Positions 1 through 46,715 of a stretch of 46,715 nucleotides of DNA are shown piece by piece (positions within the stretch are counted from its first letter, which is position 1; each line of letters starts with the position of its first letter). The DNA is taken from the NCBI GenBank assembly GCA_031270685.1, contig JAISXA010000179.1, positions 1 through 46,715 on the forward strand. Reading direction: 5' to 3'. A program made the position numbers and the translations under genes. The notes under the pieces were generated by a model, which searched no databases, was not told where the DNA came from, and was given only the letters and a program-made list of their open reading frames with translations. The stretch is from Planctomycetota bacterium (GTDB lineage: Bacteria > Planctomycetota > SZUA-567).

Positions 1-300
1 TATTTCCGCGTCGTCTACGAATCGCTGGCGCGAAGCTACCAGACCGTCATCGCCGACCTGGAAGCCGTCTCCGGCCGGAAATACGGCGTCCTCAACATCA
101 TCGGCGGCGGCGGCAGGAATCGGCTGCTGAACCGGATCACCGCCCGGGTGACCGGCAAGAAGGTCGTCGCCGGGCCGTTCGAAGCCACTTCCCTGGGAAC
201 GATCGGCGCGCAGTTGCTCTTCCAAGGGGTGGCCGGAAACTTGACCGACATCCGCAGGATCCTGTCCGCGTCCGCGGAGACTTCCGTCTTCACCGCATAG
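1..300 (+). CDS. FGGY-family sugar kinase, C-terminal 99 residues (rhamnulokinase-like), 5' partial
   Basis: The gene enters from the left edge and ends at a TAG. The readable part contains IIGGGGRNRLLN followed by VVAGPFEATSLGTIGAQLL and ends in FTA, which is the C-terminal ATPase-fold half of an FGGY carbohydrate kinase. The order of these blocks fits rhamnulokinase (RhaB) better than glycerol or xylulose kinases. Such enzymes phosphorylate a ketose at C1 with ATP in the cytosol, giving the substrate of a class II aldolase, and such an aldolase is encoded at 7804-8448. The stop is 19 bp before the next gene, so both are probably one transcript. The exact sugar (rhamnulose, fuculose or another ketose) cannot be told from this fragment. 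Confidence 0.82.
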   Translation, partial: YFRVVYESLARSYQTVIADLEAVSGRKYGVLNIIGGGGRNRLLNRITARVTGKKVVAGPFEATSLGTIGAQLLFQGVAGNLTDIRRILSASAETSVFTA

Positions 301-319
301 GGGAATTCAGGTTTTTTTT

Positions 320-2749
320 ATGAAAGTGAGGCCCATCATGAACGAACGAGTCGAAAACCTGAGATGGCAATTGTTCGAACAGGATCCCATGATCTGTTCG
401 GAACGGTGCAAAATTTTCACTGAGTCCATAAAGAGGAATGCGCAGAAACCGATTGCCATTCGTCGCGCCATTGGCTACTACGACGTCCTCGACCAGATGA
501 CCGTCTGGGTCAAGGAGGGCGAATTGATCGTCGGCAATCAGGCGAGATGGCCCAAGGCGGCGCCGATTTATCCGGAGTATTCCACCAAGTGGATTATTGA
601 GGAATTGGACGGCAGGCCGTTTCGCTGGGAAGATCGACCGGGCGACAAGTTTTTCATCGACCCCGATGTCGAGCGGGATATCCGCGAGTGTGTGAAATAC
701 TGGGAAGATAAGACCTTGGTCGGCTATCTTCGCGAATCCCTCCCGGGGGAGATCATAAACGCCTGGGATAGCGGCATCATCGACGAGACTTGGGTCGTCG
801 GAGCGGGGTTGGGGAACGAAATCCCCGATTACAGGTTGGTCCTGAAAACCGGTCTACAGGACATCATCGAGCGCGCCAAAAGGCGTCGCGCCGAGATTGA
901 CCCCAAGGAACCGGATGGGATGAAGAAGATCTATTTCCTCGACGGCGTCATCAAGGGGAATGAGGCGGTCGTCAATTTCTCCAACCGCATCGCCGCCGAA
1001 TGCGGCAAAGCCGCGGCGCGGGCGGGAAACCCCAAGATCAGGGCCGAACTCTCGGAAATGGCCGATATCTGCCGCCAGGTGCCGCTTAACCCGGCCCGCA
1101 CTTTCCATGAAGCGGTGCAGTCCATCTACATGATCCTCCTGGCGGTGCATCTCGAAGCCAACGGCCACGCCATATCCCTTGGCCGTTTCGACCAGTATGT
1201 CTATCCCTATTACAAGCGGGACATCGAGAACGGCATCCTGACCGAGGAAAAGGCGCTGGAAATCATCGAGTGTTTCTTCATCAAGTGCAACGAACTGAAC
1301 AAGCTCCGCTCGTGGCCGGATTCGGAATTTTTCCTTGGCTATCAGATGTTCATCAATCTAGCCGTCGGCGGACAGACCGTGGACGGCAAGGACGCGACCA
1401 ACGACATTTCCTGGATGTGCGTCAAGGCTTGTTCCGAACTCAAGCTGGTGACGCCGTCGGTGTCCGTCAAATGGTTCGAGGGGACGCCGGACGGTTTCAT
1501 GATGGCGGCGCTGGAGGCGTGCATCGTCCACCAGGGTGGAATGCCGGCCTTCTACAACGACTTGGCCTTCATGCGCACCTTGAAGGACATGGGCATCGCC
1601 GACGAGGATCTTGTCGACTGGTCTCCGGACGGCTGTATCGAGGCGTCCATCCCCGGCAAGTGGGACTTCGCCGCCAAGGGGCCGTGGCTGAACGTCGAGA
1701 AGGTTCTGGAAATCACCCTCAACAACGGCGTCGACCCCCGCACCGGCATCGTATATAAAAAGACGTCGAAGGACATCGCCGCCTGCGCGTCGACCGGTGA
1801 AATATTCGAGGAATACAAGCGGATGCTGGCGTATTTCATGGACTTGCAGGTCGTCACCGAACACGCCAACGACTACGTGCACTGCCTCTACGACGTCAAT
1901 CCCTTCCGCGCTTCGCTGGTCGAGGATTGTATCGGCCGTTGTCTCGACCTGGTGGAGGGCGGCGCGCTGTACTCCGCCGACGGCGGGCCGACCGCCGGGA
2001 CGATCAGCGCCGGCGACGCCCTGGCCGGCATCGAGTACGCCGTCTTCGACAAGAGGATGCTTGCCCTGCCGGCGCTCCTCCACGCGCTCAAAACCAATTA
2101 CGAAGACGAAACCACCAGTCCGACCGGGCCCGAACTTCGCGCCGCCCTGCTGAACAAGGCGCCCAAGTTCGGCAACGACGACGAAGCCGCGGACAAGTGG
2201 ATCGTCGCGCTCGAGGACTATATCGGTTCCCGCTACCGCAACCAGTACCACAGCAGCAAGTACGGCAAGGGCCCGATTCCCTGCTGTTTCTCGTACAGCC
2301 AAAGCCCGGTGTCCGGGAACATCGCCTTCGGCCGTTGCGTCGGCGCCACCCCGGACGGGCGCAAGAACGCGGACCCGGTCAACAACGGCATTTCGCCCGC
2401 CAACGGGTCGGAACGCAGCGGCGCGACGGCGGCCTGCAATTCCGTCGGGAAACTGCCGAGCCTGTGGTTCCAGAAAGGCGCGATCTTCAATATGCGTCTG
2501 GCGAAAAACACCGTCTCCACCAAGGAACACCGCCAACGGGTCATCGACATGATCAAGGCGTTGTTCGGCAAATACGCGCAGCAAATCCAGTTCAACGTCG
2601 TCGACAACGCCATCTACCGCGACGCGATGCAACACCCGGAAAAATACAAAGACCTCATGGTACGCGTCTCCGGCTACAGCGCCCTCTTCACTTCGCTCGC
2701 GCCGGACTGCCAAATAGACGTTCTCAATCGCGTGGAAATCGATCTCTGA
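320..2749 (+). CDS. Glycyl-radical enzyme of the C-x-E (dehydratase/eliminase) type, YbiW/PflF-like
   Basis: A complete glycyl-radical enzyme of 809 residues, the usual length for the family. The glycyl-radical loop RVSGYSALF lies near the C-terminus (radical Gly785), and the active-site loop DGCIEASIPGKWDF gives the thiyl Cys439 and the base Glu441. True pyruvate formate-lyases have Cys-Cys here; C-x-E marks the dehydratase/eliminase branch. By recall the whole chain resembles E. coli YbiW, including SNGHSVSFGR-like, GMPAFNND-like and KYGNDDE-like blocks. The partner activase follows at 2827. The substrate is unknown: in a deoxysugar operon, propane-1,2-diol or a sugar-derived polyol are reasonable guesses. 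A second ATG at 338 has GTGAGG six bases upstream and may be the real start (803 residues; numbers above fall by six). Strongly oxygen-sensitive if like its family. Confidence 0.93.
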   Translation: MKVRPIMNERVENLRWQLFEQDPMICSERCKIFTESIKRNAQKPIAIRRAIGYYDVLDQMTVWVKEGELIVGNQARWPKAAPIYPEYSTKWIIEELDGRPFRWEDRPGDKFFIDPDVERDIRECVKYWEDKTLVGYLRESLPGEIINAWDSGIIDETWVVGAGLGNEIPDYRLVLKTGLQDIIERAKRRRAEIDPKEPDGMKKIYFLDGVIKGNEAVVNFSNRIAAECGKAAARAGNPKIRAELSEMADICRQVPLNPARTFHEAVQSIYMILLAVHLEANGHAISLGRFDQYVYPYYKRDIENGILTEEKALEIIECFFIKCNELNKLRSWPDSEFFLGYQMFINLAVGGQTVDGKDATNDISWMCVKACSELKLVTPSVSVKWFEGTPDGFMMAALEACIVHQGGMPAFYNDLAFMRTLKDMGIADEDLVDWSPDGCIEASIPGKWDFAAKGPWLNVEKVLEITLNNGVDPRTGIVYKKTSKDIAACASTGEIFEEYKRMLAYFMDLQVVTEHANDYVHCLYDVNPFRASLVEDCIGRCLDLVEGGALYSADGGPTAGTISAGDALAGIEYAVFDKRMLALPALLHALKTNYEDETTSPTGPELRAALLNKAPKFGNDDEAADKWIVALEDYIGSRYRNQYHSSKYGKGPIPCCFSYSQSPVSGNIAFGRCVGATPDGRKNADPVNNGISPANGSERSGATAACNSVGKLPSLWFQKGAIFNMRLAKNTVSTKEHRQRVIDMIKALFGKYAQQIQFNVVDNAIYRDAMQHPEKYKDLMVRVSGYSALFTSLAPDCQIDVLNRVEIDL

Positions 2750-2761
2750 CAGCTCTTCCGC

Positions 2762-2794
2762 GCGGCGGGACCGGCGGCGCGCCGGTCCCGCCGC
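2762..2794 (+). promoter_or_regulatory. Strong 15-bp hairpin between the glycyl-radical enzyme and its activase
   Basis: Arms 2762-2776 and 2780-2794 are perfect reverse complements, GC-rich, around a 3-nt loop, starting 12 bp after the enzyme's stop codon. No T-run follows, so it is not a classical terminator. It probably protects the upstream mRNA from 3' decay or lowers readthrough, which would keep the catalytic activase scarcer than its target. Confidence 0.7.
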
Positions 2795-2826
2795 AATCTC
2801 TTGTCCCGGAATATTTCAGGGAGGTT

Positions 2827-3735
2827 ATGACACGGACGGCTACGGTATTCAATATTGAGCGCTTTTCATCCGAAGACGGTCCGGGCATCAGGACGGTGGT
2901 GTTTTTGAAAGGCTGTCCCTTGCGCTGCAAGTGGTGCGCCAACCCCGAGTCCCAATCCCGGAAACCGCAAATACTCGGGAAGCCCTTCGTCTGCGTCGGC
3001 TGCGCGCGCTGTGCGAATATCTGCCCGCAAAAGGGGATAACGCGGCGGGAAGGCATGGGATTCGTCACCGACGCGAAAGTCTGCACCTTGTGCGGGACGT
3101 GCGTCGATGGCTGTTACATCGGCGCCAGGCTGGTGATGGGCGAAGAATACACGGCCGCGGCGCTCCATCGCGAAATCGTGAAGGACGCCGCCTATTATCT
3201 CCATTCCGGCGGCGGGGTGACCTTCAGCGGCGGCGAACCCTTGTTGCATGACGATTTTATCGTCGAATATTCCGATTATGCGAGGGAGGGGAATTTCGGA
3301 ATGCTTGTCGAAACTTGCGGCCAAGTGCCGCTGGCGTCGGTAAGGAAGGCGAGCGCGGTCGCCGACGGCGTTTTTTTCGACTTCAAACATATCGATCCGG
3401 GAAGGCATAGGGAATTGACCGGCGCCGACAACCGGCAAATCCTCGAAAATCTGGAATGGCTGGATGGCAATTATTCCGGTTTCCTTTCGGTGCGCTATCC
3501 CTACATTCCCGGCATGAACGACGACCCGGAGGCGATCGGAGGGTTTATCGACTTTGTAGCGAAACTCGGGAATGTGCGGGAGGTCTGGTTTCTTCCTTAT
3601 CACCGTCTGGGCTTGTCGAAATACCGGGGGCTTGGCCGCGAATATGAAATGGGCGACGCCAAGCCGCTGAAAATGTCCGACATCGAGTTCCTCAAGGATT
3701 ATCAGGATCGCCTTTCAATTCCCATAAGGATATGA
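2827..3735 (+). CDS. Glycyl-radical enzyme activating protein (radical SAM, with ferredoxin-like insert)
   Basis: This 302-residue protein installs the glycyl radical on the enzyme encoded just upstream, by reductive cleavage of S-adenosylmethionine. The radical-SAM motif is Cys30-x3-Cys34-x2-Cys37 (KGCPLRCKWC), preceded by the family hallmark FSSEDGPGIRTVVFLKG. It is followed by two four-cysteine groups (Cys56/59/62/66 and Cys86/89/92/96) that hold two extra [4Fe-4S] clusters; these mark activases of the non-PFL branch. The SAM-binding GGE-type motif appears as GGGVTFSGGEPLL. The ATG at 2827 was chosen because the family alignment begins at TVFNIERFS; GGGAGG lies only two bases upstream, an unusually tight spacing that might mean weak translation. 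The stop overlaps the next gene's ATG (ATGA). Confidence 0.94.
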   Translation: MTRTATVFNIERFSSEDGPGIRTVVFLKGCPLRCKWCANPESQSRKPQILGKPFVCVGCARCANICPQKGITRREGMGFVTDAKVCTLCGTCVDGCYIGARLVMGEEYTAAALHREIVKDAAYYLHSGGGVTFSGGEPLLHDDFIVEYSDYAREGNFGMLVETCGQVPLASVRKASAVADGVFFDFKHIDPGRHRELTGADNRQILENLEWLDGNYSGFLSVRYPYIPGMNDDPEAIGGFIDFVAKLGNVREVWFLPYHRLGLSKYRGLGREYEMGDAKPLKMSDIEFLKDYQDRLSIPIRI

Positions 3736-5300
3736 ACGAGATGACGCCATCCCACAGTTGCCGGGCGACCGCGCGGGAAGATCACCGGCCGCATTGCGTC
3801 CCGACCGATAGTTATATCCTGGAAATGCGCGACATCGACAAGAGCTTCTACGGCGTGCAAGTCCTCGACAAGGCCAGGCTTCGAGTCCGGCCGGGCGAGG
3901 CGCATGTTCTGTTGGGCGAGAACGGGGCGGGGAAATCCACCCTGATCAAGATCCTCTCCGGCGCCTACCGCCGGGAGGGAGGCGATATCTTCATCGACGG
4001 CAAGCCGTTTTGCGTTGAGACGCCGAAGGAAACGCTGGAGGCCGGCATCAGCGTAATTTACCAGGAATTCAACCTCGTCCCGTATCTGCCGATCTATGAA
4101 AACATCTTTCTCGGGAAGGAATTCGGCGGCGCGATGTTCATCAACAAGAAGCGGGCGATCCGCGAATCCATGGAATATATGGAAATGATCGGCCTCAACG
4201 TCCCTCCGGAAACGCTTATCGCCGACCTGAGCGTCGCCCAGAAGCAGTTGGTCGAAATCGCCAAGGCCATTTCCAACGACGTCAAGGTTCTTGTCCTCGA
4301 CGAGCCGACCGCAGCCATCACGGACAAGGAAACGCGAATGCTTTTCGCCAAAATCAACGACCTCAAGTCGCGGGGCATCGGCATCGTCTACATTTCCCAC
4401 CGTATGCAGGAACTGTTTGAGATAGGCGATCGCTGCACCGTCATGCGCGATGGGCGGTTTGTCGACGAAGTCTGTCTCGATGCGGTCACCGAGGGAGATC
4501 TGACCCGGATGATGGTCGGCCGCGAAGTAAAGCTGGTCAAGTCGCAGCGGCTCAAGCGGGCGAACCCGCAGCCGATCCTTGAAGTCCGCGGCCTCTGCTG
4601 CCGCAACCAGCTGCATGACATCAACCTGATCTTGGAAAAAGGGGAAATCCTCGGCATTTCCGGCTTGGTCGGCGCGGGCCGTTCGGAACTGGCCCGCTGC
4701 ATCATCGGCGACTTCAAACGCGACTCGGGCACGGTGAAGTACAACGGCGAGGAACTTGTCGGGGGCATCCACAACAGCATCGCGAAGGGTGTCGTCTACC
4801 TGTCCGAGGATCGCAAGGACGCGGGTCTGGTCCTGGTGCATTCGGTCGCGGACAATATCGCGCTGCCGAACCTCCGGCGGTTCGGCAAGGTGCTTCTCCG
4901 CAAGCGGAGCATGGTGGAAACGTGCCGCGAGTACATCAAGAACCTGCGCATCCGGCCCGCCGACCACCGGGTCGAAGCGAAAAACCTATCCGGCGGCAAC
5001 CAGCAGAAAGTGGTCATCGCCAAATGGCTGTGCTCCAAGGCTAGCGTGTATATCTTCGACGAGCCGACCCGGGGGATCGACGTCGGAGCGCGCGACGAGA
5101 TATACGGCATCATGGAACGGCTGGTGGCGGAAGGCGCGTCCATAATCATGATTTCCTCCGATATGGTGGAACTGATGAAGATGTGTGACCGGATCGCGGT
5201 GATGCGCGAGGGGCGCATCGCGACCGTCCTGGACAACGACGACGAACTGACCCAGGAAACCCTTTTATCCCATGCCCTCGGGTCACAACTGGTTTCTTGA
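3732..5300 (+). CDS. CUT2 sugar ABC transporter ATP-binding protein (RbsA type, two nucleotide-binding domains)
   Basis: A 522-residue duplicated ATPase that powers import of a monosaccharide through the permease encoded next. Domain 1 has Walker [10 protein letters not shown], signature SVAQKQLVEIAKA and Walker B VLVLDEPTAA. Domain 2 has the degenerate Walker A GLVGAGRSE normal for this family, signature LSGGNQQKV and Walker B YIFDEPTRG. Start 3732 overlaps the activase stop by four bases; an alternative ATG at 3741 sits ten bases after AAGGA and is equally plausible, since the conserved domain begins only around residue 30 (ILEMRDIDKSFYG). Substrate is inferred from context only: the kinase and aldolase in the operon suggest a methylpentose or related sugar. 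Confidence 0.92.
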   Translation: MNEMTPSHSCRATAREDHRPHCVPTDSYILEMRDIDKSFYGVQVLDKARLRVRPGEAHVLLGENGAGKSTLIKILSGAYRREGGDIFIDGKPFCVETPKETLEAGISVIYQEFNLVPYLPIYENIFLGKEFGGAMFINKKRAIRESMEYMEMIGLNVPPETLIADLSVAQKQLVEIAKAISNDVKVLVLDEPTAAITDKETRMLFAKINDLKSRGIGIVYISHRMQELFEIGDRCTVMRDGRFVDEVCLDAVTEGDLTRMMVGREVKLVKSQRLKRANPQPILEVRGLCCRNQLHDINLILEKGEILGISGLVGAGRSELARCIIGDFKRDSGTVKYNGEELVGGIHNSIAKGVVYLSEDRKDAGLVLVHSVADNIALPNLRRFGKVLLRKRSMVETCREYIKNLRIRPADHRVEAKNLSGGNQQKVVIAKWLCSKASVYIFDEPTRGIDVGARDEIYGIMERLVAEGASIIMISSDMVELMKMCDRIAVMREGRIATVLDNDDELTQETLLSHALGSQLVS

Positions 5301-5323
5301 TTCTTGAAGATGGGAAGGCAACC

Positions 5324-6301
5324 ATGTCCAGCACGGCGACGAACGGGAGAGGCGGAAAGTCCATCAATTGGAGCGCGCTGACCCTGTATATCGGCGCGGT
5401 GGCGATCATTATCGTCTTCACCGTGCTTTGCCGCTATTTTGGCCGCAACTTCCTGACCATAACCAATATACAGAACATCATCACCCAGTCGTCGATCATC
5501 GCCGTCATCGCCATTGGGGCGTCCCTGGTCATTTTGACGGGCGGCATCGACCTGTGCGTCGGCTCCATGGTCGGCTTTGTCGGCATTTTCGCCGGCCTGC
5601 TGATCAAGGGTGGAACGCCGGTATGGGCGGCCTGCATCGCCTCCATTGCCGCCGGAGCGCTCGCCGGGTTGGTAAACGGCGCCCTGGTCAGTTACGGCAA
5701 AGTTCCCGCCTTTATTGCCACCTTGGGCACCATGCAGATCTTGCGCGGGTTGGCGCTCCTGATCAACCTTGGGAAGCCGATTTCACGCTTCCCCGCCGAA
5801 CTCGGCAAGATCATGAACGCTAAAGTCGTCGGCAGCATGCCGGTGTCGGTGATATATGTTTTCGCCTTTTATTTCATCATGATCGTCGTCATGTCTTACA
5901 CCCACTTCGGACGCCATATTTACGCCTTCGGCGGCAATTCCAACGCGGCGAAGCTGTCCGGAGTGCGGATCAAGCGCATCGAAATGAGCGCCTATGTCCT
6001 GAGCGGCATATTTGCGGCCTTCGGCGGCATAATGCTCCTTTCCCGCCTGTCCTACGCCGATCCGAACGCGGGCAGCGGCTACGAAATGAACGCGATCGCC
6101 GCGACGGTCATCGGCGGCATATCTCTCTCGGGCGGCAGGGGCAAAATCGGCAACACCCTGGTGGGAGCGTTGATCCTCGGCTCGTTAACCTGCGGGCTGC
6201 AAATCCTTAATGTTCCGACCTATTACCAGACCATCCTGACCGGACTCGTCATTATTGGCGCGGTGTATGTCGACAAATCCCGTGAACGGAAGGCCGAATA
6301 G
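5324..6301 (+). CDS. CUT2 sugar ABC transporter permease (RbsC type)
   Basis: A 325-residue hydrophobic inner-membrane protein of the RbsC/AraH family, forming the sugar channel as a homodimer. The family blocks GGIDLCVGSMVGF, KVPAFIATLGTMQILRGLALL, FGGNSNAAKLSGVRI and AIAATVIGGISLSGGRGKIGNTLVGALI are all present. The ATG at 5324 is preferred over the in-frame TTG at 5297 because GGGAAGG lies six bases upstream and the N-terminus is then a short polar tail before the first membrane helix. It follows the ATPase by 23 bp. The binding-protein gene comes after an unusually long 362-bp gap. Confidence 0.93.
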   Translation: MSSTATNGRGGKSINWSALTLYIGAVAIIIVFTVLCRYFGRNFLTITNIQNIITQSSIIAVIAIGASLVILTGGIDLCVGSMVGFVGIFAGLLIKGGTPVWAACIASIAAGALAGLVNGALVSYGKVPAFIATLGTMQILRGLALLINLGKPISRFPAELGKIMNAKVVGSMPVSVIYVFAFYFIMIVVMSYTHFGRHIYAFGGNSNAAKLSGVRIKRIEMSAYVLSGIFAAFGGIMLLSRLSYADPNAGSGYEMNAIAATVIGGISLSGGRGKIGNTLVGALILGSLTCGLQILNVPTYYQTILTGLVIIGAVYVDKSRERKAE

Positions 6302-6663
6302 GAGGTTGTCGGCAAAATGCGGATATTCCGATGCGGCTGGCGCATTTTTTCGTCACGCTCCGAGGGAAAGACAAACCGCTGCTTGTCTCCGTCTCCTTGA
6401 CTGGTCGGGGAACCAGAACAGGGGACGGCGGGACTGTTCCCGCATTGTTTTTTTTGGGGGGGGTGTCATGAAAGGAGGCTCTAACCAGGAGAAAGGGTGA
6501 TTGTGGTTTTGCACCGGCGACGCCAGTAGGTGCTGGCGCGACGGAGGAACGAGTATGTTGCACGGAGGCAACGCGGTTGCCTCGCCCCTGCGAACGTCCA
6601 TGTTTATCAGACGCGCCGCCGGCGCGTCATGGCGAGGGGTTGATATCTTTCAGAGGAGCAGCC
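6302..6663 (+). other. 362-bp spacer between permease and binding protein, with two hairpins
   Basis: No convincing gene. It holds a hairpin at 6521-6538 (CGCCAG stem, 6-nt loop) and a stronger one at 6610-6628 (GACGCGCC stem of 8 bp, 3-nt loop) that ends 24 bp before the binding-protein ribosome site. A G-run and A/T-run occur near 6447-6466. Such hairpins in front of a binding-protein gene usually stabilise its message so that it is made in excess over the permease; that role is inferred here. No clear -35/-10 pair was found. Confidence 0.5.
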
Positions 6664-7635
6664 ATGAGGAAATCTTTGCTTTCGCTTTCAGTCGCCGTCC
6701 TTTTTACGGTATTGTTCGGCGCTGCGCAGGCGGCGCAGCCGAAGGAATATAAGGACATCACCATCGGTTTCGCCGGAATGACCCTGAACAACGAGTTCCA
6801 CATCACTCTCGCCAACGGCGCGCGCGAACAAGCCAAGGCGCTTGGCTGCACCATCGACGTACAGGCGGGCGACCAGCACGCCAGCGCCGCGACCCAGCTG
6901 ACGATCATCGAGAATATGCTGTCCAACAATGTCGACGGCCTCATCATCGTTCCCAGCGCGTCGGAAGGTCTGGAAACGGCCTTGCGGAAGAGCAGGGAGC
7001 AGGGAGTGCCGGTGGTCAATGCCGACACCCTCATCAACAAGGAAGTCGCGAAGCTCGCCGGCCTGGAAATCCCCTTCTATGGCACGGATAATTTCCAGGG
7101 CGCCAAGCTGGCTGGTGAATTCGTAAAGGGCAAGTTCTCCAAGGGGACCAAGACGGCGATCCTCACTGGCATCGAGGGCCATCAGAACACTTCCGACCGC
7201 CGCAACGGCTTCATCAAGGGCGCGGGTGACGCCATCGTCGTCGTCGCCGAACAGACGGCGAACTGGGAAGTGGATCAGGGCTATACCGCCGCGCAGAATA
7301 TAATCAGCGCCCATCCCGATCTCCAGCTGTTCTTCTGCAGCAATGACAACATGGGCATCGGCGCTCTGCGCGCGATCGAGGAAGCGGGACTCAAGGACCA
7401 GATCGCCGTCATCGGTTACGACGCGGTCAGCGAGGCGCTGAACCTGGTCGAAGCCGGCGATTTTCTCTGCACCGTCGCCCAGTATCCCGCCAAGATGGGC
7501 GAACTCAGCGTCATCAACCTCTGCAAAATGATTCGCGGCGAACCCTATGAAATGTACATCGACACCGGCTGCCGCGTCATCGCCAAGGACAATGTCCAGG
7601 AACACATGGATTACCTGTCCAAGTACGTAGATTGA
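6664..7635 (+). CDS. Periplasmic sugar-binding protein (RbsB/AlsB-like)
   Basis: A 323-residue periplasmic binding protein (Peripla_BP_4 type) that delivers the sugar to the preceding ABC importer. Residues 1-23 form a signal peptide ending AAQAA, with no lipobox, so it is a free periplasmic protein, as in Gram-negatives. Typical blocks are TIGFAGMTLNNEFH, NNVDGLIIVPSASEGL, GVPVVNADT, FYGTDNFQGAKLAGE, CSNDNMGIGALRAIEEAG and VIGYDAVSEAL. ATG 6664 was chosen because GAGGAG lies five bases upstream and it begins the signal peptide; the longer in-frame extension to 6577 would bury it. Ligand not determined; operon context suggests the sugar used by the kinase/aldolase pair. Confidence 0.93.
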   Translation: MRKSLLSLSVAVLFTVLFGAAQAAQPKEYKDITIGFAGMTLNNEFHITLANGAREQAKALGCTIDVQAGDQHASAATQLTIIENMLSNNVDGLIIVPSASEGLETALRKSREQGVPVVNADTLINKEVAKLAGLEIPFYGTDNFQGAKLAGEFVKGKFSKGTKTAILTGIEGHQNTSDRRNGFIKGAGDAIVVVAEQTANWEVDQGYTAAQNIISAHPDLQLFFCSNDNMGIGALRAIEEAGLKDQIAVIGYDAVSEALNLVEAGDFLCTVAQYPAKMGELSVINLCKMIRGEPYEMYIDTGCRVIAKDNVQEHMDYLSKYVD

Positions 7636-7727
7636 ATGCGACGTCGATGCCGGAAATCCTATTCCCCGGCGGGAATCGCCGGTTACGATTCCCGCCGGGA
7701 TTTTGAGAATTCGCATCGGCGCCATAT

Positions 7728-7777
7728 GTGGACTTTTGGAGAGAATCAGACAAACCGCCGTTCGATTCTCTCCAAAA
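7728..7777. repeat. AAACCGCC-loop hairpin, GGAGAGAATC stem
   Basis: Arms 7734-7747 and 7764-7777 are perfect 14-bp reverse complements; the middle holds AAACCGCC. It starts with GTGGACTTTTGGAGAG, the same boundary motif as the long repeats at 14334, 19305 and 33829. It lies between the binding-protein and aldolase genes, within the operon, ending 26 bp before the aldolase start. Confidence 0.85.
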
Positions 7778-7803
7778 TACTCAACGATAGGCTGGAGAAA
7801 ACG

Positions 7804-8448
7804 ATGGACTGCAGGCAATTGCTCATTGACGCCGGGCTGAGAATGATCAACGCTTCATTGACGGTGGAAACGTGGGGCAATATCAGCTTTCGCGATATCT
7901 CGACCGGCAACATTTACATTACCCCGAGCGGCATGGATTACGTTGCCTGCCGTTGCGACGACATACTGGTCTACAAACTCGATGGCGCCAAGCTTGAAGG
8001 CGAACGCAAGCCGAGCATCGAACTCGACCTCCATCTTTCCATCATGCGCAGCCGCCCGGAAATCAACGCCGTTATCCATACGCATCCGGTTTATTCCATG
8101 GTTTTCGCCTGTCTGAAACAGAATATCCCGCTGATCATGGACGAGGCGGCGCAATCCTTGGGCGAGGAGATCCGGGTCGCCGAGTATGCGCTCCCCGGCT
8201 CCCCGGAGTTGGCCGCCAATTGCGTCGCCGCGCTTGGCGAGAACGGCTATGCCTGCCTGTTGCAGTCCCACGGAGCGGTCTGCATCGGCGAATCAATGAA
8301 AGCCGCTTTCCGCACGGCGAAAGTCCTGGAACTGACGGCCCAAATCTACCATATGTGCAGGCAGATCGGCGAACCCGTCCCCATTTCCAAGGAAAACATC
8401 GCCGTCATGCGCGATTATTTTCGCAACAAATACGGCCAAGGCAAATAG
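7804..8448 (+). CDS. Class II aldolase/adducin-family protein (L-fuculose-1-phosphate aldolase-like)
   Basis: A 214-residue zinc aldolase of nearly the same length as E. coli FucA. The three metal-binding histidines are seen in INAVIHTHPVYS and LLQSHGAVCIG, and the catalytic glutamate in KPSIELDLHLS. Enzymes of this family cleave a ketose-1-phosphate to dihydroxyacetone phosphate and an aldehyde (lactaldehyde from fuculose or rhamnulose phosphate), or act as ribulose-5-phosphate epimerases. With the upstream kinase this would be the splitting step of a methylpentose pathway; lactaldehyde reduced to propanediol could then feed the glycyl-radical enzyme. That link is inference. Start 7804 follows GGAG at proper distance; the in-frame region before it is repeat DNA, not protein. 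The stop is followed at once by a hairpin. Confidence 0.9.
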   Translation: MDCRQLLIDAGLRMINASLTVETWGNISFRDISTGNIYITPSGMDYVACRCDDILVYKLDGAKLEGERKPSIELDLHLSIMRSRPEINAVIHTHPVYSMVFACLKQNIPLIMDEAAQSLGEEIRVAEYALPGSPELAANCVAALGENGYACLLQSHGAVCIGESMKAAFRTAKVLELTAQIYHMCRQIGEPVPISKENIAVMRDYFRNKYGQGK

Positions 8449-8498
8449 TGGACTTTTGAAGGAAATCAATCGAACCTCCGATTGATTTCCTTCAAAGT
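8449..8498. repeat. 18-bp perfect hairpin with variant loop GAACCTCC, directly after the aldolase stop
   Basis: Arms 8455-8472 and 8479-8496 are perfect reverse complements of 18 bp around AACCTC. It has the GTGGACTTTTG leader of the family, but the stem (GAAGGAAATCAATCG) differs from the others and the loop has one change. No T-run follows. Its position one base after the aldolase stop would suit an mRNA 3'-end structure for the whole operon. Confidence 0.85.
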
Positions 8499-8530
8499 TT
8501 CAGGACGTTCGTCTCAGCGCCGCTTTTTTT

Positions 8531-8644
8531 GCAATGTCGCGGGTTTGGGTCGAGTTGACGAAAAAACAACCCGTTGAAACGAAAGCGGTTGAATCTTTAA
8601 AGGAAATCGGGCGGCGGTTAGCCCGATTTCCTTTAAAAGTCGAC
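8531..8644. repeat. 113-bp intergenic repeat, copy 1 (ends in TAACCGCC-loop hairpin)
   Basis: This segment matches 34049-34162 over its full length with few changes: shared blocks include TTTGGGTCGAGTTGA, AAAAAACAACCC, TTGAAACGAAAG and AAAGGAAATCGGGCGGCGGTT. Its last part is a hairpin with arms 8596-8612 and 8621-8637 (17 bp, perfect) and loop GGCGGTTA, the reverse complement of TAACCGCC. The remainder of the 8449-8743 gap, between convergent operons, shows nothing else I can name. Confidence 0.85.
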
Positions 8645-8743
8645 AAATAACCTTCCCCGCTCCGGCGGCGGGAGGCGGATGAGGTGTTGTTCCTTTACCG
8701 GCAGCCGTGCCGGTGGTTGTTACGACGAAGCGGCGCCCGCGCT

Positions 8744-8977
8744 TCACCGGCCGGGGCCGAGGCATATTCCCAGCGCGATAAGGACGGCCAGCGCGACGAC
8801 GCAAAGAATGATGACGGCGTTCACCGCGCCCAGGGAAAGGTTCATCCGTTCGTAGAGGTTGTGTTTGATCGACTTCGCGTCAACCGCCCGCTCGCGCCGG
8901 GCCACGGCCCGCTCGCGCCGGGCAACCTCTTCCAGCCGCTTTTGGAGGTCGGAAGCCGAATCATCCATGCCGGTCAT
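8744..8977 (-). CDS. Small coiled-coil plus single membrane-helix protein at the end of the mgl operon
   Basis: I do not recognise this 77-residue protein. Its ATG overlaps the mglC stop (ATGA), so it is translationally coupled to the permease. Residues 10-40 are highly charged with a tandem VARRERAVARRERAV motif, a likely short coiled coil, encoded by a near-exact tandem DNA repeat around 8885-8925. Residues 48-73 form one hydrophobic membrane helix (AVNAVIILCVVALAVLIALGICLG). A second ATG at 8968 gives 74 residues. Coupling and membrane location suggest a partner or stabiliser of the MglAC complex, or a small regulator; neither is shown by sequence. It is small, but intact codon structure, coupling and clear protein architecture argue that it is real. 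Confidence 0.72.
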   Translation of the reverse strand: MTGMDDSASDLQKRLEEVARRERAVARRERAVDAKSIKHNLYERMNLSLGAVNAVIILCVVALAVLIALGICLGPGR

Positions 8978-9993
8978 TTCTTCTTGATGTACTTTCGCAT
9001 ATCGATCGCCACCGCCAGGATGATGATCACGCCCTTGATGATGTACTGGAGATAGGCGTTGATGCCAAGGTAGTACAGGCTGTAATTGATGGTCTGCAGG
9101 ATGACCACGCCGAGGATCACCCCGGGGATGGTGCCCACGCCGCCGGTGAAGGACACGCCGCCGATGACGCAGCCGCTGATGGCGTCGAGGTCGTAGTTCA
9201 GGCCGGTGGAGGTGGTGACGCTTTGCACGCGGCCCGCTTCCAGGAACGCCGCGATGCCGTAGAGGACGCCGGCGATGAGGTAAACGCCGAAGATGTTGCG
9301 GGCGACGTTGACGCCGGACACCGCCGCCGCCTCGGGGTTTCCGCCGATGGCGAACATGTTCTTGCCCAGCACCGTCTTGTTCCACACCACCCACATCGCC
9401 ACCGAGCAGACGGCGAGGTAGATGACCAGGTACGGCAGCCGGGTGAAGCCGAGGTCGAACGAACCGTTGACGAATTCGATGTAGCGGAAGTCGAGGTTCG
9501 CCAGCGGTTGCGCGCCGCCGGCCTGGCTGTCGATGTACAGGCACAGCGCGCCATAGGCGATGAGCTGGGTGCCGAGGGAGATGATGAACGGGTGCATGTT
9601 CAGGATCGCGAAGCCGAAGGCGTTCAGGGCGGTGAAGAGCATCGCCGCGATGATCGACAGGACGAGGGGCAGGATCAGCGGCAGCGGCGCGGTGATGCCC
9701 GGGTACATGCGGGCGCCGTAGGTCGTGCTTTGCAGCAGCGAGGCGGAAATCGCGGCCGAGCAGCCGAGGATGCGGCCCGCCGACAGGTCGGTGCCGGTGT
9801 AGACGATCATGCCGGCGACGCCGAGCGCCAGGATGCCCCGGGTGGAGGCTTGGGCCATGATGTTCGCGAAGTTGCCCCAGGAGAGGAAGGTGCGGTCCCA
9901 GACGACGACCGAGACGATCAGCAGTCCAAGGATGATGTACAGCGAATAGTTGAGAAACCATTCGGCCCAATTGAACCTCTTCGCCTCGTTCAT
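8974..9993 (-). CDS. mglC: Galactose/methyl-galactoside ABC transporter permease MglC
   Basis: A 339-residue inner-membrane permease. From memory of E. coli MglC the C-terminal half aligns closely: LDAISGCVIGGVSFTGGVGTI, INYSLYYLGINAYLQYIIKG and the lysine-rich end; also IALGVAGMIVYTGTDLSAGR-like and FAIGGNPEAAAVSGVNVARN blocks. It forms the channel for galactose-type sugars, powered by MglA. GGGGAGG sits just upstream of its ATG in the 15-bp gap after mglA, and its stop overlaps the start of the small membrane protein. Eight to ten membrane helices are apparent. Confidence 0.94.
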   Translation of the reverse strand: MNEAKRFNWAEWFLNYSLYIILGLLIVSVVVWDRTFLSWGNFANIMAQASTRGILALGVAGMIVYTGTDLSAGRILGCSAAISASLLQSTTYGARMYPGITAPLPLILPLVLSIIAAMLFTALNAFGFAILNMHPFIISLGTQLIAYGALCLYIDSQAGGAQPLANLDFRYIEFVNGSFDLGFTRLPYLVIYLAVCSVAMWVVWNKTVLGKNMFAIGGNPEAAAVSGVNVARNIFGVYLIAGVLYGIAAFLEAGRVQSVTTSTGLNYDLDAISGCVIGGVSFTGGVGTIPGVILGVVILQTINYSLYYLGINAYLQYIIKGVIIILAVAIDMRKYIKKK

Positions 9994-10008
9994 AGCCTCC
10001 CCGCTCCT

Positions 10009-11523
<1,515 letters not shown>

Positions 11524-11660
11524 GATTTCCCGCCTTGGCCAAAGCGAACCGCGTATGATTGTCGTGCGGCCCCCGCCGCTTCAGTCTAACACAACAAGCG
11601 GATATTTAACAATAGGGGAATTCACTTCCCCGGAGACGGCGGCTGGATGAACCGGGGAGG

Positions 11661-11707
11661 GCGCTCCCCGCAAAGTCCAAATCGAAGATTTGGACTTTGC
11701 GGAGCGC
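11661..11707 (-). promoter_or_regulatory. Strong hairpin after mglB (operon attenuation or mRNA stabiliser)
   Basis: Arms 11668-11683 and 11687-11702 form a perfect 16-bp stem with a GAA loop, and a further GCGCTC/GAGCGC clamp outside it. It lies 18 bp downstream of the mglB stop on the transcribed strand, without a T-run. That position is typical for structures that protect the abundant binding-protein message and reduce transcription into the ATPase gene. The arms contain GGACTTTGC, related to the boundary motif of the repeat family, but the loop is not AACCGCC. Confidence 0.75.
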
Positions 11708-11724
11708 CGGGGCGGCGTCTCAGC

Positions 11725-12723
11725 TTATTTGCCTTCGTAGGGGGAATACGGGATGCGGACCGCGATGCCGCTGGCGTCGTAGCTGTAGTCGGTGCCGTCG
11801 AGGTTGGGCTTGCCGGCGACCATGTTGAGGATGATGGTCGCGAGCGCCTTGCCCATCGCCTCGCCGTCCTGCTTCACCGTGGCGCTCATGATGCCGCGGT
11901 TGATGGCGTCGATGGCCTGCTCGGTGGCGTCGACCCCGATGACCGGCACGAACTTGCCGCCGCCCTGGGTGTTGTAGCCGACGTTGGAAAGCGCGGCGAT
12001 CGCGCCAACGGCCATCGAATCGTTGTTGGCGATGACCAGTTCGATCTTGCCCTCGTTGGCGGCGAGCGCGGATTCCATCGCCACCTGCGCCAGGGCGGTG
12101 TCCCAGTTGCAGACGAAGGTCTGGCCGATCTGGTCCATCTTGACGCCGTTGGCCTCGGCCTGCTTCACGCTCCATTCGGTGCGGGCGATGGCTTCCGGGT
12201 TGTCGGGTTCGCCCTTGAACATGACGTACTGGAACTTGCCGTCCTTGTTAAGGTCGTATTCGGGATGGGTGTCCCAGAGGTTCTTGACGATGTCGCCCTG
12301 CATCTTGCCGGCGTCGGCGGCGTTGGTGCCGACGAAAACCGCCTTGGCGTAGTTCTTGAGCACGTTGAGGTCGGGTTCGCGGTTGAAGAAGACGACGGGG
12401 ATGCCCGCGTTCTTGATCTTCATCAGCACGCCGGCGGCGGCCTGGGCGTCCACCATGTTGACGAGCAAGCCGTCCATGCGGCGGGCGATCATCACGTCCA
12501 ACTGGTCGTTTTGCGAAGCCTGGTCGCCCTTGCCGTCCTGCATGACGACTTCCGCCTTGTTCTCCAGCGCCTTGGCGAGGGCGTTGCGGACGGTGGAGAT
12601 GTAGGTGTCGTCGTACTTGTAGATGAGGACGCCGATTTTCGGCTGGCCGGCGACGGCGGCGAGCGCGAACGCCATGACCAGGACGCAGCCAACCACGAGC
12701 GATTTCAAGGAACTGTTCTTCAT
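11725..12723 (-). CDS. mglB: D-galactose/D-glucose periplasmic binding protein MglB
   Basis: A 332-residue secreted binding protein, also the usual chemoreceptor ligand for galactose taxis. The signal peptide ends near LAAVAG. It has the GBP start IGVLIYKYDDTYIS and, unusually diagnostic, the EF-hand-like calcium loop DLNKDGKFQ found in enteric galactose-binding proteins. Sugar-contact positions kept relative to E. coli (from memory) are the KYDD aspartate, FFNREP asparagine, the arginine of AIART, the tryptophan of NWDTA, NNDSM asparagine and GVDA aspartate. Differences are H152 to Asn and D154 to Glu (GEPDNPEAIART) and N256 to Gln, so specificity may be shifted. AGGGAG lies before the ATG. 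It is the first gene of the mgl operon. Confidence 0.94.
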   Translation of the reverse strand: MKNSSLKSLVVGCVLVMAFALAAVAGQPKIGVLIYKYDDTYISTVRNALAKALENKAEVVMQDGKGDQASQNDQLDVMIARRMDGLLVNMVDAQAAAGVLMKIKNAGIPVVFFNREPDLNVLKNYAKAVFVGTNAADAGKMQGDIVKNLWDTHPEYDLNKDGKFQYVMFKGEPDNPEAIARTEWSVKQAEANGVKMDQIGQTFVCNWDTALAQVAMESALAANEGKIELVIANNDSMAVGAIAALSNVGYNTQGGGKFVPVIGVDATEQAIDAINRGIMSATVKQDGEAMGKALATIILNMVAGKPNLDGTDYSYDASGIAVRIPYSPYEGK

Positions 12724-13103
12724 GATTCGGTCTCCCTAAAACAAAATGCGGTTGATGGAAGGCGCCGGCCGCCGGGCCGGCGATACGTTTTTCTTTGCGG
12801 GCCATTCACCGTTCCGGGCGACGGCGAATCCCGCATTGGGTTTGCGCGGCTTTCTTCGCGAAAAACAGCGGCGCGCGCGCAAAGGGTTTCGTTCGATCGG
12901 GATCACGCGGTGTTTCCGGGGATAAGGCAGCTTGTCGGCAAGTGGGGCGGTCGCGTCGCCCATATCGCGCCATATTAATCCAGTCACAAGATAAATGCAA
13001 CAAAAATCCTGTCCCTTCGATTGATTTTCTTCAAAAATTCACTCAAGCGTATGTGCTTTTTGATAAAGCGACGACGTTCGGCGATTTCCCCATGGGCACG
13101 GCG
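12724..13103 (-). other. 380-bp gap between the ROK regulator and mglB: mgl leader and control region
   Basis: No gene seen. It contains the mglB ribosome site (AGGGAG, 12733-12739 region), a perfect 7-bp hairpin GCCGGCC/GGCCGGC at 12764-12781, and a candidate promoter at 12972-13000. The stretch 12980-13080 is A/T-richer than its surroundings, as expected for a control region. The regulator binding site was not identified. Confidence 0.55.
12972..13000 (-). promoter_or_regulatory. mglB: Candidate sigma-70 promoter for the mgl operon
   Basis: Read on the minus strand: TTGCAT (12995-13000), 17-bp spacer, TAATAT (12972-12977). Matches to consensus are only 3/6 and 4/6, but spacing and place (about 240 bp before mglB, just after the regulator gene) are right. 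It would give a long leader containing the 12764-12781 hairpin. Confidence 0.35.
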
Positions 13104-14285
13104 CTATCTTTCGTGGAGAAGCCGGTCGAGATGCAGCGATCGCGCCAAGATCGCCGCCCCGATCAGCGCGTCGCGGTTGGGGGTTCGGGACGGTACGATT
13201 CTGGCGTCCGAGCCGAGCGCCTCGTAGATGAGCCCCTTTTTTTGGAGGGCAATGCCGAGCAGCTCCGGATTGGCCTGGATCAGCCTGCCCCCAACGATGA
13301 TGATCTGCGGGTCGTAGCTGCACAGCAGTTGGTTGAGCGCCATGGCGATATAGCCCGCCGCTTCGCTGGCGAGTCCGTTCGCCCACGTTTCGTCCGCCCG
13401 TTGCGCGGCGATCCACTGGTCGATGCCGGCGTCCGCGCCGGCAAAGCGGTGGATGGCGGCGAGCAGGTATTGCTCCGACAGGCAAGTGTACAGGCATCCA
13501 TAGCGGCCGCAATCGCATAATTCACCGCTCGGCTGGACGGTGGTGTGACCGATCTCCCCGGCCGCGTTGCTGCCGCCGCGAAGCAGCTTGCCTTCGTACA
13601 TCAGCGCCGCGCCGATGCCGCTTCCTATGGTCAGGTAGGCGACGTTGCCGGCCCGATTTTCCCGATGGCAAACGTATTCCTCCAATATGGCGGCCTTTAC
13701 GTCATTTTCCAGGATCGCGGGAACGCCGAAGGCTTTCTCGGCCAAGTCGCGGAGGGCGACGTTCTTCCAGTGCAATTGGGGCGACACCTTGACAATGCCC
13801 TGTTCGTGGTCGACCGTTCCGCCGACGCTGATGCCGACAGCCTTGACCTTGTCCTTGGAAACTCCCGTGTCGGCGACCATCTCGCCGTACATGGCGCATG
13901 CGGTTTCAACGACCCCCGCCGGTGACCGCAAGTCCTTGCCGTGCCGGCGTTGGAGCGTGATTCTTGGCCGGTTGTTCAAGTCCAGCAGGCAGGTGTTCAC
14001 CGAATGCACGTCGATATCTATTCCCACGGTGAACAGGGCGTCCGCGTTTACGTCGAGCAGGATGGCGCGCCTGCCGACTCCGCCATGCGTGTCCGGCTCC
14101 TCCACAAGCAGGCCGAATTCCAACAGATCGCCGACAATCCTGGTGATGCTGGTCGGGCTCATTTCGGTCATTTTGGCCAGCCGCGCCCGCGAAACCGGAC
14201 GCGAACCGAGGATCAGCTCCCAGACCATCTCCCGGTTATGGAGCTTCATGTCCCGCTTGTCGCGGGCCCTAAGCGATGCAACCAT
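13104..14285 (-). CDS. ROK-family transcriptional regulator (NagC/Mlc/XylR type), probable mgl regulator
   Basis: A 393-residue protein with an N-terminal winged helix-turn-helix (about residues 15-65: SRPVSRARLAKMTEMSPTSITRIVGDL-type helix pair) and a C-terminal ROK sugar-kinase-like domain. The ROK zinc motif is present as GEIGHTTVQPSGELCDCGRYGCL and the phosphate-loop as VGIDIDVHS. Relatives sense a sugar or sugar phosphate and repress transport genes. The gene lies directly upstream of, and on the same strand as, mglBAC, which makes that operon the likely target. The start is ATG 14285, with TTGGAG five bases upstream; the in-frame GTG at 14291 is less likely. Its own promoter must lie within or next to the repeat-rich gap to the right. 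Confidence 0.9.
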   Translation of the reverse strand: MVASLRARDKRDMKLHNREMVWELILGSRPVSRARLAKMTEMSPTSITRIVGDLLEFGLLVEEPDTHGGVGRRAILLDVNADALFTVGIDIDVHSVNTCLLDLNNRPRITLQRRHGKDLRSPAGVVETACAMYGEMVADTGVSKDKVKAVGISVGGTVDHEQGIVKVSPQLHWKNVALRDLAEKAFGVPAILENDVKAAILEEYVCHRENRAGNVAYLTIGSGIGAALMYEGKLLRGGSNAAGEIGHTTVQPSGELCDCGRYGCLYTCLSEQYLLAAIHRFAGADAGIDQWIAAQRADETWANGLASEAAGYIAMALNQLLCSYDPQIIIVGGRLIQANPELLGIALQKKGLIYEALGSDARIVPSRTPNRDALIGAAILARSLHLDRLLHER

Positions 14286-14299
14286 GGACACTCCAAGGG

Positions 14300-14530
14300 T
14301 CGTTTAATCGCCATTTTGCAAGTGGACTTTTGGTGGACTTTTGGAGAGAATCAAACAAACCGCCGTTTGCTTCTCTCCAAAGTTTCTTGGGTTTACATTT
14401 TGCGTCGGGAATTATTGCAAGGTCGGCGGCATCGCCCGACCTGACGAAAAATCAACCCATTGGTCCGTAAGCGGTAACATCTTTGGAGGAAATCGGGCGG
14501 CGGTTGGTCCGATTTTCTCCAAAAGTCCAC
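14300..14530. repeat. About 195-bp composite intergenic repeat, copy 1, with a preceding fragment
   Basis: From 14334 to 14530 the sequence is bounded by GTGGACTTTTGGAG and its inverse TCCAAAAGTCCAC. It carries two family hairpins: arms 14340-14356/14365-14381 with loop AAACCGCC, and arms 14482-14498/14507-14523 with GGCGGTTG. Between them is a unique core with GTTTACATTTTGCGTCGGGAATT and an AGGTCGG/CCGACCT stem. The same unit occurs inverted at 19305-19501 and 33829-34026. Bases 14301-14320 (TTTAATCGCCATTTTGCA) are the right half of another repeat seen whole at 19174-19304, and GTGGACTTTTG is doubled at 14322-14343. The whole gap 14286-14742 otherwise holds only the xseA promoter. Confidence 0.88.
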
Positions 14531-14665
14531 TGCAAGACTTCAATTAAAATATCCACTGGAGTAATTTATGTCAAGCCGCGAAACGCTTAAAGAGCGGCAG
14601 GGAATGGGACAAGGCCAGGCCTTTGACGGCGCGGCGGAAATCGGGGGCGATTTGAACGGAGGCGG

Positions 14666-14701
14666 CTTTCGCGGATTGCGGAAGACGCTATAATCGGGGC
14701 G
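14666..14701 (+). promoter_or_regulatory. xseA: xseA promoter with a perfect -10 box
   Basis: TATAAT at 14689-14694 matches the consensus exactly; no good -35 box is visible (CTTTCG or TTTCGC at 16-17 bp spacing). Predicted transcription start is near 14701, only a few bases before the ATG at 14704, which argues that translation starts at the later ATG 14743. Confidence 0.6.
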
Positions 14702-14742
14702 GGATGCATGGATTTCGACCTGTTTGCGAGAAAAGGGATGCG

Positions 14743-15978
14743 ATGCGCCGAGGACTTCGCCATCCAACCCGCGAAACCGCCAAAAGCGATACCCTCACCG
14801 TCGGCGAGCTCACCCGCCGCATAAAAGGCCTGCTTGAAACCGGGATCGGACCGGTGACGGTCGAAGGCGAAATTTCCGGCATGAAGGTTTCACCATCGGG
14901 ACATATTTATTTCTCGCTCAAGGACTCCTTCGCGCTCATCGACGCGGTGGTATGGAAAAGCTCCGCCCCGCGCTCCGGCGATTTGCCCCGCGACGGGGAG
15001 AAAGTGCTTGCCCGGGGCCGCATCGCCGTCTACGAGCCGCGAGGCAAATACCAGCTGGTCGTCGCCTCGTTTCTCAAGGCGGGCGCGGGAGACCTGTGGC
15101 GGCGCTTCGAGGAACTGAAGAACCGCCTAGCCGCCGAGGGCCTCTTCGACGAGGGGCGCAAGGTTCCGCTTCCCGCTTTGCCGAAGACGGTCGGGATCGT
15201 CACCAGCGCCTCCGGCGCGGCGCTTCGCGACATGCTCAAGATTCTGCGCCGGCGCGCGCCCAATTTGCGGGTGGTGCTGGCGCCGGCGGCGGTGCAGGGC
15301 AAGGGCGCGGCGGCGGAGATCGCCGGGGCGCTCCTGGCGCTCGACGCCTGGGGCGGGGCGGATGTGGTGATCGTCGGGCGCGGCGGCGGATCGATCGAGG
15401 ACCTCTGGGCGTTCAACGAGGAGCCGGTGGCGCGGGCGATCGCCGCCATGCGCACGCCGGTGATGAGCGCCGTTGGGCACGAGACGGACTTCACCATAGT
15501 GGATTTCGTCGCCGACGCGCGCGCGGCGACGCCGTCCGAGGCGGCGGAGCGGATCGCGCCGGACCAGGCGCACCTCGGGTCCAGGATCGCCCAGGCCGCG
15601 CTCGCGCTGTCGCGGGCGCTGTCCGGCAAGGTCAGGAACTGGCGGGTCCGCCTGGAAGGAGTCGCGGGAAGGACTGTCTACCGGCGGCCGCTTGACCTGT
15701 ATATGTCCGGCTGGCAGCGCCTGGACGAAATCGCGGGGCGGCTGGACGCCTCGGTCCGCCGCTCGCTCGACGGCGGCGCGAACCGGGTGGAGGTGGCTTG
15801 CGCGCGGATGCGTAGCCTGTCGCCCCGCGAAGTGCTTTCCCGGGGGTATGCGGTGGTGACCGGCGTCGACGGGCGTCCGCTCACCGACGCGGCCGAGGTC
15901 GGGCCAGGCGACGGGATCGTCGCCACCTTGCGTAAAGGCAAGCTCCGGGCGACGGTGGAGTCAAACGACGATTCGTAG
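14743..15978 (+). CDS. xseA: Exodeoxyribonuclease VII large subunit
   Basis: A 411-residue large subunit of exonuclease VII, which degrades single-stranded DNA in both directions in DNA repair. It has the N-terminal OB-fold (about residues 15-110, with VEGEISGMKVSPSGHIYFSL), and the catalytic-domain signatures VGIVTSASGAALRDML, VIVGRGGGSIEDLWAFN and SAVGHETDFTIVDFVADARAATPSEAAE, followed by a shortened helical region. It is slightly shorter than the about 450 residues usual for the family, mainly in the helical arm. ATG 14743 is chosen over 14704 because AAAAGGG lies at good distance and the TATAAT box would make 14704 almost leaderless. The small-subunit gene xseB is not beside it. Confidence 0.93.
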   Translation: MRRGLRHPTRETAKSDTLTVGELTRRIKGLLETGIGPVTVEGEISGMKVSPSGHIYFSLKDSFALIDAVVWKSSAPRSGDLPRDGEKVLARGRIAVYEPRGKYQLVVASFLKAGAGDLWRRFEELKNRLAAEGLFDEGRKVPLPALPKTVGIVTSASGAALRDMLKILRRRAPNLRVVLAPAAVQGKGAAAEIAGALLALDAWGGADVVIVGRGGGSIEDLWAFNEEPVARAIAAMRTPVMSAVGHETDFTIVDFVADARAATPSEAAERIAPDQAHLGSRIAQAALALSRALSGKVRNWRVRLEGVAGRTVYRRPLDLYMSGWQRLDEIAGRLDASVRRSLDGGANRVEVACARMRSLSPREVLSRGYAVVTGVDGRPLTDAAEVGPGDGIVATLRKGKLRATVESNDDS

Positions 15979-16217
15979 CGCGTGGCGCGCGGCCAGGCCG
16001 CAATTTTGGACCAGGCGGCGCAAAGTCCACGCAACGGCCGGTTCGAAAATGACGTATTACGAGCTACGAACCATGAATCGACGGTGAAAGGCGTTCCGTG
16101 CTCCGTTCCATTCTCGTCGGCGGTAATCGCCCCTTTGCAATATGGGATTGCGCCGGAACGGCAAAAATCGTATTCTTCCCTGCGGGAGATCAAGCGCATC
16201 CGCGACCGGGGCGAGAC

Positions 16218-17117
16218 ATGACCGAGACCGAAGCAATTATGGAAGTGACTTTTCACGGCGTGCGGGGCAGCTATCCGACGCCGGGGCGGTCCACCCTCGC
16301 CTACGGCGGCAACACCTCGTCGCAGGAGGTGCGGGTCGGCGGCAGGTTGCTGATCCTCGATGCGGGAACCGGCGTGATCAAGCTGGGCCGGCGCCTTGTT
16401 CGCGACAAGTCCACGCTCCCCATGGCGATGTTTTTCTCCCACAACCATCACGATCACACTTCCGGGCTCCTCTATTTCAGGCCGGCGTATTTCAGGACCA
16501 CCACCGCGTATATCTATGGCCCGGTCGACGCGGGCGGCGGCATCCTCGCCGCGCTCAACGATCTGTCCAATCCGCCCGCGCATCCGGTCGCGCTCGCGAA
16601 CATGGGCATGAACTTCACCTGCGACAATCTCGAGGACGGCATGGTGGCGCGCTGGTCGCCGGGGAAAAAAGCCCCGACCCTGCACGGCGGGAAGGTCCGG
16701 ACTTCCCCGGAGGACGTCGTCGTCCGGATATTGCATAATCCGCGCCATCCCGTCGACGGCGCGCTCAATTTCCGGATCGAGCATCGCGGCAGGGCGTACG
16801 TGTACGCGACCGACGTCGAAGGCGACGAGGCGCTGGGCGATCCGCTTCTCGCCGCATTCGCCAAAGGCGCCGATCTTCTCGCGCACGACGGCCAGTACCA
16901 ATCGCGCGAGTATGCGCAATTGCGCCGCGGGTGGGGCCACAGCACGCCCCGGATGGCGGTGAAAACCGCGCTCATGGCCGGGGTCGGGCGGCTGGCCGTC
17001 ATCCACCACGAGCCGCGGTACGGCGACCGGATCCTCGCGCGCATGGAAAAGGCGACGCGCAAGCTGTTCCGCAATTCGTTCTTCGCGAAAGAGGGGCAAC
17101 GGGTGCGCATCGTTTGA
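16218..17117 (+). CDS. Metallo-beta-lactamase-fold hydrolase
   Basis: A 299-residue MBL-fold enzyme. The two-metal site is visible as SHNHHDHTSG (H-x-H-x-D-H), YVYATDVEGDE (bridging Asp) and later histidines in WGHSTP and IHHEPRYGD; the N-terminus FHGVRGSYPTPG and TLAYGGNTSS resembles the cyclic-nucleotide phosphodiesterase/RNase Z-like branch (Lactamase_B_2). It probably cleaves a phosphodiester, but the substrate is not known. ATG 16218 was chosen because the conserved domain starts a few residues later; the long in-frame upstream extension is not conserved-looking. It is 12 bp from the next gene, so they are cotranscribed. The 239-bp gap after xseA shows no other gene. Confidence 0.85.
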   Translation: MTETEAIMEVTFHGVRGSYPTPGRSTLAYGGNTSSQEVRVGGRLLILDAGTGVIKLGRRLVRDKSTLPMAMFFSHNHHDHTSGLLYFRPAYFRTTTAYIYGPVDAGGGILAALNDLSNPPAHPVALANMGMNFTCDNLEDGMVARWSPGKKAPTLHGGKVRTSPEDVVVRILHNPRHPVDGALNFRIEHRGRAYVYATDVEGDEALGDPLLAAFAKGADLLAHDGQYQSREYAQLRRGWGHSTPRMAVKTALMAGVGRLAVIHHEPRYGDRILARMEKATRKLFRNSFFAKEGQRVRIV

Positions 17118-17129
17118 GAAGGGGCGGTT

Positions 17130-17675
17130 TTGGGCGCTGATCTACGCGGGATCGCCGACCGGGCGGGGGTGTTCCAGTACGGGGTCATAGGCACGCCGGA
17201 CATCGATTTTTCCGAAGAGGTGCGAAAGATGTGCGAGGCGAACGTCTGCCGGAAATACGCGGCCACCTGGGCCTGTCCGCCGGCGGTGGGCACGGTGGAC
17301 GAGTGTCGCGCCAAATGCCTCCGCTTCAGGAACGTTCTGGTGTTTTCCGGGAAATACGATCTCGAGGATTCCTTCGATTACGAAGGCATGATGGGGGGGA
17401 TGGAGTCGTTCAAGCGGACGGCGCGGGAACTGGAGGCGCTGCTCAAGCCGCATTTGGGCGAATACCTGATGTTGGCCAACGAGGGCTGCGGCATCTGCGA
17501 CGCGTGCACCTATCCCGCCCGCCCCTGCCGCTTTCCGGACCGGGTTCACGGCTCGATCGAAGGCTACGGTATCTTCGTCGACAAGCTGGCGGAAGCGGCG
17601 GGGATGAATTACATCAACGGCCGGAACACCGTCACCTATTTCGGCGGCCTGTTTTACGACGATTTCACGGATTGA
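17130..17675 (+). CDS. DUF2284 family cysteine-rich metal-binding protein
   Basis: A 181-residue protein recognised as DUF2284 (predicted metal-binding). It has two cysteine clusters: CEANVCRKYAATWACPP near residue 34 and EGCGICDACTYPARPCRFP near residue 114, probably holding an iron-sulphur cluster or zinc. Such proteins occur in anaerobes, often beside redox or corrinoid genes; the function is not established. The start is a TTG, 12 bp after the preceding stop, with AAGGGGCGG before it; no ATG fits the conserved N-terminus. Operon partner of the MBL-fold hydrolase. Confidence 0.8.
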   Translation: MGADLRGIADRAGVFQYGVIGTPDIDFSEEVRKMCEANVCRKYAATWACPPAVGTVDECRAKCLRFRNVLVFSGKYDLEDSFDYEGMMGGMESFKRTARELEALLKPHLGEYLMLANEGCGICDACTYPARPCRFPDRVHGSIEGYGIFVDKLAEAAGMNYINGRNTVTYFGGLFYDDFTD

Positions 17676-17814
17676 CCGCCGACCGCGCCGGCGACCCGCG
17701 CACAGCGACATATTCCACGATCATGGTCAGCGGCCCGAAGGGCGTGGCCGGCATTCGCCGCCGGACGGGGCCGCTTATGGTTTGGGAGAAGGTTGTTAAG
17801 GATGGGAGAACGGA

Positions 17815-19173
17815 ATGACTAGCATCATGAAAGCGCTGGACAGCGTCGATTCCTTCGTCTGGGGTCCGCCGATGCTGATCCTGCTCCTGGGCACGGGATT
17901 GCTCCTCACCTGGCGGCTTGGTTTTCTGCAGGTCACAAAACTCGGCAAGGCGCTCAAACTCATCTTCACCGCCCGGAACGAGGGCGAGGGCGACGTCACC
18001 AGCTTCAAGTCCCTCTGCACCGCGCTCGCCGCCACCGTCGGCACCGGCAACATCGTCGGCGTCGCCACCGCCGTCACCTCCGGCGGGCCGGGCGCGCTGT
18101 TCTGGATGTGGTTCGCCGCCTTCCTCGGCATCGCCACCAAGTACGCCGAGGGCCTGCTCGCCATCAGATACCGGGTGACCGACGAGAAAGGCGAGGTTTC
18201 CGGCGGCCCGATGCGCTACATCGAACTCGGCATGGGCGCCAGGTTCAAGTGGCTGGCCGTTCTCTTCGCGATTTTCGGCGCCGCCGCCGGTGTGCTTGGC
18301 ATCGGCACCACCACCCAGGCGAACGCCATCATCGACGCCTGCCTCGGCGCGTTCAGCATTCCCCGCGCGGCCACCGCCATCGTCCTGACCATCGTGGTCG
18401 CGGCGGTCATCCTCGGCGGTCTCAAATCCATCGCCAACGTCTCCTCGAAGGTGGTTCCCTTCATGGCGGTCGTCTATTTCCTGTTCGGCCTCATCATCCT
18501 GATCATTCATATCGACCTCGTCCCCGGCGCCTTCGCCCTGATCTTCAAAAGCGCGTTCACCGGGCATGCCGCCGCCGGCGGCTTCGCCGGGGCCGCCTTC
18601 GCCGCCGCCATCAGGAACGGCGTCGCGCGTGGCATCTTCTCGAACGAGGCGGGCCTCGGTTCAGCTCCCATCGCCTCGGCCGCCGCCAAGACCAAGTGGG
18701 CGGCTGAACAGGGCCTGATCTCGATGACCGGCACCTTCATCGACACCTTCATCATCTGCTCGGTCACCGGGCTGACGCTGATCGTCTCCGGCGCTTGGAT
18801 GGGCGAGAGCGAGATCCGCGGCGCGCAAATGACCCAGGCCGCCTTCGCCTTCGGCCTCCCCTCCATCGGCCCGCAGGTTATGACCCTGTGCCTGATCCTC
18901 TTCGCCTTCACCACCATCCTCGGCTGGGCATACTACGGCGAGCGTTGCGTGTCCTATCTCTTCGGCACCAGGTCTACCCTGCCCTACCGCATCCTCTACA
19001 TCATCATCGTCGGCTGCGGCGTGTTCCTGCCCCTCGACTTCGTCTGGACGGTGGCGGACATCACCAACGGTCTCATGGCCTTCCCCAACCTGGTGGCGCT
19101 GATCGCCCTGTCCGGCGTCTGCGTCGCGGAGACCAGGAAGTACTTCGACCACCTGGCCGAACAGAAGAAATAA
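17815..19173 (+). CDS. Sodium:alanine/glycine symporter (AGCS family)
   Basis: A 452-residue inner-membrane transporter with about ten helices. Family blocks seen are LTWRLGFLQVTKLGKAL, SLCTALAATVGTGNIVGVATA, GGPGALFWMWFAAFLGIATKYAEGLLA, GEVSGGPMRYIELGMG and RGIFSNEAGLGSAPIA. It co-transports alanine or glycine with sodium. GGGAG stands before the ATG. The 139-bp gap before it shows no riboswitch I recognise. The stop codon abuts a repeat cluster at 19174. It may supply amino acids in the same habitat that the amino-acid chemoreceptor at 35489 surveys; that is inference. Confidence 0.94.
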   Translation: MTSIMKALDSVDSFVWGPPMLILLLGTGLLLTWRLGFLQVTKLGKALKLIFTARNEGEGDVTSFKSLCTALAATVGTGNIVGVATAVTSGGPGALFWMWFAAFLGIATKYAEGLLAIRYRVTDEKGEVSGGPMRYIELGMGARFKWLAVLFAIFGAAAGVLGIGTTTQANAIIDACLGAFSIPRAATAIVLTIVVAAVILGGLKSIANVSSKVVPFMAVVYFLFGLIILIIHIDLVPGAFALIFKSAFTGHAAAGGFAGAAFAAAIRNGVARGIFSNEAGLGSAPIASAAAKTKWAAEQGLISMTGTFIDTFIICSVTGLTLIVSGAWMGESEIRGAQMTQAAFAFGLPSIGPQVMTLCLILFAFTTILGWAYYGERCVSYLFGTRSTLPYRILYIIIVGCGVFLPLDFVWTVADITNGLMAFPNLVALIALSGVCVAETRKYFDHLAEQKK

Positions 19174-19304
19174 TTGAACTTTTGCCAATTGGGCATTCAA
19201 ACCGCCGAATGCCCAATTGGTAAAAATCACCATCCTTGCGGCACAAGTGTTTTTGATTTTTGCAAAGTGGCGATTGGCGGTTTAATCGCCACTTTGCAAA
19301 ACTT
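19174..19304. repeat. 131-bp two-hairpin intergenic repeat, copy 1
   Basis: It begins TTGAACTTTTGCC one base after the symporter stop. Hairpin a has arms 19185-19198/19207-19220 (14 bp perfect, extended by wobble pairs) and loop AAACCGCC. Hairpin b has arms 19259-19275/19284-19300 (17 bp perfect) and loop GGCGGTTT, the exact reverse complement. Between them is CCTTGCGGCACAAGTG. Other copies are at 25895-26025 (whole) and at 26131-26222 and 33760-33816 (partial). Confidence 0.9.
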
Positions 19305-19501
19305 GTGGACTTTTGGAGGAAATCGGGCCAACCGCCGCCCGATTTCCTCCAAAGTGTTATTGTTTACGGATTAACGGGTTGATTTTTCGTCAGGTCGGGC
19401 GATACCGCCGACCTTGCAATAATTCCCGACGCAAAATGTAAACCCAAGAAACTTTGGAGAGAAGCAAACGGTGGTTTGTTTGATTCTCTCCAAAAGTCCA
19501 T
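19305..19501. repeat. About 195-bp composite repeat, copy 2 (inverted relative to copy 1)
   Basis: It starts GTGGACTTTTGGAGG and ends CTCCAAAAGTCCA. Contents in order: a GGAGGAAATCGGGC stem with loop CAACCGCC, the core with AACGGGTTGATTTTTCGTCAGGT, and a GGAGAGAAGCAAAC stem with loop GGTGGTTT. This is the reverse complement of the unit at 14334-14530. It lies directly against the preceding two-hairpin repeat, giving four family hairpins within 330 bp. Confidence 0.9.
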
Positions 19502-19730
19502 TTTCCCAAACAGGGGCGTTTTTCCGGATGCGCTTTGACGGGCCCACCATAACGGGGAGACCTCGCCTCGAGGTCTCCCCCGTTAGGTCGGCATCCGGGG
19601 CAACGCCTGCGTCCGGTCCGATGGAGAGGGCGTGCGCCAAGCGTTGCAAATCGGCGAGGCGCGGGAATTACGCGGTGCGGGCGTCCATTTTCCGGCGCCG
19701 CCGGAAGAGGGTTTCGAATGCGGCGCGCCG
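19502..19730. other. 229-bp gap with one long hairpin, after the FIST gene
   Basis: No gene seen. A hairpin with arms 19550-19565 and 19569-19585 (16 paired bases, a single bulged C, loop CCT) lies here, about 145 bp downstream of the FIST gene stop on its strand. No T-run follows on either strand, so termination would have to be Rho-dependent. Confidence 0.5.
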
Positions 19731-20732
19731 CTATCTTTTGAAGAAGACGGCGGTCACCACGGTGAATCCGACGCCTTCCGCTTTTTCCCCGGGAGCCTTT
19801 GCCCCGATCTCGCCCGGGCCGTAGAAGCCGAAGTAATCCACGCCGGCCAGGTTCTTGTTGATGACCCCCAACTCCTCGGCCAGTTGACCGCGTTCGATCA
19901 TGCCCTGCCGGCGGCGGCGGCAATTGAAGACGAGGGCGAAGAACGGTTCCTTGCCGTCACCCTGCGCTATGGCCTCGGCGAGAGTCTTGTCGGCGGTTTC
20001 CGGGGTGTGGGTGCCGCCGTTCATCGCTTGTCCGAGCGTGAAATCCCCGGCGACGAGGATCCCGACGTTGACGCCGGTCCGTATCGCCCCCGCCACGACG
20101 ACCTTGGCCGTCGTGTTGCCCGCCGCCGCGCCGATAATGGGGTGGATTTCCTCCAGCCCGTCGTTGAGGCCCATGGCGTAATCCTTGTTGCTGCCGTTGT
20201 ATTGATCGCCGAAAGTGACCACGAGTTTGCCCGGCCTGGACGTTTTCTCGAGCGCCGGCCGCAGCAGTTCGGCCATTTGCCCGCCGGCCGTGTAGTAGGC
20301 GTCGTCGCTGTCCGGATCGGTTTCGACCACCGCGATTTCGATGTCCGCGTCGCCTCCCAGCGCCCACACCGCGACGCCCGCCTCGATATCCAGCGAAACC
20401 GCGTCCGGGAAATTGCCTTCCGTGACCAGCGGGCTGGCGACCTGGCAGCCATAGATGATTTTGCGGTCGAAATGGGCGGCCACGCCCTCGACGAGTTCTG
20501 GCGTCACCTGGGGCTCCGCCGCGGCGACGACCACGATCTTCGCGGGCGAGGCGCCGAGTTTGCGCTTTGCCTCTTCCGCGGCTTCCGAACCCGCCTCGCG
20601 GGGATCGGCCTTGGCCGAGAGCCCGACCCCGGACCACCAGCCGTCCGGAGCGTCGCCCGCGGCGGCGGGCGCGGCGGCGATGAAAACGAGGGAGAGCGAT
20701 AGCGCGCATAAGCAGGCGCCGGTCTTTTTCAT
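19731..20732 (-). CDS. Secreted FIST-domain-like protein
   Basis: A 333-residue protein with a signal peptide (about residues 1-25, ending APAAAG) and no membrane anchor, so exported. The rest resembles FIST_N followed by FIST_C: an early GVGLSAKADPREAGSEAAEEA block, IIYGCQVASPL in the middle, and near the end PFFALVFNCRRRRQGM...GVDYFGFYGPGEIG, the usual C-terminal signature with its cysteine and GEIG. FIST domains are proposed small-ligand (amino-acid) sensors, normally found in cytoplasmic signalling proteins. A stand-alone exported copy is unusual. It is 25 bp downstream of a LivK-type binding protein and divergent from a chemoreceptor, so an extracytoplasmic sensing role is likely but unproven. 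Confidence 0.72.
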   Translation of the reverse strand: MKKTGACLCALSLSLVFIAAAPAAAGDAPDGWWSGVGLSAKADPREAGSEAAEEAKRKLGASPAKIVVVAAAEPQVTPELVEGVAAHFDRKIIYGCQVASPLVTEGNFPDAVSLDIEAGVAVWALGGDADIEIAVVETDPDSDDAYYTAGGQMAELLRPALEKTSRPGKLVVTFGDQYNGSNKDYAMGLNDGLEEIHPIIGAAAGNTTAKVVVAGAIRTGVNVGILVAGDFTLGQAMNGGTHTPETADKTLAEAIAQGDGKEPFFALVFNCRRRRQGMIERGQLAEELGVINKNLAGVDYFGFYGPGEIGAKAPGEKAEGVGFTVVTAVFFKR

Positions 20733-20757
20733 ATGACCTCCTCCAATAATAAGGGTT

Positions 20758-21939
20758 TTATGGATCGTAGCGCTCCGCGTATACCGGAACCATCCTGTCC
20801 CGCACGCGTTCCACGATTCGGATCAGCACCGGCTTGATCGCGTTTCCGTCCGGCGCGATGGACGTCCGCCCGGTCGCGAGCGCCAGCCGTTTGATTGCGA
20901 GCAGCCCCTTCTTGATGTCCCGCGGCGTCTCGCCGGTTTCCAGGGCCCGGGCGAGGAGAGTCACCGCGTCGTAGGCACAGGCGGCCTGGGCGTCCGGGTT
21001 GTCCATGCCCGCATCCTCCATGGCTTCGAAAAAGACGCGGAAGGGGCGGTAACTGAAACCCTGTTCGAACATGGCGCTGGCGAAGCAGGCGCCGCCGAGG
21101 CGGGTCCCCGATCCGTCGAAGACGAGTTCGTTGTCCCAGGTGTGCGGTCCGCACAGGCGGATCGGGACGCCCGATTTTTTGGCTTCGCGCACGATTTCCG
21201 TGGCTTCCAGCGCGTAGCTGACGACCATGATGAAATCCGGATTCTTCCCGGCCAGTTCGAGAAGCGGCGTGCGGTAGTCGCGCGCCCCGTCACCGCCGGT
21301 GAACGGGAGTTTGCCCACCACCGCGCCGCCGCGTTCCGCCATTTTCCGCTCGAAGATGTCGGCCAGTTCGGCGCAGAAGCCGTAGCGCGGATCGTAGAGT
21401 ATGCCGCAGCTTCGCGCGCCGTACTTCTCCATCTGGAAGCGCACCAGCGCCTCGGCCTGGGCTGAATTGTTGAAACAGGCGCGAAAGACCCAGGGGTCCT
21501 GTTTCGCGATGGCGTCGATGGCGGCCATGGGGGAGACGATGACCACCTCCAACGCTTCGGCGACAGGGCGCACCGCCAATACCGCTTCGGAAAGGAGCGG
21601 CCCGAGTACGGCGGGAACGCGGTGATTGGCGACCAGATCCTCGACGTCCCTGGCCGCCTGCGCCGGGTCGCTGCCGTTGTCGCGCCATTCGAGGACCAGG
21701 CGCTTTCCGTTCACGCCTCCGGCGGCATTGATGAGTTTGATCCGGGTGACGGCCCCGTAAAACGCGGACTGGCCGTACGTCTCGAGGTCTCCGGAGAGCG
21801 GGAAGGTGGCGCCGAGCGTGATCGTTCCCGAGAAAACCGGGGTCGCGCCGGCGGCTTCGGCGATCGTCCCTTCCGGCGCCGGCCCTTCGGCGGCGAGGCA
21901 CGGCGCGGCGACGAGAAGAAGAAGCGCCAGAAAACGCAT
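20758..21939 (-). CDS. LivK/Peripla_BP_6-type periplasmic binding protein without its ABC transporter
   Basis: A 393-residue branched-chain-amino-acid-type binding protein. The signal peptide MRFLALLLLVAAPCLAA is followed by the family start ITLGATFPLSGDLETYGQS, then INAAGGVNGKRLVLEWRDN, VPAVLGPLLSEAVLAV and YGFCAELADIF. The likely ligand is an amino acid, amide or small carboxylate. No livFGHM genes are nearby; instead it is paired with a secreted FIST-like protein and a divergent chemoreceptor, so it may serve sensing rather than uptake. ATG 21939 is chosen over the in-frame TTG at 21957 because the signal peptide begins there and GGAG lies six bases upstream. A good promoter lies 120 bp upstream. 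Confidence 0.88.
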   Translation of the reverse strand: MRFLALLLLVAAPCLAAEGPAPEGTIAEAAGATPVFSGTITLGATFPLSGDLETYGQSAFYGAVTRIKLINAAGGVNGKRLVLEWRDNGSDPAQAARDVEDLVANHRVPAVLGPLLSEAVLAVRPVAEALEVVIVSPMAAIDAIAKQDPWVFRACFNNSAQAEALVRFQMEKYGARSCGILYDPRYGFCAELADIFERKMAERGGAVVGKLPFTGGDGARDYRTPLLELAGKNPDFIMVVSYALEATEIVREAKKSGVPIRLCGPHTWDNELVFDGSGTRLGGACFASAMFEQGFSYRPFRVFFEAMEDAGMDNPDAQAACAYDAVTLLARALETGETPRDIKKGLLAIKRLALATGRTSIAPDGNAIKPVLIRIVERVRDRMVPVYAERYDP

Positions 21940-21960
21940 TGCGGACTCCGGGTTCAATCG

Positions 21961-21990
21961 GTGGACTTTTGATGGAAATCAAACAAACGC
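21961..21990. repeat. Decayed half of the GTGGACTTTTG hairpin family
   Basis: GTGGACTTTTGATGGAAATCAAACAAACG at the start of this gap resembles the left arm and loop start of the family, but no matching right arm follows. It looks like a truncated or decayed copy. Confidence 0.5.
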
Positions 21991-22059
21991 TGGAAACGCC
22001 TGGTCCACCCGGGCGGAACGCCGCAAAAAAAGCAGTTGTGCCGCAACCCGCCGTTGCCC

Positions 22060-22089
22060 ATAATAAAGGCGCAACGCCCTAGGCGTCAA
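22060..22089 (-). promoter_or_regulatory. Promoter of the binding-protein/FIST operon
   Basis: Read on the minus strand: TTGACG (22084-22089, 5/6), 18-bp spacer, TATTAT (22060-22065, 5/6). Expected transcript start is near 22053, leaving about 115 nt of leader before ATG 21939. It stands in the divergent region shared with the chemoreceptor gene. Confidence 0.6.
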
Positions 22090-22254
22090 GTATAACCATA
22101 CGCCTCTCCCGCTCCAAGCGAAAACGGCGCCGCGGGCGCGGCGCATTCCACGTTCCGGCGACGGGCTTGACTTCGGCGGTTCGGCTGATAGTTTTTATGG
22201 GGTCATGGAGTTTTCCGGCGATATGGCCGGCGTGTCTGACGATTCGGGGAAGCC

Positions 22255-24402
22255 ATGCACAGTCTGACCTACAAACTGGCGGGAATCTTTCTGGCCATCG
22301 CGCTGATTCCGCTCGGGATCGGGATCGCCGCCGCCCTGGCGCTCCAGAACGCCGGCGCCTCTCTGGACAACAACGACCGCGCGCTGCAGCGCCTTACCGG
22401 GCTGTTCGAGTCTGTCGACGCCACGCTTCGCGAAAACGCCGAACTCCAGGACCGGGCGCTCGCCGCCACCGCCGCCGTCACCGGCGCCCAGGAGGAAATG
22501 TACGCCGCGCTCGCGACCATGGGCGAATCGACGCTGCCGCGCACCTTCGCGGTGGCGCAGATGCGCTTCGGGATCGCCGACGTCTCCGCCGCCGAAAGGG
22601 CGCTCCTGCTCGCCCTAAACATGCGGCACCTCGACAGCGACGAGCTCAAGGAAACGCGAGCCGCCCAGGTCGGCATCATAAACGCCGCGATGGAGCAACT
22701 CGACATGGGGATGCGGCGGTACCTCGCGCTCCCCAGCGAGGGGCCGGAAAAGGAGGCGTGGGACGAATTCGCGCAATCCCTCGACGCCTGGAGGCGGAAC
22801 CACCGGGAATTCATGGCCGAGATAGGCAACCTCGAAGCATTGGTGGAGGACCTCGTTCGCGGCGGCCCGCTGTTCGCCTCGGCGTCGCGCAAGGCCTACG
22901 ACACGGCGTTCGTCGGGGGGAAGAGCGCGCGCGATGCGTGCGAGGACGGGATCGACGCGCTCAACGCCGCCATCGCCGCCGGCACGGAACGCAAGGTTCG
23001 CGAAGCGCTGGATTCCCAGGTGAAGTCGAGTGAATTCGCCCAGGAACTGGGGCGCGAATCCACGGCGTCGGCCGCCAAGGCGGCCGACGTGCGCGGCCAG
23101 ATCGAAACCGCCCGCGGCGCCACCATCGACGCGTCCCTCCAGGCGACCGGGGATCTGGCGGTCACCTCCCGCCGCTTCTGGTATCTGGTCGGGATTTCCG
23201 GCGTCGGCGTATGCGTCGCCGTGCTCCTTGGCTTCATCCTGACCTGGCGGATCAGCGGTCCGATCCGGAAGATGGCGGGTCATATGGACCGGGTCGCCGA
23301 AGGGGATCTCACCGACGACGTACCAGTCCCCGACCGGGCGCGGAAGGACGAGATCGGCCGGCTCGCCAGAACCATGCAAAACATGATCATATCCAACCGC
23401 GAGGAAATCCGGATGGCGGACGCCATGGCGGCCGGGGATTATACGCATTTCATGTCGCCCCGTTCGGACCGGGATCAACTCGGCAAGGCGCTCGGGGCGA
23501 TGTTGCGCACCACCAACGACACCCTTGTCGCCGTGAGCCGCGCCGTGGAGCGGGTCGGACATGGGGCGGCCGGAATGTCGGCGGCTTCCCGGTCGCTGAC
23601 CGAAGGCTCCCTGACCTCGGCCTCGGCCCTGGAGGAGATTTCCCGGACCGTCTCCCATGTGGACCACCAGGCGAAGGAGAACGCCGACCACGCGAGCCGC
23701 GCCAACACCCTCGCCACTTCGAGCCGCGACGCCGCCAAGCGCGGATACGGCGCGGTGGTGGAGCTGGTGCAGGCGATGGAGGAGATCCGGGCGGCGGGCG
23801 CCAAAATCGCCACCGTCGCCAAGCTGATAGACGACATCGCGTTTCAAACCAACCTGCTGGCGCTCAACGCCGCCGTGGAGGCGGCGCGGGCGGGACGGCA
23901 GGGCAAGGGCTTTTCCGTGGTGGCGGACGAGGTCCGCAATCTGTCGGGCCGGTCGGCCAAGGCGGCGCGGGAGACCGGCGACATGGTCCTTGCCATGACC
24001 GAGCGGATGGAATCCGGCGTCAAGATGGCCAAGCGCACCGACGCCGAGTTCCAGGCGATCGTCGACGCGACGGCGCAGGTTGCGCAGCTTTTCGAGGACA
24101 TCACCGCGGCCTCGGACGCGCAGTCCGTCGCCATGGCGCAGATTTCCCTGAGCCTCAGCCAGATCGACGAGGTCACGCAGAAAAACGCGATCAACGCCAA
24201 CAGCACCGCCGCCGCCGCGCAAGCCCTGTCGGAACAGGCTGAGGAGTTGCGGCGGATGGTCTCGCGGTTCCGGGTGAACGGCGGCGACGTCCGTTTCGCC
24301 GGGGAGGATGCCGGGGCGTTGTTTCCGCATTCGCCGCCGAAGCGGGTCGAGCGTCGCGTCGCGGAAGCCAAATTGCTAGGCGCGCCGGGGGACAGTGCCT
24401 GA
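22255..24402 (+). CDS. Methyl-accepting chemotaxis protein with four-helix-bundle-like periplasmic domain
   Basis: A 715-residue chemoreceptor. Membrane helix 1 is about residues 8-29, the periplasmic region to about 300 is almost wholly helical (4HB-type), membrane helix 2 about 305-327 (LVGISGVGVCVAVLLGFIL), then a HAMP domain and a linker, then the signalling hairpin whose tip reads DDIAFQTNLLALNAAVEAARAGRQGKGFSVV from about residue 528. The C-terminal tail lacks a recognisable CheR-binding pentapeptide. The ligand is unknown. Divergence from a lone binding protein and a secreted FIST-like protein suggests ligand-loaded proteins dock on this receptor, as galactose- or ribose-binding proteins do on Trg. 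GGGGA precedes the ATG. Confidence 0.92.
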   Translation: MHSLTYKLAGIFLAIALIPLGIGIAAALALQNAGASLDNNDRALQRLTGLFESVDATLRENAELQDRALAATAAVTGAQEEMYAALATMGESTLPRTFAVAQMRFGIADVSAAERALLLALNMRHLDSDELKETRAAQVGIINAAMEQLDMGMRRYLALPSEGPEKEAWDEFAQSLDAWRRNHREFMAEIGNLEALVEDLVRGGPLFASASRKAYDTAFVGGKSARDACEDGIDALNAAIAAGTERKVREALDSQVKSSEFAQELGRESTASAAKAADVRGQIETARGATIDASLQATGDLAVTSRRFWYLVGISGVGVCVAVLLGFILTWRISGPIRKMAGHMDRVAEGDLTDDVPVPDRARKDEIGRLARTMQNMIISNREEIRMADAMAAGDYTHFMSPRSDRDQLGKALGAMLRTTNDTLVAVSRAVERVGHGAAGMSAASRSLTEGSLTSASALEEISRTVSHVDHQAKENADHASRANTLATSSRDAAKRGYGAVVELVQAMEEIRAAGAKIATVAKLIDDIAFQTNLLALNAAVEAARAGRQGKGFSVVADEVRNLSGRSAKAARETGDMVLAMTERMESGVKMAKRTDAEFQAIVDATAQVAQLFEDITAASDAQSVAMAQISLSLSQIDEVTQKNAINANSTAAAAQALSEQAEELRRMVSRFRVNGGDVRFAGEDAGALFPHSPPKRVERRVAEAKLLGAPGDSA

Positions 24403-24435
24403 GGAGAAGCGGACAGTTTTTTACCCTGCCTTGCG

Positions 24436-24454
24436 GTGGACTTCAAAAGTCCAC
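24436..24454. repeat. Short perfect palindrome GTGGACTT-CAA-AAGTCCAC
   Basis: An 8-bp perfect stem with a 3-nt loop made of the two boundary motifs of the intergenic repeat family brought together. It lies 18 bp before the ATG of the YrdC-type gene and ends just ahead of its ribosome site, so it might be the scar left after precise loss of an element. Confidence 0.6.
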
Positions 24455-24472
24455 TTGCGGGGAGAAGGCGAA

Positions 24473-25078
24473 ATGGCGGGAAAGAGCCTGTCGCTGAACG
24501 ACGACTTCGCGCTCGCGGTTCGCGAGACGGTGACGGCGCTCCTCGCCTCCGAAGTCGTCGTGTTTCCGACCGAGACGGTTTACGGCGTCGGCGCGCGGGC
24601 CGGCGACCCGGTCGCGGCGGCCAGACTCCGTGAGCTCAAGGGCAGGGGGGAGGAAAAACCCTTCCAACTGCTTATCGCCGATTCCGGCATGGCGGAAAAC
24701 TTTGGCGCGGAAATTTCCGGCGGGGCCAGGCGGCTGGCCGCCGCGTTCTGGCCTGGACCGTTGACGCTGGTCGTTCCCCGGCGGGGCGGCGGAACGCTTG
24801 GATTGCGCCTTCCCGATTCCCGCTTTATCCGCGCGGTCGCGACGGGAATCGGCGGCGCCGTCGCCGCCTCCAGCGCCAACCCCGCCGGGCTGCCGCCGCC
24901 CGTCGACGCCGCCGGCGCGGACGTTTTCGGCGACCGGGTCGCGTTGCTCGTGGACGGCGGACCTTCGCCGGTCGGCAAGGCGTCGTCGGTGGTGCAGGCG
25001 GAAGGCGATTCTTTCGCCATTCTTCGCGAAGGGGCGATCGGCGCGGAGCTTATCGAACGGGCCTGGCGGTCCGGATAG
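24473..25078 (+). CDS. Sua5/YciO/YrdC family protein (L-threonylcarbamoyladenylate synthase)
   Basis: A 201-residue protein making threonylcarbamoyl-AMP from threonine, bicarbonate and ATP, the first step of the t6A modification of ANN-decoding tRNAs. The fold is marked by VVFPTETVYGVGARA, the basic loop ELKGRGEEKPFQLL (K-x-R motif), FWPGPLTLVV, LRLPDSRF, AASSANPAGLPPP (S-x-N motif) and GKASSVV. The length is that of the short YrdC/TsaC type without the Sua5 tail. The ATG follows GGGGAGAAGG at the right distance. It stands alone on its strand after the chemoreceptor gene. Confidence 0.9.
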   Translation: MAGKSLSLNDDFALAVRETVTALLASEVVVFPTETVYGVGARAGDPVAAARLRELKGRGEEKPFQLLIADSGMAENFGAEISGGARRLAAAFWPGPLTLVVPRRGGGTLGLRLPDSRFIRAVATGIGGAVAASSANPAGLPPPVDAAGADVFGDRVALLVDGGPSPVGKASSVVQAEGDSFAILREGAIGAELIERAWRSG

Positions 25079-25094
25079 CGTCCGCGCTCCGCCG

Positions 25095-25823
25095 TCACCC
25101 GCGCCGGATCTCGGGAATTTCCCGCGGGCGCAGGTTGAACACGAGGATTTCCGCATCCTTCCCGTTGTCGAATGCCAGCTTCGACTCTTTTCTCACCCGC
25201 ATGCCGTCGCCTTCCTTGAGCTTTTGGCCGTTGACCGATATTTCCCCGCGCGCCGTCTGGACATAGGCGTGGCGGTCGGGTCCGAGTTCCAGCGTCGCCG
25301 CTTCGCCGCCGTCGAACAGCCCGGCGTACACGCGCACGTCCTGGTATACGGGCAGCGCCCCGTCCTTTTCGTCCGGCGCTATGACCAGCCGCAACCGGCC
25401 GCGTTTTTCCGCCTCGGGAAAATGCCGCTGATGATAGCGGGGCGTGACGTTTTTCTTGTCCGGCACGATCCAGATCTGTAGGAAGCGGAGCGCTTCCCGG
25501 TCCGAATGATTGTATTCGCTATGGCGGATGCCGGTTCCGGCGCTCATCATCTGGATGTCGCCCACGCCGTTCACCGATCCGGTACCCATCGAATCGCGGT
25601 GTTCGAGCTGCCCCGCGATAACGTAGGAGAATATCTCCATGTTCTGGTGGGGATGCGTGTCGAAGCCGCGCAACGGCTTGACCCGGTCGTCGTTTATGAC
25701 CAAAAGGTCCGAAAACCCGACCTGTTCCGGGTCGTAATAATCCGCGAAGGAAAAGGAGTGGCGGGTGTCCAGCCAGCCATGGTCGGCGCTTCCGCGATCC
25801 TCGGCTTTTCGAAGTTCCAGCAT
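25095..25823 (-). CDS. Pirin family protein (YhhW-like)
   Basis: A 242-residue bicupin of the pirin family. The metal site is seen in FDTHPHQNMEIFSYVIAG and SAGTGIRHSEYNH; the N-terminus RGSADHGWLDTRHSFSFADYYDP and the block FLQIWIVPDKKNVTPRYHQ are family hallmarks. Bacterial pirins such as YhhW have quercetinase activity in vitro; their true role is unclear. AAAGGA stands seven bases before the ATG. It is convergent with the YrdC-type gene, only 16 bp apart. Confidence 0.92.
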   Translation of the reverse strand: MLELRKAEDRGSADHGWLDTRHSFSFADYYDPEQVGFSDLLVINDDRVKPLRGFDTHPHQNMEIFSYVIAGQLEHRDSMGTGSVNGVGDIQMMSAGTGIRHSEYNHSDREALRFLQIWIVPDKKNVTPRYHQRHFPEAEKRGRLRLVIAPDEKDGALPVYQDVRVYAGLFDGGEAATLELGPDRHAYVQTARGEISVNGQKLKEGDGMRVRKESKLAFDNGKDAEILVFNLRPREIPEIRRG

Positions 25824-25884
25824 GTCTGATTCCTTTCTTTTTCTCTCCCTGGTCGGCGGGGGGGCGTGTGCGACGTGAAGCCAA

Positions 25885-26035
25885 AGTTAAAAACTGAACT
25901 TTTATAAATTGGGCATTCAAACCGCCGAATGCCCAATTTGTAAAAATCACAACCCTTGCGGCACAGGCGTTTCCGTTTTTTGCAAAGTGGCGATTGGCGC
26001 TTTAATCGCCATTTTGCAAAACTGCAGTTAAAAAC
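25885..26035. repeat. 131-bp two-hairpin repeat, copy 2, flanked by a perfect 10-bp direct repeat
   Basis: The element 25895-26025 is homologous to 19174-19304: hairpin a (stem AAATTGGGCATTC, loop AAACCGCC) and hairpin b (stem GCAAAGTGGCGATT, loop GGCGCTTT), with CCTTGCGGCACAGG between. It is bracketed by AGTTAAAAAC at 25885-25894 and again at 26026-26035, which looks like a target-site duplication. It lies upstream of the pirin gene. Confidence 0.85.
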
Positions 26036-26130
26036 CCGTTTCATCATACCAGTTTTCGTTTCGCTATACCATATTTTGTCGTTTCACCCCTCGCGCTTGC
26101 TTTCCCGGCATGGAAAACGGATTATATTGC

Positions 26131-26222
26131 TGTACTTTTGCGAATTGGGCATTCCAACCGCCGAACGCCCAATTGGTAAAAATCACGATCCTTGCGGCGC
26201 AGGCGGTTTTGATATTTGCCAA
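26131..26222. repeat. Truncated copy of the two-hairpin repeat
   Basis: It holds hairpin a (GAATTGGGCATTC/GAACGCCCAATTG, loop CAACCGCC, with mismatches) and the CCTTGCGGCGCAGG spacer, but hairpin b is lost after TTTTGATATTTGCCAA. It ends 40 bp before the lipoate-ligase-like gene. The remainder of the 25824-26260 gap is moderately A/T-rich and shows no gene. Confidence 0.8.
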
Positions 26223-26260
26223 GCGGGGATCATTCCGGGGGCGAAAAGGTCCGACCGATC

Positions 26261-27100
26261 ATGCCCGAATCCGACGCCGCGCTTCCCGAACTTCCTCCGG
26301 CGAGGGCGCTCGCCTGGAGCGAATGGGCGCTCGACCATGATCTTTCCCCTTCGCCGGCCATCGCGCTGTGGCGGCCGGAAGGCGTGCATGTGGCGCTCGG
26401 GCTGGCGCAGAGCGTTGAAAAGGAGGTCCGCCTCGGAGCGAACGGCGGGTTGAACGCCGGATTGGTGCGCAGGCAGTCCGGGGGCGGCGCGGTGCTGCTG
26501 TATCCCGGCGTCCTCTGTTGGGAGGCGATTGCGGGCCTTGACTTCGTCAAGCGCGCCGGAGGCGGCGACGGCATTCGCGCGGCGTACCGGGCTTTGTGCG
26601 GGCCGGTGATCGCCGGTCTCGGGCGGCTGGGCGTATCCGCCTTTTTCGCCGGCGTGTCCGACCTGGCGGTGGACGGCGCGGCGGAGGAGGGGAACCGGCG
26701 GAAAGTGGCCGGTACGGCGCAACTCAGGCGGCGGGGACGGGCGCTGGTTCACGGCGCCCTCCTGGCGGAGGCCGACGTCTCGGCGATGTCCGAATACCTG
26801 CTCCCGCCTTCGGCCGCGCCCGAGTACCGGGACGGGCGTTCGCATCGCGGCTTCTGCGTTTCCTTGAAGGAACTCCTCGGGCGGGGGGACGCCCACCCCG
26901 GTGCCGTACTCCGCGAGACGGCGGCGGCGATCGCGGAGGCCGCGCGGGAAGCGGGCTGGAGGGTGTTGCCGCCGCCGTCGGCGCTCGCTCCCCCGGCCGC
27001 CGACCTGGAGCGGAACAAATACCTGAGCCCGGCGTGGAACTGGCGGCGGGAGAGGAGGCGAACCGAAAAAAAGTCCACTACAACGGAAAGTCGGCGATAA
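26261..27100 (+). CDS. Lipoate-protein ligase A-like protein (biotin/lipoate ligase family)
   Basis: A 279-residue protein with the fold signatures of lipoate/octanoate transferases: LVRRQSGGGAVLLYPGVLCW (the RRxSGGG nucleotide/acyl loop) and, after a V-S-D-L block, RKVAGTAQLRRRGRALVHGALL, where the lysine of KVAGTAQ is the usual acyl-site lysine. It would attach lipoate or octanoate to a carrier protein. The sequence is diverged, so salvage ligase versus transferase cannot be decided. The ATG at 26261 is 11 bases from AAAAGG; an in-frame start further upstream would lie in repeat DNA. The basic C-terminal tail (KKSTTTESRR) is encoded partly by AAAGTCCAC, the boundary motif of the repeats. 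Confidence 0.8.
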   Translation: MPESDAALPELPPARALAWSEWALDHDLSPSPAIALWRPEGVHVALGLAQSVEKEVRLGANGGLNAGLVRRQSGGGAVLLYPGVLCWEAIAGLDFVKRAGGGDGIRAAYRALCGPVIAGLGRLGVSAFFAGVSDLAVDGAAEEGNRRKVAGTAQLRRRGRALVHGALLAEADVSAMSEYLLPPSAAPEYRDGRSHRGFCVSLKELLGRGDAHPGAVLRETAAAIAEAAREAGWRVLPPPSALAPPAADLERNKYLSPAWNWRRERRRTEKKSTTTESRR

Positions 27101-27275
27101 AACCGGCCAGCGCTAACAAGGCGGCCGGCCAGCGCAACTTATATGCCTTCATGCGGACTCCGGAACCGCCACGGTTGCTGAAAGCGCGAAAACATCCGCC
27201 CGCCCCGCGATGGCCAGGGGATCCCGCGCGGCGCCCCGCAATGCCGGAAGTTTCCGCGGGCGAGCCTTGGAGGCT

Positions 27276-28442
27276 TCAGTGCCACCGCAGCCCGAATTCG
27301 TACATCGCCAACACGTTGGCGAGCGGGGTGTCGGGCTGAATATGGTGCGCGCTGGCCATGACGTACCCGCCGTCGCGGCCGAGAATTCCCGAGAGCGTCC
27401 TGATCGCTTCGCGGACATCGTCCGCGCCGCTTTTCGGCAGCAAATCGACGATGTCGACGCCGCCGTGAAACGCGAGCCGAGCGCCGTAATCCCGCTTGAG
27501 CGACGCGGGATCCATGCCGGCGGTGTTGGGCTGGATCGGGTTGAGGACGTCGATGCCCATCTCGATCAGGGGTTCGACGATTTCCCGCATCGCCCCGTCG
27601 GAATGATACATGACCTGTTTCCCGCGCTTCCGCGCGACGTCGATGAGGCGCTGGTGGTGCGGGCGGATGAATTCCTCCCACATCTCCGCCGATATCATCA
27701 TGCCGGCGTTCGACGCGACGTCGTCGTAGAAATAGACCATGTCCACCGCGTCGCCGGCGGCGGCGAGCGCCCGGTCGGCCGTCTCCGCTAGCACCTCGGC
27801 GATGCGGCCCATGATGAAGGCGGGGATGTCCGGATCAAGCGCCAGGTCCATCATGAACTGGTCCATGCCCCGAAGCTGCCAGGCCAGCTCGAACACGGAA
27901 CCGATGCGGTAGCGCAGGTGCTTTTGCCCGCCGGCATGCAGTTTCTCCGCCTCCTCGCGCAGGCGCGAGAAATCGAACCAGGACGCCGCGGGCCAGGGGT
28001 GCTTTTCCAGGTCGGCGACGGATTCGGCTTCGCGGAGGACCGGGACGCTTTCCTCGTAAACCGCGGTTCCGGTGTTCTGGGTCTTGAAGATCCGCCCGAA
28101 AACGTCCCGCGCCGTCCCCTCGCCGGTGCGGAGCCGCCACATGCGCGAAGGCGTGGAGCGGCTGCCGACGTCCCACCATTCGACCCGGCCCGAATAGGGC
28201 AGCTTGTCGAGCGGCGGCGCGCAGAACTGGTCGTAGGAAAGGACGCGGCAATCGATCTCGAGGCGGCGGAGGATATCCTCCCGGACGGGATCGAAATACT
28301 GGTCGTCGGAGAGCGCCGCCGGGGCCAGTCCGAAATGCGCCTCCAATCGGCGCCAGATCTCCGGGGTGGCGAGAAAATCGACGGGCAGACGGTCGGGCGC
28401 CCGATGCGCCACCGCCGCGTTGACGCGTTCGCGGGAATTCAT
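27276..28442 (-). CDS. UroD/MtaA-fold protein, last gene of the ribose operon
   Basis: A 388-residue member of the uroporphyrinogen decarboxylase/corrinoid-methyltransferase superfamily, with the N-terminal NSRERVNAAVAHRAPDRLPVDF and the final GGYVMASAHHIQPDTPLANVLAMYE. Zinc methyltransferases (MtaA, CmuA) have H-x-C and a second Cys; here these read HSDG (His280) and SAHH, so both cysteines are missing. It also lacks the features of true HemE. Relatives of this sort occur in carbohydrate gene clusters, with no known reaction. The gene starts 10 bp after rbsD on the same strand, so it belongs to the ribose operon. Function not assigned. Confidence 0.85.
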   Translation of the reverse strand: MNSRERVNAAVAHRAPDRLPVDFLATPEIWRRLEAHFGLAPAALSDDQYFDPVREDILRRLEIDCRVLSYDQFCAPPLDKLPYSGRVEWWDVGSRSTPSRMWRLRTGEGTARDVFGRIFKTQNTGTAVYEESVPVLREAESVADLEKHPWPAASWFDFSRLREEAEKLHAGGQKHLRYRIGSVFELAWQLRGMDQFMMDLALDPDIPAFIMGRIAEVLAETADRALAAAGDAVDMVYFYDDVASNAGMMISAEMWEEFIRPHHQRLIDVARKRGKQVMYHSDGAMREIVEPLIEMGIDVLNPIQPNTAGMDPASLKRDYGARLAFHGGVDIVDLLPKSGADDVREAIRTLSGILGRDGGYVMASAHHIQPDTPLANVLAMYEFGLRWH

Positions 28443-28452
28443 TGCCGTGTCC

Positions 28453-28932
28453 TTATCCTGGGCGTTTTTCCTGGTACGACGCGCGTTCCCGATAGAAGTC
28501 GGGAGTGATCACCCCGGGCTTCCTAAACCAGAACGGGGCGTCGATGCCGGAGCAGAGAATGACGTTGCCCCACGGATCCATGGCGCCGGTTCGCACCACA
28601 TACTTGGCGCCGGTCTTCGCCAGCTTCATGAATTCGTCGTAGGGGAGCGTTTCGACCGGGCAGCGGTCGATCATGCCCTCGATCCTGGAGTACAGCGGCG
28701 GGTTGAACTGCTTCTGCTCCGCCGCGACGATGCAGCGCTCGTAGATCAGGTCGCCGATGACGAGATCGAGAACCTCGGCGATTCCCGGCTTGTCGGCCTC
28801 TATCGCCAGGTCGACGCGCTTTTCGTCGCCGGGAATGGGAAAGCCGGCGTCGCAGACGACCAGCAAGTCGCCGTGGCCCATGTCGGCGATGGCCTGGTTC
28901 AACCGCTTGTTCAGTATGCGTCCCTTTTTCAT
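28453..28932 (-). CDS. rbsD: D-ribose pyranase RbsD
   Basis: A 159-residue enzyme interconverting beta-pyranose and beta-furanose forms of ribose, so that ribokinase gets the furanose. It aligns with E. coli RbsD from the first residues: MKKGRILNKRLNQAIADMGH, LLVVCDAGFPIP, RIDLA-like block, and at the end VVRTGAMDPWGNVILCSGI (RTGE-x-x-P-Y-A-N-I-I-L region). The catalytic His20 equivalent is in MGHGD. It has about 20 extra C-terminal residues. ATG 28932 is preferred to the in-frame TTG at 28944, since GGAGAAAGG lies in front of it. Confidence 0.94.
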   Translation of the reverse strand: MKKGRILNKRLNQAIADMGHGDLLVVCDAGFPIPGDEKRVDLAIEADKPGIAEVLDLVIGDLIYERCIVAAEQKQFNPPLYSRIEGMIDRCPVETLPYDEFMKLAKTGAKYVVRTGAMDPWGNVILCSGIDAPFWFRKPGVITPDFYRERASYQEKRPG

Positions 28933-28959
28933 GCCTTTCTCCAAATTCGCGCCGCCGGA

Positions 28960-29886
28960 TCATTTTCCGGCCATGAGTTCCTCCACCCGCCCGCGGTACG
29001 GAATGGACTCCACCACGCCTTTGACGGTGACCGACAGTCCCGCGGCGTGATTGGCGAACACCACCGCGTCGACCAACCCTTTCCCCTCGGCCAGCGCCAC
29101 CGCGAGGGCGGAACTGAAAGTGTCGCCCGCGCCGGTGGAATCGACCGTCTCCACCCTGATTCCCGGAACCGCCCGATCCAGATCCGCCGTTTTTATGTAC
29201 GCGCCCTTGTCGCCGAGCGTCACCACGGCGGATACGCCGAATTTTTCATGCAAGCCGCGGGCCAGCTCCCCGCCCTCCGGAACCGAATCCAGGCCCAGCA
29301 TGGCGGCGGCCTCGGTTTCATTGGGCGTTATATAGGTGGTTTTCCCGACCACCGCGTCCGGCAGCGGCGAGAACGGGGCGGGATTGAGGATCACCGGCAC
29401 GCCCAGCTCGTGCGCCATCGCGATCGCCTCGGCGACCGCCTCGAGGTTGGCCTCGAGCTGGAGCAGGAGGATTTTCGAGCCCGCGACCGCGGCGCGCATC
29501 GCCCTGATGTCCTTGGGGGAAATCAGTTCGCTGCCGCCGAGGCCGATGACGATTTCGTTGTCGCCGTTCGCGTCGACGTAAATCAGGCCGACGCCGGTCG
29601 AGGTCTTGTCGGTGCGCATGACGCGCTCGACGTTTATTCCCTCGCTTTTGAGCATGGCGAGGGCCTCGTCGCCGAACTTGTCCATTCCCAGCATCGCCCC
29701 GTAGATCACGTCGCCGCCGAGGCGGGCGGCGCCGATGGCTTGGTTCGACCCCTTGCCGCCGTGAAAACTGTTGAAGTTCCGGCCCTTGACCGTTTCGCCG
29801 GGACGCGGAAACCGGTCGCACTCGATGGTCATGCCGACCGCGTAATTGCCGATCACGGCAATGACCGGTTTGTCGCCGTTGGGCAT
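28960..29886 (-). CDS. rbsK: Ribokinase RbsK
   Basis: A 308-residue PfkB-family kinase phosphorylating ribose at O5. The sugar-binding FNSFHGGKGSNQAIGAARLGG, the anion hole and catalytic Asp in VDSTGAGDTFSSALAVAL, and the ribokinase-type LNPAPFSPLPD and ITPNETEAAAMLG blocks are all present. GGGAG lies before the ATG. It is 27 bp upstream of rbsD in one transcript. The gap between it and rbsB carries two hairpins, so the enzyme genes are probably expressed less than the binding protein. Confidence 0.95.
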   Translation of the reverse strand: MPNGDKPVIAVIGNYAVGMTIECDRFPRPGETVKGRNFNSFHGGKGSNQAIGAARLGGDVIYGAMLGMDKFGDEALAMLKSEGINVERVMRTDKTSTGVGLIYVDANGDNEIVIGLGGSELISPKDIRAMRAAVAGSKILLLQLEANLEAVAEAIAMAHELGVPVILNPAPFSPLPDAVVGKTTYITPNETEAAAMLGLDSVPEGGELARGLHEKFGVSAVVTLGDKGAYIKTADLDRAVPGIRVETVDSTGAGDTFSSALAVALAEGKGLVDAVVFANHAAGLSVTVKGVVESIPYRGRVEELMAGK

Positions 29887-29904
29887 GGTTTTCTCCCTGA
29901 AACT

Positions 29905-29956
29905 GAACGTTTACAAAACGGCGATCAAACCGCCAATCGCCGTTTTGCAAAAGTTC
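29905..29956. repeat. AAACCGCC-loop hairpin between rbsB and rbsK
   Basis: Arms 29905-29925 and 29936-29956 pair at 19 of 21 positions; the centre is CAAACCGCCA. The stem (CAAAACGGCGAT) recalls hairpin b of the two-hairpin repeat, and the ends read GAAC/GTTC. It lies 18 bp upstream of the rbsK ATG. Confidence 0.85.
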
Positions 29957-30011
29957 GGTAAAAAGCCGATTCTCCGCATGGTCACGGAATGCCTTGGTCC
30001 GCCTTGCCACT

Positions 30012-30055
30012 ACAACGCTATATTTGCGATGCGGTTCTCGCAAATATAGCGTTGT
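30012..30055. repeat. 18-bp perfect hairpin directly after rbsB, variant loop
   Basis: Arms 30012-30029 and 30038-30055 are perfect reverse complements (ACAACGCTATATTTGCGA). The loop TGCGGTTC is the reverse complement of GAACCGCA, a variant of the family loop. The stem has no similarity to any other stem in the window. It starts five bases past the rbsB stop on the transcribed strand, where it can act as a 3' stabiliser or partial terminator. Confidence 0.88.
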
Positions 30056-30059
30056 GGAA

Positions 30060-30998
30060 TTAGCCGATCGGCTCGCCGTCCTCTAGCTTCTGGAGGTATT
30101 CGTCGATGTTCTTTTCGTCGACGCGCAGGATGCCGGTGTCGACGCTGACCGGCGGCTTTTTCTCCACGACGTAGCGGTAGAGACCTTCGACCGGCTTGTA
30201 GCCCTGCTGGAACGGATTCTGCGACAGCGAGGCGTTGGTGCCGCCGGCCTTGATGTTGTCGAGGGTCTCGGGAACCAGGTCGTGGCCGACGTGTTTGATC
30301 GCGCCCGCCTTGCCGAGGCGGAGCAGCGCGCGGCCGGTCGCCGGGGTGGTCGCGGCGTCGAGCGAGGCGATGCCGGTCAGATCCGGATTGGCTATGATGG
30401 CGTTCTCGATCGCGGCGTACTGGCTCTGTTCCTCCCAGCCGGTGGAGATGGTGTTGACGATCTCCACGCCGGGGAACTTCTTCATGCCTTCGCGAACGCC
30501 CTTCTCGCGGTCCTGCGACCAGGAAGCGGCGGCTTCGCCGGTGATGATCAGGATCCTGCCCTTGCCGCCCATGTACTTCGAGAGGATGGCGGCCTGCTCG
30601 ATGCCGCCCTCGACCAGGTTCTGGCCGTAAAACGCCATGCGCTTGGAGCCGTCGGCGTCGGAATTGAAGGTGACGGTGGGAATGCCGGCGGCGATCGCCT
30701 TGTCGATCATGGGATTGAGCGCCTCGCCGTTGACGTTGGAGACGGCGAGGCCGTCCACCCTCTTGGTGATGGCGTTTTCGATGATCGCCACCTGCTCGTC
30801 GACCTTGATGCCGATCGGACCCACGAATTCCACGTCCGCGCCGAGGTCCTTGCCGGCGGTCAGCGAACCGTTCTTGATGACCTGGCCGAATTCAAGGCCG
30901 GTATCGTGGTAGACCACGGTGATACGCACCTGCCCGGCGCAAGCCGCGCCCGCCGCCACGGCCAACGCGCCAACCGCGAGAAGCAATGTCCTTTTCAT
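30060..30998 (-). CDS. rbsB: Ribose-type periplasmic sugar-binding protein RbsB
   Basis: A 312-residue secreted binding protein with a signal peptide ending near AACAG. Family blocks include VDGLAVSNVNGEALNPMIDKAIAAGIPTVTFNSDAD, MGGKGRILIITGEAAASWSQDREKG and SLDAATTPATGRALL. The first strand (RITVVYHDTGLEFGQVIKNG) is diverged from E. coli RbsB, so the ligand might be another pentose, but the presence of rbsD and rbsK argues for ribose. A perfect GGAGG precedes the ATG. A 76-bp gap with a GCCCGT/ACGGGC hairpin (31036-31050) separates it from the ATPase gene. Confidence 0.88.
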   Translation of the reverse strand: MKRTLLLAVGALAVAAGAACAGQVRITVVYHDTGLEFGQVIKNGSLTAGKDLGADVEFVGPIGIKVDEQVAIIENAITKRVDGLAVSNVNGEALNPMIDKAIAAGIPTVTFNSDADGSKRMAFYGQNLVEGGIEQAAILSKYMGGKGRILIITGEAAASWSQDREKGVREGMKKFPGVEIVNTISTGWEEQSQYAAIENAIIANPDLTGIASLDAATTPATGRALLRLGKAGAIKHVGHDLVPETLDNIKAGGTNASLSQNPFQQGYKPVEGLYRYVVEKKPPVSVDTGILRVDEKNIDEYLQKLEDGEPIG

Positions 30999-31074
30999 GC
31001 CGAACTCCTCCCCATGCCTGTCGATCCACAGTCCTGCCCGTCAAACGGGCGCCCGATGCGACCGCCCGCCACGC

Positions 31075-32586
31075 TCACAACGCGTGGCGCATAATTCCTT
31101 CGCGACAGATGTCACCGCCCTCGAGGCAGGCCGAAAGCCCGCCGTGGCGCATCACCAGCACCCGGTCGGATTCGGACACGATCTCCGCCAGTTCCGAGGA
31201 CACGATGATCACCGACAGCCCCTTGTCCCGCAGATCCTTGATGATGCGGAAAATCTCGGCCTTCGCGCCGACGTCGATGCCGCGCGTCGGCTCGTCCACC
31301 AGCAGGATGCGCGGGTTCGCGGCCAGCCATTTGGCGATGACCACTTTCTGCTGGTTGCCGCCGGACAGGTTCCGGGCCAACTGGCGCTCGGACGAGGTCT
31401 TGATCGACAGCCCGCGCCGCGCTTCCGCGTAGACGTCCCGCATCGCCCCCCGGCGCAGCAGGCCGAACCTGCCGCTCATGGCCGCGGGGTTGGCGGAGTT
31501 GACGTTTTCGAGAACGGTCATCCGCGGGAAAATGCCGGCGTCGCGCCGGTTCTCCGGCGCCATGGCGAAGCCGTTGGCGATGGCTTCCGCTGGGCTGGCG
31601 TTGCGGATCGGCTTGCCGAAGGCGGTTATTTCGCCCGACCATTTCGGGGCCAGCCCGAAGAGGGTTTCCAGAACCTCGGTCCGGCCGGCGCCCTGAAGGC
31701 CGTAGATCCCCAGGATTTCCCGTTCGTAAAGGTCGAAGGAGACGCCGTCGAAACAGCCGGGGCGCGACAGGTTGCGCACCGAAAGAACCGCCTTATCCCC
31801 CCGCCCGCCCGGACCGCGCCTCCCCGGCCGGCTCCCGCCCAGCTCGGCGCCCAGTTCGCGCCCTGCGATCAGCGACACGATCTGGTCGGGATTCGCCTGT
31901 TCGCGCCCGTAGGTGCCGTGGTAGGATCCGTCGCGCAACACCGATATGCGGTCCGCGACGGCGAACACCTCCTCCATGCGGTGCGAGATGTAGATGATCG
32001 TCACGCCGGATTCGCGGAGGTCGCGGATGGTCTTGAACAACGCCTCCGACTCCTTGAGGCTCAGCGCCGAAGTCGGCTCGTCCATGACCAGGATGCGCGC
32101 GTCGAGGCTGATCGCGCGGGCGATCTCGACCACCTGCTGGTTCGCGACGTTCAGCGTCCGCACCAGGCTGTCCGGGTCCACGGGCGATCCGAGCCGCCCG
32201 AGAATCCCTTTCGCCGCGGCGCGCATCATCCCCCAGCGCACCTTGCCGCCGCCGAGTTCCCGCTCGCGCCCGAGGAAGATGTTTTCGGCGACGGTCAGGT
32301 TCGGGCACAGCCGCAGCTCCTGGTACACGACGCCGATGCCCAGGCTCCTCGCCGCGTGGGGATCGGCGATGCGGGTCTCCCTGCCGTCCAGCAGGAGCCG
32401 GCCGCCGTCCGGGGGGTATTCCCCCCCGAGGATGTTCATGAGTGTGGACTTGCCGGCCCCGTTCTCGCCAACCAGCGCATGGACCTCGCCCCGATCGGAG
32501 GTCCCGATGGCGAAGCTCACGCCCTTGAGCGCTTGGACGCCGGGAAAGCTTTTTTTCAGGTCGCGGAACTCGATGAGCGGCGTCAT
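31075..32586 (-). CDS. rbsA: Ribose-type ABC transporter ATP-binding protein RbsA
   Basis: A 503-residue double ATPase of the CUT2 family. Domain 1: [23 protein letters not shown] and ILVMDEPTSALS. Domain 2: degenerate Walker A GLQGAGRTE, signature LSGGNQQKV, Walker B LLVDEPTRG. A linker with a Gly/Arg-rich patch (GGSRPGRRGPGGRGD) joins the halves and is longer than usual. The ATG at 32586 overlaps the permease stop by four bases (ATGA); the in-frame sequence upstream is the permease in another frame. Assigned to ribose from the operon. Confidence 0.92.
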   Translation of the reverse strand: MTPLIEFRDLKKSFPGVQALKGVSFAIGTSDRGEVHALVGENGAGKSTLMNILGGEYPPDGGRLLLDGRETRIADPHAARSLGIGVVYQELRLCPNLTVAENIFLGRERELGGGKVRWGMMRAAAKGILGRLGSPVDPDSLVRTLNVANQQVVEIARAISLDARILVMDEPTSALSLKESEALFKTIRDLRESGVTIIYISHRMEEVFAVADRISVLRDGSYHGTYGREQANPDQIVSLIAGRELGAELGGSRPGRRGPGGRGDKAVLSVRNLSRPGCFDGVSFDLYEREILGIYGLQGAGRTEVLETLFGLAPKWSGEITAFGKPIRNASPAEAIANGFAMAPENRRDAGIFPRMTVLENVNSANPAAMSGRFGLLRRGAMRDVYAEARRGLSIKTSSERQLARNLSGGNQQKVVIAKWLAANPRILLVDEPTRGIDVGAKAEIFRIIKDLRDKGLSVIIVSSELAEIVSESDRVLVMRHGGLSACLEGGDICREGIMRHAL

Positions 32587-33569
32587 GCCTGAGCGTCCTT
32601 TCGGGTCCATTTGTCGATGGCGACCGCGCCGACGATGACCGCGCCGATGATGGTCATCTGCCAGAACGGCGACACCCCGAGGAGCACGATGCCGTTGTTG
32701 AGGACGCCCATGATGAGGACGCCGATGAGCGTTCCGAGAATGGTGCCTTCGCCGCCGGAGAGGGTGGTCCCGCCGATGATGACGGCGGCGATGGCGTTGA
32801 GTTCCATCCCCTGCCCGGTCGTGCCCTGGACATTGCCGAGGAAGGCGATGTTGAGCTGTCCGGCGATGGCCGAGAGCAGCCCGGCGATGCCGAAGGCGGC
32901 GATCTTGACCAGCTTGTCGTTGATGCCCGACGCCCTGGCGGCGGCGCGGCTGCCGCCCACCGCGCGCATCCGGAAGCCGAGCAGGGTGTGATGGTACAGG
33001 AAATAGGCGGCGATCACCACCGCCGCGAACACCAGGCTCATCACCGGGATCTCGCCGACCCTGCCCTGGCCCATGAACAGGAACCAGTCGAGGCCGTCCG
33101 CCTTGACGGTCCGGGGCGAGATGTTCACCACCCGCCCGCCGCTGAAGATCAGCGCCAGCCCCCGGGCCGCGTTCATCATGCCCAGCGTCACGATCATCGC
33201 CGGAATGCGCACCTGGGCGACGAGGACGCCGTTGGCGACGCCGAAGAAGACGCCCGCCGCGAGCCCGAGAATCACGCTCGATCCGACCGCGTGGCCGCCC
33301 ACCATCAGGACGCCGGCGGCGATGCCGGCGGCCCCGTAGATGGAGCCGACGGAGAGGTCGATCTCGCCGCAGACGATCACCAGCGTCATGCCCATGGCGA
33401 TTATGCCGAGGAGCGACACCTGCCTGACGATGTTGATGAAATTGGAGATGTTGAAGAAATACGGCGACAGCAGCGAAAAAAGGACGACGATCAGGGCCAG
33501 GGCCAGCGCGACGCCGAGCTCGCGCATGTTGAAAAGCCCGAACCGTCCGCGCCCGGTTGCTTCCGGCAT
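32583..33569 (-). CDS. rbsC: Ribose-type ABC transporter permease RbsC
   Basis: A 328-residue permease with the RbsC blocks MGMTLVIVCGEIDLSVGSIYG, VRIPAMIVTLGMMNAARGLALI, AVGGSRAAARASGI and AIAAVIIGGTTLSGGEGTILGTLIGVLI. It is the first gene of the ribose operon, unlike the order D-A-C-B-K in enterics. TTTGGAG lies close before the ATG. A strong promoter is 125 bp upstream. Confidence 0.93.
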   Translation of the reverse strand: MPEATGRGRFGLFNMRELGVALALALIVVLFSLLSPYFFNISNFINIVRQVSLLGIIAMGMTLVIVCGEIDLSVGSIYGAAGIAAGVLMVGGHAVGSSVILGLAAGVFFGVANGVLVAQVRIPAMIVTLGMMNAARGLALIFSGGRVVNISPRTVKADGLDWFLFMGQGRVGEIPVMSLVFAAVVIAAYFLYHHTLLGFRMRAVGGSRAAARASGINDKLVKIAAFGIAGLLSAIAGQLNIAFLGNVQGTTGQGMELNAIAAVIIGGTTLSGGEGTILGTLIGVLIMGVLNNGIVLLGVSPFWQMTIIGAVIVGAVAIDKWTRKDAQA

Positions 33570-33701
33570 GCTCCAAACCCCTCCGCAGTGTGGCCTCCGC
33601 GATCGCGGTGCGTCCGCGCGACAGGAGCGGCGGGCGAAAGCCGGGGGGAAAACCGGGAATTCCGGCGGAATGACGCGGACCGCGAACCTGTGGACGAGGA
33701 T

Positions 33702-33729
33702 ATTCTAACAAACTAACGGTATTTGTAAA
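33702..33729 (-). promoter_or_regulatory. rbsC: Promoter of the ribose operon with A/T-rich upstream region
   Basis: On the minus strand: TTTACA (33724-33729, 5/6), 16-bp spacer, TAGAAT (33702-33707, 5/6). Immediately upstream is a nearly pure A/T stretch (33730-33759) that would serve as an UP element. Predicted start near 33695, leader about 125 nt. No operator was recognised. Confidence 0.65.
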
Positions 33730-33752
33730 TATAAAATCATAAATTATAAAAA

Positions 33753-33823
33753 TAATATCTGAACTTTTGCCAATTGGGCATTCAAACCGCCGAATGCCCA
33801 ATTGGTAAAAATCCGGTAATATC
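33753..33823. repeat. Single-hairpin version of the two-hairpin repeat, flanked by 7-bp direct repeats
   Basis: The element 33760-33816 (TGAACTTTTGCCAATTGGG ... GGTAAAAATCCGG) is hairpin a alone, with loop AAACCGCC and stem CCAATTGGGCATTC, identical in the stem to 19185-19220. TAATATC occurs at 33753-33759 and 33817-33823, a possible target duplication. Confidence 0.75.
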
Positions 33824-33828
33824 ACAGA

Positions 33829-34026
33829 GTGGACTTTTGGAGGAAATCGGGCCAACCGCCGCCCGATTTCCTCCAAAGATGTTACTGCTTACGGATCAAT
33901 GGGTTGATTTTTCGTCAGGTCGGGCGATACCGCCGACCTTGCAATAATTCCCGACGCAAAATGTAAACCCAAGAAACTTTGGAGAGAATCAAACGGCGGT
34001 TTGTTTGATTTCCTCCAAAAGTCGAC
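33829..34026. repeat. About 195-bp composite repeat, copy 3 (inverted, nearly identical to copy 2)
   Basis: It starts GTGGACTTTTGGAGG and ends TCCAAAAGTCGAC. It has the same order as 19305-19501: GGAGGAAATCGGGC stem with CAACCGCC loop, core with CGTCAGGTCGGGCGATACCG, then GGAGAGAATCAAAC stem with loop GGCGGTTT. The long stretch GATTTTTCGTCAGG to GTAAACCCAAGAAAC is identical to copy 2 by eye. Confidence 0.9.
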
Positions 34027-34048
34027 TAAGTTTATATACTGAAGTTTT

Positions 34049-34162
34049 GCAACGTAGCAAGTTTGGGTCGAGTTGAGGAAAAAACAACCCATTGAAACGA
34101 AAGTGGTTGAATTTTTAAAGGAAATCGGGCGGCGGTTGGCCCGCTTTCCTTTAAAAGTCGAC
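34049..34162. repeat. 113-bp intergenic repeat, copy 2, directly before hsp20
   Basis: Homologous to 8531-8644. It ends with a hairpin (TTTAAAGGAAATCGGGC stem, one mismatch, loop GGCGGTTG), eight bases before the ribosome site AAAAGGAG of the first small heat-shock gene. With the two preceding elements it fills 33753-34162; apart from the ribose promoter and a lone TATACT at 34035, the 617-bp gap 33570-34186 holds nothing else I can name. Confidence 0.87.
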
Positions 34163-34186
34163 CACCAGATAAAAGGAGTATATATT

Positions 34187-34627
34187 ATGTTTAGAAACAG
34201 AAATTTTGGGTACTGGCCCTTGGAGTCCATCGGCGAGCATATCGCGCGGTTGAACAACGAGTTCAACCGGGTGATCACCCGCGGCTGGCGGGAGACGGAA
34301 CGGGCTTTCCCCGCATTCAACATCTGGAGCAACGCCGAAGGGGCGGTGCTGGCGGCGGAACTTCCCGGCGTCAAGGTTGAGGATATCGAATTGACCGTTT
34401 CCGGCAATGTGGTGACCATCAAGGGAAGCCGCAAGAACTTGCTGGCTGGGGACGATAAATACGTCCGCCGCGAGCGCCAGGAAGGCGAGTTTGTCCGCAC
34501 TTTCGAATTGCCTTTTCAGGTCGAACCCGCCAAGGTCAAAGCCGAGTCCGCCAAGGGCATACTGCGGCTTGAACTGCCGCGCGCTGAAGCTGACAAGCCG
34601 AAGCGGATCGAGGTGCGGAGCGCCTGA
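34187..34627 (+). CDS. Small heat-shock protein (Hsp20/alpha-crystallin family), first of two
   Basis: A 146-residue ATP-independent chaperone. The alpha-crystallin domain runs from about residue 42 to 138, with AAELPGVKVEDIELTVSGNVVTIKG, RRERQEGEFVRTFELPF and KAESAKGILRLELPRAEA (the GIL-type motif 'GILRLELP'). It binds unfolding proteins in the cytosol. ATG 34187 follows AAAAGGAG at eight bases. A repeat hairpin with an AAAGGAAATC stem lies just upstream and could fold with the leader; no sigma-32 box or CIRCE was found. Forms a pair with the next gene. Confidence 0.93.
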   Translation: MFRNRNFGYWPLESIGEHIARLNNEFNRVITRGWRETERAFPAFNIWSNAEGAVLAAELPGVKVEDIELTVSGNVVTIKGSRKNLLAGDDKYVRRERQEGEFVRTFELPFQVEPAKVKAESAKGILRLELPRAEADKPKRIEVRSA

Positions 34628-34714
34628 ACCCGACCGCTGAAAAGACGGCCCGCCGGCGCGTCGACGCGCCGGGATAATATGCAGACCTGTTGATAAGGAT
34701 GAGAGGCGACGAAT

Positions 34715-35143
34715 ATGGATACCGCCAAAACATACGATATGAAGGAAAGTCCCTCCAGCAAGGAGGAGGTCGCGATGCCCGAGGGCGTGGAGAGGTTTGG
34801 CAGCAGAAAGGCTTTCGTCCCGCCGGTTGACATCGTCGACAACGGCAAGCAGACCGTGTTGATCGCGGACATGCCCGGCGTGGACCAGGATAGCATCGAG
34901 GTCATGATCGAGAAGAACGTCCTCACCATTAAAGGCAAGCCGCAGCCCATTGAATTCCAGGGTCTGCAACTGGTTTACTCCGAGTATGCCGAAGGCGATT
35001 TTGAACGGTCCTTTACGGTCACCGAGGATGTTGACCGGGACAACATAACCGCCAACATCAAGGAAGGCGTGTTGACCGTGGTCATTCCCAAGGCCAGACC
35101 AGCCGCGCGCAGAATCGCCGTCGGACAGAGCGATGCCGGTTGA
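34715..35143 (+). CDS. Small heat-shock protein (Hsp20/alpha-crystallin family), second of two
   Basis: A 142-residue Hsp20 protein starting 87 bp after the first. The crystallin domain shows PPVDIVDNGKQTVLIADMPGVDQDSIEVMIEKNVLTIKG, YAEGDFERSFTV and NIKEGVLTVVIPKARPA. It is diverged from its neighbour, so the two may form mixed oligomers, as paired class A/B small heat-shock proteins do (for instance IbpA/IbpB-like pairs); this is inference. GAGAGG precedes the ATG. A factor-independent terminator follows 33 bp after the stop. Confidence 0.93.
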   Translation: MDTAKTYDMKESPSSKEEVAMPEGVERFGSRKAFVPPVDIVDNGKQTVLIADMPGVDQDSIEVMIEKNVLTIKGKPQPIEFQGLQLVYSEYAEGDFERSFTVTEDVDRDNITANIKEGVLTVVIPKARPAARRIAVGQSDAG

Positions 35144-35173
35144 TCGCCGCCGGGACCATGAAAACGTTTCAAG

Positions 35174-35201
35174 AGGACCGCCTTGAGCGGTCTTTTTTTT
35201 T
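35174..35201 (+). terminator. Rho-independent terminator of the hsp20 pair
   Basis: GACCGC (35176-35181), 5-nt loop CTTGA, GCGGTC (35187-35192), extended by A:T and G:T pairs, then nine Ts (35193-35201). It is followed at 35203-35221 by another 8-bp stem (GGGCGGCA/TGCCGCCC). Confidence 0.9.
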
Positions 35202-35488
35202 GGGCGGCAGCCTGCCGCCCAAGCGTCCTGGTTCAAGCGCGCACCATGCGCCTGGCCGGCTTCCGATACCCGGAAGCTTTCTTGCCGGCCTTTCCCTGCC
35301 CCGCGTGATATGCCGCCTGCCGGTCATGCAGTCATCCCCACGGCCGCCTTAACCATTGCGCGGATGCCGGCTTTCATCTGTTCCGGCGCCGCTGTGCGGG
35401 CCATGCCGTTTCGACTTGCGCCACCCGGGGATTGGGGTAAAATTAATAATTGACTGCGGTACGTCGCCGCCAAGGGTAGGGTTGCCTC
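35202..35488 (+). other. Spacer before the dCache chemoreceptor, with weak promoter candidate
   Basis: No gene seen. Besides hairpins at 35203-35221 and around 35253-35292, a possible promoter is TTGCGC (35416-35421), 16 bp, TAAAAT (35438-35443), about 45 bp before the ATG at 35489. The -35 match is poor. No sigma-28 motif typical of chemotaxis genes was found. Confidence 0.4.
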
Positions 35489-37588
35489 ATGTCGATCCGG
35501 TTGCGCCTGGTTTTATGGTTCTTTGCGTGCCTGCTCTTCGTCAATATCTGCCTGGTCGTAATCGTCTTCCGGACGACCCGGGCGGTTGCGCAAAGAAACT
35601 TCCACGAGATGGCCGTCGCCCAGCTGCAGCGGGTGCAGGAACAGATCAACACTTTTCTGGCGCCGGGAATCATGGCGACCGAGTACCTCGCCGGGATGGA
35701 TCTGATCAAGGAGTCGCGGGGCGGCTTGACCAGTTATGTGGAGACCCGCGAGCGGACGACGCTGCTCTACGCCAACCATCCCCACCACGAGAAGCGCATC
35801 TATGCGGAATTCATGCGCGTCAAACACTATAATACGAATTTCGATCTCGTCTTCATGGCCAACAACGACGGGCAATACGCCCAGGCGCCCGAAGGGCGGT
35901 ACAAAAACGCGGGCTATGATCCGCGAAATCGGCCTTGGTACCGGGAGCTGGCGGCGAGTCCCGACCAGACCGTCATCAGCTCGCCCTATCTGACCACCGG
36001 CGCCGATATCGTCTGCAGCATCATGACCAAAACCGCCGATCCGGCCGGTTCACCCCTCGGCATGGTCGGCGTGGATTACCTGCTGACCAGCCTCACCGCC
36101 GATCTGTCCGAACGCCGCATTTTGAAAACCGGCTACCTCGTCGTCTTCGACCCCAACGGGCAGATCATTGTGGACGGCCATCATCCCGAGTTTGTCGGCC
36201 TGATCCCGCAGGACATCCCCGAAGCGGCCGAGGCCAAGGCCGGCGCAAGCGGAGAAGGCGCCCGCGCCTTGCGCCTGCTACTGTCCGCCGGCGGGGACGG
36301 CGAGTATCTGGGCGTGGGGGACCGCGGCGCCGGCGAGTACGCGATCACCTATTCCCTTCCGGGGTTGCGCTGGAAACTGGCGGTTATTTTCGAGCGTTCC
36401 GAGATGCTGGAGACCTCGTACCATGTCCTGCGGCGGATCCTGGCCCTCGCCATCCCCCTGTTCGTGGCGACCCTGCTCCTCACCTTCTATCTCGCCTTCC
36501 GCCTCAGCCAACCCCTGAAGCAGATGGCGACGCACTGTTCGCGCCTGGCTCTCGGCGACATTTCCGTCGACGTCTCGCCGGCGTCCCTGGCGCGGCGGGA
36601 CGAGATCGGCCTGCTCGCCCGGTCGCTGCAGGACATGATCGAATCCAACCGCGACGAACTCCAGATCGCCGACGCCCTGGCCAAGGGCGACTATTCGCGC
36701 TCGTTGCCGCTGCGGTCCGACGTCGACGCTCTGGGACGGGCTCTGGACGCCATGGTGAAGATCAACCACGCCACCCTTTACCGCATCGCCCAGCTGGTCA
36801 AAACCGTCAACAGCGGGGCCGAACTGGTGTCGAACGCATCCATGTCCCTTTCCGACGGCGCCCAGACCTCGGTGAAGGCGCTTCAGGAGATCTCCGACAC
36901 CATCAACCAGGTCGATCGCAAGGCGCGCGACAGCGCGCAAAACGCCCAGGAGGCGAACAAATTCGCGGGGATAAGCCAGGAGGCGGCCCGGCGCGGCTAC
37001 CACGCCATGACCGATTTGACCGACGGCATGGCGAAGATCCAGGAATCGGGCCGGCAAATCGGGCGCGTGGTCAAGGTCATAGACGATATCGCTTTCCAGA
37101 CCAATCTGCTGTCCTTGAACGCGGCGGTGGAGGCGGCGCGCGCCGGCAGGCAGGGAAAAGGCTTTTCCGTGGTCGCCGAAGAGGTGCGCGGTTTGGCGGT
37201 GCGTTCGGCGAAGGCGGCCCGCGAAACCGGCGTCATGGTGCAGAACATGGTGGAACAGCTGTTGTCCGGCGCGCAATTGGCCGAACGCTCGGACAAGGAA
37301 TTTCGCGAAATCGTCGAAACCGTCGACCGGGTGGTCAGCCTGTTCGAGCACATCGCCTCCGCTTCCGCCGACCAGTCCGCCGCCATTTCCCAGATCGTCC
37401 AGGGGCTGAGCCAGGTGGAGGTGGTGACGCACGACAACAGCCGGCATGCCGGGCGGCTTTCGGAATCGGCCGCGCACCTTTCACGCCAAGCGGAAGAGCT
37501 CAGGCAAATAGTCGCCCATTTCCGGCTGACTTCGGGCGCCGGCGAACCCGAATCCGGCAAAATTACAGTGGCGGAGCAACATAATTAA
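35489..37588 (+). CDS. Methyl-accepting chemotaxis protein with dCache domain carrying the amino-acid-binding motif
   Basis: A 699-residue chemoreceptor: membrane helix 1 (about residues 8-27), periplasmic dCache domain (about 35-300), membrane helix 2 (about 312-333), HAMP, and a signalling hairpin with DDIAFQTNLLSLNAAVEAARAGRQGKGF at the tip. The dCache pocket has the residues of the published dCache_1AA motif in the right order and near-identical spacing to PctA: Tyr143, Arg148, Trp150, Tyr151 (GYDPRNRPWY), Tyr167 (SSPYL) and Asp196 (VGVDY). It is therefore predicted to bind L-amino acids directly. Its cytoplasmic part is a close paralogue of the receptor at 22255. The last codons lie inside an inverted-repeat arm, so the present C-terminus may not be original. 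Confidence 0.93.
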   Translation: MSIRLRLVLWFFACLLFVNICLVVIVFRTTRAVAQRNFHEMAVAQLQRVQEQINTFLAPGIMATEYLAGMDLIKESRGGLTSYVETRERTTLLYANHPHHEKRIYAEFMRVKHYNTNFDLVFMANNDGQYAQAPEGRYKNAGYDPRNRPWYRELAASPDQTVISSPYLTTGADIVCSIMTKTADPAGSPLGMVGVDYLLTSLTADLSERRILKTGYLVVFDPNGQIIVDGHHPEFVGLIPQDIPEAAEAKAGASGEGARALRLLLSAGGDGEYLGVGDRGAGEYAITYSLPGLRWKLAVIFERSEMLETSYHVLRRILALAIPLFVATLLLTFYLAFRLSQPLKQMATHCSRLALGDISVDVSPASLARRDEIGLLARSLQDMIESNRDELQIADALAKGDYSRSLPLRSDVDALGRALDAMVKINHATLYRIAQLVKTVNSGAELVSNASMSLSDGAQTSVKALQEISDTINQVDRKARDSAQNAQEANKFAGISQEAARRGYHAMTDLTDGMAKIQESGRQIGRVVKVIDDIAFQTNLLSLNAAVEAARAGRQGKGFSVVAEEVRGLAVRSAKAARETGVMVQNMVEQLLSGAQLAERSDKEFREIVETVDRVVSLFEHIASASADQSAAISQIVQGLSQVEVVTHDNSRHAGRLSESAAHLSRQAEELRQIVAHFRLTSGAGEPESGKITVAEQHN

Positions 37589-37770
37589 AGTTATAGGAAA
37601 CCCCGCCGCAAACAATCCATAATGTCTGGATATCATTCGACTTAGCGTCGCCGCTGCCCCGTTCGGAGCGGCGATTTTTATTTTCGCCACTCTCCTTCGC
37701 CACTACCGGTAGGCCCAATACCCCGACAATACGACATATTTTTGTAATCCTATAACTTTAATTATGTTAC
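37578..37770. repeat. 21-bp perfect inverted repeats bracketing a 151-bp segment
   Basis: Arms 37578-37598 and 37750-37770 are perfect reverse complements (AACATAATTAAAGTTATAGGA). The left arm begins within the last codons of the chemoreceptor and contains its stop; the right arm ends 48 bp before the DUF3798 gene. Both arms are A/T-rich against a G/C-rich background. The inside contains a terminator. No direct repeat was found outside the arms. Confidence 0.85.
37648..37682 (+). terminator. Rho-independent terminator after the chemoreceptor
   Basis: TCGCCGCT (37648-37655) pairs with AGCGGCGA (37667-37674) around an 11-nt loop, followed by TTTTTATTTT. It lies inside the inverted-repeat segment and separates the chemoreceptor transcript from the downstream signalling operon. 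Confidence 0.85.
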
Positions 37771-37818
37771 AGACAAAAATCATGGACGGACGCCAATGGG
37801 AGGCGGAAAGGGGGAGGA

Positions 37819-40287
37819 ATGAGCAAAAAGATTGCGCTGTCGATAGCGGGTGCCGGTGTGATCGCGTTGACCCTGCTTTTGTCGCTGCGGCCGAGGCGGA
37901 TGGCCGAAGCGGAGACGCCTTCCGCGGAGGCTCCGGCCGCAACCGCCCGGAATTCCCCGCCGTCGGACAAGCTTCACGCCGGCGCGGCCTTCCACATAGG
38001 AATAGTGACCGGCAGTTCCGCCCAGGGCGACGACGAGCTGCGGGGGGCGCGGGAGGCGATCAGGCTTTACGGGGACGCCGGGAGCGGCGGCATGGTGCGC
38101 CATATCACCTATCCCGACAATTTCATCACCGGAATGGCGGAAACGATCGGTAGAGTAGTCGGCTTGGCGGACGATCCCCTGATGAAGGCGATCATCGTCA
38201 ATCAGGGGGTGCCTGGAACGGCGGAGGCTTTCCGTCAGGTCAAGGCGAAGCGCCCCGACATCGTCTGCCTGGCGGGAGAAGCCCACGAGGATCCCGATTT
38301 CATCGCGGACATCGCCGATCTGGTTGTAAACTCCGACTTCATATCCAGGGGATACCTGATTCCCTGGGCGGCAAGGGAACTGGGAGCGAAGAATTTTGTG
38401 CACATCTCATTTCCGCGGCATATGGTTGACGAATCCATAAGCCGCCGCCGGGCGATAATGGAGGCGGCCTGCGGAGATCTGGGATTGCGCTTCGCCACGG
38501 AAAACGCTCCGGATCCTGTGGGCGAGGCCGGAGTCGAAGGCGCGCGGAAATTCATCTCCGAGGCGTTTCCCGCCTGGATCGGAAAATACGGGAAGGAGAC
38601 CGCGTTCTTTTGCACCAACAACGCCCATACCGAGCCGCTGCTACGGCAAATAGCCTCCCTCGGCGGCTACTTTGTCGAAGCCGACATCCCCTCGCCGCTG
38701 CTCGGCTATCCGGGCGCTTTCGGAATCGAGATGACGGGAGGGAGTCAGGCCGGGGAGCGGGGGATCTTCCGGAAGATCGAGGAGGCGGTGGTGGAAGCGG
38801 GCGCCGCGAAACGCATGGGAACCTGGACCTATTCGCTCGGGTTCTGCCATTCGCTCGGGCTGGTGGAATTCGGGCGCCTGATCGCGGAAGGCAAGGCGGA
38901 AGCATCCGACCTGAAAACGCTTATCGGATGCTATGAAAAATTCTCGCCCGGCGCCGGCTGGAATTGCGATCGCTATACGGTAGCCTTCTCCGGGCGGCGG
39001 GTGGACAATTATGTCCTCGTTTATCAGGACACCTACGTGTTCGGCAAGGGTTATCTCGGCGGCGTGAACGTGAAGGTTCCTGAGAAATACCGGAACATCC
39101 GGATCGGCGCGGCGCCGAAAAAGCCGCCCGAACTGTTCCATATCGGGATAGTCACCGGAGACGTCACCCAGGGCGCGGACGATTATCTGGGGGCCAAGGA
39201 GATGCTTCGCCTTTACGGAGACGCCCTGGACGGCGGAATGATCCGCCACGCGATCTATCCCGACAATTTCATGGACGACGCCCGGCGGACCGTGCAGGTG
39301 ATCGCGGATTTGGCCGACGATCCGCTGATGCGGGTCATAGTCGTCAACCAGGCCGTTCCGGGAACGGGAGAGGGATTGCGCCGGGTCAAGGAAAAGAACC
39401 CCGACATCGTCTGCCTGGCGGGGGAGGCCCACGAGGAGATTGACGAATTGACTTCAGGCGCCGACCTGGTGGTGAACTCCGACTTCATTGCCCGGGGATA
39501 CCTCATCCCCTACCTCGCCAAAAAGCTCGGGGCGAAAACCCTGGTGCACATATCTTTCCCGCGACACATGAGCTACCGTCACCTGGCCCGCAGATGGTCC
39601 ATCATGCGCCGGGCCTGCGGCGATCTGGGGATTGCCTTCGCCAGCGAGGAGGCGCCGGATCCGACCGGAGGCGCCGGGATCGACGGCGCCCGGCGGTTCA
39701 TCCTGGAGAATTTTCCCGCCTGGGTCGAAAAATACGGCGCGGACACGGCGTTTTTCTGCACCAACGACGCACACACCGAACCCATCCTCAAACAGGTCGC
39801 GGCGAGCGGAAGCTATTTCATTGAAGCCGACATTCCCTCCCCGATCCTGGGTTATCCCCAGGCGTTCGGGATCGACATCGATTACGAGTCCGGCAACTGG
39901 CAGGCAATCCTGAGAAAGGTCGAGGAGGCTGTCGAAAAGGTGGGGGGCAACGACCGCATGGGAACCTGGGCCTATCCCCTGGGCGTCATCCAGACGGCCG
40001 GGATGGCCGAATTCGGACGCCTGATCGCCCTGAAGCGCACGGAAATCTCCGATATGCAGACGTTGCTCGAATGCTTCGGCAAATTTTCCCCCGGCGCCAC
40101 CTGGAACGGATCCTACTACATGGACGATCTGACCGCCAAGCCGCTGAAAAACTATTTCCTGGTGTACCAGGACACCTACATATTCGGGAAGGGGTACATG
40201 GGGATGACCGACGTCGAAATACCGGTGAAATATCTTTTGATCGGGATAGATCATGAAGTTCGGGAAGACGCTGAAAAGGGATTATAA
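37819..40287 (+). CDS. Tandem-duplicated DUF3798 (periplasmic-binding-protein-like) exported protein
   Basis: An 822-residue protein made of two copies of a domain I recognise as DUF3798, a family with a binding-protein-like fold and no known function. Copy 1 starts at FHIGIVTG (residue 58), copy 2 at FHIGIVTG (residue 439), a period of 381. Both keep RLYGDA-GGM-RH--YPDNF, LADDPLM, VPGT, PDIVCLAGEAHE, DLVVNSDFI-RGYLIP, VHISFPRHM, FFCTN-AHTEP, YF-EADIPSP and VYQDTY-FGKGY. Family members are normally single-domain, about 400 residues. Residues 5-24 form a signal peptide or membrane anchor without lipobox. GGGGGAGG precedes the ATG. The gene overlaps the hybrid kinase gene by 35 bp, so it probably supplies a ligand signal to that sensor; ligand unknown. 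Confidence 0.85.
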   Translation: MSKKIALSIAGAGVIALTLLLSLRPRRMAEAETPSAEAPAATARNSPPSDKLHAGAAFHIGIVTGSSAQGDDELRGAREAIRLYGDAGSGGMVRHITYPDNFITGMAETIGRVVGLADDPLMKAIIVNQGVPGTAEAFRQVKAKRPDIVCLAGEAHEDPDFIADIADLVVNSDFISRGYLIPWAARELGAKNFVHISFPRHMVDESISRRRAIMEAACGDLGLRFATENAPDPVGEAGVEGARKFISEAFPAWIGKYGKETAFFCTNNAHTEPLLRQIASLGGYFVEADIPSPLLGYPGAFGIEMTGGSQAGERGIFRKIEEAVVEAGAAKRMGTWTYSLGFCHSLGLVEFGRLIAEGKAEASDLKTLIGCYEKFSPGAGWNCDRYTVAFSGRRVDNYVLVYQDTYVFGKGYLGGVNVKVPEKYRNIRIGAAPKKPPELFHIGIVTGDVTQGADDYLGAKEMLRLYGDALDGGMIRHAIYPDNFMDDARRTVQVIADLADDPLMRVIVVNQAVPGTGEGLRRVKEKNPDIVCLAGEAHEEIDELTSGADLVVNSDFIARGYLIPYLAKKLGAKTLVHISFPRHMSYRHLARRWSIMRRACGDLGIAFASEEAPDPTGGAGIDGARRFILENFPAWVEKYGADTAFFCTNDAHTEPILKQVAASGSYFIEADIPSPILGYPQAFGIDIDYESGNWQAILRKVEEAVEKVGGNDRMGTWAYPLGVIQTAGMAEFGRLIALKRTEISDMQTLLECFGKFSPGATWNGSYYMDDLTAKPLKNYFLVYQDTYIFGKGYMGMTDVEIPVKYLLIGIDHEVREDAEKGL

Positions 40288-43006
40288 GCAGCTTCTCTTC
40301 GTCTGCGCGGCCTTTTCCGCCATGGCGTTTTCAAGTTATTGGTTCGTCAGCCTGGCGATGAAGCGGCAAATGGATCTCCATGGCCGGAGCGAGATGCGCG
40401 CCTACCAGACCGCGATGCGTTCCCTGGTTCTGGCGCACGAGGACGCCTTGCAGCATGCGGCCCTTTCAATAAGCGAGGCCCTGCGGACCGGGGCCGGTCC
40501 CGACGAATTGCTTGAAATCCTGAAGTCCTGGACCAACTTCTTCCGGGGCCAGAAGGACATCAAGGATGTTTTCGTCTCGGTTTACGGCTATCTGGACGGG
40601 AATTATCTGGACGGCAGCAGTTGGATCCCAGGAAAGTTCTTTTATCCCAAGACCGCCCCCTGGATGACCGGCGCCTTGATCCAGGACGGCATTTTTCATT
40701 CCAGGCCGTATGTCGATCCCCGGACCGGCAATGCGGTCAGCGCGGTGTCGATGGTCGTTTTCGACAAAACCGGGGACAGCCGCGGCGTCCTCGCCCTGGA
40801 TTATCTCCTGAATCCGGTGTTGGAGCAGGTGAAGGCCTACCGGGTGGGGGACGCCGGGCAGGGAATGCTCCTGGACGACTCGTTCAACGTTCTGACCCAC
40901 CGCGACGGTCGGAATATCGGCCGTCCTTTGGGGGAGTTGGCGGAATATTCCGCAGTGTACGAGAAATTGAAGCGCGTGAATGACGATGTTCTTGTCGAAA
41001 ATGTCCACGACGGCGAGGTCGAAAATGTCGGTTTCTTCACCAGACTCGAGAACGGGTGGTATCTGGGGATCATGGCGCCGATCAGGTACTACTACGGTGA
41101 AGTCTACGGCATGGCGTCGATTATAGCAGCGTTGGCGTTTTCCCTCGCCGCGACCCTTTGCGTCATTCTCGTCCGCCTGAGCGAGGCCCGGGTCCGGTCG
41201 GATCTCGAAAACCGGGCCAAATCCTCGTTTTTGGCGCGCATGTCCCATGAAATCCGGACCCCGATGAACGCCATAATCGGCATGGGCGATCTGGCGTACC
41301 GGGATTACGGAACGCCGCAGGCCCGCGAATACATCGCCGAAATCAGGCATTCCGGGCGCTATCTCCTTTCCATCATCAACGACCTCCTGGATTTCTCGAA
41401 GATAGAGTCGGGAAATTTCCGGATCAATTCCTCCCCCTACCATGTCTCCTCTCTGCTTAACGACGTGCTGACGATCATAGGCGTCCGCGCGGGCGAAAAG
41501 TCGCTGCGACTGCAAATCGAAATAGCTCCGGACATTCCCCGCCGCTTGATCGGCGACGAGGTGCGGATACGCCAGATCATGCTCAACCTTCTTTCAAACG
41601 CCCTGAAATACACCCATAAGGGCGGCCTGACCTTTTCCGCCAAAAGCGCGCCCCGGGACCCCGGAGTCGAGCTGACGTTCTCGGTGGAGGACACGGGAAT
41701 CGGAATCAGGCCGGAGGACATGGAAAATCTCTTCAAGGATTTCGTCCGCCTCGATCGGACCAGCGAAGACGCCGTCGAAGGCACCGGCCTGGGTTTGTCG
41801 ATTTCCCGCAGCCTGTGCCGGGCGATGGACGGGGACATCACGGCCGCCAGCGTTCACGGCAAGGGGTCGATCTTCACCGCCGCCATAATGCAAAATGTCG
41901 CCGATTGGACTCCCCTCGGCCCCTTCGACCGGATCGGCGGCGGCAAGGCGGATCTCCAGCGGCAGGACGCCATCTTTTACGCGCCCGGATTCCGCATTCT
42001 GATCGTCGACGACGTGTCCACGAACCTGATCATAGCGCGCGGCCTCCTCTCCCCCTTCGGCTTCGAGATCACTACCTGCCTGGGCGGCCGCGAGGCGCTC
42101 GAGGCGGTGAAGAAATCCCCCTTCGATCTGATTCTCCTCGATCACATGATGCCCGAACCGGACGGCATCGAGACCCTGAGGATGCTGCGCGCCCTCGGAA
42201 AGCCGGGTTCGGCGCCCGTCGTCGCCCTCACCGCCAACGCCATGACCGGAATGCGGGAGATGTTTCTGTCCCATGGATTCGACGACTATCTTTCCAAGCC
42301 GATAGAAGACGGGAAGCTCCTGGAACTCCTGGAAAAATGGGTGCCGCCGGCGGCGCGGCAGGAAAAGGCGCCAGGGGCGGGAGGAAGCGATCCCGCCGGT
42401 CCGACCGGATTCGCGATCAATGGAATCGACGTGGAGTTAGGTTTGCGGAGAATGCGGGGATCGCGGCGGGATTACCTGCGGTTGCTCGCCGCCTTCCGCC
42501 GGGACGCGGCTTCATGCCTCCCGTTCCTCGACGACGTTCCGGAAGCGGGGATCGACGCTTTCGTCATGCAAGTCCATGCCTTGAAAGGCGCCTCCGCCAA
42601 TATCGGCGCCGTCGCCCTGGCGGAGGAATCCCGGCGTCTCGAGGAGGCGGGAAAGATGCGGGATTTCCGGACCATACGCGACGCCCTGGAAGGATACCGC
42701 CGGCAGGTGGCCGGTTTGATCGACGACATCCGGAACGTCCTGGAGTCCGAGGCCGCTTCGGAACGGGAGGAGGGAAACCTTCCTGGGGGCGGGATGCCGG
42801 AAGCCGGGGAACTGGTTCGACTCAAGGAGGCGATTCGATCCAGGAACATCCAGGCCATCGACCGCAACCTGGACCAGCTCCTCGACCGCCGCTATCCCGG
42901 AAAGACAGGCACGGCACTGTCCCTGGCCGCCGATTATTTGCTGGCGTCGGATTTCAGGGAGGCGGAAAGCGTTGTGGACGAACTGCTCAAGGAGGCGGGA
43001 GCGTGA
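40253..43006 (+). CDS. Hybrid sensor histidine kinase (dCache - HisKA - HATPase - receiver - HPt)
   Basis: A 917-residue inner-membrane sensor. Order: membrane helix 1 (about 14-35), periplasmic Cache-type domain (about 36-285), membrane helix 2 (about 287-310), HisKA with phospho-acceptor His332 (FLARMSHEIRTPMNAIIGM), HATPase_c (NLLSNALKYTHKGG, DTGIGI, GTGLGLSIS), receiver with Asp630 (LILLDHMMPEPDG), HPt with His775 (VHALKGASANIGA), and about 85 further helical residues. The Cache domain lacks the arginine of the amino-acid motif (FYPKTAPWM), so it binds something else, perhaps the DUF3798 protein. It can relay phosphate internally to the HPt and then to the next gene's receiver. Its start lies inside the preceding gene; its stop overlaps the next start (GTGA). 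Confidence 0.93.
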   Translation: MKFGKTLKRDYKQLLFVCAAFSAMAFSSYWFVSLAMKRQMDLHGRSEMRAYQTAMRSLVLAHEDALQHAALSISEALRTGAGPDELLEILKSWTNFFRGQKDIKDVFVSVYGYLDGNYLDGSSWIPGKFFYPKTAPWMTGALIQDGIFHSRPYVDPRTGNAVSAVSMVVFDKTGDSRGVLALDYLLNPVLEQVKAYRVGDAGQGMLLDDSFNVLTHRDGRNIGRPLGELAEYSAVYEKLKRVNDDVLVENVHDGEVENVGFFTRLENGWYLGIMAPIRYYYGEVYGMASIIAALAFSLAATLCVILVRLSEARVRSDLENRAKSSFLARMSHEIRTPMNAIIGMGDLAYRDYGTPQAREYIAEIRHSGRYLLSIINDLLDFSKIESGNFRINSSPYHVSSLLNDVLTIIGVRAGEKSLRLQIEIAPDIPRRLIGDEVRIRQIMLNLLSNALKYTHKGGLTFSAKSAPRDPGVELTFSVEDTGIGIRPEDMENLFKDFVRLDRTSEDAVEGTGLGLSISRSLCRAMDGDITAASVHGKGSIFTAAIMQNVADWTPLGPFDRIGGGKADLQRQDAIFYAPGFRILIVDDVSTNLIIARGLLSPFGFEITTCLGGREALEAVKKSPFDLILLDHMMPEPDGIETLRMLRALGKPGSAPVVALTANAMTGMREMFLSHGFDDYLSKPIEDGKLLELLEKWVPPAARQEKAPGAGGSDPAGPTGFAINGIDVELGLRRMRGSRRDYLRLLAAFRRDAASCLPFLDDVPEAGIDAFVMQVHALKGASANIGAVALAEESRRLEEAGKMRDFRTIRDALEGYRRQVAGLIDDIRNVLESEAASEREEGNLPGGGMPEAGELVRLKEAIRSRNIQAIDRNLDQLLDRRYPGKTGTALSLAADYLLASDFREAESVVDELLKEAGA

Positions 43007-44097
43007 GCGTGACGGAGACGGGGCGACCCCGGATCATGATCGTCGATGACATGTTGACGAACCTGAGGAACGCCAAGGCGGCGCTGTCCGACCAATACGA
43101 TGTTTTCACCGTCGCCTCCGCCGCCAGAATGTTCGCCTTGCTGGAGGAGGAAACCCCGTCCCTGATCCTGCTCGACATCAACATGCCGGAGATAAGCGGC
43201 ATCGAGGCGATAAAAACGCTCAAGGGCCGGGCCGACACGCGGGAGATCCCGGTGCTGTTTCTTACCGCGAGGAACGATTCGGAGAGCGAGGTGGAAGGCC
43301 TGAGCCTGGGCGCGGTGGATTACATATCCAAGCCGTTCGATCCCCCGCTGCTGCGCAAGCGGGTGGAAATTCACCTGACGATGGAGTACCAGAAGAAGAA
43401 CCTGGAAAGGCAGAAACTGGAGCTGCAGGATTTCAACGCCAATCTGCGGCGCATGGTCGAGGAGAAGACCGGCAAGGTGCTCGAATTGCAAAGCGCGATC
43501 CTGCGTACCCTGGCGGACGCGGTGGAGAGCAGGGACGACGCGACCGGCGGACACGTGCAGCGCACCCAGCGCTGGCTGGCGATTTTGCTGGACGGTTTGC
43601 GGCGGTCCGGCCTCCATGCCGTGGAAATCTCCGCCTGGCCGACGGAACTCCTGCTGCAATCGTCGCAGTTGCACGATGTGGGCAAGATTGCGATCAGCGA
43701 CGGCATCCTGAAAAAACCCGGGCCGCTCACCGCGGACGAGTTCGAGGAGATGAAGCGGCATTGCGCATTCGGGGCGGGAATAATCGAAAAGATAGGCGCG
43801 AACATTTCCGAGAGCGATTTTTTGATCCAATCCAGGATATTCGCCCTGACGCACCACGAAAAATGGGACGGTTCCGGATATCCCGGCGGCCTGCGCGGGA
43901 AGGATATCCCCCTCCAGGGTAGACTCATGGCGATAGCGGACGTTTACGACGCGCTGATCTCCGACCGTCCCTACAAAAAAGCCTTTTCGCATCCGGAGGC
44001 GGCGCGTATCATCATCCAGGGCGCGGCAAACCATTTCGATCCGGAGTTGATCGAGGTGTTCCGGGGGATCGAGCCAAGGTTCGGCGAAAGTTCGTGA
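43003..44097 (+). CDS. Response regulator with HD-GYP cyclic-di-GMP phosphodiesterase domain
   Basis: A 364-residue protein starting at GTG 43003, which overlaps the kinase stop; AAGGAGG lies at ideal distance. The receiver (about residues 9-125) has the acidic pair IVDD, phospho-acceptor Asp58 (LILLDINMPE) and the lysine of YISKPFD. A coiled-coil linker (about 130-165) leads to an HD-GYP domain with SQLHDVGKIAISDGIL and HHEKWDGSGYPGGLRGKDIP, so all the catalytic residues are present. It should degrade cyclic-di-GMP when phosphorylated by the upstream hybrid kinase, linking the periplasmic signal to motility or attachment. Confidence 0.95.
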   Translation: MSVTETGRPRIMIVDDMLTNLRNAKAALSDQYDVFTVASAARMFALLEEETPSLILLDINMPEISGIEAIKTLKGRADTREIPVLFLTARNDSESEVEGLSLGAVDYISKPFDPPLLRKRVEIHLTMEYQKKNLERQKLELQDFNANLRRMVEEKTGKVLELQSAILRTLADAVESRDDATGGHVQRTQRWLAILLDGLRRSGLHAVEISAWPTELLLQSSQLHDVGKIAISDGILKKPGPLTADEFEEMKRHCAFGAGIIEKIGANISESDFLIQSRIFALTHHEKWDGSGYPGGLRGKDIPLQGRLMAIADVYDALISDRPYKKAFSHPEAARIIIQGAANHFDPELIEVFRGIEPRFGESS

Positions 44098-44121
44098 CAA
44101 ACCGGAAAATGGAGGGTTATC

Positions 44122-46715
44122 ATGTCGATCAAGAGATTATGGGCAAGAACCGCCATCGCGGCGGCGGTTTTGACCGCGGCCTTCGCGTTGCTCCCGGACG
44201 TCGGACGGGCCGGCGAAAAAGGCGGCGTCCGCATAGTTCCTCCGGCGCCGCCGGAACCCGGGCCGTTCATCCCCAGGCTGCGAACGCCGGGGGCGGAGCG
44301 GCCGGTCCGCCTGCAGTCGCTCGCCGTCCGGGCCGAACTGCGGGGCGGCTTCGCCGAGATCGGCCTGGATATGCTTTTCTCCAATCCCAACGACCGCGTG
44401 CTCGAGGGCGAATTGCAGTTCCCGTTGCTGCCGGGGCAGGAAATCAGCGGCCTGGCCCTGGATGTCGGCGGGGAGATGCGCGACGGCGTCCCCGTGCCGA
44501 AGGCGCGCGGGCAGGAGATTTTTGAAACCGTGATCCGGAGCCAGGCCGATCCGGCCCTGCTCGAGGCCACCCAGGGGAACGCCTATCGCCTGCGCCTCTA
44601 TCCCATCCCCGCCAAGGGCACGCGCCGGGCAGCCGTTCGTGTCCTGCAACCGCTTGAGGAGCGGGACGGCATGTTCACTTTCCGCCTGCCCCTGGATTTC
44701 GCGGAAAACATCGAAACGTTCAGCGTCGAGGTTCTGGTGGCGGCCGACAGCCCGCCGCGGGTGGAATCCGCCTCCCTGGGGCTCGTCCTCCGGCAGGCCG
44801 GGCTGCTGTACCGGGGCAAGGCGGAAAGGACGGACTTTTCCCCCGAGGGGTGGCTGGTCGTCAGCGTCCCCGCCCCGGCGGCGCCGGACAAGGGTCTCAA
44901 CGCCGTCCGCTGGAAGGACAAGGTCTATTTCACCGCGACGGCTTCCCTGAAAGCGCGCGTTCAAAAACGCACCCTTCCGGGAATCGTCACCCTGGTCTGG
45001 GACGCTTCCGGCTCGGGCCGGGATCGCGATCATGCCCGGGAATACGCCCTGCTGGACGAATATTTCGCCGCCCTTGGGGACGGACTGGCGCGGCTGGTGG
45101 TGGTGCGCGACGCCGCGGAGGAACCGAGGGAATTCACCATCCGCCAGGGCGATTGGAGCGAATTGAAGGCGCACCTGCACCGCCTCGCCTATGACGGCGG
45201 CACCAATCTCTCCTCCTGGAAGCCCGCCGCCGACTGCGGGGAATACCTGCTGTTCACCGACGGCCGCGCCAACTTCGGCGCCGGCCTGGATGACGGCGTC
45301 CTGCCGGCCATGCTTCCCGGGCAGCGCCTTTACGCCATCGTCGCCTCGACCGCCGCCGACCGCAATCTCCTGAGTCACGCCAGCCAGGGCAGGCTTATCG
45401 ACCTGTTGCGGACGGATGGCGGGACGGCGGCGCGGCTGCTCCTGGAGGATCGCACCCGCGCCTATCTGGCGCCGGAGGACCTGGCGGGCAAGGGCGAAGC
45501 GCTGCTCGATCCGCTTGGCGTTTTCGCGGAACCGGGCGCAAACCGCCTGCAGTGCCGCCTGGCGGGCTGGGTCAAGGCGCGGGAAAACGCCGGGGCGGAG
45601 ACGATTTCCCTGCGGCTGGAACACCCGGACGGGAGCCGGGAGTCCTTGTCCCTTGCCGTTCCCTTGGGCGGGGATATCCCCCGACATACGGGCGGGGACG
45701 CCCCCTTGGCCGCCCGTCTTTGGGGCCGTTACGCCATAGCCGACCTGGAGGCGGACGCGAACCGCAACCGGGCGGCCATCCTGCGCCTCGGCCGGGAATT
45801 CGGCGTCGTCAGCCGCGAGACGTCCCTGATCGTGCTGGAAACCGCCGCCGACTACGCGCGCCACGACGTTGAACCGCCCGCCGCCCTCAAGGCCGAGGTC
45901 GAACGCTTGCGCGGCCGGGACGATATCGCCGCCGGCCGTCCCACCTACCTGCCGATGGCGGAACTGGAACGGCGGTGGAATAAAAAAGTCGCTTGGTGGG
46001 AGACGGAATTCCCCAAGAAGGACGACGGCAAGAAAACAAAGGAACCAAACCCCGAGTTCGCGCCCGAAAGCGCGGGCATAACGAGCGGATGGGAGGCGGA
46101 CGCTTTTGATTCCGCGCCTTCCAGCCCGGCGCCGGCAAGCGTGATGCGGAGCGCGCAACCGGTCATGATGGCGGACGCGGCCGTGATGGCGGATTCGGTC
46201 GCGGGCGATTCCGCCCTCCGGTCCGATGCCGCGGCGCCGTCCCCGCGCGCTTCTCCCGACCAGCCGGGCGGGACATCCGGCGGCGGCATGGACGTCGTCC
46301 TGCAGCCCTGGCGCTCCAACGCCCCTTACATCGAGCGCATGAACCGGGCGGCGAAAGAGGAAATGTACGCCATTTACCTGGACGAGCGCCCGGGCTACGA
46401 GCGGAACGCCGGGTTCTTCATGGACATGGCGGATCGCTTCTTCGCCGCGGATATGCCGGGGCTCGGCCTCAGGGTTCTTTCGAACCTGGCCGAAATCGAG
46501 GCGGAGAGCCGGCAGTTCCTGCGCGTGCTGGCCTATCGCCTGCTGGAGGCCGGTGAAATGCGGCTGGCCCTCGGCATCCTGGAAAAAGTGCGCGAACTCG
46601 CCCCCCACGAGCCGCAGTCGCTGCGCGACCTGGCCCTGGCGCACCAGGGGCTTGGCAACCGCCGCCAGGCGGCGGAGCTGCTGTACGAAACCGCCCGGCG
46701 CGCCTGGGACGAGCG
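44122..46715 (+). CDS. VIT and von Willebrand factor A domain protein with TPR-like tail, 3' partial
   Basis: The gene starts at ATG 44122 (GGAGGG six bases upstream), 24 bp after the HD-GYP gene, and runs off the right edge; 864 residues are readable. Order: signal peptide (about 1-30), VIT domain (about 50-180; VRAELRGGFAEIGLDMLFSNP, RLRLYPIPAKGTRRAAVRV), vWA domain (about 285-430) with the metal-ion site Asp294-x-Ser296-x-Ser298 (WDASGSG) and LLFTDGRANFG, a helical region, an Ala/Met/Ser-rich low-complexity linker (about 675-725), then TPR-like helices (FLRVLAYRLLEAGEMRLALGILEK). Such proteins are secreted or surface adhesion/assembly proteins of unclear function. Its operon position suggests an output of, or partner for, the two-component pathway. 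Confidence 0.88.
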   Translation, partial: MSIKRLWARTAIAAAVLTAAFALLPDVGRAGEKGGVRIVPPAPPEPGPFIPRLRTPGAERPVRLQSLAVRAELRGGFAEIGLDMLFSNPNDRVLEGELQFPLLPGQEISGLALDVGGEMRDGVPVPKARGQEIFETVIRSQADPALLEATQGNAYRLRLYPIPAKGTRRAAVRVLQPLEERDGMFTFRLPLDFAENIETFSVEVLVAADSPPRVESASLGLVLRQAGLLYRGKAERTDFSPEGWLVVSVPAPAAPDKGLNAVRWKDKVYFTATASLKARVQKRTLPGIVTLVWDASGSGRDRDHAREYALLDEYFAALGDGLARLVVVRDAAEEPREFTIRQGDWSELKAHLHRLAYDGGTNLSSWKPAADCGEYLLFTDGRANFGAGLDDGVLPAMLPGQRLYAIVASTAADRNLLSHASQGRLIDLLRTDGGTAARLLLEDRTRAYLAPEDLAGKGEALLDPLGVFAEPGANRLQCRLAGWVKARENAGAETISLRLEHPDGSRESLSLAVPLGGDIPRHTGGDAPLAARLWGRYAIADLEADANRNRAAILRLGREFGVVSRETSLIVLETAADYARHDVEPPAALKAEVERLRGRDDIAAGRPTYLPMAELERRWNKKVAWWETEFPKKDDGKKTKEPNPEFAPESAGITSGWEADAFDSAPSSPAPASVMRSAQPVMMADAAVMADSVAGDSALRSDAAAPSPRASPDQPGGTSGGGMDVVLQPWRSNAPYIERMNRAAKEEMYAIYLDERPGYERNAGFFMDMADRFFAADMPGLGLRVLSNLAEIEAESRQFLRVLAYRLLEAGEMRLALGILEKVRELAPHEPQSLRDLALAHQGLGNRRQAAELLYETARRAWDE

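Follow-up and report, generated by a model that had tools for sequence, protein, structure and literature searches.

The Vibrio AI-2 receptor LuxP-LuxQ pairs a type I solute-binding protein (SBP) with a hybrid kinase that carries a Cache/PDC-type periplasmic domain, and signals through a separate Hpt protein, LuxU, to the output LuxO. That SBPs can serve as co-sensors of kinases has already been established for other families too. The XylFII-LytS complex contains two SBPs and two kinases, an arrangement also modelled for CuaD-CuaS (PMC10384115). Both XylFII-LytS and CuaD-CuaS-CuaR consist of a sensing-only SBP encoded beside a kinase and a regulator, the latter being tuned to transporter genes.

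A comparable arrangement is found in a 46,715-nucleotide contig of a planctomycete genome, the whole of which is referred to here as the window. Three genes follow each other on the + strand: a tandem DUF3798 protein (37819-40287), a hybrid kinase (40253-43006) and a REC-HD-GYP regulator (43003-44097). The end of the DUF3798 gene overlaps the ATG of the kinase gene by 35 bp (40253-40287), and the kinase and regulator genes overlap by 4 bp, GTGA, which contains the GTG start of the regulator. The 35-bp overlap recurs in L008, L162 and L205, and overlapping gene ends are conserved in several genomes where the proteins are about 60-70% identical. The overlaps are not due to chance, as the orthologous junctions of other genomes carry matching ones.

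As in LuxP-LuxQ, a type I SBP neighbours a hybrid kinase whose periplasmic domain is of the Cache/PDC type, and the phosphorelay would have several steps. However, the SBP is DUF3798 and not LuxP, with two SBP domains per chain, the Hpt domain is within the kinase, and the output is an HD-GYP protein; the kinase scores 275 bits against the LuxQ equivalog model NF041947, far under the cutoff of 1200. XylFII-LytS and CuaD-CuaS-CuaR use other SBP families as separate chains, whereas the window cassette has an HD-GYP enzyme as output and no adjacent transporter. By analogy, the best reading is that the window system works like LuxPQ, XylFII-LytS and CuaDSR while being a member of none of them. We consider it likely that it forms a three-component SBP-kinase-phosphodiesterase system, in which the twin SBP acts purely in sensing, as a co-receptor of the dCache hybrid kinase. 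In some anaerobic gut-type bacteria, the cassette would then probably sense a nutrient instead of importing it.

The twin protein (822 residues) scores 717 bits in total against PF12683 (curated cutoff 24.6), with two full-length domains. The N-terminal domain (37990-38820, E-value 5.1e-110) and the C-terminal domain (39136-39963, E-value 1.7e-106) are 57.7% identical and are spaced by 381-382 residues. The best PDB match of an AF2 model of the protein (mean pLDDT 85) is 3qi7 (TM 0.84 to the target), a solved DUF3798 protein from C. difficile, followed by ribose, allose and galactose binding proteins, which are type I SBPs. The modelled fold places DUF3798 among the type I periplasmic SBP families, and PF12683 is listed among SBP families (PMC9602780). 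The PDB entry 3qi7 is labelled "putative transcriptional regulator", though the family is one of ABC binding proteins. Residues 1-31 of the twin protein (37819-37911) form a hydrophobic segment followed by RPRR, without a lipobox, which is probably a signal anchor or an atypical signal peptide; export is likely, judging from this segment. A lipobox was found in none of the seven kinase-linked DUF3798 proteins with a readable N-terminus. A membrane anchor was discarded as a marker of signalling copies, as several single copies, some of them ABC-linked, also have an anchor-like N-terminus.

The kinase (917 residues) has the architecture TM-dCache-TM-HisKA-HATPase_c-REC-Hpt, with the periplasmic dCache domain at 40358-41107, the receiver domain at 41996-42331 (PF00072, residues 582-693) and the Hpt phosphotransfer domain at 42482-42706 (PF01627, residues 744-818). 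The dCache_1 match is below the Pfam cutoff and the domain was assigned by its fold, the AF2 model of the sensor (pLDDT 86) matching the dCache domains of PctA and Mlp37. The regulator consists of REC and HD-GYP domains. It matches PF13487 and carries both HD and GYP motifs in the signature HDVGK...(DGS)GYPGG, from which it is predicted to be a cyclic-di-GMP phosphodiesterase. An earlier note, drawn from the letters of the window, had described three overlapping genes, a DUF3798 domain doubled in one chain with a period of 381 residues, a kinase with a periplasmic Cache domain and an HD-GYP output; all of this agrees with the present assignments, to which the Hpt domain is added.

In PctA, R126 binds the carboxylate of the amino acid, and Y129 is the conserved aromatic residue of the motif (PMC10104139). 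The R126-W-Y129 motif is replaced by A-P-W-M in the window kinase. In all DUF-linked kinases, the residue equivalent to R126 is A, S or T and that equivalent to Y129 is M or L, while the equivalents of W, Y144 and D173 are retained; the dCache_1AA ligand motif (of the R126/W128/Y129/Y144/D173 type) is incomplete in every one of them. The tree places this loss in a single event, confined to the DUF3798 clade, since the Bmp-linked Synergistota kinases presented below retain RPW[YF], and it does not count as independent evidence. The idea that such a loss marks SBP-dependent kinases in general was rejected for the same reason.

Two neighbours of the operon were considered as further parts of the system. 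Encoded 230 bp upstream (35489-37588) is a methyl-accepting chemoreceptor whose dCache domain still has the RPWY motif, and downstream a VIT protein. Both were set aside, as tblastn searches with them gave no match beside the cassette in L008 or C91. An Rbs-type transporter (31075-33569) was also rejected as a partner, being on the opposite strand, about 2 kb away, and having its own SBP.

The ancestral role of DUF3798 is ABC import, as the gene adjoins DUF3798-type ABC permeases in 68 of the 80 closest loci, drawn from GTDB genomes of Spirochaetota, Thermotogota, Synergistota and Bacillota. The typical neighbours are one ABC ATPase and two permeases; the remaining 12 loci are mostly contig ends or isolated DUF3798 genes. 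The domain had been described in the earlier note as having no assigned role, which does not hold in view of these neighbours and of the listing as an SBP family. Its proposal that DUF3798 is a receptor for signalling, to be checked by a survey of gene neighbourhoods, fares differently in the two parts of the family. It does not apply to single-domain members, which are usually ABC-linked; a predominance of ABC permeases as neighbours was one half of what the note itself had named as refuting its proposal. It is supported for the tandem-fused subclade, which is linked to kinases only, in two phyla. Every tandem-fused copy found adjoins a dCache hybrid kinase, usually with the same overlaps and the regulator, and kinase linkage was found for none of the single-domain copies among the loci examined, L031 and L046 having a weak, distant kinase-like match nearby. 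No paper on DUF3798 in signalling was found in a literature search of incomplete coverage, the two published mentions found being in tables only. The cassette would provide the first non-transport biological context for a domain still named as being of unknown function.

The main alternative is that the twin protein still serves transport, as the SBP of an unlinked sugar-type ABC importer, with the kinase merely regulating nearby and sensing its own dCache ligand. The 3.2-Mb window genome does encode dozens of RbsA-like (sugar-type) ABC ATPases, the Rbs-type transporter of the window lies on the other strand, and residues of the transporter-clade pocket are retained in the tandem halves. However, an ABC ATPase with two permeases is absent from the neighbourhood of the twin gene, and a search of the window genome yielded no cognate DUF3798-type permease (best match in G000 1.3e-7), although in a genome that is 88.65% complete an unlinked transporter could be missed. 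The permease was likewise undetected in G012 (best 1e-6), whereas G048 has it next to its single DUF3798 gene (6e-84) and the genome of L009 encodes it too. The exclusive fusion and kinase linkage, conserved in two phyla with overlapping genes, and the loss of the known dCache amino-acid motif also speak against transport. So do changes at putative docking residues: E78 and Q243, invariant in the transporter copies, are mostly basic residues in both tandem halves. These substitutions may mark the loss of permease docking. Compared with the DUF3798 ABC binding proteins such as 3qi7, which have the same domain, fold and conserved pocket loops, the window protein is tandem-fused and kinase-linked, with no linked or detectable cognate permease. 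We therefore regard continued transport as unlikely. With the co-receptor preferred, the likely steps by which an SBP was converted from a pump part to a sensor are visible: fusion, loss of the permease, changes of surface residues and loss of the ligand motif of the kinase.

In another alternative, the twin protein would keep the kinase inactive as a negative regulator or ligand scavenger, or would be a structural clamp, instead of a ligand-activated co-receptor. Several kinases of the same clade have no DUF3798 gene beside them (those of L207, L208 and L209, and in L206 the second of two), and for this reason the SBP may be dispensable for kinases of this clade. Those of L207 and L209 could be constitutive or sense directly. 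(In L206, at 5141-10976, one twin DUF3798 gene precedes two consecutive genes for related dCache kinases.) The conservation of the pockets bears on a pure clamp, which would not need them. Eighty-eight positions are at least 97% conserved in the transporter copies, of which 44 lie in strand-end loops and are taken as the pocket by the logic of the fold, not from a ligand-bound structure. These loop positions are kept at 92% in the N halves and 89% in the C halves, against 81% for the other 44 positions, and both pockets therefore look functional as far as residue conservation can tell. A holding or clamping role is accordingly considered improbable.

The intact domains allow a sequence of events to be proposed for the co-receptor. 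The binding subunit of an ABC importer would have been duplicated and fused into one chain, becoming a periplasmic co-receptor of the dCache hybrid kinase. Ligand would close one or both of the lobed pockets and alter the contact of the twin protein with the dCache dimer, and the altered contact would switch the activity of the kinase. Phosphate is presumed to follow a His-Asp-His(Hpt)-Asp route to the HD-GYP regulator, which may then alter the level of cyclic-di-GMP. L116 (5893-9612, G006) is a homologous kinase naturally fused to a REC-HD-GYP module, in one chain of 1239 residues (dCache-HisKA-HATPase-REC-Hpt-REC-HD-GYP).

DUF3798 lies beside this type of kinase in nine loci of seven genomes from two phyla, Synergistota and Planctomycetota. 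Both halves are seen in eight of the nine, the ninth being cut by a contig end. Few Planctomycetota carry DUF3798: of 392 genomes sampled, 6 have a match above the family cutoff, among them the window genome. In the family of the window genome it was found only there and in G012, in both cases in tandem and adjacent to a kinase. G012 has the whole cassette on one contig (G012:C33, sequence L008), with 84-89% identity over most domains. On a second (G012:C22) the twin protein is accompanied by a kinase that lacks REC and Hpt and has no regulator next to it, which speaks against the preferred reading. A decayed DUF3798 remnant with an internal deletion is present in L097 (1-332, G012:C23), its start being nearly identical to the end of C22. 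The window genome has a second copy on contigs C91 and C176, which share 119 identical overlapping bases and when joined give the order kinase, regulator and intact twin DUF3798. A DUF3798 tail of 36 residues (L006, the C91 sequence, 604-705) occupies the usual place upstream and overlaps the start of the kinase gene.

In Synergistota, DUF3798 exceeds the cutoff in 86 of 101 genomes. In G471 the genes for the twin protein and the kinase again overlap by 35 bp, and the ATG of the regulator lies at the contig end. Other long frames at single Synergistota DUF3798 genes (up to 842 residues) were rejected as fusions, being mostly upstream non-coding read-through, which left G471 as the sole tandem of that set. 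With the kinase sensor as bait, further cassettes were found in Synergistota, complete in G555 and G565 and partial in G559 and G533; the twin protein of G555 has an apparent frameshift in its second half. Homologous LuxR-type regulators of about 458 residues are encoded upstream of both complete Synergistota cassettes (L203, 1066-2445; L205, 6369-7745).

In the phylogeny, the tandem halves from Synergistota and Planctomycetota all fall into a single clade (SH-aLRT 100), which branches from among transporter-linked Synergistota sequences. Within it the C halves are joined in one group (SH-aLRT 81), the N halves being less well resolved. The simplest reading of the tree is that duplication and fusion happened once, probably in Synergistota or close to them, with a later transfer to Planctomycetota, the direction being deduced. 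The C91 copy groups with Synergistota, and its G+C content is lower (56%; window contig 62%), so that either a misbinned contig or a second transfer event is conceivable. This question does not affect the window copy, which lies on a 46.7-kb contig and has a close match in another planctomycete genome.

More distant Synergistota relatives of the kinase directly adjoin one or two PnrA/Bmp SBP genes, sometimes together with an HD-GYP regulator (L213, 2901-4022 and 3-2900; L216, 3534-8043; L217, 4099-9301; L218, 3176-8692; L221, 3760-13858). These SBPs, encoded by single genes or tandem gene pairs, have anchor-like N-termini. In two planctomycete genomes of the family of the window genome, a dCache kinase gene is followed by an orphan Bmp lipoprotein gene without ABC genes (L122, 1964-5678; L123, 5726-9331). 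The pairs resemble the window cassette in the related kinase sensor, the one or two adjacent SBP genes and the occasional HD-GYP regulator. They differ in that the SBP is of the Bmp family and encoded by separate genes, and RPW[YF] is mostly intact in the kinase. The Bmp-kinase pairing is a parallel recruitment and, together with the L116 fusion, indicates that this kinase family habitually uses SBPs and feeds HD-GYP enzymes. The Synergistota pairs look like an undescribed family; a literature search with incomplete coverage found no paper pairing PnrA/Bmp with sensor kinases. That DUF3798 and the kinase do not interact functionally and are linked only through the past of a mobile cassette, which apparently moved between phyla and has a rearranged gene order in C91, is very improbable given the junctions retained at about 60-70% protein identity, the intact twin copy just downstream of the regulator in C91 where the upstream one has decayed to a tail, and the analogous Bmp pairing.

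For the co-receptor itself, a more specific arrangement is possible, although we hold it only tentatively. The fused pair might be a covalent bivalent co-receptor in which a single chain contributes the two SBPs of a 2:2 complex with the kinase, its pockets being non-equivalent and the kinase dimer being read asymmetrically. The non-equivalence would be permanent, the divergence of the N and C halves predating the spread of the cassette from one phylum to the other. Pairing of SBPs would be a recurrent design, as two SBP genes often adjoin the kinase gene in the Bmp-linked relatives. One kinase dimer could be served by such a covalent pair, given that two SBPs meet two kinases in XylFII-LytS and CuaD-CuaS is modelled alike. 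If so, one chain would give a kinase dimer an asymmetric input. The natural twin chain is a tractable system for studying the way in which a kinase dimer is addressed by two SBPs.

The gene neighbourhood was discarded as a guide to the ligand, as the only neighbours that recur widely across 83 loci are the genes of the transporter and that of a small membrane protein, a frequent extra member of the DUF3798 transporter operon (48 of 83 loci). In two Synergistota genomes, agmatinase-, decarboxylase- and spermidine-synthase-like genes lie beside DUF3798 (L228, 826-6264; L229, 7846-14901), and these neighbours, spotted by eye only, are a possible hint of the ligand.
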